Positions 1-33,373 of a stretch of DNA of 33,373 bases are shown in pieces (position 1 is the first letter of the stretch; the number at the start of each line of letters is the position of its first letter). This DNA comes from Bacillota bacterium (GTDB taxonomy: Bacteria > Actinomycetota > Aquicultoria > Aquicultorales > Aquicultoraceae). A program made the position numbers and the translations under genes. The notes under the pieces are model-generated. The model worked only from the letters and a program-made list of their open reading frames with translations. It was not told the origin of the DNA and ran no database searches. The DNA lies in assembly GCA_023511485.1 (NCBI GenBank), contig JAIMBH010000027.1:1-33373 (forward strand), read 5' to 3'.

Positions 1-512
1 ATAGGTGGCCGATTTGCTTCGGAATAGGTGGCCGGAATGCTTCGGAATCGGTGGCCGATTTGGGCCGGAATACGCACAAAAGGCGCTTTAGTAGCTGCCG
101 CCTTTTTATCTTTTATTACCTGCTTAGCAGCAGCTGTATAGAGATCTGGCATTTTAGTCTTTAAAATGCCCTCTACGAATGCCTCATTCCAGCGAATTGA
201 GATATCTCCTTTCTCCTTTTTCTCAACAATTGATGATATTTGTGCTCTCATCAGATCATCGATATCTTTTCTGCTAAGACTTGAGAGCTTTTGCTGTAAT
301 TCTTCGCTATACTTATTTTCTGCAGACGGGGTTTCATCTCCTGATGTTATTGTGTAGTATGCTACACAATACAATAAGTCTGGATTAGTGGTTGGGGCTG
401 TCTTTTTGCTACCGCCAGCAGCTGCGATAGAAGAACTAGTGAGCAGTAGTGAGAGCGCAACTACCAATATGCATATCTGCTTTATTCGACTTTTAAATAA
501 TTGTTTCATCAT
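1..512 (-). CDS. Exported protein, 3' end cut by the repeat at the contig edge
   Basis: An open frame starts at ATG 512 (ATG ATG tandem, AGGAG about 8 nt upstream) and runs leftwards off the window without a stop. The N-terminus is a clear signal peptide: basic start (KQLFKSRIKQ), hydrophobic core (ICILVVALSLLLTSSS), then an AAA-type cleavage region. The mature part is polar and helical, rich in Lys, Glu and Ser, with one YCVAYY stretch near residue 50. From about base 73 the frame reads through the 23-bp repeats, so the authentic C-terminus is probably lost. I recognise no family. It lies just downstream of the IS110 remnant, and before that insertion it may have been governed by the RNA-like element at 1950-2090, as the exported gene at 2938 may be by the second copy. 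Confidence 0.55.
   Translation of the reverse strand, partial: MMKQLFKSRIKQICILVVALSLLLTSSSIAAAGGSKKTAPTTNPDLLYCVAYYTITSGDETPSAENKYSEELQQKLSSLSRKDIDDLMRAQISSIVEKKEKGDISIRWNEAFVEGILKTKMPDLYTAAAKQVIKDKKAAATKAPFVRIPAQIGHRFRSIPATYSEANRPP
4..72. repeat. Three 23-bp tandem repeats, likely an IS21-type terminus
   Basis: Three head-to-tail 23-bp units start at 4, 27 and 50. Each begins GGTGGCCG and ends CGGAAT plus one base. IS21-family elements are known to carry several short repeats at their ends, and units with a GTGGCCG core are, as far as I remember, typical of them. No istA/istB sequence is visible because the contig ends here. The repeats lie inside the open frame of the flanking exported-protein gene, as expected for an insertion. 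Assembly stopping in a multicopy IS would explain the contig edge. Family assignment is inference. Confidence 0.5.
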
Positions 513-558
513 TATTATCTCTCCTATGAAATAAATCTACTTCATCCTTCATTTATCT

Positions 559-1577
559 TTATATTGATCTCAAAACGAAATTCGGGAAGTCCTCAAATAC
601 CCATCCGTTATTCAACGTGTGGTAGATGACGCCAAGCAGTTTTTTAGCTGTGGCAATTATTGCCTTACCCGAACCTTTCTTAGCTTTAAGTCTTTCATAA
701 AACGAGCGCGGGAACTCTCAAATAGCGAATAGCTATCAGCGTACATTGTACCAACATCGTCCTGCCAAGTTTGCTGCCTTGTTTGGTCATCCGCCCCTGA
801 TAGTTGGTCTCATTTGAGTTGCTAACACGAGGTACGATACCAAAGTAGGCGGCTAACTTCTTTTCATCCTCAAAGTCATTGATATCACCAATCACACTAA
901 GAAGAATGGTTCCACTCTTGCCGTCAACCCCTTTAATGCTGGTGATGTTCTCATGACGTTTCTCAAGTCCTTGCCCCTTCCAGAAAGCTCCTCATCGATT
1001 TTTGCTATTCCCGCACTTAATCCCCTGATCTGCTCAATAATAACTTCAAGTTTGATATGGGCAACCGGACTTACCTTATACTCCAATAATTTTGTAAGAG
1101 CTTTGTCACTTGAGAAGCATTCTTTCTTGGTTATAATCCCTTGAGCATTTAGGATGTTATGGATCTTATTCTTGAGTGCGCTTTTAAGCTGCACCAGCTT
1201 AAGCCTGGTGTGAGCAAGGCTTTCAAGTTCTACGTATTGCTCATCTTTAATTCGCGCTTCTGGCAACATCCCCTTGCTTAAAAATAATGCAATCTTTTTA
1301 AGCATCGTTAGCACCCGTCTTCTTCACCGACTGGCTTACCACCTTAAACTGCATGGTGTTGATCACATGGACCTTATCATAAGTGGTCTTGGATTATTCT
1401 GACAAAGTGCCGGGTGTTTGTTGTGGTTTCTACTGCTACTTCATCATCCGACTTTAACTCAGAGCAAAACCATTCAATCTCAACGATCTTGTAAGTCTTA
1501 AACCGCTTCTTTTCACCTTCCATAAAACAAACTGCAAACGTCGCCTTGTGAAAATCAACCCCAATAAATCTTCCCAT
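559..1577 (-). pseudogene. IS110-family (DEDD) transposase, frameshifted
   Basis: Three fragments in different frames add up to one IS110-type transposase. The N-terminal RuvC-like part starts at ATG 1577 (AGGAG 7 nt upstream) with GRFIGVDFHK, which holds the first catalytic Asp, and a VAVETT segment. The middle helical part is at about 1370-895 (QFKVVSQSVKKTGANDA, then KNKIHNILNAQGI). The C-terminal Transposase_20 part includes AAYFGIVPRV and GRMTKQGSKLGRT, and ends FVLRSI at stop 559. The frame is lost near 1320 (inside the KKTGANDA motif), near 895 and again near 700, so the gene is dead. Total length matches a normal transposase of about 330-340 residues, so it decayed by indels rather than by deletion. 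Confidence 0.85.
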
Positions 1578-1589
1578 CTCTCTACTCCT

Positions 1590-1800
1590 TCCGATTCTTT
1601 TAGGAGTAGACTTGTCGCCGGCGGCCACCATCCTCCTATCCAGGGTCCTTAATGCCACACAGTGCCTCTTTAAGCTATAGGTAAGACCAACTTACCTTTC
1701 AGGGCCTAAAAGCCACCTAACAAAATCCAGCCTATAGCCTATCTACTCCAGATAGCTTAACTATACGTTACCTGGAGCGGTCAGCGACTTTCTTATTTCA
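1590..1800 (-). ncRNA. Candidate IS110 bridge RNA region
   Basis: IS110-group elements encode a structured bridge RNA in the non-coding end upstream of the transposase. The stretch just upstream of the transposase start here is non-coding and folds well on the minus strand: an 8-bp stem (1674-1681 with 1731-1738), a hairpin at 1680-1696 (GGTAAG/CTTACC) and a hairpin at 1739-1755 (CTATCT/AGATAG). The position fits the known architecture. Assignment of target- and donor-binding loops was not possible by eye, and the element is dead at protein level. Confidence 0.35.
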
Positions 1801-1949
1801 TAGCATCTCTTTTAGATCCAATATTTGGTCTTAGCAATCCCACAGCATGGCTCAGATTTATCGAGCGATCTGAACTAGTTTTGGCTTATATTCTAATAAG
1901 CGCATTTTCTCTACAATATCCAACCAAGACCACTCTTAATGAAGTTAGT

Positions 1950-2090
1950 CATTTTAAAACTCTTCTTGCCACCTTCTGGTGCTGCCTCTTTAAGCTATCC
2001 AAGCTTAAAGCTTCCGGGGTGGCATCTATTTTCTGCAAGCAAAGTTGCAACTGATTTCAACTCTCAATTCAACCACCCTCCTCCAGGTTA
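1950..2090 (-). ncRNA. Folded RNA-like element, copy 1
   Basis: This segment aligns with 3795-3925. On the minus strand both share GGTGGTTRAATTGAGAGT, then a stem-loop, then CCAGAAGGTGGYAAGAAGAG. The inner stem differs in sequence but keeps pairing: here CTTTAAGCT (1988-1996) pairs with AGCTTAAAG (2002-2010). The outer stem pairs 1969-1979 with 2014-2022. The 2014-2022 strand can instead pair with 2073-2078, so two mutually exclusive folds are possible. The nearest minus-strand gene downstream, apart from the IS110 insertion, is the exported protein at 1-512. Function is unknown and I match it to no riboswitch class. The strand is inferred from the neighbouring genes. Confidence 0.4.
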
Positions 2091-2185
2091 AAAAATCGAA
2101 AGCCTGCTTTATTGGTTTAACAATCGGTAAGAAAGAATTATCATCGCTTTAAAGCATGACATATACTGATAATTCATATATATTA

Positions 2186-2402
2186 TCCGGTCTGCCACCC
2201 ACTGCTTACAAAGCTAGCTAAAAAATATGTATGTCAATAGTAGAATGGTATAATTATTCATTTGATATAATTAGTGGTTGTTGGGTTTGGTGTTGATATA
2301 AGTTGCCTGGGATAGACCTGCAAAAATCCAAATTCTCAATCGACCAAGCTAAATAATAGCAGGCCGAGATAGCTAGAATTAAAGAAAAATATTGTAGGGC
2401 TG
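2186..2402. repeat. 217-bp direct repeat, copy 1
   Basis: Compared by eye, this block is identical over 217 bp to 4042-4258, with similarity ending abruptly on both sides. It contains no ORF. On the plus strand it holds an extended -10 promoter motif, TGGTATAAT (TATAAT at 2249-2254). On the minus strand it holds TTGACA but no good -10. It sits between the small membrane-protein gene and RNA-like element copy 1, mirroring the order at copy 2. Perfect identity beside a strongly diverged RNA element means recent gene conversion, recent duplication or strong constraint. Confidence 0.9.
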
Positions 2403-2417
2403 CCCTAGTTGACAAGG

Positions 2418-2783
2418 CTACGCATTAGCGTCTTTGAAGCCCAGTATCATCAGAATATATGTTAAGAGATATAATATCGACACTATGCCGAACCATTTAA
2501 ATACGCCTCCAGCAAGATAAGTAAAATAGTACGCCATCGGTAATGACCATATAAAGGCAGCAAGTGTTAAGATAGCCATATTTAGCCAAAGCGAGATTAA
2601 GACATAGATAGCGGGAAGAACCATAAAAATAAATGTTATAATAACAGTTTCTACTGGAATAGGACCATCTATAGGGTTGCCAATTGTAGCTATATACCAG
2701 AAAACAATATGAATAATGGAAGATAAAGCGCCAATTAAAAATGCGATCTTATGAGTTAAAGACCTGGAGTTGAAGCCTAGCAT
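2418..2783 (-). CDS. Small four-helix membrane protein, unknown function
   Basis: A 121-residue, very hydrophobic protein with about four membrane segments: near residues 12-32 (IAFLIGALSSIIHIVFWYIA), 45-65, 68-86 and 92-114. The N-terminus is short and basic and the C-terminus is GFKDANA. The start at 2783 has AGGAGG 11 nt upstream. A closer ATG opens only a four-codon frame (stop TAG), which may dampen initiation. It follows the exported-protein gene at 2938-3675 on the same strand across a strong hairpin at 2892-2921, so it is probably transcribed separately or by read-through. I recognise no family; an accessory membrane partner of the exported protein is only a guess from proximity. Confidence 0.65.
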   Translation of the reverse strand: MLGFNSRSLTHKIAFLIGALSSIIHIVFWYIATIGNPIDGPIPVETVIITFIFMVLPAIYVLISLWLNMAILTLAAFIWSLPMAYYFTYLAGGVFKWFGIVSILYLLTYILMILGFKDANA

Positions 2784-2891
2784 ATTAGCATGGTCCTCCT
2801 TCTAATACGTGCAGAAATAAACTCTACATAACTGTCATTATATTGGCGACGGATTATCGGTTTTAGTAACGCTACCATGTTTATTAACTAA

Positions 2892-2921
2892 AGTAATCCC
2901 CTCCTTAAGGAGGGGATTACT
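2892..2921 (-). terminator. Perfect 13-bp hairpin after the exported-protein gene
   Basis: AGTAATCCCCTCC is followed by loop TTAA and its exact complement. It begins 17 nt past the stop of the exported-protein gene. On the minus strand the stem is followed by only a short T-rich run (TTTAGTT), so it is a plausible though not textbook intrinsic terminator. Confidence 0.55.
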
Positions 2922-2937
2922 TACCTCTACTTTAAGA

Positions 2938-3675
2938 CTAAACGTGAGATACCAGCAATTTCAAAAGAGAAGCATCCTCGCCCCACCTTGACCAGGTAAA
3001 GTAGTAGGGCCAAGTGCCATTAGTATTCCCCCAAATTGATTGGGAATGGTAAACCTGTGTAATTAGATTGTCATAACCCCAATCATAATTATAATATTGC
3101 GCGTCACCATCTTTGCGAACTCTTGTTTTGCTATATTGATAGTAATAAGGATAATTGTGATACCATTCCCTATACCAATTAGTATAAAACTTAGTGGGAT
3201 GATAGGCATATGCTATAAAATCATCATCCTGCCATTGAACGGTCCAGCCATCAGTACCCCAAGTTAGCAACTGATATGTGTAACATAACGGCGCATTAAC
3301 AGGATCAACTGTAGTTAATTTTAGCCAGCAGGTATAGGTTGTATACAAAGCTGATACTCTTCCTTTATCTTTTGCTTTTAATAAATCAGTCTCAGGAGCG
3401 ACTTTTATGGTTTTATAAGTACCCTTAGCACTATTGACTTCTAGCATATAAGCGCCAGTTTCAGAGCCATCTGCCTTACCGTGACCTGAAACACTAATGG
3501 TCTCGCGATCTCCAAGCTTTGTGTATTCGACTCTATTGAGTATAACTTCGCTACCCTCTTCCGGCTTTAATGCAAATGTTATAGCTTGTTGCTTACCTTT
3601 TGCCTCAGCAATGGACGAAAAACATAGTGCAAAAATAAGCATAAAAGAAAGGAATAGTGAGACTCTTTGCTTCAT
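2938..3675 (-). CDS. Exported protein, aromatic-rich, unknown family
   Basis: A 245-residue protein. The signal peptide covers about residues 1-25 (MKQRVSLFLSFMLIFALCFS, then an AEA-type cleavage site), so it is likely secreted or surface-exposed. Residues 30-95 are beta-like and polar (a SGHGKADGSETG segment). Residues 108-245 are strikingly rich in Trp and Tyr (WYREWYHNYPYYYQYS, then YYNYDWGYD), suggesting a beta-rich carbohydrate- or surface-binding fold. Only two cysteines occur in the mature part (in TYTCWL and APLCYT), about 20 residues apart, and could form a disulphide. The start at 3675 has GGAGGGG 6 nt upstream. A possible 17-codon leader frame and RNA-like element copy 2 precede it. 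No known family recognised. Confidence 0.75.
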   Translation of the reverse strand: MKQRVSLFLSFMLIFALCFSSIAEAKGKQQAITFALKPEEGSEVILNRVEYTKLGDRETISVSGHGKADGSETGAYMLEVNSAKGTYKTIKVAPETDLLKAKDKGRVSALYTTYTCWLKLTTVDPVNAPLCYTYQLLTWGTDGWTVQWQDDDFIAYAYHPTKFYTNWYREWYHNYPYYYQYSKTRVRKDGDAQYYNYDWGYDNLITQVYHSQSIWGNTNGTWPYYFTWSRWGEDASLLKLLVSHV

Positions 3676-3690
3676 TAAAACCCCTCCAAA

Positions 3691-3744
3691 TCACATTACT
3701 ATCGCCGACACTGCTTTAGCAACCTGCCTTCTATTTGAAAACAT
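3691..3744 (-). CDS. Possible 17-residue leader peptide
   Basis: A short frame of 17 codons (MFSNRRQVAKAVSAIVM) starts at ATG 3744 with GGGAGG 6 nt upstream and stops 15 nt before the exported-protein start. The ribosome site is as good as that of the main gene. It lies between RNA-like element copy 2 and the exported-protein gene, where a translated leader could couple or attenuate expression. The sequence has no run of a single amino acid typical of classical attenuators, so a chance frame is possible. Confidence 0.3.
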   Translation of the reverse strand: MFSNRRQVAKAVSAIVM

Positions 3745-3794
3745 AATTATCCTCCCTTATTATCGCTTTGCCATTTTAAAAACGATTGGTATGT

Positions 3795-3925
3795 GATAAG
3801 CTCTTCTTACCACCTTCTGGTCTTCATCCTAAGCCTATGGCTTAAGCCTCCAGGGGGTGGTTTCAATTTATTGATCCGTTAGCGATATGACTATCGACTC
3901 TCAATTTAACCACCCCCTTAAAGAT
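3795..3925 (-). ncRNA. Folded RNA-like element, copy 2
   Basis: This is the second copy of the element at 1950-2090. The outer stem pairs 3810-3820 with 3850-3860 over 11 bp, all Watson-Crick or G-U. The inner hairpin TAAGCC/GGCTTA is at 3830-3844. The strand GGGGGTGGTT (3853-3862) is also perfectly complementary to AACCACCCCC (3908-3917), giving an alternative fold that excludes the first, as in riboswitches and attenuators. It lies about 130 bp upstream of the exported-protein start on the same strand. No known ligand class was recognised. Confidence 0.45.
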
Positions 3926-4041
3926 CAGTTAGCTTAAGATAATTGGAGAATTGCTGTTTACCATCCTTAGAATGGTCAACATCCTGGAGGTAATTAATAG
4001 CCAATATCGTAATTGTAAGTATTGATATCACATATCGGTAT

Positions 4042-4258
4042 TCCGGTCTGCCACCCACTGCTTACAAAGCTAGCTAAAAAATATGTATGTCAATAGTAGA
4101 ATGGTATAATTATTCATTTGATATAATTAGTGGTTGTTGGGTTTGGTGTTGATATAAGTTGCCTGGGATAGACCTGCAAAAATCCAAATTCTCAATCGAC
4201 CAAGCTAAATAATAGCAGGCCGAGATAGCTAGAATTAAAGAAAAATATTGTAGGGCTG
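4042..4258. repeat. 217-bp direct repeat, copy 2
   Basis: Identical by eye to 2186-2402. The extended -10 motif (plus strand) is at about 4105-4110. Its right edge falls 11 bp before the 24-bp terminal inverted repeat of the 4270-4552 element, so that edge may mark an old rearrangement or insertion point. As with copy 1, RNA-like element copy 2 lies on its left, about 120-250 bp away. Confidence 0.9.
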
Positions 4259-4269
4259 AAACCTTCGGG

Positions 4270-4552
4270 GACGGTCCTCTAAATTTACAAATTCTTTACT
4301 CAAGTACTATGTCCCTGCTCTCTTTCTCCCCTTTGAGCCAAAGCATATTTAATAAAAAGCAGTAGACTTGTGTATCGATAAAGATTTCCCGCCGCTCGAT
4401 ACCCAGCAGATGGCGTGATAAACCATACCTGGGATATCGAATCGTCTTCCCCTTGGCATGGTTTAAGACTAGCGCAAGCTAGATGTGTAGTCAATTAATT
4501 GTGCTATAGCACAGATGGTTATTTAGCTAATTTGTAAATTTGGAGGACCGTC
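4270..4552. mobile_element. 283-bp MITE-like element with 24-bp terminal inverted repeats
   Basis: The ends 4270-4293 and 4529-4552 are inverted repeats matching at 23 of 24 positions (GACGGTCCTCYAAATTTACAAATT in two reads of 20 or fewer: GACGGTCCTC then AAATTTACAAATT). The inside has no convincing gene; a 64-codon minus frame at 4300-4494 has no recognisable features. A perfect 12-bp palindrome GTGCTATAGCAC lies at 4501-4512. The GGGGACGGTCC-type end resembles sequences often found beside Y1/RAYT transposases in anaerobes, but that link is from memory. The right end replaces the C-terminal codons of the nucleotidyltransferase gene. Confidence 0.6.
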
Positions 4553-4919
4553 TACAGGTGTGTGGGCCGTGTACCCAAATCGCCTCTCGTTTAAGTGTTT
4601 GACAGAACTTTCCCTGCTTATCGAGACCTTGCCACTCTTTCTCTGTATAGACTAGTACATCTGTAGGTACCGGTAGGTCGGTTACGTCAAACTCAGCAGC
4701 GCGCTTTACAAAGGGTTGCTCGGATTTTCCAACGATGATAAGTAAGTCGAGATCGCTGCCTACACCCCAATCGCCCCTAGCATAAGAGCCAAAACAGCCA
4801 ATGCCTTTTATATCTTTTCTCTTTTGCGCCATCCTTTTTGCCCAAAGACGTACTGCCTGATCAACTGTTTGCAAATCAGGCCATTTGAGAACGCACGAAC
4901 GCAATGATCTCACCGGCAT
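4527..4919 (-). CDS. MNT-type nucleotidyltransferase, C-terminus altered
   Basis: A 130-residue minimal nucleotidyltransferase. The signature is GCFGSYARGDWGVGSDLDLL: GSxARG, then D-x-D as metal-binding aspartates. Family members pair with HEPN proteins as toxin-antitoxin modules in which the MNT partner AMPylates and silences the HEPN RNase. ATG 4919 is chosen because AGGAGG lies 9 nt upstream; a TTG frame at 4961 extends upstream without its own site. It overlaps the HEPN gene by 44 bp, a normal arrangement. The last 13 residues (after REAIWVHG) are encoded partly by the 283-bp inverted-repeat element, so the native end was replaced. Confidence 0.8.
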   Translation of the reverse strand: MPVRSLRSCVLKWPDLQTVDQAVRLWAKRMAQKRKDIKGIGCFGSYARGDWGVGSDLDLLIIVGKSEQPFVKRAAEFDVTDLPVPTDVLVYTEKEWQGLDKQGKFCQTLKREAIWVHGPHTCRRSSKFTN

Positions 4920-5061
4920 AACGAATCGCCTCCTCGCTTTGAAGCGGTCCATAGTGTTCAAAAGGCGCTCCCCCTGGATGACTATCTGGATAGCAGGAAT
5001 CTTTTGCTTGTTCTAAGTCTCTTATGGCCTGATTAAGCCAATCACGAGCACGGTTTGGCAT
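4876..5061 (-). pseudogene. HEPN-domain protein with internal in-frame deletion
   Basis: The 61-residue product joins a typical HEPN start (MPNRARDWLNQAIRDLEQAK) directly to a typical HEPN end (YPDSHPGGAPFEHY, then EEAIRYAGEIIAFV). Normal proteins of this family have about 120-135 residues. The missing middle includes the helix with the QQAAEKALKA-like segment and the RNase Rx4-6H motif. The reading frame is kept, so a short helical product could still be made, but it should lack RNase activity. It overlaps the MNT gene, the classical HEPN-MNT order. Domain boundaries come from recalled family patterns. Confidence 0.7.
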
Positions 5062-5145
5062 CGCTTCTAATCCCTTCGATCCAAAGCCAATTGATCAATC
5101 GGCCTTTTGGCCTTTAGTTCGTAGTTCGACATTCGTAATTCGAAG

Positions 5146-5763
5146 TCATCCCTTAACCCTCACCCTCTTGCCATCTATTTCAAGCTTGCCTTCACAGTAG
5201 AGCTTAATTGCTTTGGGATAGATGATATGCTCGACCGCGTGGATGCGCTCGGCCAAAGTCTCTTCGGTATCATCTTCCTGGATGGGCACCGCCTCCTGCA
5301 GGATTATAGGGCCTTCATCATATATCTCGTTGGCAAAGTGGACGGTGACACCAGTGACTTTTACTCCATAGTTGAGGGCATCTCTGATGCCATGCGCTCC
5401 AGGAAAGGATGGCAGGAGTGCCGGATGGATATTCATGACACGGTTAGGGTAGGCATCGAGGATCTCCTTCCCAAGCAGGCGCATATAGCCGGCCATAACA
5501 ACTAACTCAACACCATGTTCTTTAAGGATATCTAATATTGCCCGGTTGTAAGACGACTCATCGGCGTGTTCTTTTCGGGCGACATGGATTGCCGGTATAC
5601 CGTGGTTCTTTGCTCTTACCAGGCCGTAGGCATCTGCCCGGCTGCTTACCACAACAACAACTTTCGCAGGAAGCTCCCCTGCCTCGCATTTGTCGATGAT
5701 GGCCTCCAGGTTAGAACCGCTTCCCGATATTAAAACGCCGATTCTTACCGGCTTGCTAGACAT
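5146..5763 (-). CDS. purN: Phosphoribosylglycinamide formyltransferase PurN
   Basis: GAR transformylase, cytosolic, transfers a formyl group from 10-formyl-THF to GAR (step 3 of purine synthesis). Starting at ATG 5763 the protein has 205 residues, the normal length. It shows GSGSNL at 13-18 and the catalytic triad N111 and H113 (MNIHPALLPSFPG) with D149 (DEGPII), each offset by five from the E. coli enzyme. ATG 5763 overlaps the purM stop by 8 bp (ATGTCTAG). An upstream frame start at 5787 would lie inside purM and is less likely. Last gene of the pur cluster. The 80 bp after it hold only degenerate TTCGTARTTCG-type repeats (about 5117-5143). Confidence 0.96.
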   Translation of the reverse strand: MSSKPVRIGVLISGSGSNLEAIIDKCEAGELPAKVVVVVSSRADAYGLVRAKNHGIPAIHVARKEHADESSYNRAILDILKEHGVELVVMAGYMRLLGKEILDAYPNRVMNIHPALLPSFPGAHGIRDALNYGVKVTGVTVHFANEIYDEGPIILQEAVPIQEDDTEETLAERIHAVEHIIYPKAIKLYCEGKLEIDGKRVRVKG

Positions 5764-6796
5764 ATGCCACAACCCCCTTGCCGGCAACCGCCTTACCGAT
5801 AACGTAAACCATCTCGCCCGCCTGGGTTAACAATTCGATCGCCCCATCTTCATATTTAGAATCGATCAAAATGACCATCCCGATTCCCATATTAAACGTC
5901 TGAAGCATCTCTTCCGTCTCAACTGCTCCTTCGCGCCGGATAAACTCAAAGACTGGCAAAACCGGCCAGGAGCCAAGCTTGATCTTAGCATCAACCGTCT
6001 TGGGTAATATTCTCGGGACGTTGTGCGTCAAGCCTCCGCCAGTAATGTGCGCAAGCCCCTTTATAGGATAGCTTTGCACAAGCTTAAGGATGCTTTTTAC
6101 ATAAATGCGGGTGGGCTTTAGATACTCTTCACCAAGAGATGTCCCGCCGTCCCAATAAGTTTTATCTAAAGATAGCCCGCCCACCTCAATGAGCTTTCTT
6201 GCTAATGAATAACCGTTTGAGTGCAGACCAGATGATGCAAGCCCAAGGATAACATCGCCTTCTGCAATATTCTCACCAGTTATGATGGCGCCCTTATCAA
6301 CAACGCCAACCGCAAAACCGGCTAAATCGTATTCGCCGGGGGCGTAAAAGCTCGGCATCTCGGCGGTCTCCCCACCAAGAAGTGCACATCCTGCCTGCCG
6401 GCATCCTTCGGCAATTCCCTCGATCACATCAGCGGCTTTTTTTGGATCAAGCTCGCCGGTTGCAAAATAATCTAAGAAGAAAAGCGGCTCGGCCCCCTGG
6501 ACTAAGATATCGTTTACACACATGGCGACAAGGTCGATGCCGACTGTGCTGTGTATATCCATCGCCTGGGCAATTTTTAGTTTAGTCCCCACACCATCGG
6601 TCCCGGATACTAGAACCGGCTCAGAAAAGCGGCTCTTGTCAAGCGCAAAAAGCCCGCCAAATCCGCCAATGTCGGTCAAAACACCCGGTGTAAAAGTCGA
6701 GCGCACGGATTTTTTGATAAGTTCTACAACCTGCTCGCCGGCCTCGATATCAACGCCAGCATCCTTGTAGGTAAGGGTTTTTTTTGCATCAGCCAT
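5756..6796 (-). CDS. purM: Phosphoribosylformylglycinamidine cyclo-ligase PurM
   Basis: AIR synthetase, 346 residues, closes the imidazole ring using ATP (step 5). Seen motifs: DIGGFGGLFAL near residue 42, SGTDGVGTKLKIA near 64-76 (ATP/substrate loop), LGGETAEMPSFY near 141-152, and HITGGGLTHNVPR near 245. The ATG at 6796 overlaps the purF stop as TAATG, with its GAGGAGAAGG site inside the purF end, so translation is coupled. No truncation or missing residue noticed. Confidence 0.97.
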   Translation of the reverse strand: MADAKKTLTYKDAGVDIEAGEQVVELIKKSVRSTFTPGVLTDIGGFGGLFALDKSRFSEPVLVSGTDGVGTKLKIAQAMDIHSTVGIDLVAMCVNDILVQGAEPLFFLDYFATGELDPKKAADVIEGIAEGCRQAGCALLGGETAEMPSFYAPGEYDLAGFAVGVVDKGAIITGENIAEGDVILGLASSGLHSNGYSLARKLIEVGGLSLDKTYWDGGTSLGEEYLKPTRIYVKSILKLVQSYPIKGLAHITGGGLTHNVPRILPKTVDAKIKLGSWPVLPVFEFIRREGAVETEEMLQTFNMGIGMVILIDSKYEDGAIELLTQAGEMVYVIGKAVAGKGVVAYV

Positions 6797-8250
6797 TAGC
6801 TTTTGGCCTTCTCCTCTTCAAGCATTAGTTTAGTTATTTTTAAGTCTTCAGGTACTTCAATCGGGTAGCTGCCGTCAAAGCAAGCAAGGCAGAAGTTATC
6901 GCGCTTGGCTTTGGTTGACTTAACCAGTCCCCTGATGCTTAAGTAGCCGAGGCTGTCTGCCCCGATATATTCCCTTATTGCTTCTACCTTGTTATTGGCA
7001 GCAATAAGCTGCTCTTGTTCCGCGGTGTCAATCCCATAGAAACACGGCCACTTTACCGGCGGAGAGCTTATCCGCATATGCACTTCCCTTGCCCCCGCCT
7101 CTTTTAGTATCTCAATAATTTTCTTTGATGTGTTTCCGCGCACAATTGAATCATCTACTACGACTATTTTCTTGCCCTTAATTACTTCACATAAGGGATT
7201 GAGCTTTAGCCTGATTCCTGTCTGGCGGATAGTCTGCGTCGGCTGGATGAAAGTGCGCCCGATATAGCGGTTCTTAACCAGCCCTTCCCGATAAGGCAAA
7301 CCAGATTTATGGGCGTAGCCGATAGCCGATGGCACTCCTGAGTCGGGAACACCGATAACAAGATCCGCCCCTTCGCAGGGCTGCTCTTTGGCAAGCTCTG
7401 CCCCCATAGCCTCGCGTGCACTGTAGAGAAGCCTATCGTATAACCTGGTATCCGGCCTTGCAAAATACACGAACTCAAATATACAAAGCGATGGTTTTGC
7501 AGGCTCTATAGCCTGCAAGCTAGTCAAGCCATCCTTATCGATAACTGCGATCTCGCCTGGATTTACGTCTCGCACGTAATCTGCACCAATAATATTTAAA
7601 GCGCAGCTTTCCGAAGCAACCGCATAAAAACCATTTAGTTTTCCTATTGCTAACGGGCGCACCCCGTAGGGGTCGCGCACCGCATATAGCTTGTTCTCAG
7701 TTAGAATCACAAGCGAGTAGGCACCCTTGAGTTGCTTCATCGTCGCCGCTATCGCATCTTCTACCTTCATACCTTTATCCGCGTAAGATGCAATAAGGGT
7801 AGCAATGACTTCGCTATCACTCGTTGAGCGAAAACGCAAGCCGTTCTTGCTCAAGGCATACCTGAGCTCCTGGGTATTGATTAAGTTTCCGTTATGGGCA
7901 AGCGCCAGGCTTCCACCTTCGAAAGTTTTATAAATCGGCTGGGCGTTTTCCCAGTGGATTGATGAGCCAGTCGTTGAGTAGCGGTTGTGCCCAATGGCAA
8001 TATCTCCGTGAAGACTCGCTAAGTTTCGCTCGTTAAAGACCTGGGTTATAAGCCCCATGTCTTTGTATATGATAATGGATTTGTTGTCATCAACAACCGC
8101 AATGCCTGCGCTCTCCTGCCCTCTGTGCTGCAGGGCGTGCAAGCCAAAGTAGGTAAGCTTCGCCACATCCTCGCCCGGCGCAAAAATGCCGAAAACACCG
8201 CAGGCTTCCTCAGGTCTATCATCCTGATAGAGATTAAAATCAAGGTTCAA
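6796..8250 (-). CDS. purF: Amidophosphoribosyltransferase PurF, Fe-S type
   Basis: Commits PRPP to purines: glutamine + PRPP to phosphoribosylamine. 484 residues. The class II glutaminase begins at Cys17 (EEACGVFGIFAPG), so a 16-residue propeptide must be removed. The PRPP loop is VVVDDSIVRGNTSKK. Four cysteines match the [4Fe-4S] ligands of the Bacillus-type enzyme: one in PSLCIFEF, one in KWPCFYGID and two in NFCLACFDG. Such enzymes are oxygen-sensitive, consistent with an anaerobe. The start is TTG at 8250 with AAGGAG 8 nt upstream; a nearby ATG opens a frame that stops after five codons. 40 bp separate it from purQ. Confidence 0.97.
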   Translation of the reverse strand: MNLDFNLYQDDRPEEACGVFGIFAPGEDVAKLTYFGLHALQHRGQESAGIAVVDDNKSIIIYKDMGLITQVFNERNLASLHGDIAIGHNRYSTTGSSIHWENAQPIYKTFEGGSLALAHNGNLINTQELRYALSKNGLRFRSTSDSEVIATLIASYADKGMKVEDAIAATMKQLKGAYSLVILTENKLYAVRDPYGVRPLAIGKLNGFYAVASESCALNIIGADYVRDVNPGEIAVIDKDGLTSLQAIEPAKPSLCIFEFVYFARPDTRLYDRLLYSAREAMGAELAKEQPCEGADLVIGVPDSGVPSAIGYAHKSGLPYREGLVKNRYIGRTFIQPTQTIRQTGIRLKLNPLCEVIKGKKIVVVDDSIVRGNTSKKIIEILKEAGAREVHMRISSPPVKWPCFYGIDTAEQEQLIAANNKVEAIREYIGADSLGYLSIRGLVKSTKAKRDNFCLACFDGSYPIEVPEDLKITKLMLEEEKAKS

Positions 8251-8290
8251 AAGACATACTCCTTAAGAGTTTGCTTACTTACTATTAACT

Positions 8291-9085
8291 TTACAGCTCT
8301 TTTTTCACATACTCAACCGCGTTCTTAAACAACACCAACCCGTCGCCCTCATCAGGAAGGTCCTCTCTTGTCCAGCGGGGATGTTGTGTGCGCAGGATGT
8401 GGTTTTCCGGATGGGGCATCATGCCAAAGACACGGCCCGTCTCATCGCATATACCGGCGGTGTGAATTACCGAGCCGTTTGGATTTATTGGGTACGGGCC
8501 AAACTGCCCATTCTCATCGACATACTGGACAACAATTTGGTTATTATCTTGAAGCCTCTTTAATACTTCGTCGTCTCTTGGGATGAATTTACCCTCGCCA
8601 TGGCAAACTGGGACATAGACGAGCTTTTCTACCCCTCTTGTAAAGACGCATTTGGAATCGGGATTGGTTTTAAGATAAACCCAACGGTCCTCGAACTTTC
8701 CTGAATCGTTGTATGTAAGAGTTACATCCTGGCGCATGTAGTCTGCGTCAAAGCCCGGCAATATCCCAAGCTTGACCATCACCTGGAAACCATTACAGAC
8801 GCCAAAGACAAGCTTGCCATCGGCAATGAACTGCAGAAGGTCATCTTTTAGCTTGTATTTAAGTTTATTAGCCAAAACTTTTCCAGAGGCTATATCGTCA
8901 CCAAAGGAGAACCCACCGGGAAGCATGAGTATCTGGTAGTCCTTTAACTTCTTTCGGCCATCCACAATATCGTTTATGTGTACCCGCTCAGGCTCTGCAC
9001 CGGCTAAGCGAAACGCAGCTTCTGCGTCCCCGTCCCGGTTGATGCCGGCGGCCAGCAAAACGAGCACCCTGGGTTTTTTGCTCAA
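8291..9085 (-). CDS. purQ: FGAM synthetase glutaminase subunit PurQ
   Basis: Class I glutaminase that feeds ammonia to PurL (step 4). The nucleophile Cys97 is in LVFGVCNGFQ and the His/Glu pair in MMPHPENH near the C-terminus. At about 264 residues it is longer than Bacillus PurQ (about 227), like the long PurQ forms of some other bacteria and archaea. I prefer TTG 9085 (SKKPRVLVLLAAG) because AGGTGGTGAT, nearly the full anti-SD complement, lies 4 nt upstream. Tandem GTG codons at 9097/9094 are alternatives overlapping the purL stop. Partner PurL is directly upstream. Confidence 0.95.
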   Translation of the reverse strand: MSKKPRVLVLLAAGINRDGDAEAAFRLAGAEPERVHINDIVDGRKKLKDYQILMLPGGFSFGDDIASGKVLANKLKYKLKDDLLQFIADGKLVFGVCNGFQVMVKLGILPGFDADYMRQDVTLTYNDSGKFEDRWVYLKTNPDSKCVFTRGVEKLVYVPVCHGEGKFIPRDDEVLKRLQDNNQIVVQYVDENGQFGPYPINPNGSVIHTAGICDETGRVFGMMPHPENHILRTQHPRWTREDLPDEGDGLVLFKNAVEYVKKEL

Positions 9086-9090
9086 ATTTA

Positions 9091-12054
9091 TCACCACCTA
9101 AGAGGCGCTTGCCAGGCCTCTTTAAGCTCGTCAATATTTAAATCTATCAGAACTGAACCATCTTTTGCCGAAACAGTAAACCTGCCATCCTCTGTTGCCT
9201 CGCCTACTGCAGCAAATATGCAGCCGGAAAGCGTATCTTCAAAAGCCCGTACTTTCTGGGGATTCACAGTTACCACAAAGCGGCTGTTTGACTCAGAGAA
9301 AAGAACTTTCCAGTCCGGCAGATCTTCTGCCGTTGGCACTTTGCCAAGGTCAATCCTCATGCCAAGACCCCCTGCAAAAGCGGTCTCGGCTGCAGCAACC
9401 GCGATTCCACCTTCTGAGCAGTCGTGGCACGAAGCTACAAGACCGTCTTTTATCGCTTTATGAAGCGCCCGGTAAAGCCTTAATGCCTCTTGCGCATTTA
9501 CCTTTGGTACCTGATAACCTCTGGCACCGTTTATCATATAGTAATGCGATCCGCCAAGCTCATCATGGGTCATCCCAAGAACGTATACTATATCACCGGC
9601 AGCCTTTGTATCCATGGTAACCGCGCGCTCGACATCCGGGACTATGCCGATTGCCGAGATAAGAAGCGTCGGCGGTATGGCGATAGTTTTATTCTCAAGC
9701 CGATACTCATTGTGAAAGCTATCTTTTCCAGAGATAAACGGCGCGCCTAAACCCACCGCCGCATCATAGCAGCCCTTGGCTGCGCGAACAAGCTGGGCGA
9801 GCTTGTGGTCGCCATCCGGGTTTGCCTCGGAGTGAATCGGGTTTCCCCAGCAGAAGTTATCCAATATCGCAATTCTATCGGGGTCACCACCCACCGCAGT
9901 TATGTTTCGAATTGCCTCATCGATAGCCGAAGCCGCCATCCAGTAGGTATCGATCTCACCATATTTGGGGTTGATTCCGTTTGAGACCGCAATCCCGCGT
10001 ATGGAATCAATCAGCGGGCGGATGACAGAAGCATCAGATGGTCCATCGTTTTTCACTCCAACGAGCGGCTTTACAACACTTGCACCTTGAACCTCATGGT
10101 CGTACTGGCGTATCACCCACTCTTTTGAGCAAACATTAAAGCTCCCTAAGATTTTCTTTAAGGCTTCGGCCATATCAACCGGAGCGATATCAGGCTCAGA
10201 CTCCAGATCTGGCCGCCAGTTTGCAGTAAGCCTCAAGCCGGGAAGCCCCTCGTGGACAAATTCCATATCAAGATAAAGCACTGTTTTGCCATTATATTTT
10301 ACGTGGACCTTGCCGGAGTCAGTAAAGGTGCCTATCACAGTCGCCTCAACGTCCCGCCTGTGGCAAAGATCTAAGAACTCGTCTATTTTTTCAGGCGGAA
10401 CTGCGACCGTCATTCTCTCTTGCGACTCAGATACCCAAAGTTCCCAGGGCTGAAGTCCCGGGTACTTGGTCGGGGCTTTCTCGAGGTCAACCTCGCAGCC
10501 GCCAGAGAACTCGCTCATCTCACCGACTGAGGACGATAAGCCCCCTGCGCCATTATCTGTTATCGCGTTATAAAGACCCGCCTCCCTTGCTTCGCGCAGG
10601 GCATCTTGCATCTTGCGCTGGACAATTGGAGCCCCGATTTGCACCGCAGCAGATGAGGTCTCCTCATCAAGTGCGACGGATGAAAATGTAGCGCCGTGGA
10701 TGCCGTCTTTTCCGATTCTTCCGCCCACCATAACTATCAGATCGCCGGGGTTAACTACTTTTACATGAGACGGCTTGCCGGCAATTTTCTTTTTCATGAG
10801 GCCACCCGTCCCGCAATAAACAAGGGGATTATAGACATAGGCCTCGTCAAATAAAATGGTTCCGTTTACGGTGGGGATGCCGATTTTGTTTCCGCCATCT
10901 TCGACTCCTTTTCGCACACCTCTAAAGATGCGCTTGGGGTGAAGCACAGAAGGCGGCAATTTGGCGTAATCAAAATCCGGCGGGCCAAAGCAGAAGACAT
11001 CGGTGTTAAATATTAAATCTGCACCCAGGCCGGTGCCCATCGGGTCGCGGTTTACCCCAACGATACCGGTTACCGCACCGCCATAAGGGTCGAGCGCCGA
11101 GGGGTGGTTGTGCGTCTCGACCTTGAACACCATATTGTGCTCATCATCAAACTCGACCACGCCCGCGTTATCAATAAATACCGAGACCAGCCAGTCTTTT
11201 TTCTTGCCGATCTCCTCAGTTGCTTTTTTTATATACGTCTTAAAGAGGCTATCTATCTCCTCAGTTTGTCCGTCTTCGGTGTAGGTGATTTTTGCGTTAA
11301 ATATCTTATGCTTGCAGTGCTCCGACCAGGTTTGCGCAAGCATCTCAAGCTCAACATCAGTTGGCTTTTGCCCAAGGCCCACCCTTTCACGCTCGGCTTT
11401 TACCCGCTCGTCTTTGAAGTAGTCGCGGATGAGTCGCATCTCCTCTAAGTTAAGGGATAGCACACCTTTGCGGCTTATCTCCATGAGCTCATCGTCCGGG
11501 ACATCCAAATCAACTTCGGCTACCTGAACCTTAAAATCCTGGGTTTGTGCGAAAGTAGCAATTTGTTTTACAGTCGCCTGGATGTCGTCTCCTGACCTCC
11601 ATATCTGGTATCTCTCAATAAGCGGGTTTGCAAGAAGGCCAAGGCAGATTTTCTCGGCTTCCTCTTGGGATATGTTGCCATTAAGCAGGTACAGCTTAGA
11701 TGTATGAACAGACTCATTGCTTGCTAACTTTATACCGAGAAGGTCTTCAATTCCCTCAACGGTCGTTGACCCAACGTTGTCCGTAACACCGGGCTTAAAG
11801 CCGACTTCGATGGCAACCGCAAAGGGCCGGTCAAAGCTTTCGTTGATTCTGTATTCCTGAGTGATGGGGTCGGTCAGCAAATTGGATGCGACTCTTCTGA
11901 CCTGTTCCTGAGTGATGCTTGCATTTATAGTGTAGATATCTATAGTCTGGACTGAATCTATATCGATTCTTAAGTCCTCAATAATTTGTTTTCTAATCGA
12001 ATTTCCATGGGCATCGGTGATACCGGTCTTTAGCGCGACTTCGACCCGCCACAT
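9091..12054 (-). CDS. purL: FGAM synthetase PurL with two N-terminal PurS-like domains
   Basis: Synthetase component of step 4: FGAR + ATP + ammonia (from PurQ) to FGAM. 987 residues against about 740 for small PurL. The extra N-terminus is two tandem PurS-like repeats (about 2-75 and 79-155), each with K-x-G-x-T-D-x-x-G and ending near LL(T/A)(D/N)P plus a YRI or YQI motif. Then comes the PurL core: TWSEHCKHKIF near residue 240, VETHNHPSALDPYGGAVTG near 315-333, and the second half with GGDPDRIAI and ISGKDSFHNEY. There is no C-terminal glutaminase domain, so this is intermediate between PurS+PurL and the 1300-residue PurL. The ATG directly abuts the purC stop (TAAATG). Confidence 0.95.
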   Translation of the reverse strand: MWRVEVALKTGITDAHGNSIRKQIIEDLRIDIDSVQTIDIYTINASITQEQVRRVASNLLTDPITQEYRINESFDRPFAVAIEVGFKPGVTDNVGSTTVEGIEDLLGIKLASNESVHTSKLYLLNGNISQEEAEKICLGLLANPLIERYQIWRSGDDIQATVKQIATFAQTQDFKVQVAEVDLDVPDDELMEISRKGVLSLNLEEMRLIRDYFKDERVKAERERVGLGQKPTDVELEMLAQTWSEHCKHKIFNAKITYTEDGQTEEIDSLFKTYIKKATEEIGKKKDWLVSVFIDNAGVVEFDDEHNMVFKVETHNHPSALDPYGGAVTGIVGVNRDPMGTGLGADLIFNTDVFCFGPPDFDYAKLPPSVLHPKRIFRGVRKGVEDGGNKIGIPTVNGTILFDEAYVYNPLVYCGTGGLMKKKIAGKPSHVKVVNPGDLIVMVGGRIGKDGIHGATFSSVALDEETSSAAVQIGAPIVQRKMQDALREAREAGLYNAITDNGAGGLSSSVGEMSEFSGGCEVDLEKAPTKYPGLQPWELWVSESQERMTVAVPPEKIDEFLDLCHRRDVEATVIGTFTDSGKVHVKYNGKTVLYLDMEFVHEGLPGLRLTANWRPDLESEPDIAPVDMAEALKKILGSFNVCSKEWVIRQYDHEVQGASVVKPLVGVKNDGPSDASVIRPLIDSIRGIAVSNGINPKYGEIDTYWMAASAIDEAIRNITAVGGDPDRIAILDNFCWGNPIHSEANPDGDHKLAQLVRAAKGCYDAAVGLGAPFISGKDSFHNEYRLENKTIAIPPTLLISAIGIVPDVERAVTMDTKAAGDIVYVLGMTHDELGGSHYYMINGARGYQVPKVNAQEALRLYRALHKAIKDGLVASCHDCSEGGIAVAAAETAFAGGLGMRIDLGKVPTAEDLPDWKVLFSESNSRFVVTVNPQKVRAFEDTLSGCIFAAVGEATEDGRFTVSAKDGSVLIDLNIDELKEAWQAPLRW

Positions 12055-12786
12055 TTAGAAGTTGCCAACCTCCTTAGAGCTACCCTTAACTCTACTTAAG
12101 ACTTCCCGGTAGGCCTCTTCAACCTTGCCCAAATCTCTTCTGAAGCGATCCTTGTCCATCTTCTCGCCGGTATCCTTATCCCAAAGCCGGCAGGTATCCG
12201 GTGATATCTCATCGCCGAGCACAAGCCGCCCGTCTTTTAAGCCAAACTCGAGCTTAAAATCAACTAGTATTAGCCCAAGCTCATCAAAGAATCGGCTCAA
12301 AACGTCGTTTACTTTTAGGCCTGTTTGCCTCATCTCCTCGACTTGCTCTTTGGTCGCCGCGCCCAGCTCCTCAATATGGTCATCGTTTATAAAGGGGTCA
12401 CCTAAGTCGTCTCTTTTGTAATAAAACTCAACAATGGTTTTCTTGAGGGGTGTGCCCTCCTCATAGCCGATGCGCTTGGCAAGGCTTCCGGCTGCGATAT
12501 TTCTTACAACCACCTCAACAGCAAGCATATCAAGCTTATCGGTGAGCATATTTCTATCATCCAGAAGCTCCTTGAAGTGGGTTCTTACTCCCTGGTTTTC
12601 AAGAAGCTGAAAAAGGGCTGCAGAGATTTGTGCGTTTACCGATCCTTTGCCCAATATCTGGCCCTTCTTCTTTCCATCAAATGCGGTAGCGTCATCCTTG
12701 AACTCGTGGATTATCGCTGCCGGGTCATCAGTAGAAAAGACTTTTTTTGCCTTTCCTTCGTGTATTTGCTCTAACTTTTGTACCAC
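12055..12786 (-). CDS. purC: SAICAR synthetase PurC
   Basis: Joins aspartate to CAIR with ATP (step 8). 243 residues, normal length. Motifs: HEGKAKKVF near residue 9 (ATP site), VVVRNIAAGSLAKR near 93-106, and LGDEISPDTCRLWD near 200 (substrate binding). The start is GTG 12786 with GAGGAGG upstream. An AAGGAGGT inside its own last codons probably serves purL, which starts at the next base after the stop. 220 bp separate it from purB; that gap holds a heptamer repeat and no gene. Confidence 0.96.
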   Translation of the reverse strand: MVQKLEQIHEGKAKKVFSTDDPAAIIHEFKDDATAFDGKKKGQILGKGSVNAQISAALFQLLENQGVRTHFKELLDDRNMLTDKLDMLAVEVVVRNIAAGSLAKRIGYEEGTPLKKTIVEFYYKRDDLGDPFINDDHIEELGAATKEQVEEMRQTGLKVNDVLSRFFDELGLILVDFKLEFGLKDGRLVLGDEISPDTCRLWDKDTGEKMDKDRFRRDLGKVEEAYREVLSRVKGSSKEVGNF

Positions 12787-12897
12787 ATGGCCTCCTCATG
12801 CTAGTGCTCAAGAAATATCTTCCATGCAACAATCATATTACCTGGAAGTCAATTCATTTACAAATTAATTTATCATTAATTAGCTGCCAGCGGCCGG

Positions 12898-12939
12898 CTA
12901 TAAGCTATAAGCTATAAGCTATCAGCTATCAGCTATCAG
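12898..12939. repeat. Heptamer tandem repeat: CTATAAG x3, CTATCAG x3
   Basis: Six 7-bp units lie in the purB-purC gap; the third-to-fourth step changes AA to CA. Every unit contains part of AGCTAT, so the strand is rich in overlapping AGCT palindromes. There is no ORF and no clear stem. It looks like slippage-generated simple sequence. It sits about 110 bp before the purC start on the transcribed strand. Confidence 0.9.
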
Positions 12940-13006
12940 CTAGTGAAAACAAGTAACGAGGGCAGTAGGGCTGCACTACGTTTTTATAAACCCTGGTCCC
13001 CGGACC

Positions 13007-14308
13007 CTAGTCATTCAGTTTCGCAAGGCGGTCGTAGATCACGCCAACATTTCGCAAGAAATAGCCTACGTCGAAGAGCTCATCAAGTTCCCTGTCGCTT
13101 AAGTAATGGGTTGCCTCTTCATCTGCTTTAAGGAGTTCTTTTAAGTCCCCCTCGCCCCGCCAGGTCGCCATGGCGTTTCGCTGCACAATCTCGTAGGCAT
13201 GTTCCCGGGTAATTCCCTTCTCAACAAGAGCAAGAAGAACGCGTGAAGAAAAAACCAGACCTTTGGTTTTCTCAAGATTCGCTTTAATGTTTTCAGGATA
13301 TATTATAAGGCCTTCCAACAGCCATTTGAGTTTGCCAAGCATATAATCAAGAAGAATAGTGCTATCAGGGATAATCACCCTCTCGACAGAGGAGTGGGAG
13401 ATATCCCGCTCATGCCATAGGGCAACGTTTTCAAAAGCGGTCTGCGCATTGGACCTTATAATTCTTGCAAGCCCGGTAAGTCTTTCTGCAACGACCGGGT
13501 TTCTTTTATGCGGCATTGCAGAAGATCCCTTTTGGCCTTTAGCAAACGGCTCCTCAACTTCGCGTATCTCTGTCTTCTGCAACCCCCTAACCTCAACGGC
13601 GATCTTCTCGATGGTTGCTGCGCACACCGCTAGCGCCGCCATATACTCAGCATGCCGATCGCGCTGCAGCACCTGTGTTGAAATTGGTGCCGGCGTTAAA
13701 CCCAATCTCTCGCAGACATACTCCTCTACCCAGGGATCGATGTTTGAATAAGTACCCACAGCCCCAGATAGCTTCCCAACCGAGATAACTGCTTTGGCGC
13801 GTTCAAGGCGGTTTAAGTTCCTGTGCATCTCAAAGGCCCAGTTAGCAAACTTTAAGCCAAAGCTCATCGGCTCAGCATGAATACCATGCGTGCGCCCAAC
13901 AGCAACAATATCCCTGTATTCGAACGCCTTGGCCTTAAGGATATCCACAATCTCGCGCACATCCTCGATTATGATATCAATTGCTTCTTTCATCTGGACA
14001 GCAAGGCCAGTATCTACAACATCCGAGGAGGTCAAACCGTAGTGAACATAGCGGGATGCAGGTCCGACGTTTTCTGCAACATTCGTCAAGAAAGCGATAA
14101 CATCATGGTGCACCTCGGACTCAATTGCCTCGATGCGGTCAACACTGAAGGACGCTTTTGCTTTTATCTCATCAAGCGCCTCTTGGGGAACTACTCCTAG
14201 TTTAACATGAGCCTCGGTGGCCAGGATCTCTATCTCAAGCCACTTGCTAAACCTGTTCTCAAGATCCCAGATTGCCCCCATGCGAGGCCGCGTGTACCTT
14301 TCAATCAT
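13007..14308 (-). CDS. purB: Adenylosuccinate lyase PurB
   Basis: Removes fumarate from SAICAR and from adenylosuccinate (two steps of the pathway). 433 residues, typical of the bacterial homotetramer. Fumarase/ASL signature SSAMPHKRNPVVAERL near residue 261 with the mobile catalytic Ser. Active-site blocks VGRTHGIHAEPMSFG (catalytic His) and HYGLTSSDVVDT. ATG 14308 has GAAGG 8 nt upstream. The 160-bp gap to purD has an 11-bp inverted repeat (14361-14371 with 14426-14436, CTTAAGTTATC), too far apart to be a clear terminator. Confidence 0.97.
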   Translation of the reverse strand: MIERYTRPRMGAIWDLENRFSKWLEIEILATEAHVKLGVVPQEALDEIKAKASFSVDRIEAIESEVHHDVIAFLTNVAENVGPASRYVHYGLTSSDVVDTGLAVQMKEAIDIIIEDVREIVDILKAKAFEYRDIVAVGRTHGIHAEPMSFGLKFANWAFEMHRNLNRLERAKAVISVGKLSGAVGTYSNIDPWVEEYVCERLGLTPAPISTQVLQRDRHAEYMAALAVCAATIEKIAVEVRGLQKTEIREVEEPFAKGQKGSSAMPHKRNPVVAERLTGLARIIRSNAQTAFENVALWHERDISHSSVERVIIPDSTILLDYMLGKLKWLLEGLIIYPENIKANLEKTKGLVFSSRVLLALVEKGITREHAYEIVQRNAMATWRGEGDLKELLKADEEATHYLSDRELDELFDVGYFLRNVGVIYDRLAKLND

Positions 14309-14469
14309 CTACAAAGCCTTCTTTCGTAAAAATATATCTTGGAGTGTCTAAGTCAAGTCACTTAAGTTATCGGTTAATAGTTACTAGTTGATGGTTACTA
14401 GCTAGTATTTCTTAACTGCAGCACTGATAACTTAAGCATTAAAACAAAGACATTGACACTTTGGCACGT

Positions 14470-15753
14470 CTAGACTTTCTGACCTTTTTCTATTGCCCGC
14501 AATGCGATATCTTTTCTATAGTGCATATCCTTAAAGCTGATTTTATCTATCGCTGCGTAAGCCCTCTCTCTAGCTTGGGAGAAGTCCTTGCCGATAGCGC
14601 TTACGTTTAGGACACGCCCACCTGCAGTTACAATTTTGCTATCGACCTGCTTGGTCCCAGCATGAAATATAGTAACCCCCTCTGTATTAGCTGCCTCGGC
14701 AAGACCGGTTATCTCGAATCCGGTTGTATAATTACCCGGGTAGCCACCGGACGCCAAAACCACAGTAACACAAACATCGTCAGTCCATTTCAGGCTAACG
14801 CCTGAGATATCCCCTTCCGTGCAACCAAGCATTGGCTCGATAATATCACTTTCAAGTCTCGGCAGAATCGCCTGAGTCTCCGGGTCACCAAAGCGCACGT
14901 TAAACTCCAAAACTTTCGGCCCATCTTTAGTTATCATAAGACCGGCATATAGTACCCCGCGGTATTCAATCCCCTCTGCCGCAAGTCCTTTAACAGTTGG
15001 TTTCAAAATCGTATCGGCAATCTCATTAAAAAGAGCCGGGGTTACTATTGGAACCGGCGAGTATGAACCCATGCCGCCGGTGTTTAATCCCTGGTCGTCA
15101 TCATAAGCCCTCTTGTAATCCTGTGCCGGAACCATGGGCAATACATTTTTGCCGTCGCTAAAAGCAAGCACGGAAAGCTCTGGGCCCTCCAGGCACTCCT
15201 CAATTAGTATTAGCTCTCCGGCAGAACCAAACTGTTTTTCTATTAGGCAACTTTTAACGGCAGCCTTTGCCTCATCTAGGCTCTTTGCTATAAAGACGCC
15301 TTTTCCGGCAGCTAACCCATCCGCTTTTATTACATATGGAGGATTTATTTTCTCGAGATAGGAAACTGCTTCCCCATAGTTATCAAAAAGATTGGCCGCC
15401 CCAGTTGGGACGCCGTACTTTTTCATAATCTCTTTGGCAAAACTTTTGCTTCCCTCAAGCCTTGCGGCCTCCGCACTGGGGCCAAATACTTTAAGCCTTT
15501 TTTTAGCGAAAACATCGGCGATGCCAGCAACCAGTGGGGCCTCTGGGCCAACCACAGTCAGACCGATCGCTTTATCCTGGGCAAAATCAGCCAGGGCTTC
15601 AAGGTCGGACTGATCAATATTTACGCATTGCGCCAGCTCGGCTATTCCCCCGTTTCCAGGGATGCAAAATATCTCTTTAACCTTGGGGCTTTGCTTTATC
15701 TTCCAAACCAGGGCATTTTCGCGCCCACCGCTGCCGACAACCAGTACTCTCAA
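14470..15753 (-). CDS. purD: Phosphoribosylamine-glycine ligase PurD
   Basis: GAR synthetase (step 2), ATP-grasp enzyme, 427 residues. N-domain begins RVLVVGSGGRENAL. ATP-grasp segment YVIKADGLAAGKGVFIA near residue 140; signature FNVRFGDPETQAILPRL near 285-300; GMGSYSPVPIVT near 228. Start is TTG 15753 with GGAGGAG 3 nt upstream (close spacing). First gene of the minus-strand pur cluster. No purine-riboswitch-like three-way junction was seen in its upstream 200 bp. The promoter is therefore unassigned; TATAAG near 15810 is only a weak -10 candidate. Confidence 0.97.
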   Translation of the reverse strand: MRVLVVGSGGRENALVWKIKQSPKVKEIFCIPGNGGIAELAQCVNIDQSDLEALADFAQDKAIGLTVVGPEAPLVAGIADVFAKKRLKVFGPSAEAARLEGSKSFAKEIMKKYGVPTGAANLFDNYGEAVSYLEKINPPYVIKADGLAAGKGVFIAKSLDEAKAAVKSCLIEKQFGSAGELILIEECLEGPELSVLAFSDGKNVLPMVPAQDYKRAYDDDQGLNTGGMGSYSPVPIVTPALFNEIADTILKPTVKGLAAEGIEYRGVLYAGLMITKDGPKVLEFNVRFGDPETQAILPRLESDIIEPMLGCTEGDISGVSLKWTDDVCVTVVLASGGYPGNYTTGFEITGLAEAANTEGVTIFHAGTKQVDSKIVTAGGRVLNVSAIGKDFSQARERAYAAIDKISFKDMHYRKDIALRAIEKGQKV

Positions 15754-16041
15754 AACTCCTCCATTTCAGGTGATTACAAACACTCTACTTAACCTTACAA
15801 ACCCATATCTTATAACAAATAGGGCAATATCGCCAGAAACGGCAAAAATTGCCTCCACAATAATCAATTTTACGGGAAACCACTTTTAGCTGCAAGAAAA
15901 GGCCCGGTACGCGATTTTAAAACTAACCGCTTTAACTACTTTAGTAAGCTAGCTTCATAGTTGAAGTGCCGCTTAAGTAGCAGTAAAATGTTATTTAATA
16001 TCAATGAAGCAGTATCAGGTAAAGCAATCGCCGTAGGATCA

Positions 16042-16446
16042 ATGTTGAAAAAGATTCAGTTATTTAGCTATATATTAGCAATAGCGTTTGCAGCCAATCT
16101 ATTATTTATGTTTTCGGTAGTATACGCCGAAACCGCAAACACCGCCGGAGTTTCTACAGCGCCGGAAGACGGTGACACTTCTGCTTCCTCTACAAAAGGC
16201 AATATACCTATTAGGCCAGTGATAAAGCAGGAGAAGCTTTCGACCGCAAAAACAATCACTGGGGCTACGGTAATTGTTGAAGCCGATAAGGTCAAAAATT
16301 CTCCGCGCCTGAAAAAGCGAAGGCCGTTCAACTTAAGGTTTGATATTAAACCTTACCTTGCCATAGCCGTACTCTTGTTTATTGCAGCCAAAACAGGTTA
16401 CGCAAAGACCTCTCTTTCTCCCTTGAGAAGTAGAATTAGTTGGTAG
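16042..16446 (+). CDS. Small membrane or exported protein, unknown
   Basis: From ATG 16042 the product has 134 residues: an N-terminal hydrophobic signal or anchor (MLKKIQLFSYILAIAFAANL to about residue 29, VVYA cleavage-like site), a Ser/Thr/Pro-rich linker, a basic patch (RLKKRRPFNLRF) and a C-terminal hydrophobic segment (YLAIAVLLFIAAK). The open frame extends upstream to a TTG at 15961 (161 residues) and an internal ATG at 15988, all with poor ribosome sites, so the start is uncertain. It is divergent from purD. No family recognised. Confidence 0.5.
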   Translation: MLKKIQLFSYILAIAFAANLLFMFSVVYAETANTAGVSTAPEDGDTSASSTKGNIPIRPVIKQEKLSTAKTITGATVIVEADKVKNSPRLKKRRPFNLRFDIKPYLAIAVLLFIAAKTGYAKTSLSPLRSRISW

Positions 16447-16777
16447 CTAGCACATAACAGGGTATAAAGACACCACCAAGGCTGGCAATCTGCTAACCCC
16501 ATTCTTACTCCTAGCTACTTCGCATTAAGAGAAACTCCTTTGAAGCAGAAGGTTGTAATTAAGCCATATCATGTAAGATAATCTAACCATAGGATAAGCC
16601 ATCCTGCCGCTAAACCCCAGCCGTTTGGGGAATACATTAATTGTCCGTATATGCCGGTGCTTCTTCAAGCAAGCAGTGACGCACCACGAGACGGCGTTGG
16701 CAAAGTTCTAAAAATAACCGCTCGCAGCTTTTAAGGCTAAAGGCAACTTAGTAAATCCTGAACAAGGTTGGAAGACA
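16447..16777. other. 331-bp gap upstream of the glycosyltransferase
   Basis: No gene. The plus strand contains a short hairpin CCCCAGCCGTTTGGGG (about 16615-16632) and further G+C-rich inverted pieces (for example near 16650-16700). It may be a structured 5' leader of the glycosyltransferase transcript, but I match no riboswitch consensus. Confidence 0.35.
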
Positions 16778-17776
16778 ATGAGGAGCAACCAGAAAATTGA
16801 GAATCCTTTAATATCGCTGGTTATCCCTGCATACAATGAAGGGTTAAGTTTAAGATCTAATCTTTTTGTAATCCGCGATTTTGCGGAAAAAAGCGGCGTT
16901 GATTACGAGGTAATTGTTGTTGATGACGGCTCAACTGACAGCACCTGGGATGTCTGTATGAATATCTCTAAAGAGTGGCCTAAAATGAGGGGATTAAGGC
17001 TTAGCCGCAATTTCGGGAAAGAAGCGGCTATCCTCTGCGGTCTTAAAGACACCCGAAGCGACGCCGTAATAATTATGGACAGCGACCTACAGCATCCCCC
17101 TGAGTTGATACCCAAGATGGTAAAGCTCTGGCTTGAAGGGGGATACCACATTGTCGAGGCGCATAAGAAAAGCCGCGGAAAAGAACTTTTTTTGCGAAGA
17201 TGGTTTGCGCAAGGATTTTACTCACTGATGCGGTTTCTATCCGGCTTTGACCTTGCCGGAGCGGCGGATTATAAGCTTTTGAGCCGGGATGTAGTGGATG
17301 CCTATATCAACATGCCGGAGACAAACAGGTTCTTCAGAGGGCTTGTTGCCTGGCTTGGCTTTAGTAAGACGGCGATACCTTTTGATATACCGGCCAATGC
17401 TGTAAGGTCATCAAGATGGTCGCTTCGCAAGCTAATCAAGCTGTCCTTTAGTGCAATAACTGCATTTTCATACATTCCACTTCAGTTAATAACCGTCGTA
17501 GGATTTATAACCTTCCTGTTCAGCTTTGCACTTATCCTTCAGACGCTTTATATGAAGTTTTCAGGCCATGCCGTAGAGGGATTTACGACCGTTATCCTGG
17601 CTGTACTTTTTACCGGAAGCGTTACCATGCTCAGCCTCGGTATAATTGGAGCTTACCTAGCAAGGATTTACGAGGAGCTCAAAAGAAGGCCGAACTATGT
17701 TGTTATGGAAAGAGTCGGTGACGAATCAAGCCAAAAAAGCGCCGGCGCAAGAAGAACTCTCAGGTCTTTACGGTAA
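16778..17776 (+). CDS. GT2 polyprenyl-phosphate glycosyltransferase (GtrB/DPM-like)
   Basis: A 332-residue inner-membrane glycosyltransferase that likely moves a hexose from a nucleotide sugar to polyprenyl phosphate. GT-A domain: LVIPAYNEG near residue 15, VVDDGSTDST near 48, LSRNFGKEAAI near 74, and metal-binding DSDLQHPPEL near 100. Two C-terminal membrane helices (about 228-255 and 262-292), as in GtrB, end in a basic tail. ATG 16778 has GGTTGGAAG upstream. The following gene is a large multi-span membrane protein that could use the lipid-linked sugar. Sugar identity cannot be told from sequence. Confidence 0.9.
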   Translation: MRSNQKIENPLISLVIPAYNEGLSLRSNLFVIRDFAEKSGVDYEVIVVDDGSTDSTWDVCMNISKEWPKMRGLRLSRNFGKEAAILCGLKDTRSDAVIIMDSDLQHPPELIPKMVKLWLEGGYHIVEAHKKSRGKELFLRRWFAQGFYSLMRFLSGFDLAGAADYKLLSRDVVDAYINMPETNRFFRGLVAWLGFSKTAIPFDIPANAVRSSRWSLRKLIKLSFSAITAFSYIPLQLITVVGFITFLFSFALILQTLYMKFSGHAVEGFTTVILAVLFTGSVTMLSLGIIGAYLARIYEELKRRPNYVVMERVGDESSQKSAGARRTLRSLR

Positions 17777-17906
17777 AAATTAAAATATTATTGCTTATAA
17801 AACTGGTGTAGTTCTTAAAAGTGCGCCCCAAGAGGCGCCACTAAAACTGAGCCCTTGGGAAAATATTTGGGTATTTATATCCAAAGTAAATAAAGGAGGG
17901 GCGATT

Positions 17907-20117
17907 ATTTTTTACCAGCTAACCGTTAAGGGTAAAGATAAATTTGCGCAGTACATAACTTGGCTTGGGTTTGCTGCAATTTATGCCTTGCTTCTTTATT
18001 ATTTCAAGCCAACATTAATTTTCACGGCGACTACGACAGCCGGAGGAGATACTGGCTCGCACCATTATATCGCCTACTATTTAATAAATCACCTTCTCCC
18101 CAAGGGTAAAATAACCGGGTGGTCCATGGGATGGTATGCTGGTTTCCCAATGCTTTATTTTTACTTCCCGCTCCCCTATCTTCTAATTGCGCTCCTTTCT
18201 ATCGTCATCAAATACGAGGTAGCCTTCAAGATTGTTACCATCTTGGGAACTTTTCTTTTGCCGTTAACTACATACCTTGCCGCCAAGGCGCTTAAATTTA
18301 AATTTCCGTTTCCTATAATTGCAGCCGCTTTTTCTCTGCCATTTCTTTTCATGGAGAGCTATTCGATTTACGGCGGCAACATCCTAAGTACGCTTGCCGG
18401 TGAGTTTGGATACAGTCTGAGCTTTGCCCTTGCAATACTTTTCTTGGCGCTTCTTTACCGCGATATTGAGGAACAAAAATTCAGGATCTCAACCGGGGTC
18501 CTGCTTACGGCCGTAGCTCTTTCGCACATCATACCGTTGATCATGGTTGTTCTTTTCTCAACTTATTTCTTGGCCAGACGGCCGAATTTAAAATGCTTTG
18601 GCATATTAGCCGGCGTATTTGGGACCGGTCTTCTGCTCAGTGCTTTCTGGGGCATTCCGCTCGTTGCAAGAATAGGATATACCGCCCACATGAATTGGAA
18701 CCAGCTCAAAGGCCTTGCCGAGGCTTTTCCTGCTCCGGTCAGACCCTTCCTGGTCCTGACTGCAATCGGCATCGCTGGGTCAATCATCAAAAGAGACAGG
18801 CGGATGAATTTCATATTATGGGCAACGGTAGTCACAGAGTCGCTTTTTTTCCTGCTACCCGACGGCCGGTTATGGAATGGCAGGATTGTGCCGTTCCTCT
18901 ACTACTTCACATTTATCTGGGCGGGCTACGGGTTATGGGTCTTGCGCCAATTCTTGGCCCGAATTTTTTACGAGTACATGCTTCTGCCAAAGCGTTACGC
19001 CGAATATGTGATTGCCGCAGTTGCGGTCACCGCCGTCCTATACAATATATTTAGCTCAAGCCAGGTAGCAAGTACGTGGATTAAATGGAATTACTCTGGA
19101 TATGAGGGAAAGGAAAACTGGTCGAGTTTTAAAGAGATAAATGACTATATTAAGAACCTTCCGCCTGGGCGTGTCATGTGGGAGCACTCGTCAAAAACTG
19201 ATGCGCTTGGTACACCGCGCGCCTTTGAACTTCTCCCTTATTTTACAGGCCACCCCTCCATGGAGGGTCTGCTCGTTGAGGCCGCATTTTCCGCACCGTA
19301 TCACTTTGTGAACCAGGACGAGCTATCAAAGCAGCCAAGCTGCGCAATCCAGGGTGTGAACTATCCCGGGCTCAACATCCCAAACGGGATCAGGCACCTT
19401 AAGCTATATAACGTGCGCTACTTTATTGCCGTCTCAAGCGAGGTAAAGGCCGGGCTAAAAAAAGAGCACGGCCTAAAACAGCTTAAAGTCTTTAAAGTCC
19501 CCAATACCGATCTTGAGTATGCGCTCTTTGAGCTTAAAACCGATGGATATGTCACTATCCCTAAAAACCAACCCCTTTTAGTCAAAACAGAAGACTGGAA
19601 TAAAACAGCACTTGCCTGGTATGAGAGGCCCGAGCTCTTAGACACCCCGCTAATTGATGCAGGCAGGGTAAAGGGGCTTGAGAAAAAATTTGGGTACGCC
19701 GACCCAGGCCTTAAGCGATTAGAAAGCACCCCGCTTGAGACAAAAGGCTCAGTAACAGGCGTCAAAGTTACTGACGATGAGGTAAAGTTTTCGACAACTG
19801 CCATCGGCGTTCCGCATCTGGTCAAGGTATCCTACTTTCCCAATTGGAAGGCAAAGGGTGCCGATGGGCCGTATCTTGCCTCGCCCTCGCTGATGATAGT
19901 AATACCGAGGCAAAAGAACGTAACTCTCTACTTCGGAAACACGGCCGTTGAAACAGCAGGTAAATCCATGTCAATTGCAGGGTGGCTGCTGGTTGCCATA
20001 TATGGGGCAGTGCTTTTCAGACGCAGGCTTAAACTAACAAGTGAGTCAAAAATATACGGAGCCCACCAAGGAGAAAAGGTAACGCCTGCAATAAAACAAA
20101 AGGAGGACAGCGCTTAA
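17907..20117 (+). CDS. Large multi-span membrane protein, PTPS-related/glycosyltransferase-like
   Basis: About 736 residues with roughly 10-12 membrane helices up to about residue 390, then a soluble extracytoplasmic part and a final helix near the C-terminus (MSIAGWLLVAIYGAVLF). The N-terminal GGDTGSHHYIAYYL and GWYAGFPMLYFYFPLPYL match the layout of PF10131 (6-pyruvoyl-tetrahydropterin-synthase-related) membrane proteins, which resemble GT-C glycosyltransferases; the acidic residue after the first helix would be catalytic. The annotated-type start is TTG 17988 inside a helix and without a ribosome site. The frame is open upstream and AAGGAGG at 17893-17899 points to ATT at 17907 (or 17904), giving a normal first helix. 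It follows the GT2 gene. Confidence 0.75.
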   Translation: MFYQLTVKGKDKFAQYITWLGFAAIYALLLYYFKPTLIFTATTTAGGDTGSHHYIAYYLINHLLPKGKITGWSMGWYAGFPMLYFYFPLPYLLIALLSIVIKYEVAFKIVTILGTFLLPLTTYLAAKALKFKFPFPIIAAAFSLPFLFMESYSIYGGNILSTLAGEFGYSLSFALAILFLALLYRDIEEQKFRISTGVLLTAVALSHIIPLIMVVLFSTYFLARRPNLKCFGILAGVFGTGLLLSAFWGIPLVARIGYTAHMNWNQLKGLAEAFPAPVRPFLVLTAIGIAGSIIKRDRRMNFILWATVVTESLFFLLPDGRLWNGRIVPFLYYFTFIWAGYGLWVLRQFLARIFYEYMLLPKRYAEYVIAAVAVTAVLYNIFSSSQVASTWIKWNYSGYEGKENWSSFKEINDYIKNLPPGRVMWEHSSKTDALGTPRAFELLPYFTGHPSMEGLLVEAAFSAPYHFVNQDELSKQPSCAIQGVNYPGLNIPNGIRHLKLYNVRYFIAVSSEVKAGLKKEHGLKQLKVFKVPNTDLEYALFELKTDGYVTIPKNQPLLVKTEDWNKTALAWYERPELLDTPLIDAGRVKGLEKKFGYADPGLKRLESTPLETKGSVTGVKVTDDEVKFSTTAIGVPHLVKVSYFPNWKAKGADGPYLASPSLMIVIPRQKNVTLYFGNTAVETAGKSMSIAGWLLVAIYGAVLFRRRLKLTSESKIYGAHQGEKVTPAIKQKEDSA

Positions 20118-20118
20118 G

Positions 20119-20772
20119 TTGCCACTCTTTAGCCTAAGGAGCAATGAACCTAGAAAGTTAGCGGAATCTACAAAGCTTAATCCCGAACACGTAAAGTGGC
20201 TCGAGGAACAGATAGCTTTTCACGGTAGCGTGTTGCCAGAAAATTTCCTGGTTATCGACATGTGGAAGCATCCCGCATGCAGTGGTTTACTTGCCCTTGA
20301 TCAAAAGGCATCTTTGGCCGTCCTGCTGATTGCTAGCCGCTCCCCCCACCCGAAGTGGATCGAAGATGCCGCCGATTTTGCCTGGCAGATGCGCTATGCA
20401 AGCTATGCTGACTTGGACGAGGCAACTAAGCAATATTTAGCAAGCCATGGGGTATCCGGCGTTGATTTATCTGAGCTACATCAGCAGCATTTCGCAATCA
20501 ATAGGCCTCTAAAAAGATACCGATTTAACCAAAACCAGAGGGTCTTATTACTGGCCCCTGAGTTTTTGCAGGACGCTATTGAAAAAATCAGCTGGCGCAG
20601 GTTCGAGATAGATATCGAAGGATATATAGTAAAGTTTATAAAGAACGACTCAAGAGATGATTTCTTACACGTCGAGCCTGCTGGGTTTATGGAAACCGGA
20701 AAGATAGCCCTGCTTGCCTCAACTATTGCAAGCTACCCTTCTTCGATTACTAGAAGATGGATTAGGATTTAA
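20119..20772 (+). CDS. Possible inactive PD-(D/E)XK-like protein
   Basis: 217 residues, TTG start one base after the previous stop, with AGGAGG 12 nt upstream. The layout (MPLF start; a strand ALDQKASLAVLLIASRS; RVLLLAPEF; then a terminal strand FEIDIEGYIVKFI) resembles a family of small PD-(D/E)XK nuclease-like proteins. In those, the first strand carries RPD and the second an ExK. Here the equivalent spots read CSG and LLIAS, so catalytic residues appear lost. This is inference from recalled patterns. It could be an unrelated protein. Cotranscribed with the membrane protein upstream. Confidence 0.5.
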   Translation: MPLFSLRSNEPRKLAESTKLNPEHVKWLEEQIAFHGSVLPENFLVIDMWKHPACSGLLALDQKASLAVLLIASRSPHPKWIEDAADFAWQMRYASYADLDEATKQYLASHGVSGVDLSELHQQHFAINRPLKRYRFNQNQRVLLLAPEFLQDAIEKISWRRFEIDIEGYIVKFIKNDSRDDFLHVEPAGFMETGKIALLASTIASYPSSITRRWIRI

Positions 20773-20825
20773 GTTCAGGATTCATGGAGTGAGGGTAAGG
20801 AATGTGGGTATGCTCTTGATGACTT

Positions 20826-20878
20826 GAAGTACCAAGGTGCCAAAGCCGTAAATGGGCGAATTGGCACCTTGGTACTTC
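20826..20878. terminator. 18-bp perfect inverted repeat between convergent genes
   Basis: 20826-20843 is exactly complementary to 20861-20878 with a 17-nt loop, between the end of the plus-strand gene and the end of purA. A bidirectional terminator is the likeliest role. There is no poly-T tract, so a small inverted-repeat element is also possible. Confidence 0.55.
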
Positions 20879-20883
20879 TAGGC

Positions 20884-22158
20884 TTATCTTAAAATCGTCT
20901 GCATCCTATTAGGTCCAACAGAGATCATTGCTATCGGCACTCCGGTCAGCTCTTCGATCCGGCCAATATAAGCACGAGCCTGTTTGGGCAGTTTCTCGTA
21001 TGATGTTATGTCGCTTATATCAGTCATCCAGCCTTCCATCTCCTCATAAACGGGGGTACACTTATGAAACGTGCTCTGGTGACTTGGCATGTGCTCATAG
21101 ACCACACCGTCGTGCTTATAACCAACCGCTATTCTTACCGTCTCAAACTGTGAGAGCACATCCAACTTTGTGAGCGCTATCTCGGTTAGCCCGTTTAGCC
21201 TTACCGCATATTTTAGAATAACCGCATCGAGCCAACCACAACGGCGCGCCCGCCCGGTTGTGGTACCAAACTCGCAGCCAACTGAGCGCATTGCCTCACC
21301 GATCTCATTGTCTTGCTCAGTCGGGAACGGCCCAGAGCCCACCCGTGTCGTGTATGCTTTAACAATACCGATAATTCTCTTAATCTTCGTCGGGCTAATT
21401 CCTGCTCCAACACAGGCGCCGCCGGCAATCGGTGATGAAGATGTGACAAACGGGTATGTCCCGTGATCGATATCGAGCATGGTGCCTTGGGCACCTTCTA
21501 GAAGAACGTTTTTGCCGTCATCGAGCGCCCTGTTAATTACAAAACTTGTATCACCAATCATGCCCTTTAATCTGTCAGCGTAGAGAGTGTACTCATCGAC
21601 AACTTGGTCAAGATCAACCGGGTCCATACCGTAGATCTTGGTTAAAACCTGGTTCTTAAATTCAAGCGCCACGCCAAGCTTCTCGCGAAATATCTTCATG
21701 TCTTGCAAATCCTGCATACGAAGCCCGACCCTTGAGGCTTTATCTGTATAGCATGGGCCGATACCTAAACCGGTTGTCCCAATCTTTGATTTGCCAAGTT
21801 TGACTTCAGCCGCCTGATCCAGCAACCTATGGTACGGCATAATAAGATGTGCGTTCGAGCTTATAACAAGGTTGGGTTCGGAGATGCCTATTGCCTTTAC
21901 CTGGTCCAGCTCTTCTATCAATGCTTTCGGGTCAATAACAAGCCCGTTTGCGATAACCGAAGTAATATGCGGGCGCAGTATGCCTGATGGCAGGAGATGC
22001 AGTTTTAACTCGTGGCCCTCAGCAATAACTGTGTGGCCCGCATTATGCCCGCCCTGGTAGCGGACAATCATGTCCATATCGTTTGCAAGCCAGTCGGTTA
22101 CTTTTCCTTTGCCTTCGTCCCCCCACTGCGTCCCTATAATAACTGTTGCAGGCATCAT
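20884..22158 (-). CDS. purA: Adenylosuccinate synthetase PurA
   Basis: Converts IMP, GTP and aspartate to adenylosuccinate, the first step to AMP. 423-424 residues. Signature IGTQWGDEGKGKVTDWLA near residue 8 with the catalytic Asp, then RYQGGHNAGHT near 33-43 (catalytic His), and DVLSQFETVRIAVGY in the guanine-binding region. ATG ATG tandem start (22158/22155) with AGGAGG just upstream overlaps the stop of the FAD gene (AAATGATG), so translation is coupled. PurA sits apart from the main pur cluster. Confidence 0.97.
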   Translation of the reverse strand: MMPATVIIGTQWGDEGKGKVTDWLANDMDMIVRYQGGHNAGHTVIAEGHELKLHLLPSGILRPHITSVIANGLVIDPKALIEELDQVKAIGISEPNLVISSNAHLIMPYHRLLDQAAEVKLGKSKIGTTGLGIGPCYTDKASRVGLRMQDLQDMKIFREKLGVALEFKNQVLTKIYGMDPVDLDQVVDEYTLYADRLKGMIGDTSFVINRALDDGKNVLLEGAQGTMLDIDHGTYPFVTSSSPIAGGACVGAGISPTKIKRIIGIVKAYTTRVGSGPFPTEQDNEIGEAMRSVGCEFGTTTGRARRCGWLDAVILKYAVRLNGLTEIALTKLDVLSQFETVRIAVGYKHDGVVYEHMPSHQSTFHKCTPVYEEMEGWMTDISDITSYEKLPKQARAYIGRIEELTGVPIAMISVGPNRMQTILR

Positions 22159-23540
22159 TTCCTCCTAGATATCAACTCAAGTATAGCCCGTGCGGCGACA
22201 ATACCGCTTGCCGAAGATTGCATAAGCCCTCTGGTTACTCCGGCACCATCACCTATAGCATACAGGTTTTTGATCTCAGTCTCTAATGCCGGTGTGAGTT
22301 TAAGCCTTGATGAGTAGAACTTAACCTCAACACCGTATAAAAGCGTATTTCTGGAGTTTACTCCCGGGGCAAGCTTATCCAGTGCCGAGAGCATCTCCTT
22401 AATATCTGCGATATAGCGGTACGGCAGCACAAAGCTCAAATCCCCCGGTGTAGCCTCAGCATATGTCGGCACTGTTGTGCCCCTTGCAATCCGTTCAGGA
22501 GTTGAGCGGCGCCCATCCATCAAGTCGCCGAGTCTTTGTACAATTACTCCACCTCCTAAGAGGTTTGCAAGCCGTGCGATGTACTTTCCGTATGCTATCG
22601 GCTCCTTGAATGGCTCGGTAAAAGTAGTGCTGACCAGAAGTGCGAAGTTAGTGTTATCCGTCTTCTTCTCGGCATAGCTATGCCCATTTACTGTTGCTAT
22701 CCCATCGGTTGATTCCGATGCGACAACGCCGTACGGGCAGACACAAAAAGTCCTTACCTTATCCTGAAACGACTTTGTTGTATAGATGAGCTTGGGTTCG
22801 TAAAGTTCTTTGGTCAGCGGCTCCATAACAACTGCCGGTACCTCAACACGCACACCAATATCGACTGCGTTGTTAACGGGGACAAGTCCCAGCCTTCTTG
22901 CCTCAGTATTGAGCCAATCGGCCCCCTCTCGTCCCGGGGCGACGATGATATAATCCGCCGTTATTTCTTCGCCGCTAGCAGTCAGAACACCGGCAGCACG
23001 ACCGTTTTTTACGAGAATGTTGGCAACTTTTACGCCTGTTCTGATGTCGATATGTGGCGTAAGCCGCTCTTTCATCGCTTTTAGGATATCGTTGCTGCGA
23101 TCCGTACCCAGGTGGCGCACCTTCTGAGGTATAAGCCTCATTTCCGCAAGTGCCGCTTTACGCTGCAGATGGCTTATCTTCTTCTCGTCTACCCCATGCA
23201 CCACGTCGGTTGCTCCGAATTCCCGATAGACGCTATCGACGTATTCTATAAGGTTAGCCAGTTCACTAACGCCAACATAATCGGCAAGCCAGCCGCCGAT
23301 TTCGGTCGATAGAGTTAGCTTGCCGTCACTGAATGCACCCGCCCCTCCCCAGCCAGAAGTGATTCGGCAGGGCTTACAGTGGGCACATTTGCCGGTGGTT
23401 CTCTCAAAGCATTTTCTTTTTTCAATATCCGGCCCCTTCTCCAGAATAATCGCTTTTAGCTTGCCCTTCTTAATAAGCTCAAGGGCGGCAAAAATACCGG
23501 CGGGACCGCTTCCCACAATGATGACATCGTAATCTGCCAT
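22155..23540 (-). CDS. FAD-dependent dehydrogenase, COG2509 type
   Basis: 461 residues. Rossmann motif DVIIVGSGPAGIFAALEL at 4-21. Then a Cys-rich stretch KCFERTTGKCAHCKPCR followed by SGWGGAGAFSDGKL near residue 62-75, and a second FAD-contact motif YAIGDGAGVTRGLMQSSASG near the C-terminus. These mark the uncharacterised FAD-dependent dehydrogenase group (COG2509, related to BaiN/HI0933). The four nearby cysteines could bind metal or form a redox pair. ATG 23540 has AAAGGTGAT 5 nt upstream. Translation is coupled to purA, but the family has no established purine role. Confidence 0.88.
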   Translation of the reverse strand: MADYDVIIVGSGPAGIFAALELIKKGKLKAIILEKGPDIEKRKCFERTTGKCAHCKPCRITSGWGGAGAFSDGKLTLSTEIGGWLADYVGVSELANLIEYVDSVYREFGATDVVHGVDEKKISHLQRKAALAEMRLIPQKVRHLGTDRSNDILKAMKERLTPHIDIRTGVKVANILVKNGRAAGVLTASGEEITADYIIVAPGREGADWLNTEARRLGLVPVNNAVDIGVRVEVPAVVMEPLTKELYEPKLIYTTKSFQDKVRTFCVCPYGVVASESTDGIATVNGHSYAEKKTDNTNFALLVSTTFTEPFKEPIAYGKYIARLANLLGGGVIVQRLGDLMDGRRSTPERIARGTTVPTYAEATPGDLSFVLPYRYIADIKEMLSALDKLAPGVNSRNTLLYGVEVKFYSSRLKLTPALETEIKNLYAIGDGAGVTRGLMQSSASGIVAARAILELISRRK

Positions 23541-23914
23541 CGAAAATCACCTTTTGCGCACAAAAAAACTCAAACAGAAGGCTTCGGAGGCTCCCTTAAA
23601 CCCTGCCGTCCATCTGAGCCAATGCGCTTTAATAATAATTTATCAATACTTTATCAACAATTTGCCTGCACAAGTACCGTGCAGGCGCTCAACCAATCAA
23701 ACTATAAAGCTTACGTGCTATAAAGCACGCGTGCCTTTGTGAAATTTCTGCGATTTCCGCCTGAAAACGCAAACCAAGTGCGTATTTAGCATAGCCAAAC
23801 GGCCTGCTAAAGTCAAGAAAAGCCCAGTCTAATACTAACTAAGAAATCTTTTGAGTTCGGTGATTATCCGTTCTCAATTTCCAGTGCTTATAAAATACTA
23901 AGCAAACGGGAATA
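23541..23914. other. 374-bp intergenic region with one strong hairpin
   Basis: No gene is supported. A perfect stem GCCTGCAC/GTGCAGGC (23664-23671 with 23679-23686) and a smaller CGTGC/GCACG pair near 23713-23730 are visible. TATAAA near 23890 could be a -10 for the DUF2769-like gene, without a convincing -35. Confidence 0.4.
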
Positions 23915-24229
23915 ATGGGAGCGATGCCAAAAGTCGACTTTAGCGTGGATAACTTAAATAAATGCCTTTGCCCATCCTGCCCTGTAGAGGGGTCAAGCGA
24001 CTGCGCAAATGAAAGGATGGAAAAAGAGCAAGTGCCGAAAGATACGTCTCAGATATCTAACCCAAAATTACTGGTTAGATTATACTGTTCAATCGGAGCA
24101 ACTGACTGCGGTGGCTTTGACGGGCTTCTTCCGTGTGTTTGTCCAAGTTGTCCGGTTTGGGACGGCTGTGAACTAACATCGCGTTACTACTGCTTACGCG
24201 GGGATGCCGATGAGGTTGATATGGTTTAA
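23915..24229 (+). CDS. Cys-rich DUF2769-like protein
   Basis: 104 residues with two CxCPSCP clusters: CLCPSCPVEGSSDC near 18-31 and CVCPSCPVWDGCE near 79-91, plus further cysteines. This is the pattern of DUF2769, a small putative metal- or Fe-S-binding family found in anaerobes and methanogens. Cytosolic; no signal or membrane segment. Start 23915 or the second ATG at 23924; neither has a strong ribosome site. It is 104 bp upstream of the gluconate-2-dehydrogenase-like pair and might carry electrons for them, which is a guess from position. Confidence 0.75.
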   Translation: MGAMPKVDFSVDNLNKCLCPSCPVEGSSDCANERMEKEQVPKDTSQISNPKLLVRLYCSIGATDCGGFDGLLPCVCPSCPVWDGCELTSRYYCLRGDADEVDMV

Positions 24230-24333
24230 GTGCCGAAATCTTGATGTGCCGAAGCACTAAGGTCTTTTACAGGCTACGGAATAGATTTTTGACATCTTGG
24301 AGTACTGGCATCTCTGGCATAATTTGGGGTTAA

Positions 24334-24918
24334 ATGAAATTTGATGTACTGTCGTGGAAAAACCATTGGGACAAAGCGACAAGAGAGGTAATTGAAAAGC
24401 GCATTGCCACTGTGCCACAGCAAAACTTCTTTGGCGAGGACGAGCTATCTATTGTCGCAAAGATCATCGAGGCAATAATTCCCGGCGTCCATGAGAACAT
24501 ACCAATAAAAGAGATATTGGGCCGCGAATTACAGAACAGCGGAAAAAAAGGCGTGCGGCTGATCGAGCTTCCCTGGAAGCCCGAGATGTATAAAAAGGGT
24601 CTCTCCTTCCTAGAGAAAGAAGCAGAGGCTGAATTTGGCAAAAGCATCACTGAGTTGACTTTTGATGAAACAACCAGGCTGCTTGAAAGTTTATCTCAAG
24701 GAGAGACAAAAGCAGATGTCTGGGAGTTTCCGGCAGAGCTGTTCTTTCAAACACTGGTGGCAGACATCACGGCGATTTACGCCTCCTTCCCTCACGCCTG
24801 GAACGAGATGGAGTTTGCTGGCCCAGCTTACCCCTACGGTTATTATCAGCTGGGTTGCGATGAGAGGATGAAGTACGAGCCCGAGCTCGGAGAGAAAAAC
24901 AATGGATGGGAAATTTGA
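24334..24918 (+). CDS. Gluconate 2-dehydrogenase subunit 3-like protein
   Basis: 194 residues matching the small-subunit family (PF13618) that accompanies GMC dehydrogenases: an IPG segment near residue 50, FFQTLVADITAIYASFPHAWNEMEF near 140-164, and GPAYPYGYYQLG at 167. Members chaperone or anchor the flavin subunit and are often Tat-exported. No twin-Arg signal peptide is visible here (start MKFDVLSWKNHWDKA), so the complex is probably cytosolic. It overlaps the GMC gene by 17 bp, implying coupling and a shared complex. Confidence 0.85.
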   Translation: MKFDVLSWKNHWDKATREVIEKRIATVPQQNFFGEDELSIVAKIIEAIIPGVHENIPIKEILGRELQNSGKKGVRLIELPWKPEMYKKGLSFLEKEAEAEFGKSITELTFDETTRLLESLSQGETKADVWEFPAELFFQTLVADITAIYASFPHAWNEMEFAGPAYPYGYYQLGCDERMKYEPELGEKNNGWEI

Positions 24919-26473
24919 TATTTTAATTATCGGAACCGGCGCGGCGGGCTCGGTGCTTGCTGGACAACTTGCCGAGGCCGGGCTATCCGTCATCTGCCTT
25001 GACGCCGGTCCCTATTGGGACCCTAAAAAAGATTGGGTCTCCGATGAGTGGGAGATGCGAAAGCTCTTTTGGGACTGGCCGCGAGTCAACGCATCGGCTG
25101 GCGAGAACCGAATCGGCATCGGTACGTCAACTTCGGGCAAGGCAGTAGGCGGCGGCACCATCCACTATACTATGATGGCGCTTCGCCTGCATCCATCTGA
25201 TTTTAAGACAAAAAGTTTGGACGGCGTCGGAGTGGATTGGCCTATAACTTACGACGACCTCGCCCCCTATTATGACTTTATCGAGCGTGAACTGCCTGTA
25301 GCCGGACCTGAGGATTGGCCTTGGGAAGGCAAAGGAAATTACCCCCAGCCCGAGCACCAAACCGACTGCCAGGCAGATAAATTTATTGAAGGCTGTGAAA
25401 AGCTTGGCATCAGGTCAGCAGTATGCCCGCTGGCGATGGTGACCGCATACTATAAAGACCCATGGGGTTTTAAGAGAGAGCCCTGCACTAACCGAGGTTT
25501 TTGCCACGAGGGATGCAAACCAAATGCCAAGTCGCACGCGCTGCTTAACTTTATCCCAAAGGCTAAGAAATACAATGCCGAGATAGTCCCCAACGCCTAC
25601 GTGACTAAAATCCTTACCGACAAAAACGGCAAAGTAAGCGGCGCTGAGTTTGTTAGAAATGGTGCCACTCAGTGCATCAATGCGAAAATAGTAATCCTCT
25701 CTGCCTTTGCAATAGAGACGCCGAGGCTTCTTTTTGTGTCAAAAAACATCGACTTTCCGGACGGGCTTGCCAACTCATCAGGTGTAGTCGGCAGGTATTT
25801 GATGGTTCACTCTGACCATCTCGTCTACGCAAAGTTTCCCAAGCCAGTTCGCATGTACCGCAACCCGCCAACAACTGTTATCACTCAAGACTTTTATGAA
25901 ACCGACCCAAAGAACAGTTACAAGCGAGGTTTTTCCATCGGCCCTTACTCAGGCCGGCCAATTGATTTCGTTAATCTTGCAGTCAACTCAAGACGCGACC
26001 TCTGGGGCAAAAGACTGCTTGACTTCATGAAAGACTATAACTATTACATGAGAAACGGAATTATCGGCGAAGTCTTACCCAACAAAGAAAACCGAATCGA
26101 GCTATCCGATGAGATTGGCGAGTTCGGTATGCCTATCCCGATTATCTATTTTAAATACGGCGATAACGATAGAAAGCTGATCGAGCGTGGCCTTAAAATA
26201 TCTAAGGATATTATGAAGGCTGCCGGTGCGATCGAAACCTTCCCTGCCCCGGCATCAGCTCACCTTATGGGAACCTGCCGCATGGGAGGCGATCCAAAGA
26301 CATCCGTTGTCAATTCATACGGGCAGTCGCATGACATCCCAAATTTGTTTATTGCCGGCACACCAATCTTTGTGACCTCAGGCGCAGCCAACCCGACCCT
26401 GACAGCCCAGGCACTGGCAGTAAGAGCGGCAGAATATATCGTTAAGCAGATGAAGGAGGGCGATGGTCTTTGA
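24902..26473 (+). CDS. GMC-family FAD oxidoreductase (large subunit)
   Basis: 523 residues. FAD-binding ILIIGTGAAGSVLAGQLAEA at 6-25, GKAVGGGTIHYTMM near 78-92, C-terminal catalytic HLMGTCRMGG near 458 and the FAD-contact end SGAANPTLTAQALAVR. The segment PCTNRGFCHEGCKPNAK near 198-214 carries three cysteines like those of the alpha subunit of gluconate 2-dehydrogenase and FAD-glucose dehydrogenase, where they hold an Fe-S cluster. Start 24902 has GGAGAG 6 nt upstream. It likely oxidises a sugar or polyol with the upstream subunit, but no cytochrome partner is nearby. Substrate unknown. Confidence 0.9.
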   Translation: MDGKFDILIIGTGAAGSVLAGQLAEAGLSVICLDAGPYWDPKKDWVSDEWEMRKLFWDWPRVNASAGENRIGIGTSTSGKAVGGGTIHYTMMALRLHPSDFKTKSLDGVGVDWPITYDDLAPYYDFIERELPVAGPEDWPWEGKGNYPQPEHQTDCQADKFIEGCEKLGIRSAVCPLAMVTAYYKDPWGFKREPCTNRGFCHEGCKPNAKSHALLNFIPKAKKYNAEIVPNAYVTKILTDKNGKVSGAEFVRNGATQCINAKIVILSAFAIETPRLLFVSKNIDFPDGLANSSGVVGRYLMVHSDHLVYAKFPKPVRMYRNPPTTVITQDFYETDPKNSYKRGFSIGPYSGRPIDFVNLAVNSRRDLWGKRLLDFMKDYNYYMRNGIIGEVLPNKENRIELSDEIGEFGMPIPIIYFKYGDNDRKLIERGLKISKDIMKAAGAIETFPAPASAHLMGTCRMGGDPKTSVVNSYGQSHDIPNLFIAGTPIFVTSGAANPTLTAQALAVRAAEYIVKQMKEGDGL

Positions 26474-26476
26474 ACA

Positions 26477-27442
26477 TTATTTCGGGCCCTGGGAGAAGTT
26501 TTGTCCTTCCTTCATCTGCCTGACCAGCTCATCTTTTGCTGAGTTGTCCGGAAACACATAACTGACCCCTTTTAGCATTCCCGTTTTGCCGGGCACTGTT
26601 GCCATTTGCAAGTCTAGCTGAGGGTCGGTAAAGTTTTTGCCCAGTGCAATTATTTTAGCTATATCCATATTAGTCCTGGTATACGACGCGCCGATTGAAG
26701 CGAGTCTCGGGATATCCGTATATGAGTTTAACGTCTGCTTCATGACCTCACGTATGAACTGCTGTTGATGCTTTATGCGGGTAAAGTCACCATCCGGATA
26801 ACTGCGCACACGAAGAAGCCCCAGGATCTCTTTGCCATCTCTTTTAAGATTGCCAAACCTCACCTTTGACCCGCTTAACTTATCTACCCACACATTAGAG
26901 CCAGAAGATACCGTTTGATTTTTGCCATTGATCCAGCTTGAGTCGACGTTAAAATAAATTCCTCCCACGGCATCGACCATCTCGCTAAAACCCTGAAAAT
27001 CGACTTGGAAATAGTAATTTATCGGTAAACCGGTAAAGTCTTCAACTGTTTTTATAAGCAGCGGAGCCCCACCAAAAGCAAATGAATGGTTAATTTTATC
27101 AAGACCATGCCCCTCGATCGCAACCCGGGAATCCCTGGGAATAGACAGCAGGTGCATCCTTTTGCTTTCGGTATCGACCCTAAGAACCATAATAGTGTCG
27201 GCACGGGAAACTGACCAATCAGGCCGCCTATCTGTACCGACCAAAAGGACATAAAAAGGAGCGTTATCTGTCGGCTTTTTTATTACCTTACCTACCGCTT
27301 TTACCTCTTTTGGGGGCAGCTTCATCTTTTTCTCGAGATTTGCCATAAACATATAAGAAGCAACTGCAACGGCAACAGCCGCAATAACCAGTACGAGAGC
27401 CGCTATCCTAAAAATCTTCAACAGCAATTGTTTTTTATCCAC
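26477..27442 (-). CDS. LytR-CpsA-Psr (LCP) cell-envelope transferase
   Basis: 321 residues from GTG 27442 (GGAGG about 10 nt upstream); a GTG at 27463 is an alternative. One N-terminal membrane helix (IAALVLVIAAVAVAVASYMF) then the LCP domain: LVGTDRRPDWSVSRADTIMV with the conserved D/R positions, LSIPRDSRVAI, DKINHSFAFGG and VDAVGG. LCP enzymes attach undecaprenyl-linked polymers to peptidoglycan, typical of Gram-positive-type envelopes. Its stop lies 4 bp from the GMC stop (convergent). Members outside Gram-positives exist, so this is only supportive of the host guess. Confidence 0.93.
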   Translation of the reverse strand: MDKKQLLLKIFRIAALVLVIAAVAVAVASYMFMANLEKKMKLPPKEVKAVGKVIKKPTDNAPFYVLLVGTDRRPDWSVSRADTIMVLRVDTESKRMHLLSIPRDSRVAIEGHGLDKINHSFAFGGAPLLIKTVEDFTGLPINYYFQVDFQGFSEMVDAVGGIYFNVDSSWINGKNQTVSSGSNVWVDKLSGSKVRFGNLKRDGKEILGLLRVRSYPDGDFTRIKHQQQFIREVMKQTLNSYTDIPRLASIGASYTRTNMDIAKIIALGKNFTDPQLDLQMATVPGKTGMLKGVSYVFPDNSAKDELVRQMKEGQNFSQGPK

Positions 27443-27463
27443 CAGCAGAAAACCTCCATACAC

Positions 27464-27681
27464 ATTATACCACTAGCAAAATTGCTTGTGACAATAGCGG
27501 CAAATGGATCGGCAAGCATTAACAGTAGCAGCAAATGGACAGCGGCATGCTCTTATATGTTTATGCTTATACCCCAAGCTAGCAGAATGCTTTCACATGT
27601 TTACGCTTTTTGCCTCATTAGGCATCATTTCACCTGCTCAAAGCACTGCCCGGTGCCTGTCACCTGATCTATATAACACCA
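27464..27681. other. Non-coding region left of the CRISPR array
   Basis: No gene supported. Contains a perfect TGCCT-CATT-AGGCA hairpin (27611-27624), a REP-like GGTGCCTGTCACC (27652-27664) and degenerate AAATGGA/ATGTTTATGC-type repeats. On the leader-distal side of the array, so it is trailer sequence rather than CRISPR leader. Confidence 0.45.
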
Positions 27682-27866
27682 CCCTTTTCAAGCACACTTT
27701 GAAAAGTGATTTTCTTACCCGCAAATGATTATTACAGAGCGTGGACAATTTCACGGTTTCAATCCCGTTTCCGGTATAAGTGATTTTCTTACTTCTTATA
27801 ATGAGCGGAGGGCACTCTAGTGGAGACGCGTTTCAATCCCGTTTCCGGTATAAGTGATTTTCTTAC
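27682..27866 (-). CRISPR. Remnant CRISPR array: two full repeats, one degenerate
   Basis: Identical 37-nt repeats lie at 27756-27792 and 27830-27866 (GTTTCAATCCC start, GATTTTCTTAC end on the plus strand). Spacers are 27719-27755 and 27793-27829, both 37 nt. A third unit at 27682-27718 keeps the right-hand 15 nt only, the pattern of a decayed leader-distal repeat. On the minus strand the repeat ends ATTGAAAC, the usual 5' crRNA tag of type I-B/III arrays, so transcription is probably leftward and the leader lay to the right, where sequence is replaced. No cas gene is present. Confidence 0.88.
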
Positions 27867-29205
27867 AGTCTTTCTCGACTGCTGTCTGCAGTTCCGAGCT
27901 TACCATCGCAAATCCGCCGTCACCGGTGAAACACACGACCGGCTTGTTCGGTTCAACCAACTTCGCCGCAATGGCTCCCGGCAAACCAAAGCCCATGGTC
28001 CCCAGTCCATTGGACACGAAATATGTCTTTGGAGAGTACGCACTCCACAACTGACCCAGGAGGACCTTGTGCGATCCCGTATCCGTGACAACCAGCGTAT
28101 CCTCCGGCAAAACCTCCCGTGCTGCGCGGACCACGCGAGATGGCAGGATTCCCGGCAGCTGTGCCACAAGGTCGGACTCTAACTCCACTCGAAAGCGTCG
28201 CACGTCTTCCTCACGCCATTTCGGGCCTGGAACGGGATGCTTCGCCAATCCTTCCAGCAAACCGCAAACATTAGACATGACCTCAACCTCTGCACCGTAA
28301 GCACAATCCATATCTGGTACCAAATCCACATGAATCACAGGCACGTCAATCGTCCACGCCCCGATGAGTTCCACAGGGTCAAAACATATCGCGACAATCA
28401 GGTCGCACTCATTGAGGAATTGCCGGATCCGCTTGGCACCCGCCATGTCTATGACACCGCACCAGTACGGGTGTCTCTCGTCCAATACCCCTTTCGCCTT
28501 GACGCTCGTCACCACTGGGATGCCCCAGGCCTCCACAAATGATCTCAACGCGTTGGACGCATGGTTCCGAATGGTACCCGGTCCCACCAATGCCACGGGA
28601 CGCCGGCTCTCGTTCAAGCGGAGAATCAATTCATCCGGCTGTTCCACAGTCCCGTAGATTACCGTTTGTGCCAGCTTGTCATATCTTTCCGGTAACGGAT
28701 TGACCGGTTTTTTCGGTTGATCGCTGGGAAGATCCAGGTGAACCGGTCCCGGTCTTTCTGCCTTCGCAATTCTGACGGCCTTCCGGATATCAAATGCACC
28801 ACTCTCTGCCGTCAAGGTCGTACTCCATTTCGTGACATGTTCAAATAAGCTGACCTGAGGCAACCTCTGATGCACACTCCGGCTCTCCCGCAAGGAAGGG
28901 CGACCCGTAATCGCAATCATCGGCGACCTGTCGAGATAGGCATGCGATACCCCGTTCACGAGGTTCGTGGCCCCGGGTCCCAGGGTGGCGAGTACGACAC
29001 CAGGAGCATCGCTCAGGTCACCCGTCATGGCCGCCATGTACGCCGCCGACCACTCTGCTCTCGTCAGAACAAAATCTACCCCTTGCTTGTGTGCTTCTTC
29101 CATGACATCCAATGTGGCTCCACCCGGATAGCCAAAAATCCGTTTCACACCTGTGTTTTTCAAAACCGTCACCATATGCTCGGCCAGTGTTGTCAATGAC
29201 TCCAT
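27817..29205 (-). CDS. ThDP-dependent enzyme, acetolactate-synthase-like, C-terminus lost at CRISPR junction
   Basis: The authentic part ends at about 27867, residue 446: N-terminal ThDP (Pyr) domain with FGYPGGATLDVM near 24-35 and catalytic Glu51 (LTRAEWSAAYMAA), central domain, and the start of the PP domain with GDGGF (428-432) then ELQTAVEKD. The remaining 16 residues come from the CRISPR repeat read backwards. About 100 residues, including the metal-binding Asn of the GDG-N motif, are missing, so the product is inactive. Start 29205 (ATG) or TTG 29196 with AGGAG. Likely a 2-oxo acid decarboxylase or carboligase in the GalB/LigK operon. Whether the break is real or an assembly join is unknown. 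Confidence 0.8.
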   Translation of the reverse strand: MESLTTLAEHMVTVLKNTGVKRIFGYPGGATLDVMEEAHKQGVDFVLTRAEWSAAYMAAMTGDLSDAPGVVLATLGPGATNLVNGVSHAYLDRSPMIAITGRPSLRESRSVHQRLPQVSLFEHVTKWSTTLTAESGAFDIRKAVRIAKAERPGPVHLDLPSDQPKKPVNPLPERYDKLAQTVIYGTVEQPDELILRLNESRRPVALVGPGTIRNHASNALRSFVEAWGIPVVTSVKAKGVLDERHPYWCGVIDMAGAKRIRQFLNECDLIVAICFDPVELIGAWTIDVPVIHVDLVPDMDCAYGAEVEVMSNVCGLLEGLAKHPVPGPKWREEDVRRFRVELESDLVAQLPGILPSRVVRAAREVLPEDTLVVTDTGSHKVLLGQLWSAYSPKTYFVSNGLGTMGFGLPGAIAAKLVEPNKPVVCFTGDGGFAMVSSELQTAVEKDCKKITYTGNGIETRLH

Positions 29206-29332
29206 CTCCTCTGCAAGTTGTAACTTACCTTCGCACCTTTCTAAGCGCTATCCAAAATTTCGTGGACGAGGCGCTGCAATCACAAATGGAAGAAAGGTCA
29301 CTGCATTGCGATTAGACGTCGCCACATTGCGG

Positions 29333-30220
29333 TTAATCGAGTTGGACGTCTCCTTCTGCCAAACGAAACGCTCTCAGCACGTCCCTGTACGACGGAAGCT
29401 CGTCTGGCATGGAAGCCGCTTGCTCTCTCATCTGCGCACCCCACTCCAATCGTTGTGCCACGCCACGAGTGACCCAAGCTTCCGCGCCGAGCTCCTCAAC
29501 GGTCCGAATCGCTTCTTGAGCTTCATGTGCACGGCGCCGGCCGTGAACCCAGTGCCTTCTCAACAGATAATCGCCCATGCCGGAAAGACTCATGCTGCCA
29601 AACGACGCGTCCAGGGATGCTAATACTTGTTCCGCTACCCCTGCCCTGTCTGCGGCGACCAGTGCCTCCAGAAACAGAGCCTCAAGCCCTTTGACGATCA
29701 CGCTGCGGCACATCTTCAGCACTGCCGAGGCACCAACCGGGCCCTGGATCACCTGAATGTTCATGTGATAAGGGGACAATCGTTCATGCAGACGGGCTGC
29801 ACCCGGGCCATCCGCAACCATGGGAACCTTATGCCGGAGCGGAGGAACCGCGGACATTACCGCCACACTGGCATACTCCACCTCAGGCGCCACATTTTCC
29901 AGCATCTCGTAAATCTCACGCTTGGTTCGCGGTGAACAAGAATTGAGATCCGCGTAGACCGTCCCTGGCCGCAGGTACGGAGCGATGTCTTGCGCCACGT
30001 TGAGCGCCACAGATGCCGTTACCATGGACAATATGACGTCTGCCTGACGTGCAAGTTCTTCCTTGCTCGTCACCAAATGGGCATGAATCGCCTCCGCGCG
30101 TGACTGTACGATGGGTGTGTCGGCGACGTCATATGCGACGATGTCCGCCACGCCCTCCTGCTTAAGCCCCGCCGCGATCGCAGACGCCGCTTCTCCAAAG
30201 CCAATGAATCCGATGCGCAC
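29333..30220 (-). CDS. NAD(P)-dependent dehydrogenase with DUF1932 domain
   Basis: 295 residues. Rossmann start MRIGFIGFGEAASAIAAGL; beta-hydroxyacid dehydrogenase-type core (VILSMVTASVAL, YADLNSCSPRTKREI); C-terminal helical DUF1932 domain with the catalytic-type Lys in ASAVLKMCRSVIVKGLEAL near 181-200. These enzymes relate to 3-hydroxyisobutyrate and 6-phosphogluconate dehydrogenases. ATG 30220 starts 3 bp after the aldolase stop. In an operon with a GalB-like hydratase and LigK-like aldolase it probably oxidises or reduces a hydroxy/oxo acid intermediate. Substrate unknown. Confidence 0.85.
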   Translation of the reverse strand: MRIGFIGFGEAASAIAAGLKQEGVADIVAYDVADTPIVQSRAEAIHAHLVTSKEELARQADVILSMVTASVALNVAQDIAPYLRPGTVYADLNSCSPRTKREIYEMLENVAPEVEYASVAVMSAVPPLRHKVPMVADGPGAARLHERLSPYHMNIQVIQGPVGASAVLKMCRSVIVKGLEALFLEALVAADRAGVAEQVLASLDASFGSMSLSGMGDYLLRRHWVHGRRRAHEAQEAIRTVEELGAEAWVTRGVAQRLEWGAQMREQAASMPDELPSYRDVLRAFRLAEGDVQLD

Positions 30221-30223
30221 CCC

Positions 30224-30922
30224 TCATTCCTCCCATTCGCCGTAACGGACATATTGCACACCGAGTGCCTTCAACTTTTCGCGGAGACCATAGATGTCTA
30301 ATCCCAGCTCTCCCGCTGCCAGCCGTGCCCGTGTCTCCTCTTCTCGCGTCGCGCGCGCCTCCGCCTGAGCCAACACCTTTGGAATCGCCCGCCGGGGTAC
30401 ACACACGACGCCATCGCCATCAGCGACAATCACGTCTCCCGGTCGTACCAGTGTCCCGCCGCACACCACCGGTACGTTTACAGAACCAACTGTCTCTTTC
30501 ACCGTCCCACTCGCCGAAACAGAGCGCGACCAGACAGGGAACTGCATCGCGGTGAGCGTATCCACGTCCCGCACCCCAGCATCCATCACCAGTCCAACCA
30601 CTCCATGAGCCCGGGCGGAAGTAGCCAACAGCTCTCCGAACATGCCGTCCATTGATGGGGCAGCGGTCGCCACGACCAGCACATCGCCAGGCTGACAAAC
30701 CTCAATGGCGGCATGGACCATCAGGTTGTCGCCGGGATGACACAGCACCGTCACCGCCGTGCCTGCTGCACGTGCAGTCGGGTAGATGGGGCGGAGATAA
30801 GGTTGCATGAGACCGGATCGACCCATCGCTTCATGCAAAGTGGCAACCCCGTAGGTACCCAGCCGCTCTACATCCGACATTTCGGGCCGCGGTACATCGG
30901 TTACAATCACGCGCCGCGTCAT
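30224..30922 (-). CDS. RraA-fold aldolase, LigK/GalC-like
   Basis: 232 residues, RraA-like class II aldolase. GELLATSARAHGVVGLVMDAGVRD near 95-118 includes the substrate/metal G-x-R-D loop, and GDVIVADGDGVVCVP near 163-177. The tail GELGLDIYGLREKL is typical of 4-carboxy-4-hydroxy-2-oxoadipate (CHA) aldolases, which split CHA to pyruvate and oxaloacetate and can also decarboxylate oxaloacetate. Its ATG overlaps the PIG-L stop (ATGA), giving strict coupling to the hydratase that makes CHA. This supports the assignment over a ribonuclease-regulator RraA. Confidence 0.87.
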   Translation of the reverse strand: MTRRVIVTDVPRPEMSDVERLGTYGVATLHEAMGRSGLMQPYLRPIYPTARAAGTAVTVLCHPGDNLMVHAAIEVCQPGDVLVVATAAPSMDGMFGELLATSARAHGVVGLVMDAGVRDVDTLTAMQFPVWSRSVSASGTVKETVGSVNVPVVCGGTLVRPGDVIVADGDGVVCVPRRAIPKVLAQAEARATREEETRARLAAGELGLDIYGLREKLKALGVQYVRYGEWEE

Positions 30923-31635
30923 ACGAACTCACCCCCGACCGTTGGATACACGCGCTGGTACGCCTCGGCATACACGATTGCCTGGCCGGAGTTACGTCCG
31001 GCCTGCACGCCGCGGCGCTTCGCAACATCGGTGTAGTAGGCCCACAGGTGCTCTTGGGCGGCCATGCACTCCATTGCCTGACGCTTTTTCTCAAACACTG
31101 ACGTGATGTCGAGCAACAGGTCGATCCGGAATCCGCACTGTTCCGGTTGATGCGGCTCATACAGAAAGACCTGCGGAGCCCCAATCACGGGATACTGCGA
31201 CGGATATCCGTGCGCCTGCGCGAGAATGCGGGTCTCCAGCACCAGCTGCGTTGTCCGCGGATGGTCCGCGTTGTACGGGTCCTGCAGGGAATGCGTCAAG
31301 ATCACGTCCGGCCGATGAATCCGGAACTCCTGCACCAGGGCATCCCTCAATTCGCGGGTGACCTCGAGCGGATAGTCCCCCGCATCCAGAAACCGCACCT
31401 CTGCTCCAAGAATGGCAGCAGCTTGTTCTGATTCTGAGCGACGGATCGCCTTGATCTCTTCGAGTGTCTTCCCATCCTTCCACAGCCGCGCTGACTCCCC
31501 TCGCTCGCCGAAGGACAAGCACAACACGCGGACATTCCAGCCACGTTCCGCGTACAGCGCGATGGCTCCGCCCGCCCGCCACACGAAATCCGCCGCGTGC
31601 GCACTGACGACCATCAGCGTTCCAGGATGTTTCAT
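30919..31635 (-). CDS. PIG-L family hydratase, GalB-like (4-oxalomesaconate hydratase)
   Basis: 238 residues of the LmbE/PIG-L fold. The N-terminal VVSAHAADFVWRAGGAIAL and LSFGERGESARLW, and the later FLYEPHQPEQCGF and AAQEHLWAYYT closely match what I recall of Pseudomonas GalB, a Zn-dependent 4-oxalomesaconate hydratase, rather than sugar deacetylases. The usual AHPDD is AHAAD, as in GalB where it is AHSAD. H-x-x-H-type ligands: YNADHPRTT near 125. It would convert 4-oxalomesaconate to CHA, the substrate of the next gene. ATG 31635. Confidence 0.82.
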   Translation of the reverse strand: MKHPGTLMVVSAHAADFVWRAGGAIALYAERGWNVRVLCLSFGERGESARLWKDGKTLEEIKAIRRSESEQAAAILGAEVRFLDAGDYPLEVTRELRDALVQEFRIHRPDVILTHSLQDPYNADHPRTTQLVLETRILAQAHGYPSQYPVIGAPQVFLYEPHQPEQCGFRIDLLLDITSVFEKKRQAMECMAAQEHLWAYYTDVAKRRGVQAGRNSGQAIVYAEAYQRVYPTVGGEFV

Positions 31636-31663
31636 GTCATCGTCGCCCCCCTTGCTCGTTTAC

Positions 31664-32575
31664 TCACACCTCGACGAGTTGCGCCGGGTTGTCAACCATC
31701 ATCCGCCGCACGCCCTCCCGCGGGAATCCGGCCTCAATCAGCCGGGACGCAAAGTCGGCCAGCCCCTCAACTACAGGGGGATTGGTCTTCTGGCCGAGAT
31801 CGGACGAAAGCAGAGTCCTGTCCGGTCCGACCGCCCGAACGGCAGCAAACAGCGTTTCCCATGAGCATTTTCCCGTGTAGAAGGTGGTATAGCAGTGCTC
31901 TATGTAGGCACCCATTTCGGCAAGCCGTACCTGGTCGTCGACAGAGAGTCCTTCGGACGGGAATAAGGCGTGCGTCACCACCACTCGCCGGACACCCGCT
32001 TCGCGCGCGGCGGCGACGACGGCGTAAATCTCATGGCGGGCCAAGTGTCCCGTAGCGAGGACCATATCATACTCCGCGACAATCTCCAGGCAGGTACGGA
32101 CTTCGGACCGCAACTGTCCTGTCTCGTCCAGGGCGGACAGCGGCGGCGGCGCGAATCCTTTGCCACGGATTTCACTTTGAATCTTCGCCCAGAATGGTTG
32201 ATGCCGCTCACCGCGTTGCGCCTGTCGATCCGGACTTTCGTTTGCAGCATCCACAGTGGGCAGCCACACCACACGCGCACCTGCCCGCCCCGCGACGTCC
32301 ACCACAACCGGGTTGAAACCACCACAGGTGTGGTTCAGTGCCACGGCACCGATCACGTGGACACCGGGCACCGCTGCGGACACCACTTTGGCCCGTTCCA
32401 CTGTTGGAAAGTAGTGTGACTTGAGCACGAATCCCTTCCATCCTAAGGCCACAAATTCACGGGCGAGAGAAAGATCGTCCGTCCTGCGCGCAATCAGGTC
32501 GGGCTCGATGTGCAAGTGGGTGTCATAGGCTCCGGCCAGAAGACGGACAATGTCTTCATCTCGTACATGATTCAA
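31664..32575 (-). CDS. DUF6282-like amidohydrolase-fold protein
   Basis: 303 residues from TTG 32575 (GAGGTG 6 nt upstream); GTG 32584 or an upstream frame to 32641 are alternatives, but the latter would cover the putative operator. Metal-site motif YDTHLHIEPD near residue 18, lysine in KGFVLKSHYFPT (possible carbamylated Lys), histidines in ATGHLARHEI and VVTHALFP, and the C-terminal metal Asp in LLSSDLGQ. This pattern fits DUF6282, a TIM-barrel metal hydrolase. In this operon it may open a lactone or cyclic intermediate, as LigI does for 2-pyrone-4,6-dicarboxylate, but that is inference. Confidence 0.75.
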   Translation of the reverse strand: MNHVRDEDIVRLLAGAYDTHLHIEPDLIARRTDDLSLAREFVALGWKGFVLKSHYFPTVERAKVVSAAVPGVHVIGAVALNHTCGGFNPVVVDVAGRAGARVVWLPTVDAANESPDRQAQRGERHQPFWAKIQSEIRGKGFAPPPLSALDETGQLRSEVRTCLEIVAEYDMVLATGHLARHEIYAVVAAAREAGVRRVVVTHALFPSEGLSVDDQVRLAEMGAYIEHCYTTFYTGKCSWETLFAAVRAVGPDRTLLSSDLGQKTNPPVVEGLADFASRLIEAGFPREGVRRMMVDNPAQLVEV

Positions 32576-32608
32576 CGTGTTCACCTCAGTTCTTCCATGT
32601 TCGATGAA

Positions 32609-32641
32609 TTGGTCAACTTTTTTGTCAACAATTTGGTCCAA
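32609..32641. promoter_or_regulatory. Putative operator/promoter of the catabolic operon
   Basis: Between the GntR stop and the hydrolase start: the palindrome TTGGTCCAA (32633-32641) and two direct copies of GTCAAC (32612-32617 and 32624-32629, separated by a T-run), giving TTGACA/TTGACC -35-like hexamers on the minus strand. No strong -10 is visible. GntR-FCD proteins bind short palindromes such as TGGTNNNACCA; the match is only partial. Confidence 0.35.
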
Positions 32642-32655
32642 AATATGCGATGTGT

Positions 32656-33309
32656 TTAGAGTCTCACGTGCGTGCTGCGCAACACATCATGAACACGAGA
32701 AAGATGAATCTTCATCGCCGCCTCTGCGGAATCCGGGTCACGCGCCGCAATGGCACTCACGATTGTCGCATGTTCAGCGAGGGATTGGTCCGGCCGAGCG
32801 GGCGCCAGAATCGTTCGGTACTGAAAACGAACGGATTGAGAGTTTAACATGTCCAGAAGTCGCGTTGCCGTTTGATGACGTGACATTTCGGCAATTGCTC
32901 GGTGCAACGAGGCATTCCCTTCAGAATATCCGATGAGATCGCCGCGCTGTCGCTTGTCGCGCATAACCCCTAAGATGGTTTGCAACCGAAACACCTCTTC
33001 GTCGGTGCCTCTCTCAGCAGCATGCCGGACGATCAGACATTCCAGAGCCATCCGTACCTCAAGGATTTCGCTCGCCTCTTCAAGAGTCACCATTCGTACT
33101 CTTGCACCGCGGTAACGCTCACGTTCAACCAACCCCTCCTGTTCCAAACGGGCAAGCACGGTTCGAATGGTTGACCGACTCGCTCGGAATCTTCGGACCA
33201 GTTCCATTTCGATGAGTCGCTCATTGGGCATCAAAGCGCCTTCTACAATGGCACGCCGCAACTTTTGGTAACACTCATGTTCCGTCAGCCAATGCTCATC
33301 TGTTGACAT
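32656..33309 (-). CDS. GntR-family regulator, FCD (FadR) type
   Basis: 217 residues. Winged helix at about 10-75 (ERLIEMELVRRFRASRSTIR, then LARLEQEGLVERE), FCD effector domain at about 80-210 with the metal/ligand His pattern (NASLHRAIAEMSRH near 134, SLAEHATIVSAI near 178, MKIHLSRVH near 198). FCD regulators sense organic acids and usually repress adjacent catabolic genes. It is first on the minus strand, upstream of the hydrolase with a 70-80-bp gap. ATG 33309 has AAGGACGG upstream. The remaining 60 bp to the window end hold no gene. Confidence 0.92.
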   Translation of the reverse strand: MSTDEHWLTEHECYQKLRRAIVEGALMPNERLIEMELVRRFRASRSTIRTVLARLEQEGLVERERYRGARVRMVTLEEASEILEVRMALECLIVRHAAERGTDEEVFRLQTILGVMRDKRQRGDLIGYSEGNASLHRAIAEMSRHQTATRLLDMLNSQSVRFQYRTILAPARPDQSLAEHATIVSAIAARDPDSAEAAMKIHLSRVHDVLRSTHVRL

Positions 33310-33373
33310 CGAATCAACCGTCCTTGCTACGAAAAGGAGATATCTGAGTTCTTCTTCGTGATAGATTGTGATC

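Follow-up and report, generated by a model that had tools for sequence, protein, structure and literature searches.

The window analyzed here, 33,373 nucleotides in length, is the entire contig JAIMBH010000027.1 (C27) of a metagenome-assembled genome (MAG) that consists of 58 contigs and 2.37 Mb. Positions 1..27866 are host-genome DNA, with a purine biosynthesis operon, adenylosuccinate synthase, a GMC oxidoreductase and a LytR-CpsA-Psr protein, and close with the tail of a CRISPR array; a foreign segment, from 27867..33373, carries an interrupted ThDP enzyme gene and five further genes, all on the minus strand, and reaches the contig end. Two adjacent minus-strand ORFs at 892-1658 resemble, by eye, fragments of an IS110-type transposase.

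The array, read on the minus strand, comprises two exact copies of a 37-bp repeat (27756..27792 and 27830..27866; crRNA strand GTAAGAAAATCACTTATACCGGAAACGGGATTGAAAC) and a degenerate terminal copy at 27682..27718, in which the final 15 bp (27704-27718) alone are identical to the repeat. The copies are spaced at 74 and 74 bp and enclose unique spacers of 37 bp each (27719..27755 and 27793..27829, both on the minus strand). Given the degenerate copy on the left and a minus-strand repeat that ends in ATTGAAAC, the trailer lies to the left, and the leader is expected beyond 27866, on the right. Contig JAILZT010000044.1 (L104/L112) confirms this orientation: there the repeat, in the same orientation, follows cas1, cas2 and a leader of ~150 bp. 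The leader and cas genes therefore belong exactly where the foreign DNA starts; what stands to the right of 27866 is the ThDP gene. The repeat is absent from the rest of the MAG in a search allowing up to 3 mismatches. In scans of viral contigs, neither a 31-mer from each of the two spacers (exact matching) nor the repeat found a match.

The ThDP enzyme is acetolactate synthase-like and retains 446 amino acids, with codons running from 29205 down to 27868 (27868..29205, minus strand). Its N, central and C Pfam domains are all matched, the last incompletely: the alignment to TPP_enzyme_C reaches residue 445 and covers the profile only as far as position 71 of 151. Beyond residues 445-446 homology ceases, full-length homologues extend 84-96 residues further, and the reading frame continues into the repeat up to a stop at 27817-27819. 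A preliminary description of this DNA had put the C-terminal loss at about 100 residues; the loss stands, at the somewhat smaller size given by these homologues. No match to the protein at E <= 1e-60 was found in 10 other genomes of the host family, its best identity in a sample of the phylum is at most 44%, and a scan of the genome collection found no relative, an outcome put down to its patterns having been derived from this single sequence. The missing C-terminus was also sought elsewhere in the MAG, with roughly half of the genome searched, and the only matches, at 27-32% identity, belonged to another ThDP-type gene.

The five genes beyond it encode an NAD-binding dehydrogenase (NAD_binding_2 and DUF1932; 29333..30220), a LigK/RraA-like 4-carboxy-4-hydroxy-2-oxoadipate aldolase (30224..30922), a PIG-L family deacetylase (30919..31635), a DUF6282 protein (31664..32641) and a GntR/FCD transcriptional regulator (32656..33309). 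The order GntR-DUF6282-PIG-L-LigK-dehydrogenase is kept in 8 Bacilli genomes at 47-85% protein identity to the syntenic genes (47-60% for the dehydrogenase, 63-74% for the aldolase, 78-85% for the deacetylase, 62-72% for the DUF6282 protein and 57-69% for the regulator), and the same five genes occur in the same order and orientation on the Thermus oshimai plasmid pTHEOS01. The DUF6282 relatives at 63-72% identity lie in genomes of the same class as a Paenibacillus genome (G396), that is, Bacilli. Unlike the operons of the compared Bacilli genomes, near which no ThDP gene was found, that of the window has one next in line. Phage records produced no match to the right part, and viral scans produced none to LigK or to a 31-mer right of the junction.

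The two parts of the contig differ sharply in composition, as the preliminary description had noted for GC content and had proposed comparing by tetranucleotide profile. The tetranucleotide distance to the MAG is 0.083 for 1-27866 and 0.507 for 27867-33373, the latter compared with 0.18-0.25 to Bacilli genomes of 55-57% GC and with a maximum of 0.367 among pieces of the MAG (the most deviant after the right part, at 0.35-0.37, being C5 1-5000 and C22 5001-10000). GC content steps from ~0.47 to 0.58 at the junction; 5-kb pieces of the MAG average 0.452 +/- 0.019 and none is above 0.506, compared with 0.577 for the right part. In a sample of 104 other contig ends of the MAG, GC never exceeds 0.51, compared with 0.58 at the right end of C27. 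Under Markov models, every block of the left part is better explained by its own genome, and the Bacilli log-likelihood is positive throughout the right part, with a mean per base of +0.052 that falls within the range of Bacilli genomes (0.045-0.078) and above that of all 133 MAG pieces (at most -0.029). Codon use shifts in the same direction, with median GC3 rising from ~0.52 to ~0.62 (left genes mostly 0.46-0.56, one gene 0.33; right genes 0.54-0.72); the left genes are thus balanced at third positions, and their earlier characterization as A/T-rich there was overstated. Because of the conserved five-gene order and the tetranucleotide fit, the right part is most likely a Bacilli operon, for which the exact source species was not found. 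One candidate source, a Paenibacillus MAG in which the repeat of this array also occurs, was rejected, its ThDP matches being at most 33% identical and its composition different.

The boundary between the two parts can be placed at 27866..27867. The last exact repeat ends at 27866 and ThDP homology starts at 27868, which bears out the earlier reading that repeat passes into coding sequence within one base and leaves 27867 as the sole base that fits neither side for sure. A change-point scan that contrasted a Markov model of the MAG with another built on unrelated stretches of Bacilli genomes, and to which the position of the junction was not supplied, placed the best single break at 27875, with 27798-27912 within 3 nats. 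Host-family DNA gives way to Bacilli DNA, a change at the level of the phylum, precisely at the leader-side edge of a repeat, where a gene is cut and the leader and cas genes are missing.

What is missing can be seen in relatives. Within the genome collection, the repeat has a single exact match, on JAILZT010000044.1. On this 10.3-kb contig (1-10252), which is filed in a Paenibacillus MAG, the repeat adjoins a complete type III-A locus in the order cas10-csm2-csm3-csm4-csm5-cas6-Csx1/Csm6-like-cas1-cas2-leader-array. Its Cas10 shares 98% identity with one from a host-family genome and 82% with one from the host genus, and by composition the contig is closer to the host MAG than to the Paenibacillus MAG in which it is filed; judged on these sequence features, the contig is probably mis-binned. 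The possibility that it came from the same assembly as the MAG was rejected, the two having no contig ends in common. In a genome of the same genus (G126, contig C40), a repeat with 5 mismatches adjoins leader-cas2-cas1. Spacer length is similar in both loci, and both have the leader and cas2-cas1 to the right of the array, where the window instead has the foreign operon; their arrays also terminate contigs. The earlier suggestion that the leader and cas side had been lost is accordingly upheld, and we propose that the host's family has a native type III-A system to which this repeat belongs. The MAG itself lacks a type III-A Cas10, and its Cas1 genes number only two, both on contig C44 and one of them within a type I-C operon whose repeat differs. 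That operon and its array (32-bp repeat) occupy 1-8406 of C44, and a second set, cas1-cas2-cas4, accompanied by a WYL-like regulator, occupies 10437-14388.

Exact 77-bp overlaps link contig ends of the MAG into 13 groups. C27 overlaps in this way with C8 at its left end and has no partner at its right end. From our general knowledge of such assemblers, we take these overlaps to indicate a final k of 77, in which case a 37-bp repeat alone cannot cause a join and some k-mers across the junction must have existed. At the right end of C44 (14460-14640), low-complexity poly-A/T/G sequence lies directly beside cas1; it is likely a sequencing or assembly artefact and points to wrong contig extension elsewhere in this assembly.

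The preliminary description had left the choice between a chimera joined in a repeat and a real recombination event, with foreign DNA taking the place of the leader and cas side. We consider it probable that the contig is an assembly chimera joined at a branch point in the CRISPR array, and we infer that the join was made in the computer, or in the library, and not in a cell. Under this reading, 1-27866 would belong to the host MAG and end within the trailer end of the array, and 27867-33373 would derive from a co-occurring Bacilli bacterium. The assembly graph would branch exactly at the end of the repeat, the same repeat preceding different spacers or the leader, and the assembler would have run on at this branch into an unrelated Bacilli contig, so that the leader and cas side were dropped. 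The crossing would probably have been provided by a chimeric or low-coverage read, or by a spacer matching the ThDP gene. Several observations count in favor of a chimera: the foreign part starts in the middle of a gene and runs to a contig end that lacks a 77-bp overlap partner; no host-family genome has the ThDP gene, and the composition and gene order on the right are those of Bacilli, not of the host; and the relatives carry a leader, cas2 and cas1 at this place, with type III-A Cas10 and a third Cas1 lacking from the MAG. The window also resembles known misassemblies of short-read metagenomes at repeats, in that origin and composition switch abruptly at a short repeat, a gene is cut and the contig end is a dead end; it differs from them in that the join is base-precise at a repeat edge despite the 77-bp overlaps. 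Counted against a chimera are the junction k-mers that these overlaps imply, which are the main argument for a real molecule, and the fact that a random library chimera is not expected exactly at a repeat boundary.

A real junction, made either by recombination or by Cas1-Cas2 integration, seems unlikely to us. Recombination, taken by itself a little less likely again, would mean that a recent illegitimate event or gene transfer inserted the Bacilli fragment in the array, with loss of the leader and the type III-A cas genes. The contig is indeed uninterrupted in an assembly with 77-bp overlaps, and the MAG lacks a type III-A Cas10 despite a completeness score of 100%, as expected after loss of the locus; that absence, however, is equally explained by poor binning, given that a related locus sits in an unrelated MAG. 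Non-exhaustive inspection of the junction noticed no mobile-element end, integrase, tRNA or flanking repeat, the segment starts within a gene, does not return to host DNA before the contig ends and is wholly donor-like in composition, and the ThDP gene occurs in none of the 10 family genomes (0/10). No literature specific to this case was found.

The base-precise position and the junction k-mers would both be accounted for, by inference only, if the ~37 bp at 27867-27903 were a true spacer acquired from a Bacilli ThDP gene, from which the assembler crossed into the protospacer genome. This is a sub-case of the chimera, included in the likelihood given to it above, and is on its own improbable: no repeat stands at the next expected place, a 37-bp match should not merge at k=77, and the crRNA would carry the ThDP sense strand, so that a type III system could not use it to recognize the mRNA by base pairing.

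The leader-side end of a repeat is the normal site of attack in spacer integration, and the junction lies there to the base, as would follow from half-site insertion of a long DNA end by Cas1-Cas2 and subsequent repair; this is nonetheless very improbable, since the right side has no duplicated repeat or 36-37 bp spacer, the MAG has no Cas1 resembling the III-A one, and we know of no multi-kilobase Cas1-Cas2 insertion. It would be just as improbable that a CRISPR integrase had joined long foreign DNA to the repeat in the cell in place of the leader and cas genes, making the adaptation machinery a route of gene transfer.

The observation is real and the biology most likely ordinary: under the preferred reading of an assembly chimera, the join is an artefact to trim and not a new gene fusion. 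A real junction would offer a striking example of a CRISPR array with foreign DNA fused to it. If an artefact, the join matters for curation: left in place, it would assign to this MAG 5.5 kb of catabolic operon from Bacilli, including a LigK-type aldolase, and the array, which we propose to be the tail of a type III-A locus of the host's family, would be scored as an orphan. The case suggests that, in metagenome contigs, CRISPR arrays deserve inspection for chimeric joins.
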